DNA of 64,000 nt, taken from the NCBI RefSeq assembly GCF_963576675.1, contig NC_088916.1, positions 51,833,001-51,897,000 on the forward strand, given 5' to 3'. A program made the position numbers and the translations under genes. This DNA comes from Euphorbia lathyris. Lineage: Eukaryota; Streptophyta; Magnoliopsida; Malpighiales; Euphorbiaceae. Positions within the stretch are counted from its first letter, which is position 1, and every line of letters starts with the position of its first letter. Below the pieces are notes generated by a model. It worked only from the letters and a program-made list of their open reading frames with translations. It ran no database searches and had not been told where the DNA came from. Below are positions 1-64,000 of the stretch, in pieces.

Positions 1-200
1 CTCCTGTCCTGACTTTAATTAAATGATCTACTCTATCTTTTGCTTCTTTTTTTTTTTCCTCTTACAACCTTTTTCATAATTCATCTTTTTGATAACATGT
101 TCTAATACGGCCCAAATTAACCTTTTCATTTTCTTATTATTTTACAATGTTTGAGATCCCGAGCTGCTTTTTGACACTATCACTCAACTACTAGTTTACT

Positions 201-866
201 TAGAGGGATGTAAACGGGGCGGGGCGGGGCGGGGATTGGAGTTCCCATCCCCGTTCCCTGACTAAACGGGGAATCCCCATACCCGTCCCGTGAAACAAAC
301 GGGGACAAAATTCATTCCCGTCCCCGCCCCGCGGGTATCCTCGTTTACCCATTTAAAATTTTTTTTATCATTTAGCTTCAAGAAATTATTCCGTTATTAT
401 TTTATGTCTTTTTTCTTTAACATTTTAGGTATAAAAAACAAAAAAAAATTCCTGACTGTTGGAGTTAGATATAAGTGGGCTGTAGGTGTAATAAGTCCAA
501 TAAAAAAAATTTAGTGTAAAAGTCCAGTAAACCTGGATTTGTTGATTCAACTCATGAAAGTGGGACTCAAAATTAATTGTAGATTGAAGTTTTTTTATGC
601 TTATTTTTTATTTTCTATGATTAATAATATATTATCGGAGATTAAACAGGTAATCTATCGGGAATTTCCGCGGGACACAATACGGGACGGGTTCGGGGAT
701 CCCCGCGGGGCGGGGATACCCTTTACCATCCCCGCCCCGTCCCCGCTAACGGGGCACATATTAGTCCCCGTCCCCGCCCCATAATAAAACGGGGCGGGGA
801 TTACTCGTCCCCGACGGGGCGGGGCCCCATCGGGGACGGGTAATCCCCGCCCCATTTACATCCCTA
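201..866. mobile_element. GC-rich hAT-like MITE
   Basis: The ends are inverted repeats (TAGAGGGATGTAAACGGGG on the left, the complement of CCCCATTTACATCCCTA on the right). Both arms are packed with CGGGG/CCCCG runs, which stand out sharply from the AT-rich flanks. The 8 bases outside each end (193-200 AGTTTACT and 867-874 AGTAAGCT) agree at 5 positions, compatible with an eroded 8-bp hAT duplication. No transposase is present; the short open frames inside are by-products of the GC runs. The superfamily is inferred from the end sequence and duplication length. Confidence 0.55.
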
Positions 867-874
867 AGTAAGCT

Positions 875-1536
875 GTTTGGTTTGCATATATATAATAGGA
901 AAGAAAATAAGAAAAAATAAATAGAATAACTCTTAATTTCTTTATCGTTTCAGTTTGAGAAAGAGAATGATACGACTCTGGTTCCATTAGAACGGTTTAG
1001 TTTAAAGCAAATAATAAATCTGAGTTATGAATTATTTTTAATAATAATTTTTACACATACATATATTACATTGATAAATTAATCACATCTAAATATAGAA
1101 ATTTAAATCAATTACTTTTAACATTAAAATCAAAAGACAGTGAAATAAAAAAACTGAAATAAAATTAATAAAAAACATAAAAAATATATTTAAAATAATA
1201 ATTATTTTAAAATAATAAAAAATAAATATTAAAACTGAATAATATGATAAAATAAAAAATTTAGTCAAAATTATTTTTCCGGAAAAAATAAAAATAGATA
1301 AGTACAAGAATCAAAATGAATTTAGTATATAAATAAAAAAAGTAAATAAAAAAAAGTATAAGAGCAAAAAAAAATAAAATAAAGAGTAAAATAGAGATTA
1401 AATTAAAATTTTATTAGGATGGATGTGGAAGGTAGTAAAAAAGGGAAAATAGAATAAAAAACCTTAGTGAGATTAGGTAATAAGAATAAAGGAGTTCGGA
1501 GTAAATTTAAAATTTAAAAATGTAAAGATAATAATT
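875..1536. other. AT-rich stretch, nothing recognised
   Basis: About 660 bases of very A/T-rich sequence with long A and T runs. No coding, RNA or transposon-end signal was seen. Confidence 0.5.
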
Positions 1537-3165
1537 ATGGGGGTCTGGGTATTAGGAAAGCAAAGGACAATAATAAAGTTTTATTAATGAAACTCCTTTG
1601 GCGTATGTGGCAAAACCCCTCCTCTCTTTGGGTTCGCCTCCTTTGTGGTAAGTATCGGAAAGACAAAATCTTCGGGGGCCCGAAAGAGAGAGTTGCTAAT
1701 TGTTCCTTCCTCTGGAAAGGACTTAGTGCTGTGTTTGATGAGTTCTGCTTGGGAGTTGGCCTGGAGGTGGGAATGGTAAGTCCATTAGTTTCTGGTTTGA
1801 TAACTGGATTGGGGATAAACCGTTAATTGAGGTGTGTTCTTCCCCCCCGCCTAGTGATATACGCAACTGGAGGATTGCCGATATGGTTGACTCGGAAGGG
1901 GACTGGATCTGGTCAAAGTTTGATACTTTATTTAGCCTTGAGACTCTCCTTAGAATGCGGGGAGTGAAGGTGAGTAATCAAGAGGAAGACTTGGATAGGC
2001 ACTGTTGGGCGCTGACTAACAATGGAGTTTATTCTTGCAAATCGGCCTTTGAAGCTTTCTCTCTCTTTAGATCTGATCCTCCCTCGGATGTGTGGAAGTC
2101 GATTTGGACCCTTAAAGTTCCTTTCCGTATTAGGAGTTTCCTGTGGCTGGGCGTTAAGGACAGGCTTCTTACTAATTCGGATAGGCACAGAAGGCACTTG
2201 GCTGATTCTGGAGCTTGCAGTAGATGCAGAGGCCATGTTGAGACTTTGTGCCATGCTCTTAGAGATTGCTCTAATAGTAAAGAGGTTTGGAGGAAAATTC
2301 TCCCACACCATATTTTCTCTTCCTTCATGGCACATTCTGAGGTCGACTGGTTCTCTGATGGTGTTAGAGGAAAGTTGCTTCCATACATGGAGCATGGTGA
2401 CATTTTCTTTGCTATTATCTGTCACCAAGTTTGGAAATGGAGAAACGAGGAGATTTTTGGAGATAAAACTGTTTTTATGACAAACTTAGCTGATTTCTTC
2501 TCGAAAAAACTTTTCTCTATTATCGATAGTTTCAAAGGAGAGTCCCTTGCCAGAGCCTCTCAGTGTTGTGATGTCCATCTCGTGGGATGAAGCAGGCCAA
2601 GAGAGGGGGTTGTGAAGCTGAATACTGATGGTTCCTGCCTCAGTAACGGTAAGATTGCGGCTGGAGGTGTGCTTAGAGATGTAGGCGGCGTCTGGCTTTC
2701 TGGGTTCTCCCAGAATTTAGGGTTGGGTTCTTCCTTTTCTGCGGAGCTCTGGGCTATTCTTACTGGAATCAATCTTGCTAAAAGGCTGGGTGTTAAGAGG
2801 CTCTCTGTGGAGTCTGATAATTTGGAAGCAATCAAAATGATTTCTGAGAATCATTCTATGGGTCTTAACAGTCGCAACCTCATCAAAGCTATTATAAGGC
2901 TTTGCTCCTTCTTTGAGTTCGTAGAGTTCAGACACATTTTTAGAGAGCAGAATCGTGTTGCTGATCGCTTGGCGGCGGCGGGCCATGAAGGGACGTTAGG
3001 CGTTACTACCCTTCCTGTTTCCCCTAGTTTCATCTCTCATCTTCTCTTAAAAGATAGGATTGAGGTTAGCTTCCCTAGGCTAATTCCTGAGTAGTTTGTT
3101 GTTATTCGTTTTTCTTTTCCTTTTCTACCAAAAAAAATAAAAAAATAAAACAAACATTAAAAAAA
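1537..3165 (+). mobile_element. 5'-truncated plant L1-like LINE, 3' end of ORF2
   Basis: The copy begins inside ORF2 with a conserved GGLGIRKAKDNNK-type block after the reverse transcriptase, runs through the zf-RVT and RNase H domains, and ends in an A-rich tail from about 3129. Loss of the 5' portion with an A-rich 3' end is the normal outcome of incomplete target-primed reverse transcription. Between 1537 and 1826 the frame reads well until about 1765, where a frameshift moves the conserved Trp/Asn-rich block into the frame that opens at 1832. Confidence 0.85.
1832..3094 (+). pseudogene. LINE ORF2 C-terminus: zf-RVT plus RNase H domain
   Basis: One reading frame covers 1832-3094, broken by a single TGA at 2588-2590. 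The first part (to about residue 250) is the zinc-binding region typical of plant LINE ORF2 (zf-RVT), with a CSRCRGHVETLCHAL block carrying C-x2-C and H ligands. The second part is a type-I-like RNase H domain with the acidic residues in NTDGS, SAELWA, ESDN and NRVADRLA. In a live element this enzyme removes RNA template during reverse transcription. The stop and the upstream frameshift make this copy inactive. Codon quality after the stop is good, so the damage looks recent relative to the other LINEs here. Confidence 0.85.
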
Positions 3166-3497
3166 TGGAATCCTCTATTTCTCTTATTCTTTTCTGAAAT
3201 AATCAAAATAGACTCTTGTTCTAATTTTTAAAACAATATAAACAATTGATTCTTATTTTTAATATTAAAATATATATTATTTGCAATAATATTCCTTATA
3301 TTTATTATTTTTAAATAGAAAAAATGATAGTTGAGGCTAAATAATATATAACAATTGATCTTTATATTATTGATCATGGAAACAAAAAAGGTTGTGTTTT
3401 CTGCTTTTAGAGATCTTTTATGACTAAAGTATTGGCTGGAAAAAGATAGCTAATGGAGAAATGCTATTTCTTTTTTTTTTTTCTTCCTCTTTTATCA
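3166..3497. other. AT-rich spacer
   Basis: About 330 bases of AT-rich sequence with homopolymer runs. Nothing recognisable. Confidence 0.4.
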
Positions 3498-3506
3498 ATT
3501 TAGAAA

Positions 3507-3872
3507 TGGCATTATACCCATTTGGTCCTCAAACCAAAGCTTCAAAGTTAATTAAGATCTTAAACTATTAAAATCATCAATTAGGTCCCTGAATTAAAGA
3601 AAAATCATCAATTGAGTCATTGTCATATCCTAAAATCAGAAACGATGACTATTTGATATCAAAACTGTAATAATCTCTGTGTTGGTTCAAAATTGATTTA
3701 GGAAAGAGAGACTAAAATTGTTCAACCGAATAATTTTCGATGACCTCAATTGAAGATTTTTGTTTAGAATGAAGACTCAATTAATAATTTTTTGTTAGTT
3801 AGACCTTATTGATGATTTTGATAGTTTAAGATTTTAAACTCTTAATTTAGGGATCCAAATAGATATTATGCC
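3507..3872. mobile_element. Mutator-type MITE, 366 bp, perfect 9-bp duplication
   Basis: ATTTAGAAA occurs directly before (3498-3506) and after (3873-3881) the element, a perfect 9-bp target duplication as made by Mutator-like transposases. The terminal inverted repeats start TGGCATTATACCCATTTGG on the left, and the right end reads as the complement of GGCATAATATCTATTTGG. No coding capacity. Confidence 0.75.
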
Positions 3873-4008
3873 ATTTAGAAATTATACAAAGATAATCTAA
3901 ATAAACCACAATATTTATCGTGGAGTGCGATAATCATTATAATGATCTCAGATATCCTATAATTCTGCAAGTCAAGTTTGATGAATTTAATACGGGAAGT
4001 TTTTTTTA

Positions 4009-4996
4009 GGGTAAATTCCAAAAAAAACCCCTGTGGTTTGATGTTGTTCTAAAAAAACCCTTGTGGTTTGTTATTACAAAAAAAAAGGATTGTGGTTTGC
4101 GCCGTTACCCGAAAAACGGAAATGGGCTTAACACCGTTAATTTGCTGACGTGGCACAGGGGTAGAGTTGGAAATTCGAATTTTTTTTTATTTTTTCTCTC
4201 TCCTCTTCTTCTCCTTCCTCCTTCTCCTTCTTCTCCTTCTTCCTTCCTCCTCCTCCTCCTCCTCCTCCTCCTCCTCCTTCTTCTTCTTCTTCTTCTTCTT
4301 CTACCTATTTTTTTCTTTTTTTTTAAGTTTCGAAAATTTCCAGATTTCAGGAGAAATCTTCTCTTTCTTTTTTGTCAAGCTCTTCGGTCCGTAATTCATG
4401 CTTCCACTAATTCATTATTTTTTCTGTTTCCTTTCTTTCCTTCTTCCATTTCGTTTCTTCTTTCCCAATTTTTCCCTCTTATGCTGCCATAATTAATTTC
4501 AATTTTTCGATTTTGTTTCATAATTGATTTCATTTATTCTTTCTCCCTTTTTTATTCTTTCCCAATTAGATTATATTTATTCCATAGGATATAGGATGGA
4601 TTTCCAGATTTCAGGAGAAATCTGGAAATTTTCGAAATCTGGTTCGGAAATCGGAAATTTAAAAAAAAAAGAATGGAAGAAAAAAAAAAGAAGGAGGAGG
4701 AAGAAGAGGAGAGGAAGAAGAAGGAAGAAGAAGAAGGAAGGGGAAGGAGAAGAAGGAAGAAGAAGAAGGAAGAAGGAGGAAGGAGAAGAAGAGGAGAGAG
4801 AAAAAAAAAATAAAAAAAAAAAAATTTCGAATTTCCAACTCTACCCCTGTGCCACGTCAGCAAATTAACACTGTTAAGCCCATTTCCGTTTTTCGGGGTA
4901 ACGACGTAAACCACAGTCCTTTTTTTTTATAATAACAAACCACAAGGGTTTTTTTGGAACAACATCAAACCACATAGGTTTTTTTTGGAATTTACC
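4009..4996. mobile_element. Palindromic foldback element with CTT/GAA arms
   Basis: The outer ~190 bases of each end are inverted copies of one another: GGTAAATTCCAAAAAAAACC, then GTGGTTTG motifs, then GGCTTAACACCGTTAATTTG, then a block ending near TTCGAATTT. Inside these arms the left side has a polypyrimidine tract (CTT/CTCC, about 4196-4305) and the right side the matching purine tract (GAA/GGA, about 4670-4800), so the two can pair. A shorter central motif (CCAGATTTCAGGAGAAATCT) appears at about 4340 and 4600. The long inverted arms suggest a Mutator-like foldback element; both sides of the insertion are T-rich, so the duplication cannot be fixed. The long frames here are products of the simple repeats and not genes. 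Confidence 0.7.
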
Positions 4997-5590
4997 TTTT
5001 TTTTTTAAAAAAGGATTTTAAATAATATTGTATTTTTTTTTGTTGCAAACTAAGCTTAGATTGTTAATAAAAGACCACAAAAAAAAGTCGGATTGGATTT
5101 GCTAACTTGATGATTGACATGCTAAATTAATCACATCATCCAAATTAATAATCAATATGTCATATCATTGCCAACTAATCAATATATGACATTTAACAAA
5201 ATCAACAATATATATATGAAAGCAAAAATAAAAAATAAAAACACTAGTGATGAACATGTAGCCATCCTTGACTAAAAGTTTTAAGTTCCGTTCATTAGGG
5301 CCTATTCGAGACAACTGTGGTATATGAACTTGTAGCCGTCCTTAACTAAACATTTTACGTTATGTTCACTAGAGCCGTCTGATCGAGGGGACAATGGCAT
5401 TCTTCCCTTGACTTCGTACCTTAAGTCATGTCATGTTGTCTGACACAACGATTCTATTAAGGTTAAGAGAATTCAGCAAGACTTGAAAGCCTTGGATTGA
5501 ATTAAGTTAATTTTATTAACAACAATAAATTGAAACCCTGTATTTTCATTGACCCCTAGCTTGCAGAGAAATTAAACATGCACTGAAAAG
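4997..5590. other. Intergenic, with a short tandem duplication
   Basis: No gene. A ~52-bp segment beginning TGAACATGTAGCC at 5251 is repeated, diverged, at 5325 (TGAACTTGTAGCC), a 74-bp offset. The rest is AT-rich and unremarkable. Confidence 0.5.
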
Positions 5591-6670
5591 ATGCATTGGT
5601 TGTGAAATAATTAGGGCAAACATTGGTTATGTGACCTTGAATAAGATAGACTTAGAATTATGGGAACCTACAGGTAAATTTAACATGACAGACATTGGAT
5701 TTGGGTACCACCTTGTGAAGTTTATTGAACCTACGAATAGAGATAAATTGGTGAATTTATGTTCTTGCTTGGTTCAGAGAGATTATTTGACTTTTAGGAT
5801 TTGATCGCCAAATTTCATTGCTTTGGATGCAACAGTCAGCTCCACTATGAGTGGATCCGTTTAGCTACGCTCCCAATGCAGTATTATGACGAGGACCTCT
5901 TGTTGCATTTCGGTACCACCTTGGGGAAGGCTATCCGTGTTGGCAAGAATACAAAATCAACCGTTATGAGTTGTTTTACCAGGGTTTGTATCGAGATTGA
6001 ACTTAACTCAATTTTGGGTTGGAGAGCAGTCTTTCCATGTTGAGCATGAGAGCTTACACATTCCTTGCACCAAGTATAGTCATTATTGCCATGCTAAGGA
6101 GTCCTGTTTCTATCCCAATCTGATTACTAAAACCCCGACGCCTAAACCTTATGTTGAAGCTTTGCCTAACTCTAGTTTTGTTGACATAAGCATGAACCCC
6201 AATCATGATGAGCGTGTCATAGAGACTATGGTCGACTCGGAGGAGTACAGGCCTTGGATGATGGTTCCTCATAGAAAAGATACCCTTCGAAACAAGTAAA
6301 GGAAGCCCACAGATCAAAATCAAGAGATGTATGTTGGCCAGCCTATGAATAAGGAGGTTTCCTTTATCCCTGAACTCTTTACACCTATTGAAAAATAATC
6401 TTGGGGGATCGATGGACAAAACAAAGAGAATGCTCATAGTGGCTTCTCTTATTTGTCTTCTTGGGGACGTGGATGAGGAAATTATAAAGGTCGAGGGGTT
6501 GATCAGACGAGGCCTTTGGCAGATCTTAGAAATCCTAGCACTTTTGTGAACCTTAAATATGATGTGTCGGAGCAGTTCATGGAGGATGATAATCCACTTG
6601 CCACTAGAATAAATATGTTTAATATAGGAAGCTCTATTGCTTTTGGAAAGTGAAGTCAAATGTGTAAACA
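5590..6670 (+). pseudogene. LINE ORF1 remnant (DUF4283 / CCHC type)
   Basis: Translating across several frames recovers the order seen in plant L1-type ORF1 proteins. First comes a DUF4283-like block (LELWEPTGKFNMTDIG at about 5650-5700, then LVKF). Next is WIRLATLPMQYYDEDLL (about 5845), then a basic stretch ending RVCIEI (about 5990). Last is HVEHESLHIPCTKYSHYCHA with the conserved Cys/His of the zinc knuckle (about 6030-6110). The ORF1 product is the RNA-binding chaperone of the LINE particle. Multiple stops and frame changes make it dead. It lies just upstream of ORF2 remnants at 8460-12095 on the same strand and may be the front half of the same element. Confidence 0.65.
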
Positions 6671-6689
6671 AAGGCCTAACTCATCCCAA

Positions 6690-7139
6690 AGAATACCTCA
6701 AAGAGAAAGGATTGCCTCACATATATAAGCGACCATATAGCTTGTCAATTTAGCAATGTGAAATATTTAACACGCCCCCTCATGCCCAATTTATTTGGTG
6801 CGTGACGCTAAGATCATCGAGGGGCGCAATATTGAACCATGGCTCTGATACCATGTCATGGAACCAATTGAACTAAAAGCTTAAACTGACAATTAAGTTC
6901 CAACAATAAATTTTATACTAATCTTTGACATAATGGAAGCTATAGTTGACCTAATAGCCACTGTTGTTCAATTTCATGATGATGTTGTTGATGATTAAGG
7001 GTGTAACTCCTGCATGGATATGCATATGGAGGGTGCTAGTAAAGTTCAAGGTCAATGTATTGCTTCTAATTGAGCCTTCTATATTTTAGTTGATTTTAAA
7101 GCTAGGGGGCGTAGTCCTATGAAAAGTTGTTGTCCCCCA
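6690..7139 (-). other. Possible LTR-element fragment with primer-site-like 12-mer
   Basis: The minus strand contains TGGTATCAGAGC (plus-strand 6842-6853), the standard plant primer-binding site matching initiator Met-tRNA. The AACACGCCCCCTCATGCCC block upstream resembles a widely scattered plant LTR/TRIM-like repeat. No LTR boundary or coding sequence could be fixed. The rest up to 7139 is unassigned and may be LINE sequence. Confidence 0.35.
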
Positions 7140-7144
7140 AAAGG

Positions 7145-8459
7145 TGTGACTCTAGCAAGTGCACTAGGTACAAGTAATAAAGTAATAGTAAGTTATCGTC
7201 TCCACAGGGATAGAACAAGCAAAAGTCACTGATATTTAAATAGAACAGTCAGATTCTTAGAACGAAGATTTGGATGACTTAAAATTGGAGTTTGAGTAAT
7301 TAAAATTAAACGCAAAAAATATAATACATAAATCAGAGTTAATAACTAACATGCAAAGTAATTCTAGGGTGGGTCAGGATACAGAGAACAGGCTGGAAGC
7401 ACAACCAGACGGCTAGCGAACAAGAAGATTTCTCCCTAATGAACAATATCATGCACATAGATCCAAGGTAACTTTCACTAATCTCACTAAGGTCAGGTCT
7501 CCCATGTTCCAGAGATTCTACTAAGAGCATGCAAACTAGTATAAAACGTGGGCTCACAAGAACTCTTATGCATTAAGAACAAGAAAGCATTTTAACCATG
7601 AGGCTAAAAATCCTTGGCATATCAATTGATTGTGTCTCCATCCTCAACTAATATGTGTTAGATTGCATTTTCTGTTATCTAACCCGAGTCTCCTCCGCGG
7701 TCATCCAACTAAAGGATATGCTAGCTAGACCTATCATGAATTGAGCACCCAACCTAACAATCATCTAAAGATATTCTTGCATATAATAGGGAAGAAAAAT
7801 CACTTACATTCACCAGTCTAAGGCTGGCTTCAGCCCGTAGAGTGACTACTCAAAATATTAGACCTTTTCTTATTGATGATTCTGAAATTGGATTTCTGAT
7901 CCTACAATGATAATTATCAGTACAACAGCCCAAAGCGGATTTAAATACACAAGAAAACTAATAAAATACTAAAACAAAGAGAAAACTATAGAAATCAGCA
8001 GCTGAGAACAGTCTGCCGAACAGATAGAACAGTGTGGCACAAAAGACAAACAGTCTAGCACAAGCAGACAAATAACTGCTGCATAGAACAATCTGCAGCA
8101 TAAGACAAAACAGCCTGTCGTAAAGGACAAAACAGCACAAACAGACAAGTCTGCCTACAAATGGACAATGTTCTCTTTTCAATGATCCATTCAAGATGCA
8201 TGCAAGGACTTTTTGACTTAAAAACGTGTTATATAAGTATTAGGACTTCTCATTTCTCCTTCCCAAGCATGCCTCACATGACCTCTCTTTCTCTCTCATG
8301 ATTTGACTTTTCTTGACTCTTTTCGAACAAGCAGAAGCATTAGAGAACAACGTGCATAGATAAGGCAATTCATAAGACTTTATGGATAATAATTGGTTCA
8401 TCTTAGTTCTGATTTGAGTCTAATTCCCATAAATATATAGGTATAAATTGCACTTATCA
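7145..8459. mobile_element. Candidate solo LTR, about 1.3 kb
   Basis: The segment starts TGTGACTCTAGC and ends GCACTTATCA, so it has the TG...CA ends of an LTR. It is flanked by AAAGG (7140-7144) and AAAGT (8460-8464), which match at 4 of 5 bases as an aged 5-bp duplication. It contains the GTTATCGTCTCCACAGGGA-type block common in plant retrotransposon repeats and no coding sequence. It separates LINE ORF1-like from ORF2-like sequence, consistent with insertion into that LINE and later loss of the internal part by LTR-LTR recombination. Orientation is not determined. Confidence 0.45.
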
Positions 8460-11400
8460 AAAGTCTTTCCATTTTTAGGCTGCCTAGTTCCATCTTGCTG
8501 ACTTCTTAAGCTTCTTTAAGAATCTTCGGACTGTAATTATTCTCTTATCGAGCTCACTCCAATTGTTCAAGTGTGGAACATTAAAGTGTCCAACAATCTT
8601 TTTCACTGGAAGAAATGCTTATTCAGTCGGCTTTCAAGGGTCCAACGACATTTGTTAGGGTACCCATAGTTTGATTCATCTTGAAGCTAAATTGACGAAA
8701 GAGTTAAATGATCTCCGTCAAGATGATATTTTCTGGTACAAAAAAACTCATGTGAAGTGGATCTTTTATGAGGACCGCAATACTAAGCTCTTCCATTCTT
8801 TACAATTATTAGAAGCCGAAATCAAATTGAAAGGCTTCGTGATGTTAATGGTGTTTGGTGATGGGATGTTGGTATGCTCAAGTCTATGGTATTCTCCTTT
8901 TTTCAGAAGCGTTATCTGGGGGAAGTTGAGCTTATACTGCCTCTTTCTTCTTTGCACTCTTTTCCTTTTTAGGAGGCCCTTGTGATGAATTCTATTAGTG
9001 GACCATTCAATAATAACGAGGTCCGTACTTCTTTCTTTAAGATGTTGCATTTTAAGGCCTCCAATTTTGATGGCTTCCATGCTGCTTTTTATGAAATGAT
9101 TTGGGACCGGGTTGGAAGCACTTGTGCGACACAGTTCTTATTGCACTGACTAGTGAGAGGTTTGATACTTCTTTGAATGAGACGCTAATTACTATTATCC
9201 ATAAAGTTGCCAATCTTTAGTATTTCTCTCAGTTCTATCCTATCAGCTTGTTTAATCTGTGATATAAGGTTATTACAAAGTGTTAATTGCCTTAAAACTC
9301 ATCTTTTGAGTGTGGTTAGCCATACCCAGAGCAGCTTTGTCCCATGGCACCAAAAATATCTGACAATGTTATCCTATTACAAAAAATTGTACATATGCGT
9401 AAGAAGCAAAGTAGAAAAAGGTTCATAGCTCTCAAGTAGGACTTGGAAAAGGCTTATGATCGTATCAATTGGCCTCTTTTGAAAGATATATTGGAGCTTT
9501 TAAGGTGAGTTCTACTTTGGTCAGCTTAATTATGCACTGCATTTCAGCACCCGCTCTCCCCGTACTTGTTTGTTCTCTGCCTTGATGTTATTTCTGATGA
9601 TTCTTGGGATTGTATTTGGTTGTCTCGAGGTGGTCCACCTCTTTCTCATATCTTTTTGCTAATAATATTGTTCTCTTTACTGAGGGCTCCTCTTGTTCTG
9701 CAAGTGTGATCAATGATGTTTTGAGAAAATTCAATGTCGGGCCAGAAAGTCAGTGTTGCTAAGTCCATGGTTTTCTTCTCTTATAATGGGTCTAAGGTGG
9801 TTAGTGAAGATATTTTCTCTGAGCTAGGGTGATCTTTTACCTAGGATTTAGGGATGTATTTAGATTAGACCTAGGCATGGACCGGGTCAATTGGGCTTTT
9901 AATAAAACTTGACGAGCCCAAGCCCAGCCCATCCCGCAATAAATTGAGTCGGGCTCGGGATGGACTCGGACCTAAAATATGAATCCCAAACCTGCCCATC
10001 CATGTCCATCTGTAGATTAAAAAAAATACAATTAAAATGTTACACCAAGTTTTCTTAATAAAAAATAGTACATACAACACAATACTTAATAAGTTTGGAA
10101 AAATTCTAATAAACTAATTGTCTATTAGTGGTAAGGTAAGTATATATATCATCTCATAAAAAATATAATTAATTTATATTTATAAATTAATATATATATA
10201 TATAGTATATCGGGGCGGGTCGGGCCGGGCCGATGGAAAATTCATATAGCCCAAGCCCGCCTAGTTTTTAGCGGACTTATACGGGCTTGGGCCGGGTCTG
10301 ATACCAATTTCATATGTCCAAGCCCGACTAAATGGGCCTGGGCCTGGGCGGGCTCATCGGCACATACCAAGATCTAATTTACATATACCACTTTCCTATA
10401 AGAGGGATTCTAAATATATCTACAACTTTGTTTGTTACAAGGTTCTTGCTAGATTATCTAGTTGGAAGGCCAAACAATTGTGTATGGTTGGGAGAATCGC
10501 CCTTGTTAAATCGGTCATATTGGTCATTCCCTCCTATGCAATGCAGACTGCTTGGCTTCCTATTTCACTTTGTAATAAACTAGATAAATTCAATGGTCCT
10601 TTTTTTGTTCAATGGATAATCGGAGGCGTATGCACTTGGTTGGGATAAAGTGTGTAAGCCTAAGTTGCATGGTGCATTGGGGATTAGGAGGACCATGAGT
10701 TTAATTTTGCAATGTTAGCTAACAATAGTTTCCGAATGCTTACCCAACCTCATAATCTTTAGTTGTCAGTGGTTCATATTAAGTATCGTGTGTCGGAGTT
10801 GAGCCCCCCTGCACTTGGCTACAATACACTTGTAAGAGCATTGCTGGTGCAACCTTTGTCATTAACTATGGTATCGGTAAATCGATCTGTACACTTCCTT
10901 CTGGGGATATAAATGGTGTGGGGACTAGCCTATGGAACTTGTTTCTCTCTCTATTGTGTCAGAGAATGAGCTTCAATGCTTGGTTCATTCCTATTTTCTA
11001 GACTCTAACAGTTGGTGTTGGGATGAGTTTGCAAGCAAGCTGCCTAGTTATTGGATTCTTAAGATTGCCTCGTTCGATGCGATTGGGAATTCGTGGCTCT
11101 GGACTGGTTCCAAAATAGGCTAATATTTTATGGCTTTTGGCTACCATCTGATCTACACTAATTTCAATGAGGAGTGATCTAATATCTGGGCTTTTTTTAG
11201 AAGCTTCAGGTCTTGGAACGTAGTTGTGTGTGTCTATGGTTGGTTCTAAGTAATTGTATTCTTTGCAACGCAAATAGGGTGGTTAGGCATATTGTGTCCT
11301 CAAATGCTTGTCTGTTTTGTTCCCTTTGAGAAACGCCTCAGCATGTGCTCCTTGAGTGCGGTCATGCTCGAAACATTTGGGTTCATCTCGTTCCTACTAT

Positions 11401-12095
11401 GCATCAACTTGTTTTCTTTTCTCTTGTAGCTTTTCTCGTTGGTCGGATGTTAACTTGAAACAGTGTTCATTGGTTTATGCAACAATATGGGTTATCTTGT
11501 TCGCCACTATTGTTTGGTGGTTGTGGAGGTGGCATAATGAGGTGTTCAATGTTGTCGATCGATTCAATGATGTGGTTCGTTTCCTTCCGTCCCAAGCTAA
11601 GGAGTTTACCATTGCTTTCTTGGTTGAAGGAAAGAGTTTTAAGCATCAAACCCATATTGTCTAGGTTCATTAGCGCCCTCCTAAACATCCCTGGATGAAG
11701 TTAAATATGGATGATGCTCGCAAGTACGATACATGTCTAGCTACAGCTGGCGGTTTAGTCCGCGATTTTCGAGGGACATGTCTTGGAGGCTTTATGATTA
11801 ACATTGTTGCTCAGCCTTCTTAGGATAGTTATGAGGCTTATTTTTTTGGCTCTCCGTGGCTTGGAATCTGGGTCATCGACATGTGATTTGTGGAAATGTA
11901 CTTCCTTGTTGCTTTGGGTTTATGAAAGATAATTTGCATGTTCATTATCCTTGTGCATGGTTAACTCTTCAGTGTAGACAAATCTGTGACAGAGATTGGA
12001 ATACATGCTTTGTGCATTCTTATCAGGAAGGTAACAGAGCAGCTGACATGTTAATGAATTTTATAGAATCTGATACGATATTGGTTGAATGAGCC
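8460..12095 (+). pseudogene. Old LINE ORF2 remnant (RT, zf-RVT, RNase H)
   Basis: Heavily mutated but colinear with plant L1-type ORF2. At about 8570-8640 is the linker before the RT domain (NLFHWKKCLFSRL). At about 9060 is DGFHAAFYEMIW, and at about 9435 the RT block DLEKAYDRINWPLL. A degenerate SPRTCLFSALM block follows at about 9550. After an inserted MITE the thumb region resumes at about 10440 (KVLARL/SWKAKQ). The zf-RVT motif is at about 11270-11370 (NCILCNANRVV, then HVLLECGHARNIW). RNase H is at about 11695-12075 (MKLNMDDARK; YQEGNRAADML). The catalytic RT FADD-type motif region is corrupted. There are many stops and frameshifts, and the endonuclease is largely missing. Confidence 0.75.
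9871..10368. mobile_element. GGGC-rich MITE inside the LINE
   Basis: About 500 bp interrupts the LINE between the RT fingers and thumb. The ends are imperfect inverted repeats (CTAGGCATGGACCGGGTC against the complement of GAGCCCG...GGTATGTGCCG). Both arms are rich in GCCCAAGCCC / GGGCTTGGGC, a composition seen in a common plant hAT-type MITE class. Flanks AGATTAGA and AGATCTAA are a weak match. No coding capacity. Confidence 0.5.
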
Positions 12096-12545
12096 AAATC
12101 TTTGGGCCAGACGCTTGATTTAAGTGGGCCAAATGCTTAGACTTCGGTTAAGGACTAAATCTAGCATTTGGGTCCAGACCCATGGAAGAATACATTCGGT
12201 TATGGAACAAAAGAATAAAGCTTTGGTTGGGAGTTGCCTCAAGAGACATGTGGACCAATAGTCACGATGGATCTCAAAGGCACGCTCCCCCAACCCATAT
12301 TTAACATGGAGCGAAAAGATAAGGTCTAAAGACCAATAAAATGTTACCACGTGTCCACGTACACACTTCATTGTTTATAAATAGCTTGAGACTTAGAGCT
12401 AAAGGTACGTAATCATAAACAATCTTTCTCATTCAGCTGCTTTCAAGTTATTCAATACTTTCTCGAGTATTTCTCCTAACTCAAGCATCAGAGAAGGTTT
12501 GCCGGACCTCCAGTCTATTTTCTGACGGTTGTTGTTGTTTCAGGT
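12096..12545 (+). mobile_element. Ty3/gypsy LTR fragment (Tat-like)
   Basis: A TATAAATAG box lies at 12376-12384. It is followed by the block CTCAAGCATCAGAGAAGG, then GTTTGCCGGACC and a TTTCAGG end, which resembles the R-U5 end of plant Tat/Athila-type gypsy LTRs. It directly follows the LINE RNase H. No internal domain follows it, so it is an isolated LTR piece. The upstream boundary is a guess. Confidence 0.4.
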
Positions 12546-14691
12546 GATTGGAAACAGCTACGTGGCGGATTACAGAAACAAAAATATTAGAATCGTTTAT
12601 GTTGAATCATCATGAATGCGATATATCTCCTACAGATATTCAAAATATTCTTTTCGAAAATTGAATTGGTGTTAGTTTTAGTAAAATTTCTGCTTCTCAG
12701 CTTTCTTTTTATGTTTGGAGCCTTAACCCATCTTTCTTGATTAAAAAAATCAAGAAAATAAACTAATGTGTTAATAATAGTTAATAAAATTAGCATATCA
12801 TATTAATAAATTCGATAAGTTAATAAAATGAAAGTGTTATGCCAAAGCTAATAATATAACTTATTAAAATCTTTGATTTTACTGGTAAAAGAAGGAACAA
12901 ATTCTCCTTTAAGAAAAAAGAAAAAAAAGTTCTACAATTTTCGAATACATATAGTTATCTAATATTGAGAGGATTTTAGCTTTAGAAAAAGATGTTAAAG
13001 AGGGGATAGCTCAATCTTTGTCGTACATAAGCAAAGGCATGCCGACAATGTAATAGTATTTACCATCTCATATAGATATTATAGTTTTCATTCAAATCTT
13101 ATTTTGTCCACAAAATACACACAGTATGAGAGTCGGATTGATTTATCGGTTGCTTGTCGTTTCTGTTTGTTATTTGTTGTTGAAAAGAAAAAGCATTAAT
13201 GTTTTTATAAAAAAAAACTAATTTTCATGATCAAAAGGCAAATATGAGTTCTTAATCAAACACTTAAAGAGAATTTTGGATTTTTAAAATTAAAAATTTC
13301 AAAACAAGCATGAAGTAAAAATGGAATAAACAAACACCTCTTAACATAGCTTTATCATTTCTTTATTAAATTCAATCTATTTTTACTCTCATCGTAATTT
13401 AAAATCTCTCTTTACTTAAATCTTTTAATTTTGGATAACCCATCATAATAGAATGGTTAGACATAACTGGAGTATCAATTATCTCCAAGCAAATATAGTC
13501 ACACGCATCCTACTATAAATCTATACACAATTTTAAACAATTAGTGCCACTGCTAAAAAAATATGGCCATCATGACCGTCGAGACATCCGAAATCAAGAA
13601 TTCGTCCTGATTTTCTCCAATTAGTCTCTTTAGACGTTTTTTAGTCACTAGATGATTTTTAACCGTCTAGGATCTGTCTAGGCTGCCTGGATGCCAACTA
13701 GACCGCTGTTTAAGCGGCGACGAACAAAATCGTTTTTTTTTATTATTATTACCTTTTCGCTTTATTATAATTCACTTTTGAATATTATCGCATGATTATT
13801 CGTGGATTGTGTTTATTATTTTCGGATATTTTGATTTAATAGTGTTCTCTAGTTATTTTCATGATATGATTTAAGACCTTAAAAACACTGTTTTATAACT
13901 TTTGATGAATTATATTACTTAAAAATATTATATTTTTATTTGAGTTGTTTCAACAATATATCTTATAAATTTCTATATTAAATAATTTTATATTATTATT
14001 ATTTTTAAATAGTGTAATACATATTTTAATGAATTTATATTATAATTTGTTGATTAATAAATAAAAATAAAAATATAATAAATAAAAATATAAAAATAAA
14101 TAAAAATATAAAAATATAAAAATAAATAAATAAATAAAAATATAAATCTGATTAATATAAATGGACATATTTATTATGAATTGCATATACATTAAGCATG
14201 CATAGAGTTAGAGGTGAAGCTAGCATGGAACGGGGAAACTCTAGCTCAACTATATTGATCACTAATACACATCTTAGAATAGTAATCAAGCGGATCGAGC
14301 TTTGGTCCACTCATGTTGGATTTGTTAGAAAATTGACGAACTGAAACTCAGAATCTTGTTTGTGAGTTGCCTGTGAGATTGTTCACGAGATTTACTTGTA
14401 AGGAGTTTGCTAATCTAGTTCATGAAATTTATTCGCAAACAGTTTATTAGTTATGTTCATTTAAAATTTCTTTAACATAAAAAACACATAGTTTTGAAAC
14501 CTATAAAACTACGGTTTTACATTTCTCTTATTATTAAAAAAAGTAATCAAACTAAATTTGCTCACGAGTATACTCGTAAACATTATAATCAAACTTGTTC
14601 ATGGATCTATAACCCCAATATTTCACGAACTTTCGAACTATATTTCTCAGTGCTCAAACTCGTCTTGATTATAAATCGAGCTGAGTACGCC
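12546..14691. other. AT-rich intergenic DNA, no gene
   Basis: No coding or RNA gene. A purine-rich simple-sequence block of AAATA/AAATATAA units lies at about 14040-14155. At about 14330-14690 is a degenerate repeat with CACGAG, GTTCATG and CGAACT motifs like a dispersed plant repeat. The remainder (12546-14030) is unremarkable AT-rich sequence. Confidence 0.5.
14040..14155. repeat. A-rich simple repeat (AAATA)n
   Basis: Imperfect tandem AAATA / AAATATAA units over about 115 bases, visible directly. Confidence 0.85.
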
Positions 14692-14694
14692 TAA

Positions 14695-15070
14695 GGCCCT
14701 GTTTGGGAATTAGCTGTTAGCTGATTACATTAACTGATTTGACTAGCTGATTGTGTAGACCTGTTTGGTAAAGATTAGCTGATTGATAATAGCGGTTTGT
14801 GCAAAAAGGCGAATAAGGGCATTTCTTTTTTTAATTTTAGGACCTGCAAACTAAAAGTAGGGTTAAAGAAGTCCATTAATTTTAATATTGTAAAACGCTA
14901 ATTGAAAAAGTTCATAAAATGACCTTTTTCTAAATTAGCGTTTTCTTTCCAAAACTCTCTCCCAAACTTCTCTCCACCAAACATTCCAATCAGCGGTTTC
15001 AATGATCAAATCGTTAAAATTGGTCAAAACCGCTCTTTTTATCCCAAAACACTCTTTACCAAACAGGGCC
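14695..15070. mobile_element. Harbinger (Tourist-like) MITE, 376 bp
   Basis: Terminal inverted repeats are GGCCCTGTTTGG and CCAAACAGGGCC. TAA flanks both sides (14692-14694 and 15071-15073), the 3-bp duplication of PIF/Harbinger elements. Internal subterminal motifs (AGCTGATTG, CGGTTT, AACCGC) are also inverted. No coding capacity. Confidence 0.85.
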
Positions 15071-15073
15071 TAA

Positions 15074-15466
15074 ATTTTTATTGAACTAAAAGCCGAACCG
15101 CTTATCTCATTTACAGTCTTACCTGGCCTGATATTTACTGCTCTGCTCCGCATAGCGAAAAAACCAGCTTTTGTGGAAGCCTTAATTTGTCTCTTTGGTC
15201 GTCTTCTCAATCAAATTTTTAACAAGTAAAATTGGTGGTAGATGTAGATCCACATATTCTCATTCTTCTTTTGTCTCTTCAACATGTGCACATATATCCT
15301 TTTTTTTTTTTTACTGAATCTGGTAAATGGAACTTGTCATGTTTGGTTACAGATTTTAATTCATACAGCCTTCATTATGTCCTGTCCTTGGATTACAGGA
15401 CAACACACCAATATGAACAAATATTTTGCCAGCTGGCATTCCATCTCGCAAGTCTTACTTTTACCC
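15074..15466. other. Unassigned intergenic stretch
   Basis: About 390 bases between two MITEs. An 89-codon open frame exists at 15232-15501, but it runs into the neighbouring MITE and shows no recognisable domain. I do not call it a gene. Confidence 0.4.
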
Positions 15467-15475
15467 TTCACTTTA

Positions 15476-16300
15476 GGGTAAATTACACCTATAGCCACTA
15501 AACTTTATCCATTTTAACATTATGGCCACAAAAAGTTACTAAAAACCCAAGTTTTTTCGATGAAAAGATCAACGGACAAACTTTGCCGAAATGTCGACCG
15601 AAAACGAAGGATGTCCAAGCTAGTTATAAAAAAAAAATCCTTAAAGAAAAAGGTAGAAACAATAAAGAGCGAGATATTCCATTTTGTGTTTGCGGAAAGA
15701 TCACTGAACTTCAATTTTTAACCATATGACCACAACACTTTACACTTTTTAACATCGGTGGCCACTCAACGCCTCAAAATAAAAATTCGAAGTATGAATG
15801 ATATTCTAAGAAACTTTAATTCTTGATTTTTTTTTTGTTTTGAGGTGATTCATGTGTTGTTTGGTTAGAAGAGAGAATGGATTTTTAGAGAGAGAAAGCT
15901 TAAAAAAATATGATTTTGGAAAATTAAAAATGTGGTTTCATGTCATTCTGAACAACCTTAATTCTTAAATATTTTCATTTTGATGTCATTAATGATCATT
16001 TTGACGAGTTAATTAAGGTAGAGGCTATGCTTATTTTGTTTTTGACAAGGTTACTTTGTTTTTTCCACCATTGGATGAACTTACTTTATCAAATTTCATT
16101 ACCATCCAATGGTGAAAAAAAACAAAGTAAAGCTTATTTTGTCAAAAACAAAGTAAGCATAGGAGACACCGTTAATTAAACTTGAATGGTCACCGGTATT
16201 AAAAAGTGTAAAGTTCAGTGACCATACTGTTAATAATTGAAGTTCAGTAATCACAGTGTTAAAATGACCAAATTTAGAGGCTATGGGTGTAATTTAACCC
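15476..16300. mobile_element. Mutator-type element with long inverted ends, 825 bp
   Basis: The left end GGGTAAATTACACCTATAGCC pairs with the complement of the right end (GGGTTAAATTACACCCATAGCC), and the similarity continues inward for roughly 100 bases. The flanks TTCACTTTA (15467-15475) and TTCACTTTG (16301-16309) match at 8 of 9 positions, a Mutator-type 9-bp duplication. Non-coding. A second foldback unit sits inside it. Confidence 0.75.
16024..16163. repeat. Inner foldback unit nested in the Mutator-type element
   Basis: CTATGCTTATTTTGTTTTTG followed by CACCATTGGATG is mirrored by CATCCAATGGTG followed by the complement of the same arm, giving arms of about 60 bases around a short AT-rich loop. 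It looks like a separate small MITE inserted in the larger one; no duplication could be fixed. Confidence 0.65.
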
Positions 16301-16309
16301 TTCACTTTG

Positions 16310-17319
16310 TGATTGCATTATAATGAATTGACATTAAATATTTGGGTAAAGAAAAGCTTTATTCTTGAATAATGGAGAATTGTAGGTTGTCCCTTGGTAC
16401 ATAATTTAGAGTGGGGAAAAAAGACAAACAGTAAAACAGTAATTGAAGCATAAAAGAAAAACCCCTATAATATAAAGGTAGCTAAAGTGATCTTTAATCT
16501 TTAATCTTTAAATCTTGAATCCTTATCCAGTAGCGAAAATGAAAAGAGTGACTTTTAGTAGCATTATTAGAGTGACTTTGGTGAATTGTGAGAGTTGAGT
16601 TTCCATGTTCTATTTTGGCCTGATGCTCACATAAAGTTAGAGGCACCACAAACACATGCCCTCAGCCACCTGCAGATTGTATACAGTCCCACCCATTGCC
16701 TTTGACTTTACTTACATGTTCGTACCCATATTTCTGTATCTATTCGTATCATTCATGATTTGGTCAGATCTACAATTTATTATTTATGTTTCATAACATA
16801 ATATTCTCAAATAAAATATAAGATTGTTGTAATTAAATTCAAACGATTTTGCCTATGCTTTTTGTTTTTTACTTTATTTATAAAAGAGACAATATGTTTT
16901 ACATTGTTATAAAATAAGAATTTAATCAACGCTGTTAAATTTTGTTCATTTAGGTTTATTAGATTTAAGTCTGATAATAATTTTAATTTTCATCTTAAGA
17001 TTTTAAAAACATCTTCATCCCCTTATATATCAATTATAAAGAGGAAGGATAATTTTATTAGTAAAAAATCTAGCAAGCTTTGCTAATTTGGTAAGAAGAG
17101 ATAGAGAATTTTATAAATAAAATTTTAGGTGTAGGTACTATTTTCTAATTTTTTAATTTTTTAATAATAATTTTATGCTAAATATTAATTTGATCCGACA
17201 AATTGAAAGTGTCAATTGTAAAATAATTTAAAGATGACATGCATTGAAAAGTGTAATTAGAATTCTGATCGTGTAGCATTAAAAAACTTACATTTTTTTT
17301 AACCAGATCTTGCATATTT
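16310..17319. other. AT-rich intergenic DNA
   Basis: About 1 kb with no recognisable gene or element end. A CTTTAAT triplication is seen at about 16490-16510. Confidence 0.45.
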
Positions 17320-17829
17320 TAACAAGTCTAAATCTAATAATGACCCTCAGTTTTTATTTCCGTTAACTCCTTAGTTCTTATGTTTGAGTCAATGGTCAAA
17401 CTATACTAAAAAAATTAAAATACCAAAATTACCCTTTAGTCTAGGTTTTAACAATAAAACATATTATATTTTTCCTATTTTATGTTTTTTTTTCTCTTTT
17501 TTCTTCGTATATAATCATAATCTCTCGAATATTAAGTAATTGATTTATTAATTTTATATAATTGTAGAACTTTAATTTAGTAAAATAAAATTTATTGACT
17601 AAAAAATAAATGAAAAATATTTCAAAAATGATCAAAATAGAAGTAAAACTATACGAAATTAGGAAAAGTAATCTTTATTTATCTTTAATAAATTTTATGA
17701 ATGAAGAACAAACAAAATATTTTTTTTTTTAAATTATCAAAAATTCATAATAATATTTAATGTTAGTTTGAAAATATTATATTCAAGAGACCGACTAATG
17801 TACGTAAAATTATAGAGACTAATAAATAA
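17320..17829. repeat. AT-rich dispersed repeat, copy A
   Basis: Shares long colinear blocks with 18750-19230 (for example GTTAACTCCTTA, then GGTCAAACTATACTAAA, AATACCAAAATTA, GTAATTGATTTATTAATTTT). It is cut at its right side by a LINE tail. No coding content. Confidence 0.7.
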
Positions 17830-18112
17830 TTTTTTTTTGAATGAAAGAATGATATTATATCTCAAGATAAATCTAATGCCAATAGGCTTACAATCGACTC
17901 AGGGATAATATTGGTTATTACAGTACCAGAAGATGATAAACCTAATCTAGCCATAGCGTCTGCGACCTTATTAGATTGTCTATGTACGAAATGAAAACTA
18001 CACATTGGGATCGAGCTCGCAATTGCATAACAATCCGCCAAAACGAGTCCAAGTCTCCAGAAATCATCTTCTTGGTCCTGACATGAATCAGAGGAAGTAA
18101 ACACGAATCAGA
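17830..18112 (-). pseudogene. Truncated LINE tail, RNase H end
   Basis: The minus-strand frame from 18104 to 17862 carries the end of a LINE RNase H domain: CSFHFVHRQSNKVADAMARL with the conserved H and the final Asp of the active site, then a C-terminal tail to a stop. A T run at about 17829-17836 on the plus strand would be the poly(A) end. Only the last ~80 residues of ORF2 remain, a severe 5' truncation. It sits inside repeat copy A. Confidence 0.7.
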
Positions 18113-18121
18113 TTTTTTTAA

Positions 18122-18615
18122 AGTTAATTACAAGTAGATGTCATGTGGTTACACATATTTGCAGATGGATACCTGTGATATTTTTCGTTACAAATGTAAT
18201 TCCGTGATTTGAAAAATATTGCATTTTTTTACTTTGCCAAATTTGGCCGATAACGACCTCAAAATGATTTTTTTTTAAGAATTAAAGTTGTTTAGTATCA
18301 TATTTACTATGAAAACATATTATTAATTTTTTAAAATCATCATTTTTAGAGTTTACTCTCTCTAAACATTAACTTTATCTTTCATAAAAAAAACAATACC
18401 TAAATAATCTCAAACCTAAAAGTTAAAGAATTAAAGTTGCTTAAAATGTCATTTAACTCTTGAAATTTTTTATTTTTATGTTGTTATCAGTCAAATTTGG
18501 TAAAGTAAAAAAATGCAAAATTTTATAAACTACAGGATTATGTTTGTAACGAAAAATACCATAAATATCCATCTGTAAATTCGTGTAACCATTGGACATC
18601 TACTTGTAATTAACC
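18122..18615. mobile_element. Mutator-type MITE, 494 bp
   Basis: TTTTTTTAA flanks both ends (18113-18121 and 18616-18624). The inverted ends read GTTAATTACAAGTAGATGTC on the left and the complement on the right, continuing as a roughly 100-base inverted arm that includes TTTTTCGTTACAAATG. It lies directly against the LINE tail. A second, more diverged member is at about 33395-33735. Confidence 0.75.
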
Positions 18616-18697
18616 TTTTTTTAATGCAATTATGAATAGAGAAATGTATTATTGTTCATTATAAAGAGGCCATGTGTTATCATTAGCAAAAAAAAAA

Positions 18698-20092
18698 AAA
18701 ATTATAAGGTTTTTGTATTTTTACCTAATACATTACTTAGTCTCTGTATTTTTAGAAATAATTATATAGTCCCTCAGTTTTTGTTTTTGTTAACTCCTTA
18801 ATCCTTATGCTCGGATCAAAGGTCAAACTATACTAAATAAATTTTAAAATACCAAAATTATCCTTTATTTTATGTTTTAATAATAAAACATCTATTTTTT
18901 CTATTTTATATTTTTTCTTTTTTTTCCTACATAATCACAGTCTCTCCAATATAAAGTAATTGATTTATTAATTTTTATATAATTATAGAACTTTAATTTA
19001 ATAACGTAAGATTTATTGACTAAAAAAATGAATGAAAAATATTTCAAAAATTATTAAAATATGAGTAAGACTATCATTGTAAAAAGTTTTTACAATTCTA
19101 ATAAATTTTACCGAATGAAGAAAAAATATATGATTTTTAAAAAATTTATAATAATATTTAATGTTAGTTTAAAGATATTATATTAAAAAATAAAGAAAAA
19201 TACAATTTAAGAAAATTAATAATATATTTTTTCAAGTATATTAATTTCGGTGTACATGTAGTTCAAAAACTTCATTAAAATTAATAAGATTCAATTTGAA
19301 ACTAAAAGATAATTTTTTTATGTATATAACTAGGGGCAATTTTGGACTTTTATTTATAAAAACAAATGGAAGGACTCAGTGGCGGAACAAGGACCCGAGG
19401 CTCAAACATATCAGTAAAAAAAAGTCAAAACATCAAAAAAAATCGAAATTAACTGTGCAGTTGACGGTAAATTTTCAAAGTCCAACCCGTTAGGGTTGGG
19501 TAAATTTTTTTTAGCTGCCAACGCATTAAAACTATAAAAATGTTATCATTTTTTTAAAACTAGTATTGAACTAATAGAAAATTAAACATGTTTACTTTTT
19601 TAATGGTAAAGACATAATAAAAATGAATATTAAATATGTTTACTTTTTTAATGGTAAATACATATTAAAAATGAATTCAAAAGTGTTATCAAAATAAAAA
19701 TAAAGAGTCCATCTGAATTAATTAATAATGGTAATATTTTTTTATAATTATTAAAAAATAAAAAAAAATTTAAAAGAAAATGAGGTTGAAGGGAATTGAA
19801 CATAGGACCTCTCAAATAAAAATAAGCATGCTTAATCATCTCATCCACCTTTAAACATTGAAATTATATTACATAGAGTCAATATAATTCTTTCCAAAAT
19901 ATTACCAGATACCATTACTAAATTTATTTTTCTCAATTCTCTAGCGGCCTGTCGGGGCTCGAGCCCCCCCTTTGGTTCCGCCCCTGGAAGGACTAAAGAA
20001 TTAGTTAAGATAAAACTTAAGGACCTTATAATAATATGATGGACTTACCAGCATGGTAAGTAAAAACATAAAGACCTTATAATTATTTACCC
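18698..20092. repeat. AT-rich repeat, copy B, with inverted ends
   Basis: Starts AATTATAAGGTTTTTGTATT and ends with the inverse (complement AATTATAAGGTCTTTATG), so this family has terminal inverted repeats of 20 bases or more and may be a DNA transposon. The left half matches copy A. A hAT MITE (19377-19986) interrupts it; without that insert copy B is about 780 bp. No coding content. Confidence 0.6.
19377..19986. mobile_element. hAT MITE, 610 bp, perfect 8-bp duplication
   Basis: GAAGGACT is duplicated exactly on both sides (19369-19376 and 19987-19994). The terminal inverted repeats are CAGTGGCGGAACAAGG and the complement of CAGGGGCGGAACCAAAG. The 8-bp duplication and CAGNGGCGGA ends are those of hAT elements. 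Non-coding; the interior is AT-rich. Confidence 0.9.
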
Positions 20093-20399
20093 AAGAATTT
20101 ATAAGGTGGTATGTCATATTGTTGGAATGTGCCCCAACAATAAACATTCTGAAATACTCTTTCAATTTTTGAAAAATCTTGAACAGTTTTTGTTTTCTTT
20201 GAGAGTGGTCATTGAACGATTTGTACATGCAATTTAGAATCGCAATTACAGTGAGATTGATCTATTTTATTTTGAAGGCGACCGACTGATAGTCTACTTG
20301 CACATTTTAGAGATAGTGTTGCGAACGTTTTAAAAAGAGTGACTCCATTCGCCACTCATCCCTGATTCTTTGATTGATAATTTCGGCTTTTCTATCTAC
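20093..20399. other. Possible LTR fragment, unassigned
   Basis: Starts around TGTTGGAATGTGCCCC (about 20120) and contains GTTGCGAACGTTTTAAAAAG, which looks like plant LTR sequence, but no second boundary, primer site or coding was found. Confidence 0.3.
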
Positions 20400-20538
20400 T
20401 ATACAACAATAAATAACTTAATTTAGTGGCGTGCAAATTTCATTAAAAAATGAATAAAAAATATTTGAAAAATTATAAAATTAACAGCAAAACTATATTG
20501 TAAACTTAAACATTTTACCGTTAATAAACTTTACCATA
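20400..20538. repeat. AT-rich repeat, copy C (left part)
   Basis: Matches the ATGAA(T)AAAAAATATTT...ATAAATTTTACC portion of copies A and B. It is split by the copia element, whose insertion site is the CCATA at 20534-20538, and continues at 28166. Confidence 0.55.
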
Positions 20539-20990
20539 TGTTGGGATAAGCATATATTCACAACATATATATTTATCCGAATAAGTAAACGGGTTTACGG
20601 GTTACCTCTTGTAGCGCAGACCCCGTTCTTGATTTGCAGCGGAAGGATTTCGGATCAATCACCCGATCTAGTATCACCGGTCAAGCCTTCAACCACGCCA
20701 ATAGAATTGGGAGAGGAAGACAATTGGTTCACGAACTAAAGCGACGACGAATCCCAAAAATAGAGAGAGGGGCGCCGGCTTAGGGAAAAAGATGAGAGAA
20801 AAAATTCTATGGAGATCCTGTATCTCAAAACCTAATTTCTGACTCTCTTCTAATTCTCTTTTAAATTATGATAGATTAGGGTTTCTATTTATACTGAATA
20901 AATAGATCACCAAACTCTAATTCTTATTGGGTTTGGGCCTGTTCCATTTCGGACAGGCCTAATTGGATCCATATCCAATTAATTCCAACA
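20539..20990 (-). repeat. 3' LTR of copia-1
   Basis: 452 bp with TG...CA ends (TGTTGG / CCAACA when read on the element strand). Same length as the 5' LTR at 27714-28165, with about 20 differences. Confidence 0.95.
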
Positions 20991-21003
20991 TCTCCCACTC
21001 CCA
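20991..21003 (-). other. Polypurine tract of copia-1
   Basis: On the element strand TGGGAGTGGGAGA lies immediately before the 3' LTR, where plus-strand DNA synthesis would be primed. Confidence 0.85.
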
Positions 21004-22117
21004 CGCAATGGAACTTATTCCAAACTTTCTCAATCTCGGTCTCTATCATACTCTTGCAAATAGTTTGTGCGACCGGCATACTATCGAGAGCTCTAGTGCT
21101 ATATACTCGTTAGAACATATAGCTGCTCGATTTTCATGTAACAAACTTGGAAATATGTACTCGTTAGAGATATATAGATCTTAGATTTGAACATGGATCG
21201 TCGGTGGTGTATGCTTTTATCCTAGACTCCATATCATATCCACTGTAGTCTTCAGATCTCTACAGTACATCTATTTTTCACAAATATGCACATATGCATA
21301 AGTGTCCGGACGGTGAAGAATAGAAACACTTAGATATGATTCAAATGGATGTCTTTCCCTCTTAACATTATTCTGTCCATTATAATTTGATTCGCTTATC
21401 CAGTCAGGGTCTCTTTGGTTGGTATTATCTCATCAACCTCGAGGTATCCCTTTCCAAGGTAGCTACATCAGACTAAACTTCTTATAATAAGTCTAGGGTC
21501 TATAAGGATAAACAATAGTCAAGAAGCGCATCTTCATGACGTGAGTCTCACATTAGGAAAAGGCGAGATCAATATACTTTTCCATCTCGTGGTCGCTAAA
21601 GCACACATGGTATGGGTCATGTGTTATGGTGTTCAATTCTTTTCTGAAGAAGAGCATGTTATTAACACCATACAGAAGCATAGGTCTAGATGTGCCTGAA
21701 CATCTAACTTTAGTTCATCACTTATGATGATCACTTCTGGCTATGACAGAAGGCTATAAGTTATCGCAAACTTGCCCTTTTAGATTACTTGTTAATCTTT
21801 TTCATGTATTTGTAACACATGTTATCTTGCACCGTAATGGAAACACTTTTCCATGTCTATAGCAAGCCGGCTTCTATCATTGAACAAGCTCTCGAAATTG
21901 CTCAAAGATAGCCTCATCCTTCATTTATCATCACATTGACGAAATGGGGGAAACTGCTCATGTGAGTGAGCTACATTCTGTCTAAATATGCATTTTGAGT
22001 TCATAACAGCATATATTTACAATTAAATACTCGCACTCGTGTATTGATGAAAATTCATAAAACCTTTATTAATAATTCATGTCTTACAAATAAAACAATG
22101 AAGAATGAGAAGTATAC
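21004..22117 (-). other. 3' untranslated internal region of copia-1
   Basis: About 1.1 kb between the end of the polyprotein and the polypurine tract. No frame of significance on either strand. Long non-coding 3' internal regions occur in several plant copia lineages; no extra gene was recognised. Confidence 0.6.
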
Positions 22118-23617
22118 TTAGATCCTAAACAATCCTTGGGATCTAACATGTTTAACATAAACATCTCTCTTGACTGGTTTGGTGAGGGGATCTGCCACCA
22201 TGTCATGAGTAGATATATACTTCACATTAACTTCTTTGCGTGCAATTAAGTCCCTGAAAAAATGATACTTAATCTCTATGTGCTTTGATTTGCTGTGGAA
22301 CCTTTGGTCCTTAGTGAAAGCTATAGCAGATTGACTGTCACTGTTAACTATGACTTGGGTTTGACAATTGGTTACATTTAAGTTGTTTAGGAACCGATTC
22401 AGCCAAACAGCCTCTTGAACTGCTGATGAATACGATACGTATTCAGATTCCATGGTGGACAGGGCTACACAAGTTTGTTTCTTGCTACTCTAGGAAATCA
22501 CGCCATTTCCTAGCAAGAACACATAGCCTGACGTGGACTTTCTTTCGTCCAAGTCTCCTGTCCAATCAACATCCGTGTATCCTCTCAGATTTAGGTCTTT
22601 ACCTTGATAGCATAGAGAATAATCTGCTGTTCCTTTGAGGTACCTCAGTATCCTCTTCATAGCTGCCCAATATGCTAGTCCTGGGTTGGACTGATATCTA
22701 CTCACCATCCCAATGGCATGACAGATATCAGGTCTTGTACACAACATGGCGTACATTAGACTACCTACGACACTTGCATATGGAACTTTTTCCATCCTTT
22801 TCTTTTCGTTTGGATTCTTTGGACACATTTTGGTACTTAGGGTGATGTCCTTAGTCATCGGGCTATCTACAGGCCTACTTCCACGCATACCGAAACGATC
22901 AATGACTTTGTTAACATAAGTCTCTTGAGACAGTGCTAATAGTTTCTTTGATCGATCCCTTGAAATCTTAACCCCAAGTATGTATGCGGCTTCGCCCATA
23001 TCATTCATTTCAAAACTTGAGTTTAGCCAAGCTTTGATTTGGTTTACAAATTCTATGTCATTTCCTGCTATCAGTATGTCATCTACATACAGAGATAAAA
23101 TGACAAAATTTCTACCCGACCGTTTCGTGTAGACACAATGGTCCTCTTCAAGCATCTTGAAGCCATTCAAAATCATTTGATTGTGAAAACGAAGGTACCA
23201 TTTCCTAGAGGACTGTTTAAGGCCATAAATTGACTTTTTCAATTTGCAGACCTTATGCTCAGAGCCTTTTACCACGAAGCCCTCTGGCTGTGACATATAG
23301 ATCTCTTCGCTCAATTCTCCATTGAGAAAAGCAGTCTTAACATCCATCTGATGTAGCTCTAGGTCTAAACTTGCTACAATAGCTAACATTAGTCTAATAG
23401 ATGTAAACCTTACAACAAGTGAGAATGTCTCCTCGAAGTCTATTCCTTCCTGTTGTGTATAGCCTTTAGCGACAAGGCGAGCTTTGTACCTTTCGATACT
23501 ATTATCAGCCCTTCGCTTCACTTTGAGAACCCATATGCTCCCAACAGCTTTTCTACCCTTTGGCAGATCAACCAGTTCCCAAACATGGTTGGATCTCATA
23601 GAATCTAGTTCCTCTTA
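22118..23617 (-). pseudogene. copia-1 reverse transcriptase and RNase H
   Basis: After a TAA (23615-23617) the frame runs 23614-22490 and resumes to 22118. RT begins near [11 protein letters not shown] and holds the [19 protein letters not shown] block, DVKTAFLNG, the SIYGLKQ block and the catalytic YVDDILIA. RNase H holds [26 protein letters not shown] and the VADPLTKP end. The in-frame TAG at 22490-22492 replaces the conserved Trp of the SW-SKKQ motif. Apart from the stops, the sequence is well conserved. The lineage within plant copia is not assigned. Confidence 0.9.
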
Positions 23618-25441
23618 CATTGCTATAGTCCATTTGTCTTTTTCCGGAGAAGTGAAAGCTTCTTTAGCATTTCTAGGTTCCGCGTCATCATTTAGAGTTA
23701 CTAAAAGAGTTGTGCCTTCAATACCAAATCGTCGACTATCAACTCTTTGCCTTTTAGTACGGCGCGGTTCCGAGTTTTGATAAACTTCTCTCATGTATTC
23801 ATCATAACCTGGAATCCTATCTCTTAGACTTTGTCCCAAATTCTCACAAGAATCAGGAATCAAACTCCCACTTAAATAAGGATCTGTCACATTCGAAACG
23901 TTTTGAGGTTCAGAACTTTGACCTTGTTCTTGTTCCTGGTAGTGATCGGTATCATTACCTTGATCCTCAAAATTCCTCCCACTCGAATGGAGAGGTCCGT
24001 TTGAATCTATTTCCTCAAACAGAGTGAGATCTGTTTCAAATTCTCCTAGCTTAGGAAACTCATTCTCTAAGAAGACGACGTCTCGTGATTCAAATTCTGT
24101 CACTCGGCCTTCACTATTTTCTCCCACTAGGACATATCCCTTTGATACATCAGGGTATCTTATAAAGACACACTTTCTACCTCTTGGGCCTAATTTCCCA
24201 AATTTGCTAGAGGTATCATAGGCAAAAACAGTACAACCCCAAGGTCTGAGCATACTCAAATCGGGTTTTCTACCAGTACACAACTCATAAGGAGTGGAAG
24301 TGACAGTCTTGGAGGCCACTCGGTTTAGAACATATGTAGCTGTTAGCAAAGCATCTCCCCAATAGGAAATAGGCAAGTTTGCTTCAGCCATCATAGATCG
24401 AACCATATCAAGGAGAGTTCTATTTCTCCTCTCGGCAACACCATTTTGCTGCGGAGTGTATGGGATAGACAACTGATGCTATATCCCTTTCTCATCACAT
24501 AAAGCTTTGAATTCATCTAAAATATATTCTCGACCTCGGTCAGTTCTCAAAACTTTGATCTTCTTATCTAGTTGATTTTCAATAAGGTTCATAAACTTTC
24601 TGAAACAACTCAAAGCTTCAGACTTGTGAGACATCAAGTAGATGTGACCATATATACCTTTTATCGTCATCTATGAAGGTGATGAAGTAGTAGGCCCCAT
24701 GCCTAGCCCTCACATTCATTTCACCACAGACATCAGAATGAATTAATTGCAAAGGAAATTCTACCCTAGTACCCTTCCCGAATGGGTTTCTATGCATTTT
24801 TCCTTTAAGACATGGTTCGCATGGAGGTAATTCAACTTTTCTTAAACTGCATAGTAAGCCCTCTTTGGCTAAACGATTCATGCGATCTTGGCCAATGAGA
24901 TTTAACCTAGCATGCCATAAACTAACATCTTTATCCACAGAAGAAGTAGTAACAGAAAAATTATTGGAGTAATATAATTCAACATCCAAAATAGTCAAAC
25001 CATTCAGTACATATCCTGAACCATAGAATTCATTATCCAAACTTAAATGCAAACTGTCATTAGCAAAAAAAAAAAGGCAAATCCAATTCTTAACAAAGAG
25101 TTCACAGAAATAAGGTTTCTCCGAATATTCGGAGCATAGAGAACATCTTGTAGGAGGAGAGTTTGACCGCCACGTAGACTCAATCTACATGTTCCAATCC
25201 CTTCGACTGCAACTCTCGAGTTGTCTCCCATATAGATCCATCTTGAACCGATTGGAATTCGTCGGAACTCGACAAAGGTCTCTCTTTCCTTCATCACATG
25301 GTCCGTTGCACCTGAATCAACAACCCACAAAGGATCATGTTCAGCTATGAGAACAGTGCTACATACATTTATTTCACTCACACATGAGTTAGTGTAGTGT
25401 ACCTTAGGAAATTTGCAATCATTTGCATAGTGTCCTTTTTC
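23618..25441 (-). pseudogene. copia-1 protease and integrase
   Basis: From the element 5' side: zinc-knuckle tail (GHYANDC), aspartic protease (WVVDSGATDHVM, active Asp in DSG), the gag-pre-integrase zinc segment (LWHARLNLIG, then CEPCLKGK), the integrase core (IHSDVCGEM, TDRGREY, PQQNGVAERRNRT) and the integrase C-terminus. Lesions are a frameshift in an A/T homopolymer at about 25060-25075, a frameshift at about 24650 in a TATATA run and a TAG at 24479-24481. The protease, integrase and RT were evidently one frame with gag. Confidence 0.9.
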
Positions 25442-26248
25442 TTAGCAGTTGAAACATTTCACACGTGAAAGCTTCAGTTTCTTTCTGTTCTTTGTTCTCT
25501 TTCCCTTTCTATTTTCTGTATTCACAGGCTCTTTGGCTTGCTCTTTGCCCTGGCCATAGAAGCGCTTACGCTTTTGCCTTGGAGGATTGGAACGCCTCCC
25601 AATTGAGTGGGCTCCCACATAATAGGCTTCAGCATTGATCTTAATCGATGCCAGGCGATCCTCCTCTAGCTCAAGGTGGTGACAAACAGCATCGAAGGTT
25701 TGAATTGCTTCGGTGTGGGTTAGGTGCACCTTCATGTGCTCCCAACTGTTTGGCAAAGAGCGGATAACAGCTTGCACTTTCTGCTCATTGGTCAACTGAT
25801 GACCTGCTTCATTCAGCTCACTGATCATGTTGGACATTTCTCTTAAATGCTTTTTCATTGTATGATCAGGCCTCTTCTTGTAAGTGTCAAACTTAATTGT
25901 CAATGAGCGGAGCCTAGTCAGAGACACACCTCCGAATTTCTCCTTCAAAGCATCCCATATGCCCTTGGCTGACTCAATCTTACAGAATTGCCTAGTGAAC
26001 TCATCATCCATGGCACTCAGCATGATGATGCGGGCAGTGGAATCCTTTTTCTTCCATGCCGTATAATCTCGGCGAAGCTGAGCAGTTGCACCATCCTCAG
26101 GTTCGGCCATAACCGTATCCAAGTGAGAAAGCACATCTTACTCTTCAAGCACATACTTTATTTTTATTGACCAAACCTCATAGTTATCCCTATTTAATTT
26201 CAGATCTTTGTTGAGTTCAGCAACTATAGACTTTCTAGCTGCTGCCAT
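25442..26248 (-). pseudogene. copia-1 gag
   Basis: Starts at ATG 26248-26246 (MAAARKS). The gag domain includes NYEVWSIKIKYVLEE, then WKKKDSTARIIMLSAMDDE and the EKFGG block, then the LRSLTIKFDTYK helix region. A basic segment and a CCHC zinc knuckle (CFNC...GHYANDC) follow. TAA at 26138-26140 splits the N-terminus, and TAA at 25442-25444 lies inside the zinc knuckle between its second Cys and the His. Gag forms the particle that packages the element RNA. Confidence 0.9.
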
Positions 26249-27700
26249 TGATGACTGATCTACAATGGTATTGCACGACTTAGTAAGAAGTTATTAAAGG
26301 TTCAATACACGTATTAATTCTCTAGACAACTTATATCTAATCAATCAAATTTTCATTCTAAATTTCAATTCGAAAATGAGACCGAAGTGGCTCAAATTAC
26401 CGTTTACACCTTAGTATTAGATCCAACTAATTAGATACATTAATGCTTAGAGAATTTTGTTACTCATAAGTGACGATTTTACAACTTATTACAAAAATAT
26501 GGTTGTTGTAAGGAATTAAGATGGCTTTTGATTTATTATTTCGATCTTAATGTTGACTAATCTTAACTACTAAGGTCGAAGATAATCATTAAATCAATAA
26601 TAACTAATCACTGATTTAATAAATCGCAATTAAATGCTCACATAAAATTATTCAAGCCCATCAATTCCAATCCAACATACCAAAAATTATCCAATCAAAA
26701 TCGAATAATAATTAAATTAGGACCCCAATGGTTATCCAAACATATTTGAATAATCACACCATAAATAAAAAATTATCCAAACATATTTGAAAAAAAAAAA
26801 TTATTAAAAAACATTAGAAAACAAAAAATTCCAATAGAAATCCTAACAAAAATTATAACACTGGAATAATAAACCCCAAAGAAAAAATTTGTTCCAAAAA
26901 TTAAATCCACAACCACACCAAAAACAAAAATGGTTCATTTAACCAACATAAAAATCTTCCATCTCTTCCATGTAGGGAATTTCTCCTACACGGAACGGAC
27001 GAGGGAAGGAACGAATCACAGATCTCCTTAACATTTCAGGCATCTCCCCGAAAACCCTCCTGTATTGGACAGACCTAAGTTGTCTCTCGCACCTCAGTAA
27101 ATCTGATTTAAAATCATTTATAACACATAAACAATTTTATAAAATATTTTTAGAGAGTTTATAAAATCAGAAACGCGTTTCTGTAAAAAACAGAAAAAAA
27201 TTGGTCACAGGAAGAGGCCCCACGTGCCCACACGCGCTTGGCGCGTGTGGAGGGGTCTCTGCCACATGGTGCGCGCTGGTTGGTCCAGCTAGCGCCAGCG
27301 CGGCACCGGCTGGCCAACCAGCGCCTGCCGCGTGGCGGGCTGGGGGAGACACGCGTTTTCTCCCCCCCAGGTGGCGCGTGAAGGCCACGCGCCGCCTTCC
27401 CGGCCGATTCCGGCGATGAAAAATATATGGAACCTAAGGTTTTCGGGGTCTCTAGACTCGATGGTGTGGTCGGTTTTTCGATTTGACGAGCGGAACGAAA
27501 AATCAAAAGGTAACAGAAACCTAAAATGGGTTTAATTGAGTAAAAAACGTTTAAATCGAACCCTAATTCAATTTAATCACGCAATCAATCAATTCCAGTG
27601 TATAATCATAAAAAATAATAACAATAAATTATTTTTAATCTTTCAAAAAAGATTCAAACGCAAACGGATTCGCGGTAAAGACGGAATACTAGATCCAATG
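26249..27700 (-). other. copia-1 5' leader with GC-rich island
   Basis: About 1.45 kb between primer site and gag start, unusually long. Most is AT-rich, but about 27195-27420 is strongly GC-rich with many CG dinucleotides and GCGCGT / CCACGCG motifs. Short frames there are composition artefacts. It may be captured sequence or a packaging/translation-control region; this cannot be decided here. Confidence 0.6.
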
Positions 27701-27712
27701 GCTCTGATACCA
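27701..27712 (-). other. Primer-binding site of copia-1
   Basis: TGGTATCAGAGC on the element strand, one base inside the 5' LTR. It matches the 3' end of plant initiator Met-tRNA. Confidence 0.95.
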
Positions 27713-27713
27713 A

Positions 27714-28165
27714 TGTTGGGATAAGCATATATTCACAACATATATATTTATCCGAATAAGTAAACGGGTTGACGGGTTACCTCTTATCGCGCAGATCCCA
27801 TTCTTGATTTGCAGCGGAAGGATTTTGGATCAATCACCCGATCTAGTATCACCGGTCAAGCCTTCAACCACGCCAATAGAATTGGGAGAGGAAGACAATT
27901 GGTTCATGAACTAAATCGACGACGAATCCCAAAAATAGAGAGAGGGGCGGCGGCTTAGGGAAAAAGAGGAGAGAAAAAATTCTCTGGAGATCCTGTATCT
28001 CAAAACCTAATTTCTGACTCTCTTCTAAGTCTCTTTTAAATTATGATTGATTAGGGTTTCTATTTATACTGAATAAATAGATCACCTAACCCTAATTTTT
28101 ATTGGGTTTGGGTCCGTTCCATTTCGGGCGGGCCTAATTGGATCCATATCCAATTAATTCCAACA
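27714..28165 (-). repeat. 5' LTR of copia-1
   Basis: 452 bp, partner of 20539-20990. The element promoter should lie here. TTTATACTGAATAAATAG-like sequence is present in both LTRs but on the plus strand, so the core promoter was not pinned down. Confidence 0.95.
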
Positions 28166-28490
28166 CCATAAAATAAAAAGAATACAATTTTAGAAAATTA
28201 TCAAAATTCATAATAATGTTGTATTTAGTTTGAACATATTATATTAAATAATAAACAAAAGGATAATATATAATATACTTTCTTTTATATAATATATACA
28301 AATATAAAATATTGGTGTACATATATTACACAATTTCATTATAAATATATTAATTAAATTTGAAAAATAAATTTTATTTTAGTTTTTATGATTAAGGGTA
28401 AGTTTGTATTTTTAAATATAAAAATAAGTAAAAGTCAATTTCTACAAATCATAAAAATTATAAATAAATGTATGAATTGAGTAGTGTAAT
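28166..28490. repeat. AT-rich repeat, copy C (right part)
   Basis: Continues the repeat interrupted at 20538: AATTCATAATAATGTT and TTAGTTTGAACATATTATATTAAA correspond to copies A and B. Its right boundary is unclear. Confidence 0.5.
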
Positions 28491-29159
28491 AAGTAAAAAT
28501 AAATAAAAAAAAGGATAAATTTTTACATTCAACAGATTGGATTTTAATTATTCCATCCAGACATACATCAATCTTATAATCATTCCATAATAAGTACACC
28601 TGAAATTCAAAGCACTGGAACCAAACATACCTAATTATACCTCTACTCTAGTACATGCATTTCCATTTCTAACTAAATCAACAAAAATTAATTATCTTTC
28701 CCACATTCTTATTTACACGAAAATGTATTAAACTTTATTTATTTATTCTTGAAACAGAAAAGAATGAAAGCAATGTAACGAAATTTTATAGTGGTCCATA
28801 TCTATTGGACCCAATCATTAACAATGTATCATTTGTAAATTGTATATTTATTAGGGCTAAGTATATATATAAAAAAAAAATAGAACTAATGATTTTGTAT
28901 ATTTACAAACCTTTTCATATGGTTTAAATTTAAACGCAGGTTTGAGATTCCTTCAATTTCAAAGATAGACGTTTTCACTAAAATTGTTAGTCAACAAGAG
29001 GAATTTAAGTAATTTATTATTTTTCTATGTTAGATGGGGTACAATGAGATTGAAATAGTGTTGGTAGTTTTGTTCTGAACATTTACCACGTAGGTAACTT
29101 TGGAATGTTTTAGTGAAAATGTTTATCTTTACAAACGGAAAAAAAACCTCGATTTTATA
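28491..29159. other. AT-rich intergenic DNA
   Basis: No gene or element end recognised. Confidence 0.4.
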
Positions 29160-30234
29160 GTAACCGTGTTTGTGACTAAAAGCCCAACTAATTCCGGCCT
29201 AATAGCTAGAAGGATCCAGAAGCAAATCTCATACCAAGAAGTGTGATTTGTTTCGGAAGATAAAGATCAAACCATATCAAGCAAGATCAACGTTTGATTC
29301 TGGACAACTACTGACATTGCACATTTATATTTGGAAAGAAGCACAAGAGCAAACGACTTAGCCCCTGATCAACTTGGAATCTTTGCCTCATTTATGCAAA
29401 CAGTCAGACTGCTTCATGCACAACTCAGTAGCACATTGTCTCCAAGAGCAGAAGGAAAAGAGAGCAACAGTAGGCTTTTTGTACTGAGGTCAGAGGATGA
29501 AAGCGACAGAAGGAGTGTTTCCCTCTAACAGTTATTTTGAAATTCGAAATAATCTCTCCTCAAGTGTCACTATAAAAGCCTCATTATTTGTTTCATTTGC
29601 ACTCAATCATCAACGTTGAAATCAAGAGAGAATCATCTTTGAAGTTCCAAAAAGCAAAAAGCATTATGTTCTAAGTTAGAACAATTTTATCAATAGATAA
29701 AAAGATCAGAAGCTCTTCTGTTCACTTCGGTTATAAGTGAATCGCTAGAGAGGTAGATAGATAGCTGAGTGTGGAGTGCAAATGACGGTACTTTACAGAA
29801 CATCTATATCTATTGTAAAAGTTTGTGCTATACCTGTTGAAAGAGTTCACTAGTGGATTAAAACTCAGAAGAAGGTATTTTGCGGACTGGATGTAGGCAG
29901 GAGGCTAAACCAGTATAAATCGATGTGTAACTATTTTATTAACTCTTTACTTTACTTCTGATATATCACTCTCTTGTACACAACAGATTGCATAACCTTA
30001 AGTCAGCAGAAGCTCTTCCAGTTCAGTAGCCTTATGTGTAAGAAAGTTCAGAAGCAGAACCAAGCTTTGTTTCTCTGTTTAACGCAACAAATGAAGTTTG
30101 TCTCTTATTCAGAATCTGCCTTTGTCTTGTGTTATTGAATTAAATTTGTGAGAAATTTACAAAGGGTTAAAAGTTACCCAATAGTTTCATTCACCCTCAT
30201 TTGGAACTAGACTCTATATTACAAGGGACCAACA
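29160..30234 (+). mobile_element. copia-type LTR copy, related to 54607-55871
   Basis: Shares ordered blocks with the LTR at 54607-55871: CAGAAGCTCT, TTCGGTTATA, GACGGTACTTTAC, GTTTGTGCT, AAAGAGTTCA, TAGTGGATTAAA, GGACTGGATGTAGGCAG, AACCAGTATAAAT, and the end GGGACCAACA. No primer site follows it and no polypurine tract or coding precedes it, so it is a solo or truncated LTR. The left boundary is uncertain. Confidence 0.65.
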
Positions 30235-31019
30235 TACTCCACCTATCGGTTTCAGTTGATTTTTTTTAAATTTTTTTTTTTTTTTATAAAACCGGTAGAT
30301 ATAGTTAGCAGAGACCCACAGTTGGTAATATGCTAAACCAAGATTAAATTCTCATCAGAGCTCCAAATGGTGGCAAATACCATATCTAAATGGATCTTTT
30401 AGATATCTAAAAATGTAAATCACAAAATCCCAAATAATAAATATCCATATCAGCTATTAGTATATACTATATATATATTTTTTTCATTTTCAGGATCCAT
30501 TATTCAGAATGTGTAGATAGTCATTAAGGTAAAGGAGAAGTAGAATGATTTAGGTAGCATGGCCATGAACTCATGATCCAAGTCCCAACACTGAAAAAGA
30601 TTTATAAAGTGATTAAAATAAGGTGCACCTTTTTTTTTATAAGAAGATCAGAGGTTTCTTTCTGCAAAGGAGTGGAGTGGGGGCACTACTCTTTAATGGA
30701 ATCAGATCAGGAGGAGCACAATCATCTTCACTGCCTACCATTATTTTCATATTTCCACAAAAACCCAACATATAAACCTACTTTCACCTCTTCTATTTGG
30801 TTTAATGGTCATTTACTAATTATGATAGTACCACCCCAAACTTATGATATTTCATGTTTCAATTCAATTCTTTTTTCACATGACTCATTCCCACGCCAAC
30901 TCATATACATGAATTTTCTGTTAATTATTTATGCCTACTTTTTATATTTATGGTAAATATTGGAATATAAATTGATATGAAACTTAATTACAAGGGTTAA
31001 AATATGTGATTGTTAATTT
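30235..31019. other. Unassigned intergenic stretch
   Basis: A 127-codon open frame (30573-30956) has no recognisable domain and low-complexity hydrophobic content. I do not call it a gene. A T-rich run lies at 30270-30290. Confidence 0.4.
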
Positions 31020-31219
31020 ATTAGAGCTAGAAATATTCACGGACCCGGATATCCGCACCGGCCCATCCAAGCCCATGTTCCCTTGGCCGGGGCTGGATAA
31101 GGAAATTTGATTGTAGATCTAGGTCTGCTAAAATAGATGAATTTATCAAAATAGCACGAGACGGTCCGGTCCAGTTTGCCCTATTAATATTAATTATTAA
31201 ATTTACATATTTATATATT

Positions 31220-31500
31220 AAATAATGGAGAGGTGGGACAACGACAGGTCTATGGGGTCATCTACTTTCTCTGTGCGGGGAGCGGTCCCTGAGAACACTC
31301 CAACGCCCAAATTAGTAAATCTAGAGAGAGTTTGTGTAATTAATGGTAAGAGTATCCAGACATGTTCATTGGGGGTTATGAGCTCTTTTATAGAGCGAGC
31401 AAGTGGTGTAGTGGGCCCTAAACCTAGGCGTTGTGTTGGTTTATCTTGGCCCAGGTGTTGTGTGAGCTTATCCCGGTCCATATCCCTAATCAAGTAGTCC
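31220..31500 (-). mobile_element. Ty3/gypsy LTR end, probably Tat-like
   Basis: On the minus strand, TTTGGGCGTTGGAGTGTTC then CAGGGACCGCTCCCCG resembles the R-U5 end of plant Tat-type gypsy LTRs, and the CCCCCGGAATGG segment near 31500 resembles a U3 part. No internal domain was seen. Confidence 0.4.
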
Positions 31501-33388
31501 CCCGGAATGGTTGGGTTGTCTGATCGTCCGACGAACCATTCGATGTGAGTGGCCTATGTTGGTTCATTGAGAGTGTCGAGTCGTGGTGTACTACGGATCT
31601 AATCATTTGGATGCTGATTATCACAGATGGAGAGAAAAGTCCTCGGCATTGCGTGCTCGATGGGTACGTTCAGATGGTTGAAAGGGGAAGTGAGCTGTTT
31701 TGTGAGTGCTTGACACATGTAGGTCATTTAAAGTGCAAAACATTTGCTCTTTTGTGTGTGAGGTCATCTGTCAGGTGTATTAATGAGGCGTGTATGTAGT
31801 TGCGGCGCTGGTACGCCAGGTGTTTTGACTTGTTTGGTTATGTCCTTAGAGGTGTCTCTTGGTATTCCTGTAAAAACCCCATTTTCTTCATTCTTCTAAG
31901 CTTTTTTTACTGCTTTTGAGTGTTGAGTTTATTTTCATCGTGGTGGAGAGAAAGTGTGTCCTTCTTGCCTTCCTTCGTTGCAAGCTTTTTGATTTGGTTC
32001 GGGGTCGCATCATGTTGCGATTGTTGCTTCACGAACGTCTGAGTCAATCAGAGTTTGTCGTTTCTAAGGACGAGGTCAATCTTTTCTTTCCTCTGAGTCA
32101 TCTCTGGTCTTTTTTTCTGTTTGTTTACGCATTTTTTGAGGGTTTTTTTTAGTTGCCTTGGCTATTTTAGTACGTCTGGTGATTCAAGTCGGGGGTAAAT
32201 AGTGAAGCTAGTTTCTGTTACTCCGGGTGATTTTACCTTGACGGACTCTGGACATAGTCACCAGAGAAAACGCAAGGCAAATAGCGAAAAAACGAGTGGT
32301 GAGGATTTATTTATTTCTCTTAAACATAAAATTAATTATTTCTTAATATGGCGGATTATATTAATTCAATTAATTATATACACATATATCTCTTTCTAAC
32401 CGTGACATTTGGAAATCATACTCAAATGACTGTTTTATTCCTTTTGTTCTTCTTAGTATGTGGCTCGTCGGGTCCTTACCACAAGTAGTCGTATTCATTT
32501 TATTGCACTTTACTTGATGTTGTATTGCATAGCAACTTAACTCCTTAATTTCTATCTATTAATTTATTCCAAATTAATCCAACTAAACGTATAACGACAT
32601 GAGTGCACCCAAACTAATAGGGTAAGGAATGCCACATTCCCCTAGAGCTATAAGAAGTCAAGTTGAGTTTGTCTTTTACCTTTCAACGTATAAATGCAGT
32701 ATAATTCAATCATTCATTAGCTATATTCAAACGAATAATAACCATGTAATATGTTAGTTCACATATACATAGGTGTTTATTTACTTGTTCATGTTGAGTT
32801 GTTCAAACTAGATAGATCACATGAAACTACTGTTTCAACCTTTAATTTATCACCTTGCAAGGATTTAGAATAATTCTCCCACAAGTAGCCTAGGATATCT
32901 CTTTCATCTCATGAGACTGATGAATGCTTAATCTATCATGCGATTAGTTCATGTGATGCCTAATTATTACCCAAGGCACCTTCCAGATCGTGCTAGATAA
33001 AAGCATCAAAAAATCACACTAGACAATCCAAAATTACAATGGTGATTATTTAAGTTTGAGGATTAGTTACACATACTAACACTTATGCGATGACAATGTG
33101 ACATTAGTTAGATTCGTCCATTATGGTATCTCATATCGGGTCCCTAATGCACATGAAATCTTTCATCTACATCCATGTAACTGTGTAGATATGATGTGTC
33201 TATAGCTTGTGAAATCAGCTGCCTATTCAATAATAGGATAAAATTATTACATGCAAGTCTCTACGACATCATGCCAATCCTATAACATGATGCTTGACTT
33301 GGGTTCAATAAGTTTATTATAAAATAAGTTATAGTAATAAAACATGCCTCACTCCATCTTGTATGAACACTTTATGCTTTGATTATAG
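31501..33388. other. Unassigned region, possibly LTR-derived
   Basis: About 1.9 kb. The GC-moderate part 31501-32300 may continue the gypsy LTR. 32400-33380 reads like the non-coding 3' part of a copia element (CTCATGAGACTGATGAATGC, then CTACATCCATGTAACTGTG), but no domain supports this. No gene was found. Confidence 0.35.
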
Positions 33389-33394
33389 GGTTTG

Positions 33395-33735
33395 TTACAA
33401 ATAGATGCCCTTTAGTTTTATGGATTTGCATATGGGTATCTGTGGTATTTTTCGTTACAAATGCAACTATGTGGTTTGCAAAATTTTTATTTTTATTGAC
33501 CTTGCCACTCAAAATGAAAATTTTCAAAAATTAAAGTTGTTTATTATCATATTTACTATGGAACCATATCTTTTATTTTTCCAAATCATCATTTTTTGAG
33601 TTTTCTCTCAAAAATTAACATTGCTTAAAGTATCATTTAACTCTTGGAATTTTTTATTTTAAGGTTGTTATCGGTCAAATTTGATAAAGTCAACAAAAAT
33701 AAAATTTTTGCAAACCACATGACATATATTTGTAA
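33395..33735. mobile_element. Mutator-type MITE, second copy of the 18122-18615 family
   Basis: Contains the same inverted arms as 18122-18615: GGTATTTTTCGTTACAAATG on the left, GGTCAAATTTGATAAAGT and TTTGTAATTAATTC on the right. The extreme ends are eroded, so no duplication could be read. Confidence 0.6.
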
Positions 33736-33909
33736 TTAATTCTTGATCTGATACACAATACAAGATGATTTTTTTTTAGCATTTTTAATGTTTGTTTCAC
33801 GTATACACGAGTCTTTGATTTGATACCGATAAGTAATAATATGATGCATATATGGAGAGGAGAAAATGAGATTTATAAATGCATAAAATTATAGCACCGA
33901 CCACCGACT

Positions 33910-34407
33910 GATGTTGTTTCCTGTTGCACAGATGCAAGCATATTTACAATTCTTGGAAAAACAGGAGGTAGTGCTGTACTTAGAGATTCACAGGGTGCTT
34001 TTATCTTGGCTCGGACAAATCTGGTGGAAGGAATTATGGAAGTTAGGGAGGCGGAAGCTTGGGCGGTCTTACATGCACTCGAATGGACAGTGCAGACAGG
34101 TTACAGTAAAATTCTATTTGAATCTGATTCATTGACCACTGTTAAAGCTATTACTTCAGGAAATTTGGATCAGTCTGAGTTTGGTGATATTATTGGACAA
34201 TGTCGCACACTTTTATCATCTCAAAACGGTTACACTATCTGTTTCATTAGAAGACAAGCAAACGATTTAGCTCATGCTTTTGCTAGAGCGACCTCTCAAT
34301 TTGCTAGTCAGCGTTACTTTGATGTTATCCCTAGTGGATTTCCTCTTTCTGTGTTAAACTTTTGCCGACTTTTGGCTCATTAATGATATTTAACTTCAAA
34401 AAAAAAT
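33910..34407 (+). pseudogene. 5'-truncated LINE, RNase H domain only
   Basis: An uninterrupted frame from about 33912 to 34383 encodes a near-complete RNase H: CTDASIFT (first Asp), GGSAVLRDSQGAFI, EAEAWAVLHALEW (Glu), FESDSLTTVKAI (Asp), CFIRRQANDLAHAFAR (last acidic position). It ends in a stop followed by an A run at about 34399. No stop interrupts it, but without the rest of ORF2 it cannot act as a LINE. It is among the best-preserved LINE tails in the window. Confidence 0.8.
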
Positions 34408-35377
34408 GCATAAAATTCTCTGTTAATAATGACTGAAAATATAACTAATAAAATTAGTTTCCTATGTTGAATAATTGTTACACATACCTATTTCCTAAAA
34501 TATAATATTTATATTATATTTCCTAAAAGCTAATTTTGGAAACTAGAGGAAATATATAGTACAAACATTGTTTATTGATACGAATTAATACTTTGTGTTT
34601 GTTTACATCTTTAGCATTATATATTTCCTCTATCTTTAGCATTCCTCTCAATCCGTTTGTGTTTAATTAAACATTAAATCATGTTGTTTAGCAATAATTA
34701 TAGAATTATATAGATGGAGGAAAGTATAGTAATAGTTTGATGGTGACCATTTAACCTACTAATTATTACATAAATAGAGAACATTGTATTATGATTAATT
34801 GTTAATTTGTTATTATTGGATGCAAATTGACAGAATTAAACGACAAAAAGTTTTATAAATACTATTTAGGGAATCCAGATAAATATACATGCACCCTTCT
34901 ATTTTCAGTAACTTCAATAACAATTTGTCTCCATGTCTCTGCTGCCTGTAACAACTAATTTATTTCTCTCAATTAATATATTTTTAAGAAAATTAAAATA
35001 AATTATTAATTTGGATGTCAACATATGATATGATTTCATTAATGGGAGAAGCAGAGAATCTCTTATAGATTACGCATAATTCACCTATATAATATAAATT
35101 TAATTTCACATATGTAACGTATAAGTTGATCCATGAGAATAGGGTTTCAGTTCTTGTAATAGATTTATGTCATTTCACAAAGTTAAAATAGTAGTGTTTA
35201 TTTTTTTTATTTAAACTTGTCCTATTGTTGCCTTTTGTGTTTGGATCCAGCTTGCCATTAATGTACTAGTAGTGTATGGACCATTTTCCTTTTTTATATA
35301 TATATATTATTTATATACTTATGATATGTTTTATCCTTCTTTCATCAATGACATACTAAAAAAAAATTTTGATAATA
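34408..35377. other. AT-rich intergenic DNA
   Basis: About 970 bases without a recognisable gene or element. Confidence 0.45.
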
Positions 35378-35538
35378 CAGTAAAACCTTTATATAAGAAT
35401 GCATTTGGAATCAAGCTATTTGTATAATAATTAGAAGGTTATTATTAAATAGAGTTTGATAATAGAGGTTATTACCAAGTTGGGATCGAGTTTTTTTTAT
35501 AACAAAATAGAGATTGTTCATATATAGAGGTTTTACTG
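35378..35538. mobile_element. Tc1/mariner-type MITE, 161 bp
   Basis: Inverted ends CAGTAAAACCTTTATATA and TATATAGAGGTTTTACTG, with TA on each side (35376-35377 and 35539-35540). The ends and TA duplication fit a widespread plant mariner-like MITE. Non-coding. Confidence 0.8.
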
Positions 35539-35659
35539 TATACACAAAATAATTATTTCCTTATATGAAATCATGAGGAAGCTAATTAATTATCTAGAGA
35601 AATAATTACTTAATTATCCATATTATGAGTCACTTATTGATTTATCTATTTTTTTTATT

Positions 35660-35964
35660 AGTTTGTAAGAACATGTGTAACAGTCTGGCTCATTATCATA
35701 TACATATTATCAGAGGTCTGAGCAAGTAGCAGTCTTAAGGGATGGTGATGAGGATATGGATGAACTGAATTCCATATGCAGACGCGTTTTAAAACCGTAC
35801 GACCCAAGGTTTTGTATTTGGTCAAATCGAACAATATCTGCATGTTATTGGGCCAGGATATTACAGTTGGTATTGGATCCAACTCTCCATGTATGATGTG
35901 TGGTTCAGGGACGAACCAGGCGGAAGATGGTGGGCCTATAATGACCCGGTCTGGAGTGAGTGGC
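35660..35964 (+). mobile_element. Small LTR element (TRIM-like), left part
   Basis: An LTR-like block (GATGAGGATATGGATGAACT, then CAGACGCGTTTTAAAACCG, then CAATATCTGC, ending near ATTACAG at 35868) is followed by TTGGTATTGGATCC, a degenerate initiator-tRNA primer site. The internal sequence continues to 35964, where the CACTA element is inserted, and resumes at 40456. No coding sequence; size and structure suggest a TRIM. Confidence 0.5.
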
Positions 35965-36265
35965 CACTATGCCATTTTCCCTTTCACATGATACAAGATA
36001 CATGACAGACATTTGTTTTCATGTAGTGTGAATATTTTTCGTGATAGTATTTTAACTGTATGTCATCTGAAAGCGAAATAAAAAATGCGCTCGATTCTCA
36101 GATGACATTACGATTACATAATCCCGTCATCCAAAGAAAACGCGCGTTTTCGTTAAATTTCACTTACTCAACAGATGACATACAGTTAAAGCGGCAAATG
36201 AAATTTCACTTACGCGGCCAATCCCCAAATTTTAGGCGCTCTTGTTTAACTGGAATTTCAGCTGA

Positions 36266-36400
36266 TATATAAACCCTCTCTCTAATCCCAAACCACAGTT
36301 TAGGTTACGCAAGAGCTTCATCCCTCTCATCCCTCTCTATCTCCATGGCTGATTTGAACATGCAATCACTGGTTGAGCTATAAACACGGTACTGGTAAGT
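36266..36400 (+). promoter_or_regulatory. Promoter-like unit, short ATG frame and splice donor in the CACTA element
   Basis: TATATAAA (36266-36273) is followed by a pyrimidine-rich leader and ATG at 36345 in good context (CTCCATGGCT). The frame reads MADLNMQSLVEL then TAA (36381-36383), and GTAAGT lies at 36395. A possible matching acceptor TTTTGCAG ends at 39722, followed by 24 open codons to a stop at 39794-39796. This looks like the 5' end of a transcription unit, either the element's own gene with its middle lost or a second captured fragment. The stop before the donor means the frame is broken or the upstream ATG is not the real start. Confidence 0.4.
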
Positions 36401-38285
36401 ATCTATTGATTTTCATTGTTCCTTACTCTCTCTTTTCCTCATCCGATTTACTTTTGTGTATGTCAATTTTAGCAGCTGGAATAAGGATCTATTGATTTTC
36501 AGAGCTATGATTTAAAGGGTTAGATCTCTCGCTTAGATACTGATTTTATTGTATTCATTGTTAGATTCACCGCTGAAATTCTTGGGTCATTATCTTTTTT
36601 AACCTAGGGCAATACAATGCCGGTTGCTGAAGATGTTCTGATTTCTTTTTATTTGAACATAATATTTGCAAGGATAGTAAGAATGCTACATGCGAAGGCT
36701 GACTGAAGAGATTGTCATTCAGTTCTTGCGTTTAGCATATGGGAAGTTTTCTTTAACTTATTGAGTATATATTGTTGTTATGTTGGTTTGAACTGATTGG
36801 TTGCATGTATGATGTTGTTGTGGGTGGTGCTGCTGAGATAGGTTTGCAATATATCTTCCACTTGGATTGTTATCTGAATGAGTATGTGTATGTATATGAA
36901 CATAGAACTCATTGATTTAGGAAACTAGCCTGATTTTGAGTATACATATATATATTGTTATGTGGGTTTGAACTGAACGATTACATATATGTATGATGTT
37001 GTGGGTGATGATGAAATGATTGGTATGAACTGATTGGTTAGATATAACTGATTAGGCATACTCTAAAGCTTTGAATGTTCATTGTGATTGGCAATACTCT
37101 TACACCTATAACTTATACTGATAGAAGTGATTGAGTATGTGTATGTGTATGAAACATGTTTATGTTTGATGTTCTGTTGATGTTTATGTTTGAGGTTCTG
37201 TATGAGTATATGTACGATCGTTGATTTGGGCATGTAGCTTATTAATCATGCATCAAGTATTAGAGGAACATTGTAAAAGGGTCATTGAGCATGTATGAAG
37301 CATGTATTAAAGGGTAAATTTAGGCTAATTGCATGTACTGATATGGCTTGCAAATGATTAGATATATATCACCATTCTGTTTTTTATTTGAACATGACCT
37401 ATGATGATAAGTAAGGAATAAGTTGTATGCTTGTTATAGCATGTTCACTTGAATATACATGTCTGCTTGAATAAGTTGTCTACTTGTTATAGCATGTTAG
37501 GCATACTCCTAAATCTCCATTACTATGTATCATGTCACTTGGCTTGTTATGCTTATGGAAAAGTGTTTAACATGGTGATGAAGTTGTATGATTCTAACAA
37601 CACAAGTTTATGACTAAGCTTGTGGTGACAGTATCATACACTTCATCACCATGCTAACTTCATCATGAACTGTACAATCCAAGTGGCAGGTACATAGTGG
37701 TGGCTTTATGATGCTATAAGAACAAGTTTTAGACATGCACGAATAAGTTGTGTATTTGTTATAACATGTTAGGCATACTCTTAAAGATGAAAATGTTATG
37801 AAACCATTCAGGATGGTGATGAGATAAGTTTACAATATACCTTTCACTTGGCTTGTTATATGATTGAAACCATTCAGGATGTTGATGGGTTTTCGATGCT
37901 GTCAGCATATGAACTTGATATTATGTTTAGGAAGGTAGCTGATCATGCATACTCTTAAAGCTGAAAATGATGAACTTGCCTGATTCTTTTCTATTTTAAC
38001 ATGAGTTATGCTGATGAGACATATGTTTCATGTCAATTTAGCATGTTATGTGTCTATGTATGAAGCATGTTGGCTTTTTTTATGTTCTGTTTATGAAGTA
38101 ACTGATTCAGGAATAGACATATGTTTCATATCAATTTAGCATGTTATGTGTTAGGAAGTAGAACTGATTCAATTTAATAGACATAAACAAATAAGTTGAC
38201 TACTTTGTTATAGCATGTTATGATCCACTTGAATATACATATATATGTCTACTTGAATAAGTTGTCTACTTTGTATTGCCTATCA
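36401..38285. repeat. Intron-like region with a degenerate recurring motif
   Basis: No coding. Motifs such as AATAAGTTGTCTACTTGTTA, TAGCATGTTAGGCATACTC, GAACTGATTGGTT and ATGAGTATGTGTATG recur with changes (about 36790, 37025, 37430, 37475, 37745, 38195, 38260), so this part of the CACTA element has grown by scrambled local duplication. Confidence 0.5.
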
Positions 38286-38290
38286 AAAAA

Positions 38291-38860
38291 GGATAGCGTG
38301 CAAGGGGGGCATTATGATATGACGTGCGAATAATGTACAAGGGGGGGCATGATGCGCGATTAGAAAGGAGATTTTGATGCTAAAGAAATACTGGAGCTGG
38401 ATGGATGGAGTGGAGTACTAGAGGGGCATGGAGCCAACATTGAAGATCAGATTGATTACCAAGTACATTTGTAATCAATAATCATTCTGTTCTTCAAGAA
38501 TGGCTCTATGCCCATCCAGTAGTCCACACCATCCAGCTCAGTGTTTCTTTGGCATCCAAATCTCCTTTCTTCAAGAATGTGCAGATGGTAAACAAGGATA
38601 TCGGGATGATGGGGAACCATTAGAGTTAAATGGCGTCGAATACTGGAGGGACATGGAGCCAACATTGAAGATCAGATTGATTACCAAGTACATTTGTAAT
38701 CAGTAATCATTCTGTTCTTCAAGATTGGCTCTATGCCCATCCAGTAGTCCACACCATCTAACTCAATGGTTGCCCAACATTCAAATTTCCTTGCTATTCA
38801 CACATCACACCCTCATTGTACGCTATTCGCACGTCACATCATAATGCCCCCCTTGCTTGC
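38291..38860. repeat. Complex foldback next to the E2 copy
   Basis: Outer arms 38298-38380 and 38776-38858 are inverted copies (shared GCAAGGGGGGCATTATGAT and GACGTGCGAATA). Inside are two hairpins. The first pairs 38360-38462 with 38470-38575; the second pairs 38612-38697 with 38699-38790. The hairpins are also tandem copies of each other (38427-38533 against 38652-38759, offset 225). RNA from either strand would fold into long duplexes. The duplicated unit reads, on the minus strand, as an ELDGVDYWMGIEP-type peptide, hinting that it was once coding. It begins immediately after the E2 stop codon, so in an E2 transcript it would be 3' UTR. Confidence 0.8.
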
Positions 38861-38870
38861 TATTTGCACA

Positions 38871-39546
38871 TCATATATCCACTGCACGCTTTTCAGTCCA
38901 TCTCCTGGCAGTTGCTACGTAACCTGCCCTGTTGCTGATGTATCGTTCAGCAATTCGCTCTCGGTCAGGAAATGGCCCCTCAATGAAGGGCTCTACCAGT
39001 AGTCCATAAATATTCCACAGCAGCTATAAAATGCATAGATAAATTAAATTAGACCCCAAACATGAGTAGATAAACTAGACCCCAAACATGAATAGATAAA
39101 TTTACGGGTAAAAAATACATAGATTTACATCTTACCGTGGCAATACTATGGGCGGGGCGATCAAGTAGCTGGGGCATAGAAACATGCCCCAAGGGACCGA
39201 TATTAGGATGATAAATTTTGGTCCTAAATATGATCTGCGAACAATAGTAATATCATGAGTGTATTTACAAAGATATGAACTGATTTATGTGTGTTAACAA
39301 GTTTGTGCATGTTCTTACAACTGGAGGTGTGGAGGGGAAATCGACAGGGAAGTCCATTTGGACTATGAATACACCTCCTTCATAAGGGGTGTTTGGAGGG
39401 CCATTCATCACGGCAGTCCGTTGCCGCTAGTCAGGACCATGTATATTGACAAGCCACCTAGGTGCCTCATATCGGAGTTGGTCAATCTGAAACTCAACAT
39501 TACGATAGAGGTTCCTTACAAGTCTATCCATGCTCGAAATAACAAA
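38871..39546 (-). pseudogene. Captured ubiquitin-conjugating enzyme (E2) gene, three exons
   Basis: Three minus-strand exons join without a frame change. Exon 1 is 39546-39319, exon 2 is 39234-39136 and exon 3 is 39023-38871. The introns (84 and 112 nt) start GTAAGA and end CGCAG or TATAG. The product reads as a UBC fold: N-terminal helix from Met 39531, MNGPPNTPYEGGVF (the beta-sheet G-P-x-x-T-P-Y-x-G-G motif), FPVDFPSTPP, FRTKIYHPNIG with the HPN motif, and a C-terminal helix ending RRWTEKRA. From that ATG it is 153 sense codons plus an internal TAG, close to the usual ~150 of an E2 core. Eight residues after HPN the catalytic Cys is Ser (GHVSMP). The TAG lies in exon 1 (39427-39429). A TATA box lies 72 bases upstream of the ATG. 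E2 enzymes pass ubiquitin from E1 to substrates; this copy should not be able to. Confidence 0.82.
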
Positions 39547-39602
39547 CTGTAAGTATAGTGTTAGGTTGCCCTGGGTGACTATTGAGAATTGGTAAACGCT
39601 TC

Positions 39603-39611
39603 CTATTTATA
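39603..39611 (-). promoter_or_regulatory. TATA box upstream of the E2 copy
   Basis: TATAAATAG on the minus strand, 72 bases before the candidate ATG (39531-39529). The spacing is right for a plant core promoter, suggesting the E2 copy was captured with its promoter. A TACAG just before 39546 could instead be a splice acceptor from an upstream non-coding exon. Confidence 0.5.
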
Positions 39612-39796
39612 ATGTGGGTGGGTAAGTGAAGGGTCTCAGAATGAAGAAAGGGTAAAAGGAGATTAATTAGGTTTATCTGTATACAGTATGTAATTAATGA
39701 GCATCATCAATTGGTTTTGCAGATATCAAGACTTTGGGGATTCTAGGAGATGATGACTTAGATATGCTTCAGTTCAAGTTGGATTTGGCTTTCTAA

Positions 39797-40454
39797 TCAA
39801 CACCACCACGCCTCTGACTATATATACAGATTTGGAAATGTACATTAATTGCTTTTTTTTACCCTACATTCATTCAGTTATTTGTGTAGTTCAAATGTAA
39901 ACAGATTATGAGCATTAGTCTCCAGTAAAATTAAAATCATTGATATACATAAATTCTTATTCATTTGATAATTATTGTTCATTTCCAGAATCATTCGAAG
40001 AAGAAGGTAATGAGTGACATTTACGTTTAAAAAAATATCATCTAAACAACAATAAAAAAGACATTAAATTAAAAGAATCTGTCATCTAAAATAAATCTCT
40101 TGACATGATTGATTAAGACCTATGCCATCTGATACAAGTTATTACGACAGAAATTATTATAAAAACTATCACCGCGAATGCCAATATGCCAATTTCCCAT
40201 ATAGCGACTTGACATTTTTAATTATTAGTATGTCACATGATGACATTAAAAGTGACGTTAATAAATAAAAAGATGCATCGTAACAATGTTCATATGACAG
40301 TACAAAACTAGGCTGATGTCATGTATAGTATCTTCAAATGACAGAACCTAACCGTCGTCTAAAGGTGCAATAGATGGCAGCGAGCCTTATGAAAGATTTA
40401 TATCTCGCGGGACGATGGTTTTTAACCATCGTCTGAAGGGGGTTTTGGCATAAT
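39797..40454. other. CACTA right subterminal region
   Basis: Non-coding, with the GTCATCT/AGATGAC-type subterminal motifs expected to bind transposase, ending in the inverted GACGATGGTT/AACCATCGTC block. Confidence 0.6.
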
Positions 40455-40455
40455 G

Positions 40456-40655
40456 GGCACCGCGGTAGAAGGCCTGAGGAAGGAGCGATCCTAAGGGTTG
40501 GCCATGAGGGCAGGAATGGAGAGGGACTGACTAGGGCTTATTAGTAAGGTGAGAATCCACATGCAGATACATTTTAAACCCGTGCGGTCCAAGGTGTTGG
40601 ATTTGGGCCAAAGCGGATAATATCTGCATAATATTAGATCAGGATGTTACATTAG
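40456..40655 (+). mobile_element. TRIM-like element, right part and second LTR
   Basis: Continues the internal region cut at 35964 (GGCACCGCGGTAGAAGGCC). A second LTR-like block follows, CATGCAGATACATTTTAAACC, then GGATAATATCTGC, ending GATGTTAC (about 40655). It matches 35775-35868. Confidence 0.45.
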
Positions 40656-40659
40656 ATTT

Positions 40660-40800
40660 CATGGTTTTAAAACGCGTCTGCATGTATTGAATATGCATCT
40701 TACTAATAAGACTTAGTCACCCTTTTCATTTTTGATGTGGAATTCAGTTCATTCATGTCCTCATCATCATCTCTTAAGGCGACTTTTTACTCAAGCCTTC
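40660..40800 (-). repeat. Inverted copy of the TRIM-like LTR
   Basis: Read on the minus strand it contains GATGATGATGAGGACATGAA, GAACTGAATTCC, CTTATTAGTAAGATG and CAGACGCGTTTTAAAACC, matching the LTR blocks at 35730-35800 and 40540-40585 in opposite orientation. Confidence 0.6.
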
Positions 40801-41289
40801 TACCTATGCATCATCCCCCTCCGGATTGAGTCATGACAATATGATTATAGAAAAATTATAAAAACTCATTTCAAATTATAAAAATGGTGTTAAGTACCTC
40901 TAGGGTTTTCTTGATGGTGTGTGACCTTCCTACCCAAGTGGCCTATGTGTGCTTATTCTGATTTTTTTTCGTTAATGGTGAATATATAGGATAAGTTAGC
41001 CCTATTCAATTTAACAAACAATGAAAATGAGATTGTAGATTTTGAATGCAATACAATATAGGATCACTCTTATTACGTTTACACATATTCATTGTATTTA
41101 TATTAATCTTTTAATCCATGGAAACCTTTAGAAATTGCAAGTCTTTATGGTATAGAGTCATTATCCCTAATCATGTTTTCAATATTTGTCACCACATCCA
41201 CCATAGTCAACATTACCTCTATCACCTCACCAACCTTTCATCAATCTTGTTTGCCTTTCATCCCCGTAATAAATGAGAGCTAGGCCCAA
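40801..41289. other. Intergenic, nothing recognised
   Basis: About 490 AT-rich bases without gene or element ends. Confidence 0.4.
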
Positions 41290-42716
41290 AGCAAACAAAC
41301 AGAAAATTAAAGGTTGATATTCCGTCGTGTGGACCGACCGTGCCAATCCACATCCTGAATATCCTGGAGACCTACAGGAGGCACATCACACTCGTGACGA
41401 CCCAAAGAGCACAACCCTGTGAAATTCGCCAACCAGTCAGCAGCTTTATTACCTTCTCTAAACACATGAACCAGCTTGATCTCTCATCTTTCCAACATTA
41501 AACTTTGGCACTTCGTAATCAACCAGGCATGAGGATGATTAACTCCACTACTGCTTAGCAGGACTTCAAGAAGGGCTTTTGAGTCCATTTCTATGATTAC
41601 TCTTCTGTATCCCTTCTCCCAAGATGTTATCATGCCTAAATAAATACCCCAGAGTTCAGCAAGAGCAGCAGTGTAGATACCAAGGTTGATTAGGAATCCA
41701 CCTCTTTAAATACCCTGGTAGTCCCGAATGAGACCTCCTGCTGATGCATACCCAGGATTTCTTTTACTGGCGCCATCAGAATTAATCTTGATCCATCGAG
41801 GTTCAGGTGGAAACTATCTAACCCAAATTTGATTTTTCTCAGATCCTCCCTTTACTACAGATAAGGCTTGCGCTTGATTAATTTCCACAGCTCGGTCAAT
41901 GATGAACTGTGCCTTGTCTTCCAGTAAAGCCCTATTTGTGAATTTTTTTTTGTTTCACCATTTCCAGAGCCACCAAACCCCTTGAGCAAATATGCTAGCC
42001 CACAGAACTCCTTGGATATGAGTTTCTTGTTCGAGATTCACTTGAAGCCAATCTGCTTCGCCTAGCTGGTAGAACAGCTGAACGGACCGGCGAGGAACGA
42101 GTTTCTTCCAGACGGCCGCAGCTTCCCTATAATCGCGCAGGATATGGATATGCGATTCGACCTCCCCACAGGCCAGGCAAGCCGACGACTCCACCAGGTG
42201 ACGCTTCTGCTGAGCTCGCTACTCATGATGCGGCCATGAGCCACGATCCACAAGAAGGTCCGAGTTCTCTCCGAGGCCATAGTTTTCCAAATTAGACTCC
42301 ATTTGCTGCTCTCTTCAGGTTCAGATCTGGTTTGTTGCAAGTAGCGAAGCCCGGATGATACTTTGTAAGTCCTAGAATTTGAGTGCCGCCAAAACCAATT
42401 ATCTTCATCTGCAGAATCAAGGAGGATCACAATAGAAGCTAATTCCAATAGATTAGCGTCGAGGATGAACAACCTAAGGTTCTGCCAATCCCATGTTGAG
42501 CCCAGCCAGTAATCCACTACTTTGAGGTCTCTCCAATTTTCCGGAATTGGTTTAAGAGCAGTGTTCACTAACGGCATTTCACCACACCAAATATCGGTCC
42601 AAAAAAGAGTGGATCGGCCATCAAAGATTACTCTCCCTATTCCTTCTTTTAGCAGCTCGGCTTCGGCAACAATTGCTCTCCAGGTAATAGACTGAGAAGT
42701 TCTTTTCCTGAACATA
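41290..42716 (-). pseudogene. LINE ORF2 3' half (zf-RVT and RNase H)
   Basis: The minus-strand frame from 42715 begins in the post-RT region (SITWRAIVAEAELLKEGIG, RVIFDGRSTLFWTDIW) and runs through WNFW/W-R-rich sequence into zf-RVT. A frameshift at about 42190 moves it to a second frame, where CLACGEVESHIHIL carries the zinc ligands (the last Cys is Tyr) and WWLWKW closes the domain. RNase H follows at about 41770-41425: INSDGASKRNP, AALAELWGIYLGM, IIEMDSKALLEV, HVFREGNKAADWLANF, with single stops. All four acidic positions are present. The element is 5'-truncated; no clear poly(A) end. Confidence 0.8.
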
Positions 42717-42839
42717 GAAATGTTATTCTATAAAATTGAATGAGATGAATTTTGGTCTTTAGATATACTAGTTGATGAATTTACTATGTGGTTGCAAACT
42801 AGCACACCAACTTAATGGAACAACTAATCTGGAATTTGA

Positions 42840-43139
42840 ATAATGGCAACAATAGGATCACAAAGTGTTAAGTTGGATCCTTAGGCCAGTGACTAGATCG
42901 ATATTGCCACAGATTGTGGGTGTTGTGACTATTTATGGTGCCTGGAATAAGCTACAACGTACTTATTTGTCTGGATTAAGATCACAAATTCGAAATTTAT
43001 AGACTCAGTTGACCAGTCTTCATCGAGGGAATGACAGTATCTTGACCTATATATTGAAAGCCAAAGGTATATATGATCAATTAATTTATATCCAGCATTA
43101 TGTTCATAAAGATGATTTGGTTGATGCAGTGTAATGGGA
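42840..43139 (+). pseudogene. copia gag fragment
   Basis: A broken frame reads GAWNKLQRTYLSGLRSQIRN, a stop, then TQLTSLHRGNDSILTYILK and KGIYDQLIYIQH. This is the central part of a plant Ty1/copia gag (Retrotran_gag/UBN2-type). Flanking LTRs and pol are absent. It ends where the minisatellite begins. Confidence 0.6.
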
Positions 43140-43141
43140 TT

Positions 43142-43386
43142 GGGCCTATTCTAGAAATTCTGGAATTCCAAAAATTCTGGAATTCTAAAAATCTGGAATT
43201 TCAGAAATTCTAGAATTTCGAAAATTATGGAATTCTAGAAATTCTGAAATTCTAGAATTTCAGAAATTTTGGAATTCTGCAAATTTTAGAATTTTGGAAA
43301 TTCTAGAATTCTAGAAATTCTGAATTCATTCCAGAAATGTCTGAAATTCCAAAAAAAAAATCTAGAATTCCAGGAAAAAACGGATC
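43142..43386. repeat. GAATTC/TTCTAGAA minisatellite
   Basis: About 240 bases of degenerate units around AAATTCTRGAATT, many palindromic. TTCTAGAA occurs six or seven times and TTCTGGAA twice; these fit the TTCnnGAA core of heat-shock elements. Direct reading; function is not shown. Confidence 0.8.
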
Positions 43387-45013
43387 AAAAAGTCACTGAA
43401 AATGTAAAAAAAAAGGCTTAAAAAATCTCGAAAATATCATTATATATTAAAAGTGTCAAGTCATTTATTTTGGAAGAAAAAAAAACTCACATGTACCGAT
43501 CTATGAAAACGTAAAAACACATGATTTTTTTTTCAAAATTCACTCAAAAATTAATGTCATTTACATTCTATTTGGTACAAATATTTGTAAGTTCATTAAT
43601 TTAGTCCAATGTTTAATAGCTATAAATTTATATTTGAAGTAACAAGAGGATGAATATCATCCCTCAACAGAAATTCCAGTTTATCCTTAGCAGATAGACC
43701 AATCTTAAAAGGTAATGATTAGAAGTAAGAGGATCGCTTACTAGAGATAATACACGATTCTCTGAATACTGCAGATCTATGTAGGACATTTCTCTTGATT
43801 TTTGTTTGAATTATAGTATTTTAATTCTGAGGACCTTCTTTATTCCTCGAATCCTCATTCTCTATAGATCTTCGATTTGCCATTTCATCAAATTCGATTT
43901 CTATATCTTCGTTAATTAACAGAACGAAATTAATTGTTCGTTGAATTTCTATCGCTCCTCACCATTTAACAATTTCTCAAGTAGTTAGGTTGTAAATAAG
44001 TTAGTATTCGTATATGCCATAAACCTACTAAATGACTATAAGATTAGCGACAAAAAGATAATAAGATTGGCATCTTAGAATAAAAGAAAGCTAAATTTTG
44101 TTTTATATTATGATTACCCTTTATTTATTACAAGTTTATAAAGCATATTAACCTTTCCATGCACGCACACTAAGAAACAAACAGAAATCTTTCAAAGAAA
44201 AAGAAACAAACACAAAAAATTCTTAAATTAAATTAGTCACAATCACATATATATTTTCGTGAAATCTAAATTAATTATTAGATAAACACGCTGTATCATT
44301 TCAACCCTATTACTCATAATCTTTAAAATCTTACCGATTTTTCTAAAAAATGAATATGCATCATATTATTATAAAATCGGATTATATTTATTATTATATT
44401 ATAAATAACTGAGCAAATCATGAACAGCTAAGCTAATTAATATTGATATAAACATAATAAAGGTAATTAAATGTTAAAATATAATATACTTGTCACGTGG
44501 GGTGTGGGTCAGTATAAATATTTACTTGAATATATCCACTTCCTATTATCATTCACAATAATTATTTAATTCCATGTTTGTGTGTTTCATCATTCCCTTT
44601 AAATTTCCACATTAAATTAATTTAATTATGACTACATTAATAAACGCTTTTATGCTCAGCTACCTTTATTTTGCATCCTATATTAATTAGCAGTCTCTTA
44701 TTTTTATTTTTTTGAAAAGAGCAGTCCCTTATTTTATGACGGGAATTTTCGTTGTTCTTTTCCAGATTCGGACTAATTTGAATAGCATGGAGTAAATATA
44801 TGTAAGACTTAAATTTTGAAATTCAAAAACATAAAGAAATAAATTATCAATGGGAAATTTTAAATTCAAATTAATAGAAAGGGATTGATCATAAAAATGA
44901 TAATTCATGATTCATATGCATAGAAATAAATATGTAGAGTATTAGAAATCTTCCAATTAATTTAATTGGAAGAATATCAGTCTAAAGAGTGTTATAAATT
45001 TCAAACTAAATAA
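43387..45013. other. AT-rich intergenic DNA
   Basis: About 1.6 kb with no recognised gene. A CACGTG box followed by TATAAATATT lies at about 44496-44522 and could be a promoter, but no gene follows that I can identify. Confidence 0.4.
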
Positions 45014-45319
45014 TTGGATAAATTATATATATTGACAATCAAGAAGAATTTTACCCTAACATTTAAAAATGATGCAATTTTACACATAACATTAGCAACG
45101 ATGAAGCTGATGATGATTCGATACTTTTGGAACCAGTCACAAGAAATGAAGCAATTACAACATCAACCACTCTTTACAAAAAAATTTTGTTACAATTTGA
45201 CAAGGGTACACCAAGAAATTTTGAATGCACGGAGAATAGTTAGAGATGAAATTCAACTAGATTTAAATTTCAAGAAAAAACAAAGTAATATAGAGTCATA
45301 TTTTACTAAATTATTCTAA
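45014..45319 (+). CDS. Hypothetical 101-codon frame, origin unknown
   Basis: Not recognised. The frame is open for 101 codons in AT-rich DNA, with a Lys/Gln/Asn-rich C-terminal half (EIQLDLNFKKKQSNIESYF) that is polar and helix-prone, and no membrane segment. There is no clear ATG context or promoter of its own; the CACGTG-TATA sequence 500 bases upstream is on the same strand but far. It could be a transposon-protein scrap or chance. I do not assign a function. Confidence 0.15.
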   Translation: MDKLYILTIKKNFTLTFKNDAILHITLATMKLMMIRYFWNQSQEMKQLQHQPLFTKKFCYNLTRVHQEILNARRIVRDEIQLDLNFKKKQSNIESYFTKLF

Positions 45320-45418
45320 GTATATATCTATATATACTTGACATTTGTATTTGAAAAATTATTAATTTATAGAGATAATAAAACAATATATTTATAAAGT
45401 AACGGTGTGACTTCTTGG

Positions 45419-45985
45419 GTGGAAATTCTCGTTCATTGGGTGAAGCCTCCAGTAGGATGACATAAACTTAATACTGATGGCTCGAAGTTAGGTGATGATT
45501 CGATTTCTGCCGGAGGGGTTATTCGTGATTGTTATGGGGACTGGGTGGCTGGTTTCGGCCACAATATTGGTATAGGTAACGCATATGATGCGAAAATTTG
45601 GGATCTTTTTCTGGTATCTCTTTTGCTTTGAACAGAGGTTGTCGATGGATTGAGATTGAGTCGGATAATGTCGAAATAGTGATGGCTATTAATGAGGATA
45701 GAGATACTGTGTGTATTAGTCGGAACCTTTTCAAAGGTATAAAGCAGCTTCTCAAGAACTTGAGTGTGTTCATTTTCAGCATGTGTTCCAAGAGCAAAAT
45801 CGAGTTGCTGATTTTATGGCTAGCAGCGTTCATGCTCTTGAACCAGGTGTTACTCATCTTTTGTTCCCGCCGGTTGATATTCGAAGGCTGCTGCTGGATA
45901 ATCTCGTGGGAGCTGGCTTTCCTAGAATGGTTCCGCCTTAGTTTCATTTCATTTTTTTTGTTGTTTTCTTTTTTTTATCAAAAAT
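45419..45985 (+). pseudogene. LINE tail, RNase H domain with frameshifts
   Basis: Three frames carry successive pieces of a LINE RNase H: KLNTDGSKLGDDSISAGGVI with DCYGDWVAGFGHNIG (about 45450-45580), WIEIESDNVEIVMAI (about 45640-45690), and HVFQEQNRVADFMASS (about 45780-45830), then the C-terminus to about 45940. An A-rich tail follows at about 45975. Two frameshifts and stops. It is 5'-truncated. Confidence 0.75.
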
Positions 45986-45989
45986 AAAA

Positions 45990-46685
45990 TAAAATAAAGG
46001 ATTATTCTAAAACGTTATTATCTTATTAAAATTGATTATTTTTGAACTAGTCAGGATCAGAAAAAGTTATTATTTTAAAGAGATTATTAATTTATTGAGT
46101 ATTAATTTATGAATGTTTTAATGTATTATTTTTATTGGATTTTATTAAATTTCGATTATTATTTATAATTGATGGATGTTGAATGTTTTTATGGGATTGC
46201 TATATTATTCACCAGCTTTTTATTAAAAAATTGAATTCTTTTTTGAGATTAAGTACTTTGTTATAAGGATTATTAATTATGTGATTGTAGGGCTACCGAT
46301 GCAACAAGTTAAGCTAAGCCTTGTTGAATTATGAAAAGTTTGATATTATATGACTTCTTTTTAGTTTCACTCTGAATGTCTTTCGAAAGTTTTATTTATA
46401 TCCATTCTTGATTTAAATGATTTAGAAGCTAACACTAGTTTAGCTTTTAATTATTTTAATTCTGATTTTAAAGTCGAATTGTTAATTGTTGTTTTTTTTT
46501 CAATTTTAAAAAATAGAATTTTATCTATAAAAAGATTGAGAAGGAATTTATATTTTCATACTGTTCTTATATTTTGCCCACTTTAATTTTAAATTATAGT
46601 TTCGAGCTTTCATCTTTCATTTTCTTTTTTCACAAATCTAAATTTAATCAATTTAAAATTTAATAATTTTTTGTATGACAATATC
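45990..46685. other. AT-rich intergenic DNA
   Basis: About 700 bases, T-rich, no gene or element end recognised. Confidence 0.4.
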
Positions 46686-47242
46686 TCATATTATATTAAT
46701 ATCCAGGTTTACAATTGGTAATAAAAAGCTAGACACTTCTTCCGTAAGAATAGTTGGTTCAGTAAGCGCTTCCCACTTAGCAAGTTCATGAGCCACCTGA
46801 TTACCATCCGGTTTAACAAACGAAACTTGTAGCTGCTGGAACCCATTCCCAACGTCAATAATATCCTCCAATACGAACTTCAGTTCTGCCGCCACCTCTT
46901 GGTTACCCAGGATAGAATCAACAACGTTTTTTTTTTTGCATCAGATTCAACAATTAGATCCATAAAACCAGCATCTTTAGCAATTTGCAAACAGTCTCTG
47001 ATTGCAATTGCCTCCGCAACCGGTACCGACAGGCAAGCTCCCATTGGAATTCCTATAACCATCCTGAGCTCGCCCTTATCATTCCGAACGATAGCTCCAG
47101 CCCCACATCGCCCCCCCTTCAACCCAAACGACGCATCTACATTCAATTTCATCCGATCAAGGGGCGGTAAGATCCATTTCTCCAACCCGGTACTGCATCT
47201 TTCACCTCCATCAGCTTCCGCCTCCTGCTCCTTGCCACTCCA
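46686..47242 (-). pseudogene. LINE RNase H, proximal part of a LINE split by copia-2
   Basis: The minus-strand frame 47185-46880 reads RMKLNVDASFGLKGGRCGAG, AIVRNDKGELRMVIG, VAEAIAIRDCLQIAKDAG and IVESDAKKK. A homopolymer (A12 on this strand, about 46928-46939) then shifts the frame, and the domain ends in 46895-46686 (FVKPDGNQVAHELAKW). The upstream continuation lies beyond the copia-2 insertion at 52162, where the same LINE's zf-RVT is found. Confidence 0.8.
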
Positions 47243-47603
47243 TGTTAACCTATATAATTAATTTACTGCTAATTATATTCTTGTACTATCTTACAGGTTT
47301 ATATTTACCACTTGTTTACTAATGACTCATATATAATCTGTTGCAGCTACTTTATTTTCATATAGTTAGTATAGGGGTGTTATTGTAATTGTGTAAACAG
47401 TCCATTTATGATGTAAGAACTGTCATTATAAATAGGGCTATTTAGGAGCAGATTTATTATTAATTTTTCCTCTCTTCCTTCTCTGTATGAAGGAACCAGA
47501 TGAAGAGTTTTTACGACTTCATCTTCTCCTTCAACATTCTTGTAATCTTTGTTCAAAGTTTTATGATAATACATGTTCTCTTTCTTCTACATGTATGTTA
47601 AGA
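47243..47603 (+). repeat. 5' LTR of copia-2
   Basis: 361 bp from TGTTAACC to TTAAGA (TTAACA expected as the inverted end; one base changed), directly before the primer site. TATAAATAG at about 47431-47439 is the likely core promoter. Confidence 0.8.
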
Positions 47604-47615
47604 TGGTATCGGAGC
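47604..47615 (+). other. Primer-binding site of copia-2
   Basis: TGGTATCGGAGC, one mismatch from the usual TGGTATCAGAGC complement of initiator Met-tRNA. Confidence 0.9.
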
Positions 47616-47819
47616 AATTTTCTCTTCATTTCCGCACCAATTTCATGGAAATCGGTCACTGATCGATCCAAGAACCCTATCATTCGGGTATTTCGACTTC
47701 TATTCTTTCTCCTTTCCCAATCTTTGGGTCTTTTGATTTCCTCTATATCTTCTTTTACTCCTACCTAGCTTGCGTTCGTTTCTCCTCGATCTTTCCTCTC
47801 CATCCTTTGATTTCCAGTC

Positions 47820-48581
47820 ATGGTGAACAGAATCGATGAATCCAGCCCTTATTTCATCCATTCTAGTGAAAATCCATCCCTTGTTCTTGTTACTCCACCA
47901 TTATCTGGAACTAACGATTATCATTCATGGAGTCAGAACATGAAGATGGCCTTATTATCCAAAAACAAATTGGATTTTGTTGACGGCACGATTGAAGCCC
48001 CGGCAAGCAATTCGACACAATTTGTCACTTGGAAGAGATGCATCAATCTTGTTCTCTCCTGGATAGTGAGGTCATTATCGGCATCAATAGCTTAAAGTGT
48101 GTTGTGGATGGGAGATGCAAGAAGAGTCTGGGTCAATCTGAAGGAAAGATTCGCGATGTCCGATGTTTTCCGCTTAGCGGCGCTCCAAGGAGAAATCTAC
48201 ACCTTAAAGCAAGGTAATAAGTCTGTTTCAGATTATTTCACTCGATTGCAGATGTTCTGGGATGAATATATCTCCACTAGAGACATTCCAGAGTGCATTT
48301 GTGAAGGTTGTGTGTGCAATGCATTGGCTATAATCAGAAAGAACAGGGATGCAGATCAAGTGGTTTGCTTCCTAAAAGGGCTAAATGATGCTTTCACCAC
48401 AGTTAGGTCTCAAATAATGGTTACCGATCCCATTCCAAACATCAACAAGGTTTTCTCCTTGATAGTTCAACATGAATGCCAAAGTCAAGCCTCAGATGCT
48501 GTTAATATCGGTCAAGATTTACTGGAACTTGTTTAGAATCCTAAGAATCAGACTCATGATCTTCAAGAACTCATAGCCTTA
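47820..48581 (+). pseudogene. copia-2 gag
   Basis: Starts MVNRIDESSPYFIHSSENPS, a plant copia gag N-terminus (Retrotran_gag_3-like), followed by TNDYHSWSQNMKMALLSKNK. TAA at 48093-48095 and TAG at 48534-48536 interrupt the single frame. Between them lies the central gag domain (RVWVNLKERFAMSD, LQGEIYTLKQGNKSV, FLKGLNDAFTTVRSQI). The zinc knuckle lies just downstream, in the next feature. Gag would assemble the particle. Confidence 0.9.
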
Positions 48582-50306
48582 GTGCAAAACACAAGGGGCA
48601 ACAGGAAATTCGGATTGAATGGTCAGAAATGCACTCATTGTGGTTTCAAGAATCACACTGTGGATAGTTGCTACAAGAAACATGGATATCCACCGGGTTA
48701 TAAATTCAAGAACAAGGTTAATAGGGCAAATTTTATGAGTACAGAGGATCAATCCGAGAACAATTCAAGTGGAATCTTGGGAGCAGCTCCAACTAGCGTC
48801 AATCCAGCAATGAGTCAACTCTCAAACGATCAAATTCAGCAGCTACTGAAGCTTTTTCCATCATCCAGTAATACTTCGCATATTAACTGTGCCACTGCGT
48901 CCATCTGTCCTGTGACCAATGTCACTGAAGGTATGTCGAATATATCTCTACTTGCCAAAACCCGAAAAATCTCTTGGATAGTTGATACAGGGGCAAGTTG
49001 CCACATATCAAGTATAAAAGAGATGTTTTCAGACTTAAGACCAGTGAATAATTGGAAAGTCCTCTTGCCTAATAAAACTGAAATATATGCATCTCACATA
49101 GGAACTATTAGTTTCACAGAGGACTTCATTTTGCATGACACACTCTTAGTTCCCAATTTCGCCTATAATCTTATTTCAGTTTCCATGCTAACAAATACCT
49201 TGAATTGTGAAGTTAAATTCACTAATAATGACTATTTTATACAGTATACACAGACGAAGAGGATGATTGGTTTAGCTAAGTCCAGTGATGGACTTTATCA
49301 ATTGCACAGACCTTGCTTGAATGATGATCTTTCTTTTAATAAGCATGTTGTCAACAATGTGGATGTTATGAACCATGGTTCTATTAGCCGGTCTTTTGAT
49401 GTTTTCTTGAATAATACTGATAATCATAGTGGATACAATAATGTTTTGATGTGGCATGATCGCCTTGGACATATAGCACAGTCTAGTTTTAGGCATATGA
49501 ACAAGCATATTGGCAATTTGAATGTTGGCGACATTGTATGTGATATATGTCATTTGGCCAGGCAAAAGAAGCCTGCTTTTCCCATTAGTAAGTCTAAAAC
49601 TAGTGATTGTTTTGATATTGTTCACATGGATATATGGGGTCCTACTCATATTGGCATTAATGGAAATAAGTATTGTCTCACTGTTGTTGATGATTATTCT
49701 AGGTATACATGGATTTTCTTTGTTCAAGTTAAGTCTGTTATATCCATATTGGTTCAACGTTTTGTTTCCATGATCGAAACTCAGTTGAATAAGACCATTA
49801 GGATCATTAGAACCGATAATGGCCTCGAATTCAAGTTAGATAACTTTTATGCTGACAAAGGGATTATGCACCAAACCTGTTGCGTTGAGACTCCTCAACA
49901 GAATGGCCTTGTAGAGAGAAAACATCAGCACATTCTGAATGTTGCTAGGGCCTTACAGTTTCAGAGTAAATTGCCTGTCACTTATTGGACTTATTTCATA
50001 TCTCACGCAGTTTTTCTAATCAATAGGCTACCTTCTAAAGTCATTGACTTTGTTTCGCCCTATGAACTGCTCAATGGTAAAGTTCTTGACTATAATGATC
50101 TAAGATCATTTGGATGTCTCTGTTTTTCTTCCACTATACATAGAGACAAAAAGAAGTTCGATGCTAGGGCTGAGAAGTGCATATTCCTAGGATATCATTC
50201 TGGAACCAAAGGCTATAGGGTGCTCAATTTAGATACTTACAGAGTTTGTCATAAGAAATGTTATCTTTTACGAAAACATCTTTCCATATCAAGAACCGGT
50301 CAGTAG
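48582..50306 (+). pseudogene. copia-2 zinc knuckle, protease and integrase
   Basis: 574 open codons in frame with gag. A CTHCGFKNHTVDSCYKKHG knuckle is near the start. The protease motif WIVDTGASCHIS is at about 48975. The gag-pre-integrase segment MWHDRLGHIAQ with CDICHLARQ is at about 49450-49565. The integrase core carries HMDIWGPTHIG, RTDNGLEFKLD and QQNGLVERKHQ, i.e. the D, D and E residues. A frameshift at about 50255 (VCHKKCYL instead of a continuing integrase C-terminus) ends this frame. Confidence 0.92.
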
Positions 50307-50352
50307 AGATAATGACAATAATGTTGTTTCCATCTCTCAAGAAACTCTTAAC

Positions 50353-50787
50353 ATGGATACTGAGATTGATACTTTTAACAGAGAAATTGAGGTCCCCTCC
50401 ACCAGTGTCTCGCCTAACCGTAGCGTTAGGAGGTCGAATAGAACGACTAAGCAACCCGAATATCTAAGGGACTATCACTGTGCCATTGCTCAGGGTCTTT
50501 CTACCACTCTCATTGAGAGTACCACTTACCACCCTCTGTCTAAAGTTATTTCGTATAATAAACTATCTCAACCTCAAAAGAATTACTCCCTGGCACTTAT
50601 GATAAATCAGGAACCCAAAACCTACAAGCAAGCTGTTGTCCATCCTGAATGGCAACAGGCTATGGAAGAAGAGCTAAATGCATTAAATAATAACAAAACT
50701 TGGGAGATATGTTCTAAACCTGAGGCAAAGAGGATGTGGATTGTAAATGGACTTTTAGGATCAAAAGGAAAAGTGATGGGACTATAG
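50353..50787 (+). pseudogene. copia-2 integrase-RT linker
   Basis: In a shifted frame: an acidic/Ser-rich linker (PSTSVSPNRSVRRSNRTT), then PEYLRDYHCA and the start of the RT-linked domain (EPKTYKQAV, WQQAMEEELNALNNNKTWEI). A second frameshift near 50735 returns to the original frame before RT. Confidence 0.85.
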
Positions 50788-52142
50788 ATAGGTATAAGGC
50801 TAGATTGGTTGCCAAGGGTTTTACCCAACAAGAGGGGGTTGATTTCCTTGATACTTTCTCACCTATTGCTAAGTTGACTATTGTAAGAGTTCTTGTTACT
50901 TGTGCTGCTATCAAAGGATGGCACTTAGAACAGCTTGATGTCAATAATGCGTTTTTACACGGGGATCTCGAGGAGGAAATTTACATGAAATTACCTCCTA
51001 GTATTTCTACTGATGTCCCTAATCCTAGTTGTAGACTGACTAAATCGTTATATGGGCTTAAACAAGCTAGTAGGCAATGGAACATAAAACTTGATAATGC
51101 TCTACGATCTATAAGTTTCACTAAGTCCTTGGCAGATCCTTCGCTTTTTATCAGAAAGAAAAACAATAGTTTCATTGCTATTACCATTTATGTAGATGAT
51201 CTGATTCTCGCCAGTGACAATCATGATGAAATAAGGGATGTTAAATCTTTCCTAGATAGAGAATTCACTATTAAGGACCTAGGAAAACTGAAATACATCC
51301 TAGGAATTGAGGTTTCCAGGACTTCTAATGGAATACACTTATGCCAAAGGAAGTACGTTCTTGACATGCTAGCCGACTTTGGTTTTTTAGAATGCAAGTC
51401 GTGCTCCACGCCTATGTGGATGACAAAAATAGATTATTCCAATTCGCCCTTACTAGAGGATGTTACTCTGTACAGAAGACTTGTAGGCAAGCTTCTCTAT
51501 CTCACTAACACTAGGCCCGACCTTAGTTATGCTATGCAACAACTTTCACAGAATCTGGATAAGCCTACTAAGCTGCATCTTGTCGCTGCACATAGGGTAC
51601 TTAGGTATTTAAAAGGTAATCCTGCCCAAGGCATTATGCTTTATGCCGATTCTGATATTCACATAAAAGCTTATACTGATTCTGACTGGGCCAACTGCAC
51701 GAAAACCAGGAAATCTGTTACTGGTTTTTGCACATTCATAGGAAAGTCTCTCATATCCTAGAAGTCCAAAAAGCAACAAACCATTAGTAAATCCTCTTCG
51801 GAAGCCGAGTATAGAGCAATGTCCCTTACTTGCGGCGAGGTTCAATGGCTCCAATACTTATTAAAAGACTTGCAAATGCTAGAATTACATCCTCCCACGT
51901 TATACTGTGATAACATATCCGCTATCCATATTGCCAAAAACAGTGTGTTTCATGAAAGAATGAAACACATTGAATTAGACTGTCACTATGTTAGACAGCA
52001 GGTGCAAGCTGGAAAGATTCACTTGCTCCCGGTTAGATCCAATGAACAATTAGCCGATTTCTTTACCAAACCACTTCACACACCTGCTTTCCACTTCCAG
52101 TTGCAGAGATTAGGGGTTATTAATGTTCATCTTCCAACTTGA
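50736..52142 (+). pseudogene. copia-2 reverse transcriptase and RNase H
   Basis: RT blocks: [49 protein letters not shown] and catalytic YVDDLILAS (about 51190). A TAG at 51759-51761 replaces the Trp of the SW-SKKQ motif. RNase H resumes at 51819 but the frame is continuous apart from that stop: SSSEAEYRAMS, LYCDNISAIHIAKN, KHIELDCHYVR, EQLADFFTKPL, ending TGA at 52140-52142. The polypurine tract follows. Well conserved otherwise. Confidence 0.92.
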
Positions 52143-52149
52143 GGGGGGA
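52141..52149 (+). other. Polypurine tract of copia-2
   Basis: GAGGGGGGA immediately before the 12-base 3' LTR stub. Confidence 0.85.
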
Positions 52150-52161
52150 TGTTAACCTATA

Positions 52162-52380
52162 ATCTTGCAGCAGACCATGTGCTCTCTCGACTGTACTGAT
52201 ATTATTTTGAACCTCAATTTTATGATGACGTCGATTCCGATCATACCATAATAGCCACAGGAAGACAACAAAGAACCTTAACTCATCTCTAGATAGAGAA
52301 TTAAACACATTATCAATCCACAATAGAGCATTATTTCCTGGGATTTTGTCTACTCTTCCCTCATACGGAAAACTTGGAAT
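52162..52380 (-). pseudogene. LINE zf-RVT, distal part of the LINE split by copia-2
   Basis: The minus-strand frame 52323-52162 reads DELRFFVVFLWLLWYDRNRR then AHGLLQD. This is the end of the LINE zf-RVT region and the start of the linker to RNase H. It joins in frame to 47242 once copia-2 is removed. Upstream of about 52380 the LINE is missing. Confidence 0.75.
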
Positions 52381-53225
52381 TGGACAATAATAAAATTAAA
52401 CAAAGATCGAGTTTTAAGGAAATTTATAGAGAACAAATATTATTAAGAAGAGAGAAATTGTAAAATAAATTTTGGAAATCTCATATTATGTTATTGTTGT
52501 TGAAAGGCGGTTATTGGAGAGAAAAAAAAGCATTATGTGCTATTGTTGTCGACTTTCAATTTTATTTTAACGAATTTCATAATTGTTATCTATATGATTA
52601 TAGAGATAGTGTTTTACAATTAATATCTCAATAACTATTGTACTCTAATTGAAATAAATTTTAAATTTGAGGTCAAAATGGGAAATCTATGGGTATTTGT
52701 TATACTTATTTCTATAAAAATAATAAGCAAAATAAATAAGAATACTTCTTTTTTTTATTAATTTGAAAAAAAAATTGTGATATTTCCACATTAATAAAAC
52801 ACCCACATGAAATGCAATAATTAACAAAAGAATAAAAAAACACATTAGTAAAACAAGAAGGTTAAGATGAATGATCCTATAAAATATGGTGAATAACAGC
52901 AAGTCTTTTGACTATATTTTCTTCTTCAAAAATGTTTAGTTGGCAAACATGTGATTGATGCAGCTTTTTTTGCCTAATTAATAATATCATTCCTCCAATG
53001 ACTAAACCCTTTCGCTTCATCTTTTAAACCCATTAATTTGAACCCATTTGATCCCACTCTTCCATATGATTGACTCTATTATATTATCACAACAATTATA
53101 GCATCTTTCTATTCTATATGAATCAATAAATGTAGGAACTTGCTCTCCCCACAAATCAAAACCATAATTGCTATAATTAAAAGTCTAAAATGTATAATAA
53201 TTGATATTAGGTGAAACTCGTCACA
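52381..53225. other. AT-rich intergenic DNA
   Basis: About 850 bases with no recognised feature. Confidence 0.4.
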
Positions 53226-54606
53226 TGTCACTTACGAAACCCGAACCAACACTTAAAGAAAGAGAACATGTGACGCCTCCATAATAAAGTTGGTCAATAC
53301 GATTCCGTATTGGAGATCCTGGCTTCAAAAGTCTCAAAAGACCTGGTCAAAGATCCACCCGTTACAGTAATCACACCTGATCCTATGAATCACAGGTCTA
53401 ATGGACTTGAGGGATATCAAGCTCTGATATACGGGTGCACATTCGCCTATAAACAGGTGACACGTAGCATATCTCACTCCTAAACTCATAATCATCTTCT
53501 ACATCTTGATCACATTATAAATAGAGGAAGCTCGGTTAAAGGTATAATACTTATTCATTCATTAAGCTTACATCTTAGTTTTGATTTACTATTATATTCA
53601 TCATCGATTCTTCCCTCAAACTGACTTAGGCATCAGAACAGGTTAGCCACACAATGCCCCCCTAACCTTGTTTCTGTCCAATTGCAAGTTTTCAAGTGGA
53701 CTTTCAGGATTTAACCACATCAAATTGGTGCAATGAGCGTGGAACAAACACAAAATGACTATTAAGTAGTTTTATCCAACTTCCATCCTCTAGTGCACTC
53801 CCTGGATCCAGACTTCAGATTGCGATAGAAGAAGAAGCACGTCGATAGTTTCAGGCCGACCACGACCTGGCTCTAGAAATTGCAGAGGACATTGAGGACC
53901 TAAACGCCCAACAACAAAGGCTATTAGGGGAAATCTATCGATGACCGATAGAAACCTAGAATCTATCCACGACATCCTCAGCGTTATGCGGCAAGAACAC
54001 GTCATCTAAATGGCTTAAGTTAAAGAAAAACCGGAGATAGAAGAAGTGACTATCATGTATATGAATAAACCTGTGAATACTAACTGTTTAAGTGGACACC
54101 ACACTCTATAAAGTTGCCATCGTCAGTGGGATGGATCACCAAGAGATCGAGAAAGGGATTCAAGGGCCCACTCAGCGGGAAAAGAAGACCCCTAATAAGA
54201 CACTATAGATCCCAAAATCCCCTTACACGGAAGGTAAAGAATGCCAACGATCAACCCTCCGAAAGATCAACCTGGGTAAGAGAAGAAAAGCAATCCTCCC
54301 CGAATAGGAGGACCCAGGATCCAAACCGAAGAAGACCCGACAAAGATCTGTCGAGTCCCAATCTGACTGCTAGGAAAGGGTAGTCGATCCTAGGTCATAG
54401 GGATTGATAGGTACCCAAGGAAAGGAACCTCTAGATAAAGGGCGAGAATTTTGAAGCCAAGTTTGAGGTAATCCAAAAAGAATTGGATAAACTAAAAAAC
54501 ACAAGCGCTAAAGCAGGGGTCGACTTAAAACATCCCGACATAACAGAGGTAGAAATACCATTATACAAGAAGATCATGACCGAACCCATGCCAAGAGGGT
54601 TCAAAT
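53226..54606 (+). mobile_element. Truncated Tat-like Ty3/gypsy element (LTR and gag start)
   Basis: 53226-53690 looks like an LTR: ATAAATAG at about 53517, then GACTTAGGCATCAGAACAGG, then CCCCCCTAACC and a TTGCAAG end. A leader follows, then gag-like sequence. The LTR start is not exact. The element stops at 54606, where a copia LTR begins. Confidence 0.55.
53790..54606 (+). pseudogene. Tat-like gypsy gag N-terminal remnant
   Basis: Broken frames give a coiled, acidic N-terminal part (ALEIAEDIEDLNAQQQRLLG at about 53868), a charged linker with KRRPLIRHYRSQ, NDQPSERSTW and SSPNRRTQDPNRRRPDKD (about 54170-54370), and the start of the gag core (LYKKIMTEPMPRGFKLLKY at about 54560), matching the P-R-G-F-K motif that opens the Tat/Athila-type gag core. 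Interrupted by several stops and cut off by copia-3 in that motif. Confidence 0.6.
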
Positions 54607-56015
54607 TGTTGAAATACAATTTCTGTTAAGTTTTTTATTATGACAAAAATCACAATTAAGGAATAAGATCCCAAGGTATTAAAATTCAGAATTAAATTAA
54701 ATATTTTTTATTGCTAATATGTTTGTTAAGTGTGTAAAATTATTAGAAGCATAAAAAAAAGTAATCGAAAGGCCTAAAGTGAATTAAAGGCCCAAGCTGA
54801 AACTGGTCCAAGACGTAGAAGCCGGAACCAGAAGCCCATGACAAGAAGTCAAATCAAGGCATTCCATTTATAGTAAAAACTCAGAAGATAGAAGAGCTGT
54901 CAGTTACACATCCCTCTCCATCACCCAAATAAGGAAAGATGCAGACTGTAAGACTGTGGAGCCAGAAGATGATCATTAGACACGCGTCTCAACGATCGAT
55001 AGAAGACTAAATTTAGAAATGACAACTTTCCTTAAATGGTTAATTTGGCACAGAGGTCAGAAGCAAAATTGAAGATAGAAGATGTTTGTTCACAACGAAT
55101 CTCTTCATTTCAAACGCACAAGTTTGAAAGCTTCACCAATAAAACCCAAACTCAAGCCAAATTTTTCACACTTGATCTTCACACGAAAAATAGATAAAGC
55201 ATAGAAGTGAAAAACAAGAGCAAAAAACTATACATATCAATTCCATATTTATGTAATCAAAATAGAGAGAGACTAGTTCATTTGATTTTCATATCAAAAT
55301 CTTTTCTATTGTAAACCCAGAAGCTCTGGAATTGCTTCGGTTATAGGCAAGTAACAAGAGAGTCATAACTGAGTGATTATAGTAAAGGACGGTACTTTAC
55401 TTAAGCTTTGTCTACTGTATAAAAGGTTTGTGCTCTAACTGTGAAAGAGTTCATTAGTGGATTAAAGCTCAAAATACAGAATTCTGAGGACTGGATGTAG
55501 GCAGAAGGCTGAACCAGTATAAATTTGCTAAGTAACCTCTTTCCCTTACCATGCCTTTATTACTACTGAATATTACATGCTTTGAATATTTATCTCACAT
55601 ATATCATTCTGAATATTTTGTGTGTAACATATAATATCAATCTTAAGGATCTTCAAAAGCTTTGTTAAAAGAGTAGTCCTTCGAGCGCAAGTATCAGAAG
55701 CAAAACCAAGCTCAGTGGACTCATACTTAGTAGAATAAACTTGCCTCTAATTCTAAGAGTTGCCTCTGTGTTGTTGTTGAATTAAAAGAGAAAAATTACT
55801 AAAAGTTTAAATTGACCAATAGTTCTATTCACCTCCATTTTAAAACTAATCTAACCTTATTAGGGATCAACAAGTGGTATCAGTGCACGGTGCTCTATCT
55901 CTAAGATACAACTATCTTGAGCTAAAGATCCCATAATGCCTGTCAATAACACATGTTACCTCCCTAGTAATGAGACAATAGAAATCCTCCCAGAGGGTCT
56001 GTCTATTACCATACC
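54607..56015 (+). mobile_element. copia-3: LTR, primer site and first gag codons
   Basis: A 1265-bp LTR (54607-55871, TGTTGA...TCAACA) is followed after two bases by TGGTATCAGTGC (55874-55885, one mismatch to the initiator-tRNA primer site). A frame opens at ATG 55936 (MPVNNTCYLPSNETIEILPE) and is cut after 26 codons by the Tekay element at 56016. The rest should lie beyond the window. The long LTR and TGTTGA ends suggest a Ty1/copia element; no RT is visible to confirm it. The same LTR family occurs at about 29160-30234. Confidence 0.65.
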
Positions 56016-58300
56016 TGTAACATCCCCAAAACCCTAACATATGAGTCTTCCCACATTCATATATATTTTCATGATTGAATACATACATTTTAGATTCATC
56101 TCATTGTCAGTAGAAGTTTTGTATGCATAATGCGATTATCGTGCGATTAGTAGGCGATTAGTGTGTCGTTAAGATGTAACGATTGGTTAATTGAGTTAGG
56201 ACTTAAATGAATGAATTAATGAATTCATATGTCCTAAATTGATTAACTTACATTTGTGGAGGGCTGGATTGGAGGTTTGTGAGCAAGCACGAGGTGTCAC
56301 TCAAGTAAGACAAAGTATGCCTCTTTGTTTTAACAATGATTGATACAACTCATTTCTCCTCATTTCCAGCCACAATTTCGACCAAAACTTCAGCAAACCT
56401 TCCTTTGATATACCCTAACATCCTCCAAACAAAACTCTTCCAATTTCTTCCATTTTCAAGCCAAACAAGTCAAGTTAGGAAGCATACTAGGTGATAGACA
56501 CAAGTTGAAGGTTAGTATGCTGTTTTAGCTTGTTTTCTATGAGTTGGAGATTCTGAAAAAACCTAGGTATGATCATAGGATTTGTTGTGGATGAGTTGTG
56601 ATTGAGCTTGTTGAGTGTTGGTGTTGTTTTCATTGGTTTTAGGCTGTCCAAATGAAAGATATGTATCAAGTGCCCTAAACAGAAATCTAGGGTACTGCTT
56701 TCAGTCATTTTGGAGCCTGTTTTTCATATTGATATTGTTCGAATTTGAAGATACATAAAGAATAACATATGTTCCTATATGTGTTATGAAACCCTCTGTA
56801 AAATATAGGACTTTAATTCCATATATAGAGGAAGAAAACCTAGATGGATCATGACTGCCTCGAAATTGAATGTCATGTGAGGCAGCCATGTTGATGTAGC
56901 ATTTTGAGGATCTTAAAGTCAGAATTGGAGAAAGTTTCTTTATACAAAAGTGTTCCTCAATACTTTAAGTATATGTCTGTAAAAGGATTTGGCAATCCAT
57001 TGTGTTTATTGTGATCTAGGTTGAGTGAATTATGGTAGATGCAAATCTGAATAGTCTGTTTCTTGGCTGGAAACAGGACCGAATCATTTTGCATGCCATA
57101 TATTGTGTAGAAGTGATATTAAAGTGAATTTTGGATATGTTCTACCCATATATGTCTAGTTTCAGTAGGTTCAAGAATCAGGGCATTTGGATTCATATAC
57201 AGAAAGTTATGGCAGAATGTGTGCAAGTAGGTCATGTGATGATCTAAGACAAAAGGATTAGATTGCATGAACTTTGTGGCATTAGTGTCTTGTAAATCAT
57301 ATAGCATTCCTTAGTTTCTATTTTCATTAAGTTTATGTTAAGTCTAATTGTATCAATGTTATGTGACATTAGGAGGGCAAGGTGCAATTGAACGCACACC
57401 CGATCGTGTTGAATAGATCGAACCAAGTGCGACGGTAAGCATATTGCTTATATATGTGTATGAATGTATTGTGCCTTGTGACTTGTTGAGTGTGAGATGT
57501 GGTTGAATCTGATGTGAATGATGTGGATAATGTTTGAGTATTTATGATACGTCATGATTGATAAGAAAGTGTTATGATTGAGTATGTTGCAGTGTTATGC
57601 GTAAATACGGCATGTTAAGCCTTGTGCACATACTGGAACTGAATAATGGTTGGATTATAAATGAATATGAGCTTGCTTAGCTGGATATGTGAAATGGTCC
57701 AAGTTGAGAGTGCTATCCGAATATTGTGAGCCGGAAGCACATGTGTTGAGATATATGAGTACGTGAGTGAGTGTAACTCCTCCGTAGCACAGATGATTGT
57801 ATTCCGAATTTAGTGAGCCGGAATACAGATTGGGCCCAAGGACCATTTTATATATATTGTCTAAGTATAGCAAGGCCTTTCTAAAATCAGTATTACTATT
57901 CTAAATGAATAAATTCTAACTTGGTACTGATGACCTATTTTGGTTTGTGCTCTTTACATTACTTGTATATACATATATGTGTAATATGTTTATTGAGTAG
58001 GCAGCTCACCCCTTGCCAACAGATTTTACAGGTTAGGTGGAGTTCTTCTTGCTTAAGGTCGCACCAGCAGTTTCAGTCCATTCTCATCTAGGCATTTTGG
58101 AGTCTTGTGAATGTACTTTTGTTTTGTAAATCCTCTGTGTAGGATAATGAATTAAACGTGTATTGTAAATTATAAATGCTTTCTCTTATGTATAATATGT
58201 AAAATTTATATGAGATTGAAGTTGATATGATTGAGAATTGAAAACATGTCTATGACTGATATTGTGTGAGATATCATGTGATCCAAATGAGGGGGTTACA
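56016..58300 (+). repeat. 5' LTR of the Tekay element
   Basis: 2285 bp from TGTAACATCC to GGGGTTACA. Its first 758 bases match 63243-64000 with one substitution. Confidence 0.95.
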
Positions 58301-58305
58301 TTTAG

Positions 58306-58317
58306 TGGTATCAGAGC
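58306..58317 (+). other. Primer-binding site of the Tekay element
   Basis: TGGTATCAGAGC, 5 bases inside the 5' LTR. Matches initiator Met-tRNA. Confidence 0.95.
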
Positions 58318-58437
58318 GGGTCTACTTTCCTAGGGATTTGGTTGTGTATGACTTGTTTTGGATTCCTAGGTTAAGACCACATAATCATATTTTCTTATGC
58401 TAAAGCATGTTGACATGGTCATGTTTCATGTAGGGTT

Positions 58438-61400
58438 ATGGAGTCTGATGGTGAGAATGGACAATCCGGTAATGTGTCTAGTCATGGTTCAGTTGGTCGT
58501 GTTCATGAGTCTGGGGGCTCAGAACATATAGGAGCTTCAGAACATGCAGGGTATCCTCAGGGTTACAACCAGTTTGAACAGATGATGGGAATCTATTTGG
58601 CTCAAGGTCAGCCTCAGCCACGTGTTCAAGCTCGTCGAGATGCGCCAATCTTTGATAAAATTTTTGAAAGGCTTAAAAAGATGGGTGCAACAGAGTTTGA
58701 GGGTAGCACAGATCCTGATATAGCTGATAAATGGTGGGCCAAGATTGAAGATGTACTTGAGAACACAGAGTGTCGTCTGGACTCAATGGTCAAATATGTT
58801 TCTAATCTTTTCACTGGTGAAGCTTTAGAATGGTGGAGATCTATAAAAAGGACAAGAATTAGAACTGAAATAACATGGGATATTTTCAAGAAGTTGTTCA
58901 CTAATAAGTACATGTCAAAGATATACAAAGATAGGAAACAAACAGAGTTTTTGACCCTTATGCAGGAGGATATGTCTGTGGCTGAATACGAGCTTAAGTT
59001 TAACACTTTAGCCAAATATGCACCTGCAAATGTGGCTACAGAAGAAGCAAAATGTCGCAGGTTTGAACATGGTCTACACCCAGATGTTAGAATGGGGATT
59101 CATGCACATGAAACGAGCTTTAGATTGTTAGTAGAATCTGCACTCAGAGCGGAGGAAATTGTGAAAGATAAAGAACAACTTTTTGTAACTAAAAGGGCTA
59201 GATTTGATACAGAAGGCCAGTCTAGCAGGCCATCAAAGAGAGGTGGATTCTCAGTTTCTTCTAGAGGCTATTCTCAACAATTTAGAGGTAGTAGTAGTAT
59301 CCATCGTGGTGGGACTAGATCACGGGGCGGATTTGGAGATGTTTTGAGTAGTGCTCCATCTGTGGGTAGTAACAGATTTTCAGGTGGTCGGTTTAATAGT
59401 GGGTATAGAGGAGGAGCGAGAACAACATCTTTTCCAGCTTGTCAGACATGTGGACGGGTACACAGAGGTGAGTGTTGGGGACCTTCCCTGGTTTGTGGCA
59501 GATGTGGCCGATCTCACACAGGAGAGTGTTATGGTTCATTTAAGAAGGGTACATGTTTTGAGTGTGGAGAAACAGGCCATTATCGTAATAATTGTCCCTT
59601 GTTAGTTGATAGAGGAGAGAGAGTTCAACCTCAGTCTAATATAGGAGGTGGTACAGCTGGAGTGGATAGAGGCAGAGGCAGAGGTCGAGGAGGAGGTAGA
59701 TGGGGTAGACATGATGCTCCTATGGGCGGACAGACACAAACTTTACCACGAAATAGAGCCTTCAATATGACGAGAGGTGAAGCTCAAACAGCACCAGAGG
59801 TTATATCCGGTACAATTTCTATCCTTGATACCTTAGCTTTTGTTTTGATTGACCCTGGATCCACTCATTCATACATAACACCTGAGTTTATATTGAAAAT
59901 AAATGGGAAGGTAGAACCATTAGGATATGATGTGGGAGTTATCCTGCCAGTTGGGAATAATGTGATTGTAAATCAGGTTCTGAGAGATTGTCCTATAAAA
60001 GTGAGGGGAAGTGAGTTCCCTATAGATTTAGTAGTTATGGGGTTTAGAGAATTTGATATTATTTTGGGGATGGATTGGTTGTGTAAATATGAAGCTAAAG
60101 TGGATTGTTGTTCAAAGGAAGTTGTGTTACATTGTAATTCAGAATCAACTGTGTTATTTGTTGGGGAGAGAAAGGTTGTGCCATCTTGTTTAATATCTGC
60201 AATTCAAGCAATTAGATGGATTAGAAATGGGTGTGAGGCATATTTAGCTCATGTTGTGGACACTAGGGAGGATGGAGGCAAATTGGAGAATATTCCAGTG
60301 GTGAGAGATTTTGCAGATGTATTCGTAGATGAACTACCAGGATTACCACCTCATAGGGAGATTGATTTTCCTATTGAGACCATGCCAGGAGTATCTCCTA
60401 TATCAATTGCTCCATATAGAATGGCTCCAATAGAATTACAAGAATTGAAGAAACAAATAGAAGAACTACTTGAAAAGGGGTTTATACGACCCAGTACTTC
60501 ACCGTGGGGAGCACCTGTATTATTTGTGAAGAAGAAAGATGGAAGTATGCGATTGTGTATTGATTACAGACAATTGAACAGAATGACAGTGAAAAACAAG
60601 TATCCATTGCCTCGAATTGATGATTTGCTAGATCAGCTTAGAGGAGCTCGTCATTTTTCAACGATTGATCTACGATCGGGCTATTGGCAGTTGAGAGTTG
60701 CAGAAGCTGACATACCTAAAACTGCTTTTCGTACAAGGTATGGTCATTTTGAGTTTCTTGTGATGCCTTTTGGCTTGACTAACGCTCCTGCAGCTTTCAT
60801 GGCATTAATGAACAAGACTTTTCAGCCATATCTAGATAAGTTTGTTGTGGTATTCATTGATGATATCCTAGTGTATTCAAGAACTGTGGGTGAGCATGAA
60901 CAACATTTGAGAATTGTTTTGAAAATTTTAAGAGATAATCAGATGTATGCAAAGCTGAGCAAATGTGAATTTTGGATGGATGAAGTTGTATTCCTTGGTC
61001 ATGTGGTGTCAGGTGAAGGGGTTCAACCCGACCCTTCCAAAATTAAAGCTATTGATGAATGGGAACCGCCAAAGAACGTTACAGAGCTTAGGAGTTTTCT
61101 TGGGTTAGCTGGTTATTACAGGAGATTTGTAGAGGGTTTTTCTCTGATTGCAGGTCCATTAACTAAATTGCTGAGAAAGGGAGTTGTATTCCAGTGGAAT
61201 GATAAATGTCACCAAAGCTTTGAGGAACTAAAGAAGAGATTGACTTCCGCACCAGTGTTAGTGTTACCTTCTGAAGGTGGTGGCTTTGTTGTTTATACAG
61301 ATGCCTCGGGACAAGGTTTAGGATGTGTTCTAATGCAAAATGGGAAAGTCATTGCATATGCTTCTAGGCAACTGAGACCTCATGAGATGAATTACCCCAC

Positions 61401-63207
61401 ACACGACTTAGAGTTGGCAGCAGTCATCCATGCATTGAAGGTATGGAGACATTACCTATATGGGGAGACATTTCAGATTCTCACTGATCACAAGAGTTTG
61501 AAGTACATCTTTACACAGAAGGAGTTGAACCTAAGACAAAGGAGATGGATTGAGCTATTAAAAGATTATGATTGTACAATAGATTACCATCCAGGAAAAG
61601 CTAATGTGGTTGCAGATGCTTTGAGTAGAAAGAGTGTTGATATTGTGGCTAGTATGAAGAATTATAGTTTGAATTCACTAGTGGAGATGCGAGCCATAGA
61701 TGTGCAGTTAGAAGTAAATGAAGTAACAGGTTTGATGGCTACACTACGAGTAAAACCAGATTTGAAAGAAAGGATCCAAGAAGCACAATGGCATGATCCT
61801 TATTTACAGAAAATGCGAGATCATGTACAACAAGGTAAAAGACCTGATATTTCTGTGGAAGATGATAGAACTATGATGATAGGTAGTCGATTATGTGTTC
61901 CAGATGTAGCAAATTTAAGATCAGAAATTCTACAGGAAGCACATAATTCTCCTTATGCTATGCACCCAGGAATGACAAAGATGTACAGAAATTTGAGACC
62001 TTTTTACTGGTGGCCTACAATGAAGAAAGATGTATCTGATTTTGTTTCCAAATGTTTGACATGTCAACAGGTTAAAGCTGAGCATCAAGCTCCCGTGGGA
62101 AAACTAAAACCTTTAACCATACCAGAGTGGAAATGGGAGAGGATCACTATGGATTTTGTGATGGGATTACCAAGAACAAGGCGTAGACACGATAGTATAT
62201 GGGTGATAGTGGATAGACTTACGAAATCTGCTCACTTTCTACCGGTTCAACAGACAGACTCGATGGATAAATTGGCTAGACTTTATGTGGAACAAATAGT
62301 GAGGTTGCATGGAGTACCTATATCTATTGTTTCAGATCGTGATCCTAGATTTACATCTAGATTTTGGGGCAGTTTACAGCACTCATTGGGAACAAAATTG
62401 CATTTCAGTACAGCCTTTCATCCACAGACAGATGGACAATCGGAAAGAACTATTCAGAACTTAGAGGATATGATGAGAGCTTGTGTTCTTAATTTCCAAG
62501 GTGAGTGGGATATACATTTACCTCTTATGGAGTTTGCTTATAATAATGGTTATCATTCAAGTATAGGCATGGCACCTTATGAGGCACTATATGGAAGACC
62601 GTGTAGAAGCCCTATATGTTGGGATGTTGAAGGAATGAGACAATTGGAAGGACCTGAGTTAGTCCAGGAAACTGTTGAGAAGATCAATGTCATAAAGAAG
62701 TATTTAAAAGCTGCACAGGAACGTCAGAAAGCCTATGTGGATCAGCACCGAAGGGAGATGGAATATAAAGTTGGAGATAAAGTGTTTTTAAAAATATCCC
62801 CATGGAAAGGAATAGTTCGTTTTGGTAGAAGAGGGAAGTTGAATCCAAGATACATTGGGCCTTATGAGATCATTGAGAGAGTTGGACCATTGGCTTATAG
62901 GTTAGCTTTACCACCAGAATTGTCTTTAATACATGATGTATTTCATGTGTCAGTATTGAGAAGATATAGATCAGACCCAAGTCATATGATTCCTGAACCT
63001 GAGATTGCAATAGTGAATACAGACTTAACTATTCGTGAGCAACCTTTAGAGATTTTGGGACGAGAAATGAAACGACTCAGAAACCGTGAAATTCCAATGG
63101 TTAAGGTGAGATGGAGTCATAATCAAACACTTGATGAGGCAACTTGGGAGGTAGAAGAAAATATGAGGACACAATATCCTTACCTATTTGAAGCTTCTGG
63201 TAAGTGA
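58438..63207 (+). CDS. Gag-Pol polyprotein, Ty3/gypsy chromovirus (intact)
   Basis: 1589 residues in one frame, no stop or frameshift. Gag (about 70-250, [20 protein letters not shown]) is followed by three zinc knuckles (C335-C346, C353-C364, C373-C386). Protease: DPGSTHS with Asp472. RT: about 650-830, catalytic Asp744 and FIDD at 806-809. RNase H: Asp955, Glu992, Asp1017, Asp1060. Integrase: HHCC zinc site (H1169, H1175, C1206, C1209), catalytic Asp1239, Asp1300 and Glu1336 with 35 residues between the last two, then a GPY motif (1474-1476) and a chromodomain-like tail (about 1535-1585). All catalytic residues expected of the family are present. Start chosen at the first in-frame ATG, 120 bases after the primer site. 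Such elements copy themselves through RNA into heterochromatin. Confidence 0.97.
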
Positions 63208-63228
63208 ATTTCGGGGACGAAATTCTTT

Positions 63229-63242
63229 AAGGGGGGAAGAAC
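63229..63242 (+). other. Polypurine tract of the Tekay element
   Basis: AAGGGGGGAAGAAC directly before the 3' LTR. Confidence 0.9.
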
Positions 63243-64000
63243 TGTAACATCCCCAAAACCCTAACATATGAGTCTTCCCACATTCATATATATTTTCATG
63301 ATTGAATACATACATTTTAGATTCATCTCATTGTCAGTAGAAGTTTTGTATGCATAATGCGATTATCGTGCGATTAGTAGGCGATTAGTGTGTCGTTAAG
63401 ATGTAACGATTGGTTAATTGAGTTAGGACTTAAATGAATGAATTAATGAATTCATATGTCCTAAATTGATTAACTTACATTTGTGGAGGGCTGGATTGGA
63501 GGTTTGTGAGCAAGCACGAGGTGTCACTCAAGTAAGACAAAGTATGCCTCTTTGTTTTAACAATGATTGATACAACTCATTTCTCCTCATTTCCAGCCAC
63601 AATTTCGACCAAAACTTCAGCAAACCTTCCTTTGATATACCCTAACATCCTCCAAACAAAACTCTTCCAATTTCTTCCATTTTCAAGCCAAACAAGTCAA
63701 GTTAGGAAGCATACTAGGTGATAGACACAAGTTGAAGGTTAGTATGCTGTTTTAGCTTGTTTTCTATGAGTTGGAGATTCTGAAAAAACCTAGGTATGAT
63801 CATAGGATTTGTTGTGGATGAGTTGTGATTGAGCTTGTTGAGTGTTGGTGTTGTTTTCATTGGTTTTAGGCTGTCCAAATGAAAGATATGTATCAAGTGC
63901 CCTAAACAGAAATCTAGGGTACTGCTTTCAGTCATTTTGGAGCCTATTTTTCATATTGATATTGTTCGAATTTGAAGATACATAAAGAATAACATATGTT
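63243..64000 (+). repeat. 3' LTR of the Tekay element (partial)
   Basis: Begins TGTAACATCC. Only the first 758 bases are in the window; one difference from the 5' LTR. Confidence 0.95.

Follow-up and report, generated by a model that had tools for sequence, protein, structure and literature searches.

A high-copy Pack-CACTA transposon family of Euphorbia lathyris carrying a ubiquitin-conjugating (E2) gene that lacks the catalytic cysteine

Whether a gene for a ubiquitin-conjugating enzyme (E2) found inside a transposon is a tool of that transposon or its passenger is the question raised by a locus of Euphorbia lathyris lying in a window of 64,000 nucleotides (NC_088916.1, positions 51,833,001 to 51,897,000 of the forward strand; all positions below without a locus or contig name count from the first letter of this window). 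An earlier note on the same DNA had described a non-autonomous CACTA element with a captured three-exon E2 gene, its introns and an apparent promoter, and had offered three roles for the gene: an evolving regulator, a source of small RNAs against the parental E2, or plain debris.

The element is complete in the window, where it occupies 4,491 bp (35965-40455, plus strand) with the E2 gene on its minus strand. It is bounded by 10-bp terminal inverted repeats (TIRs) starting with CACTA, CACTATGCCA on the left (35965-35974, plus strand) and CATTATGCCA on the right (40446-40455, minus strand), and by a 3-bp target site duplication (TSD) reading GGC on the left (35962-35964) and GGC on the right (40456-40458), both being marks of CACTA (En/Spm) elements. 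The same end bases recur in two-ended copies elsewhere, and the homology between the window element and other copies ends at the TIRs (full-length alignments of ~93-95%); in 26 of the 33 copies in which the right end was found, the right TIR reads CACTACGCCA on the minus strand, the window copy having CATTATGCCA. Candidate subterminal repeats are present too, in the form of a perfect 19-bp inverted repeat (36051/36172) and of some GATGACA-like motifs, few in number, at either end. A six-frame read-through of the whole element against Pfam at E <= 0.01 gave no transposase domain and UQ_con as the sole family, so that host coding DNA lies within an element lacking a transposase, a trait of Pack-CACTA elements. 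The TIRs, the TSD, the two-ended copies and the missing transposase domain together bear out the description as a non-autonomous CACTA element. A second CACTA-end-like string at position 11530 has no further homology to the element and was dismissed as chance.

The sequences flanking the element (35730-35964 and 40456-40800) have in common a 96-bp piece (78% identity) and an inverted 44-bp piece (89%), suggesting that the CACTA element inserted in or between older repeats. Elsewhere in the window, polyprotein open reading frames resembling those of LTR retrotransposons were recognized by eye from the list of reading frames, two of Copia type (22118-26137 and 48096-52142) and one of Gypsy type (58414-63207).

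Searched at the DNA level with the E2 stretch, the genome yielded 728 first-look places. The best 40 of them were scored; these best-scoring 40, which are not a random sample, are the window copy and 39 others at 95-97% identity, and all 39 were examined with their flanks. Both ends fall within the fetched stretch in 22 of the 40 copies, which measure 4,312-4,875 bp, and 20 of these 22 have identical 3-bp TSDs (the exceptions are L032 and L043). Because four copies (L011, L012, L016 and L035) have one common flank on C6, a segmental duplication, the number of independent insertions with matching TSDs becomes 17 of 19. As a separate observation, nine copies have the same right flank, eight of them at C6:1.35-2.68 Mb (L009, L010, L011, L012, L014, L016, L035 and L038) and one on the window's own contig at C7:85.75 Mb (L020); here the element was carried along in a segmental or tandem duplication, most of it on C6. 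The thought that an E2 pseudogene merely happens to lie between CACTA-like motifs draws on the decay of the window copy and on nothing else; refuted by the copies at other loci, which have both ends, enclose the E2 and are flanked by TSDs, it keeps next to no probability.

The cargo of the window copy reads as a UBC-fold protein from three phase-0 exons with GT-AG introns (39531-38871, minus strand), the exon lengths of 213, 99 and 153 nt each being divisible by three. Exon 1 (39319-39531) has 71 codons with a Met start and an in-frame TAG at codon 35, exon 2 (39136-39234) holds the HPN motif and the active-site region, and exon 3 (38871-39023) runs through a TGA stop. The intron between exons 1 and 2 is 84 bp long (39235-39318) and that between exons 2 and 3 is 112 bp long (39024-39135), all three exons and both introns lying on the minus strand; the donor GT is present in 40 of 40 copies for both introns and the acceptor AG in 38 and 39 of 40, respectively. 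The splice borders proposed in the earlier note, 39319/39234 and 39136/39023, are exact to the base.

With an X placed at the single stop, the joined exons match Pfam UQ_con at E = 9e-24 (84.1 bits), a significant match that settles the proposed E2 identity. Tested singly, exon 1 matches at 2.5e-8 and exon 2 at 0.001, below the curated cut-off, while exon 3 alone has no Pfam match. The best solved-structure match is chain 4x57_A, 'Ubiquitin-conjugating enzyme E2 8' (E = 1.1e-23), which we take to be Arabidopsis UBC8; every one of the 60 top solved-structure matches listed is an E2, mainly of the UBE2D/UBC4 type, and none is named UEV. The TAG at codon 35 (39427-39429, minus strand) is private to the window copy, the other 39 copies having CGG (31), CAG (5), CGA (2) or CTG (1) at this codon, and many of them have stops of their own; among the 40 copies, the joined frame is shifted in L029 and L036.

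When the genome was searched with UQ_con, 1,464 candidates emerged, the best 150 of which were scored. Thirty-seven places from this list were read, and proved to be 31 relatives of the cargo and six other E2 genes (L048, L051, L060, L061, L062 and L064). The relatives form four subfamilies, A (the window type, 8 places), B (6), C (2) and D (15), with DNA identities of 85-91% for B, 76-78% for C and 70-73% for D, the last over ~175 bp around exon 3; for D, there were 691 first-look places, the best 40 of which were scored. What had been pictured as a capture confined to one locus thus belongs to a family of many copies, whose cargo falls into at least four subfamilies. Mean divergence from the consensus over the aligned E2 region is 2.9% in A and 3.4% in D, the largest A value, 21%, being an outlier row. 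Taking plant substitution rates of 0.7-1.3 x 10^-8 per site and year, this divergence would correspond, as a guess, to roughly 2-5 million years.

An active E2 has the UBC domain, the HPN motif and a catalytic cysteine; the cargo has UBC-domain homology and the motif, and lacks the cysteine. A Ser codon, TCT, stands at the catalytic position (39178-39180, minus strand), and the two codons for Trp-Ser that should follow are deleted in the window cargo. In a reference alignment of 29 sequences, made up of the NCBI protein P0001 (discussed below) and 28 E2 proteins picked from the matches, the catalytic site is Cys in 27 and Ser in 2, and the Trp is present in 28. Across the 40 best-scored A copies, the codon at the site is TCT in 38, TTT in one and TAT in one. 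An alignment of 71 cargo copies (48 A, 6 B, 2 C and 15 D) has 54 Ser, 7 His, 5 Gln, 2 Arg, 2 Tyr, 1 Phe and no Cys at this position, with the residue varying among His, Gln, Arg and Tyr within subfamily D. In lacking the cysteine, the cargo would resemble UEV (E2 variant) proteins, whose Cys-less UBC domain partners an active E2, yet the best matches listed are E2s. Judged from these residues, the transposon-borne E2 presumably lacks enzymatic E2 activity today. Neither the private stop nor the cysteine loss had been mentioned in the earlier note, whose CACTA element, captured E2 and introns stand, and whose single-locus picture does not.

A copy of the cargo has entered the public annotation. 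P0001, the NCBI E. lathyris protein 'ubiquitin-conjugating enzyme E2 11-like isoform X2', has the same two splice joins as the window E2, and its three exons translate letter for letter, with the same splice sites, from L089 (C8:20743380-20748680). This locus is a truncated copy of the element that matches element positions 1985-3973 and has neither end; what NCBI lists as the gene of P0001 is therefore a copy of the transposon, and the model is likely an over-annotation, so that the 'E2 11-like' entry for E. lathyris calls for caution. The isoform annotation may mean that transcripts exist. P0001 differs from the window exons at 8 of 113 residues, one in the first 63 and seven in the last 50 (exon 3), and its fold prediction is weak (pLDDT 65). 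A longer isoform X1 arising by read-through of exon 1 was sought among 13 candidates, none of which reached E <= 0.001. The high-scoring Trifolium protein P0013 was set aside because it repeats in tandem an ordinary E2 that has the Cys and resembles P0091 ('E2 36-like').

The origin of the cargo can be approached through subfamily D, in which a first exon is followed by a predicted intron absent from A and B. The predicted D introns agree in place and phase with L051, a genuine UBC8-like E2 gene, at three positions: G|P in phase 1 (seen in L051 from the acceptor only), PPK|V or PAR|F in phase 0, and TISK|V or TAT|C in phase 0 (seen in L051 from the donor only). This agreement points to capture of intron-containing genomic DNA from a UBC8-type gene, and it sustains the view that introns were captured along with the E2. 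Precise loss of an intron by reverse transcription in A and B is not claimed, a microhomology deletion fitting the junction equally well. The cargo is alike to UBC8-type E2s (the UBE2D/UBC4-5 group) in its best sequence match and in the predicted intron placement of D, and differs from them in lacking the catalytic cysteine, in the deletion of the following Trp-Ser, and in having 41-50% identity to two L051 exons. A blastn search of the cargo against the two genuine UBC8-like E2 genes L051 and L062 at E <= 1e-3 gave no match. Of the parental comparison that had been proposed, introns were compared with those of L051, three positions agreeing; the parental gene itself was not found. The cargo is placed as UBC8-type by its sequence and predicted intron positions.

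The backbone speaks for a single capture, D being represented by two copies and B and C being read at the E2 region only. L085 has the same right end as A (76% over 582 bp), L086 has the right end and the left interior in common with the A backbone, and in both the E2 sits in the same place and orientation as in A. In L086, ~409-bp tandem repeats have expanded from the element's left interior (L086:849-2480). Conceivably, one CACTA lineage made two or more separate captures of diverged E2s already lacking the cysteine, so that constraint between A and D would date from host genes before capture. Between the consensus cargoes of A and D, 36% of the exon sites and 44% of the aligned intron sites are different, compared with 24% at the right ends (measured on two single copies), and the D side 3' of the E2 is unlike that of A, as separate captures would predict; conversely, the shared site and orientation, homology from the promoter side through the right TIR, the existence of the intermediate cargo subfamilies B and C, and the uniform lack of the cysteine (0 of 71) make repeated capture very doubtful. 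From this combination of shared features, genomic DNA was probably captured once, ahead of the divergence into subfamilies.

Several sequences around the E2 bear on whether it could be expressed or silenced. A putative promoter element, TATAAATA (39604-39611, minus strand), precedes the E2 ATG by 80 bp and is kept in 37 of 40 A copies; the two D copies examined have it as well, at upstream distances of 61 and 68 bp, rendering the apparent promoter noted earlier plausible. Directly downstream of the E2 is a 571-bp palindromic foldback (38293-38863; -337 kcal/mol, z -29) with an internal 166-bp direct duplication, whose self-palindrome recurs in other A copies (loci L001-L028); it is possibly a small-RNA source or a nested foldback transposon. 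On the plus strand, the left end has a TATA-like stretch, a short open reading frame from ATG 36345 and a GT donor (36266-36396; 22 of 40 copies have the exact donor string), likely the first exon of the element's own transcript. An acceptor AG (39721-39722) with a likely last exon (39721-39829, its 3' limit arbitrary; acceptor string exact in 24 of 40) would complete this transcript, and the stretch is also conserved in the D copies L085 and L086. If the left-end donor and this acceptor do belong to the transposon's own transcript, the E2 would lie antisense in a long intron.

Such a transcript, or the foldback, could be the source of siRNAs that silence the transposon or a host E2. The stability of the foldback and the likely antisense transcript speak for a small-RNA source; the foldback, however, lies outside the E2 exons, and blastn does not match the cargo to either of the genuine UBC8-like genes L051 and L062. 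We regard this reading as unlikely, if worth keeping in mind, and the more specific suggestion of small RNAs against the parental E2 is weakened by the absence of a blastn match at E <= 1e-3 to L051 and L062.

Within bursts, the cargo appears to evolve neutrally. With the noncoding changes of 33 A copies as the basis (seven C6-type copies of the 40 being dropped to remove duplicates), the neutral expectation is a nonsynonymous-to-synonymous ratio (N:S) of 2.82 and a stop:S ratio of 0.19. The N:S counts observed in these 33 copies are 80:29 for singletons (with 3 stops), 22:5 for variants in pairs of copies (with 3) and 18:8 for those in three or more (with 2); the 8 stop variants compare with ~8 that 42 synonymous variants would lead one to expect. 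One stop is common to four A copies and another to six, indicating that elements with broken frames went on transposing. Wider counts gave N:S of 179:66 and 65:23 for the 48 A copies, and 44:15 and 30:7 for D, and the frame is open over the tested exons in 16 of 48 A copies and 8 of 15 D copies.

Between A and D, two results pull apart, the frame having stayed open longer than chance, yet without a codon-position signal. Both consensus frames are open over 115 codons. Neutral simulations accumulated 3.2 stops per lineage with the measured mutation spectrum and 2.2 with a flat one, and left both lineages open in 0 (measured) or 1.5% (flat) of 1500 runs, a test that is slightly too strict because the divergence of the simulated pairs (0.37-0.38) somewhat exceeds the observed 0.357. 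Conversely, the consensus exons differ at 41 of 115 sites at each of codon positions 1, 2 and 3. Omega between A and D is 0.56, compared with simulated neutral medians of 0.83 (measured spectrum) and 0.93 (flat), and values of 0.56 or lower arose in a fraction of 0.055 (measured) and 0.015 (flat) of 400 runs. For the other pairs, omega is 0.62 for A-B (six changes), 0.88 for A-C, 1.23 for B-C, 0.57 for B-D and 0.64 for C-D; we place little weight on the B and C values, because the consensus rests on six copies for B and two for C. We infer that the reading frame was under weak or episodic constraint in the time separating A from D and under none in recent bursts, and the openness of the A-D frame beyond neutrality hints at past function.

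On another reading, the Cys-less E2 is, now or formerly, a functional accessory of the transposon that would bind partners from the ubiquitin pathway, E3s for instance, and dampen silencing by the host or the turnover of proteins. The open A and D consensus frames despite 36% divergence with an omega of 0.56, splice sites kept in 38-40 of 40 copies, and TATAAATA upstream in A and in two D copies fit an accessory, and the long-conserved ULP1 cargo of MULEs described in the available part of a review offers a precedent (PMC13317346). The equal A-D divergence at the three codon positions (41/41/41 of 115), the omegas of 0.88 for A-C and 1.23 for B-C (C being two copies), the neutral N:S within bursts with stops common to several copies, and the variation of the Cys-site residue in D tell against it, and we consider an accessory role distinctly unlikely. 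A bolder proposal with a similarly small chance of being right is that the CACTA lineage domesticated a host E2 as a gene of its own. Source elements would then encode a Cys-less pseudo-E2, with frame, promoter and splice sites preserved across the deep divergence of the subfamilies because the protein blocks a ubiquitin step holding the transposon in check; were it true, the family would be a ubiquitin counterpart of the ULP1 cargo in KI-MULEs.

How the family reached its copy number may be sought in transposases acting in trans. TNP2 is common in the genome (412 first-look places, the best 150 scored), and 1 of 170 E2 places has a scored TNP2 within 15 kb, compared with 0.79 expected by chance, the 170 being drawn from the E2-stretch, UQ_con and D lists with genuine E2 genes omitted by eye and some places unread; carriage of the E2 by an autonomous element is thus unsupported. 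That single place, L088, has an inverted left end, 83% identical to the window element over 216 bp, beside a TNP2 match that reads away from that left end and holds one stop. An intact element of this kind, a TNP2-bearing CACTA with a homologous left end, would be the likely helper. In such a scheme, TNP2 transposases would act in trans on the element ends, and mobilization would multiply the E2 cargo along with the element, the E2 itself being needless for transposition.

Our preferred reading is that the window element belongs to a high-copy non-autonomous Pack-CACTA family, mobilized in trans, in which a Cys-less UBC8-type E2 with predicted introns is in all likelihood a passenger. Among the three roles originally offered, debris or a passenger fits best today, and an evolving regulator survives as a minority reading. 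The window element is of a known kind, Pack-CACTA or Tgm-Express-like, and its variant trait is the high-copy, subfamily-forming, Cys-less E2 cargo. In the titles and abstract openings of the open-licence papers listed by literature searches, no E2 cargo of a transposon is reported, an absence that is weak evidence; for example, in the available part of a Mikania study, an LTR element is inserted in a ubiquitin-conjugating gene, which is not its cargo (PMC8495827). The available text on Chenopodium CACTA elements describes gained domains and captured host sequence, also Peptidase_C48, but mentions no E2, its single use of 'ubiquitin' concerning the protease (PMC8978399).

Among the systems closest in kind is Tgm-Express1, described in the accessible part of its report as a soybean CACTA element with five captured gene fragments, comprising intronic and exonic regions of host genes with usable splice sites (PMC1947982). 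There, one element holds five fragments, whereas the E. lathyris family holds one near-complete E2 in high copy and diverged subfamilies. The Pack-CACTA and Pack-TYPE elements of Arabidopsis, rice and maize, so far as the available passages go, are alike in having TIRs, TSDs and host coding DNA and in being non-autonomous (PMC8903248, PMC13317346), but differ from the E. lathyris family, in which the cargo is near-complete, diverged by subfamily and Cys-less, with the parent locus not found. Lastly, the KAONASHI (KI) MULEs and other ULP1 transposons, among them elements of grapevine with ULP1 cargo (PMC2528002), resemble the E. lathyris family, in the portions available, in having a long-lived, high-copy, reverse-oriented cargo from a ubiquitin-like pathway (PMC13317346, PMC2528002); KI MULEs combine Mutator with a ULP1 protease (PMC13317346), whereas here a CACTA element is combined with an E2 that has lost its catalytic residue, and the element is non-autonomous. 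A single genome here offers a natural series, four subfamilies or more, of one host gene carried by a transposon, which opens the question of passenger or tool to codon models on many copies, and the parallel with the ULP1 cargo of Mutator elements raises the further question of why transposons keep ubiquitin-pathway genes.
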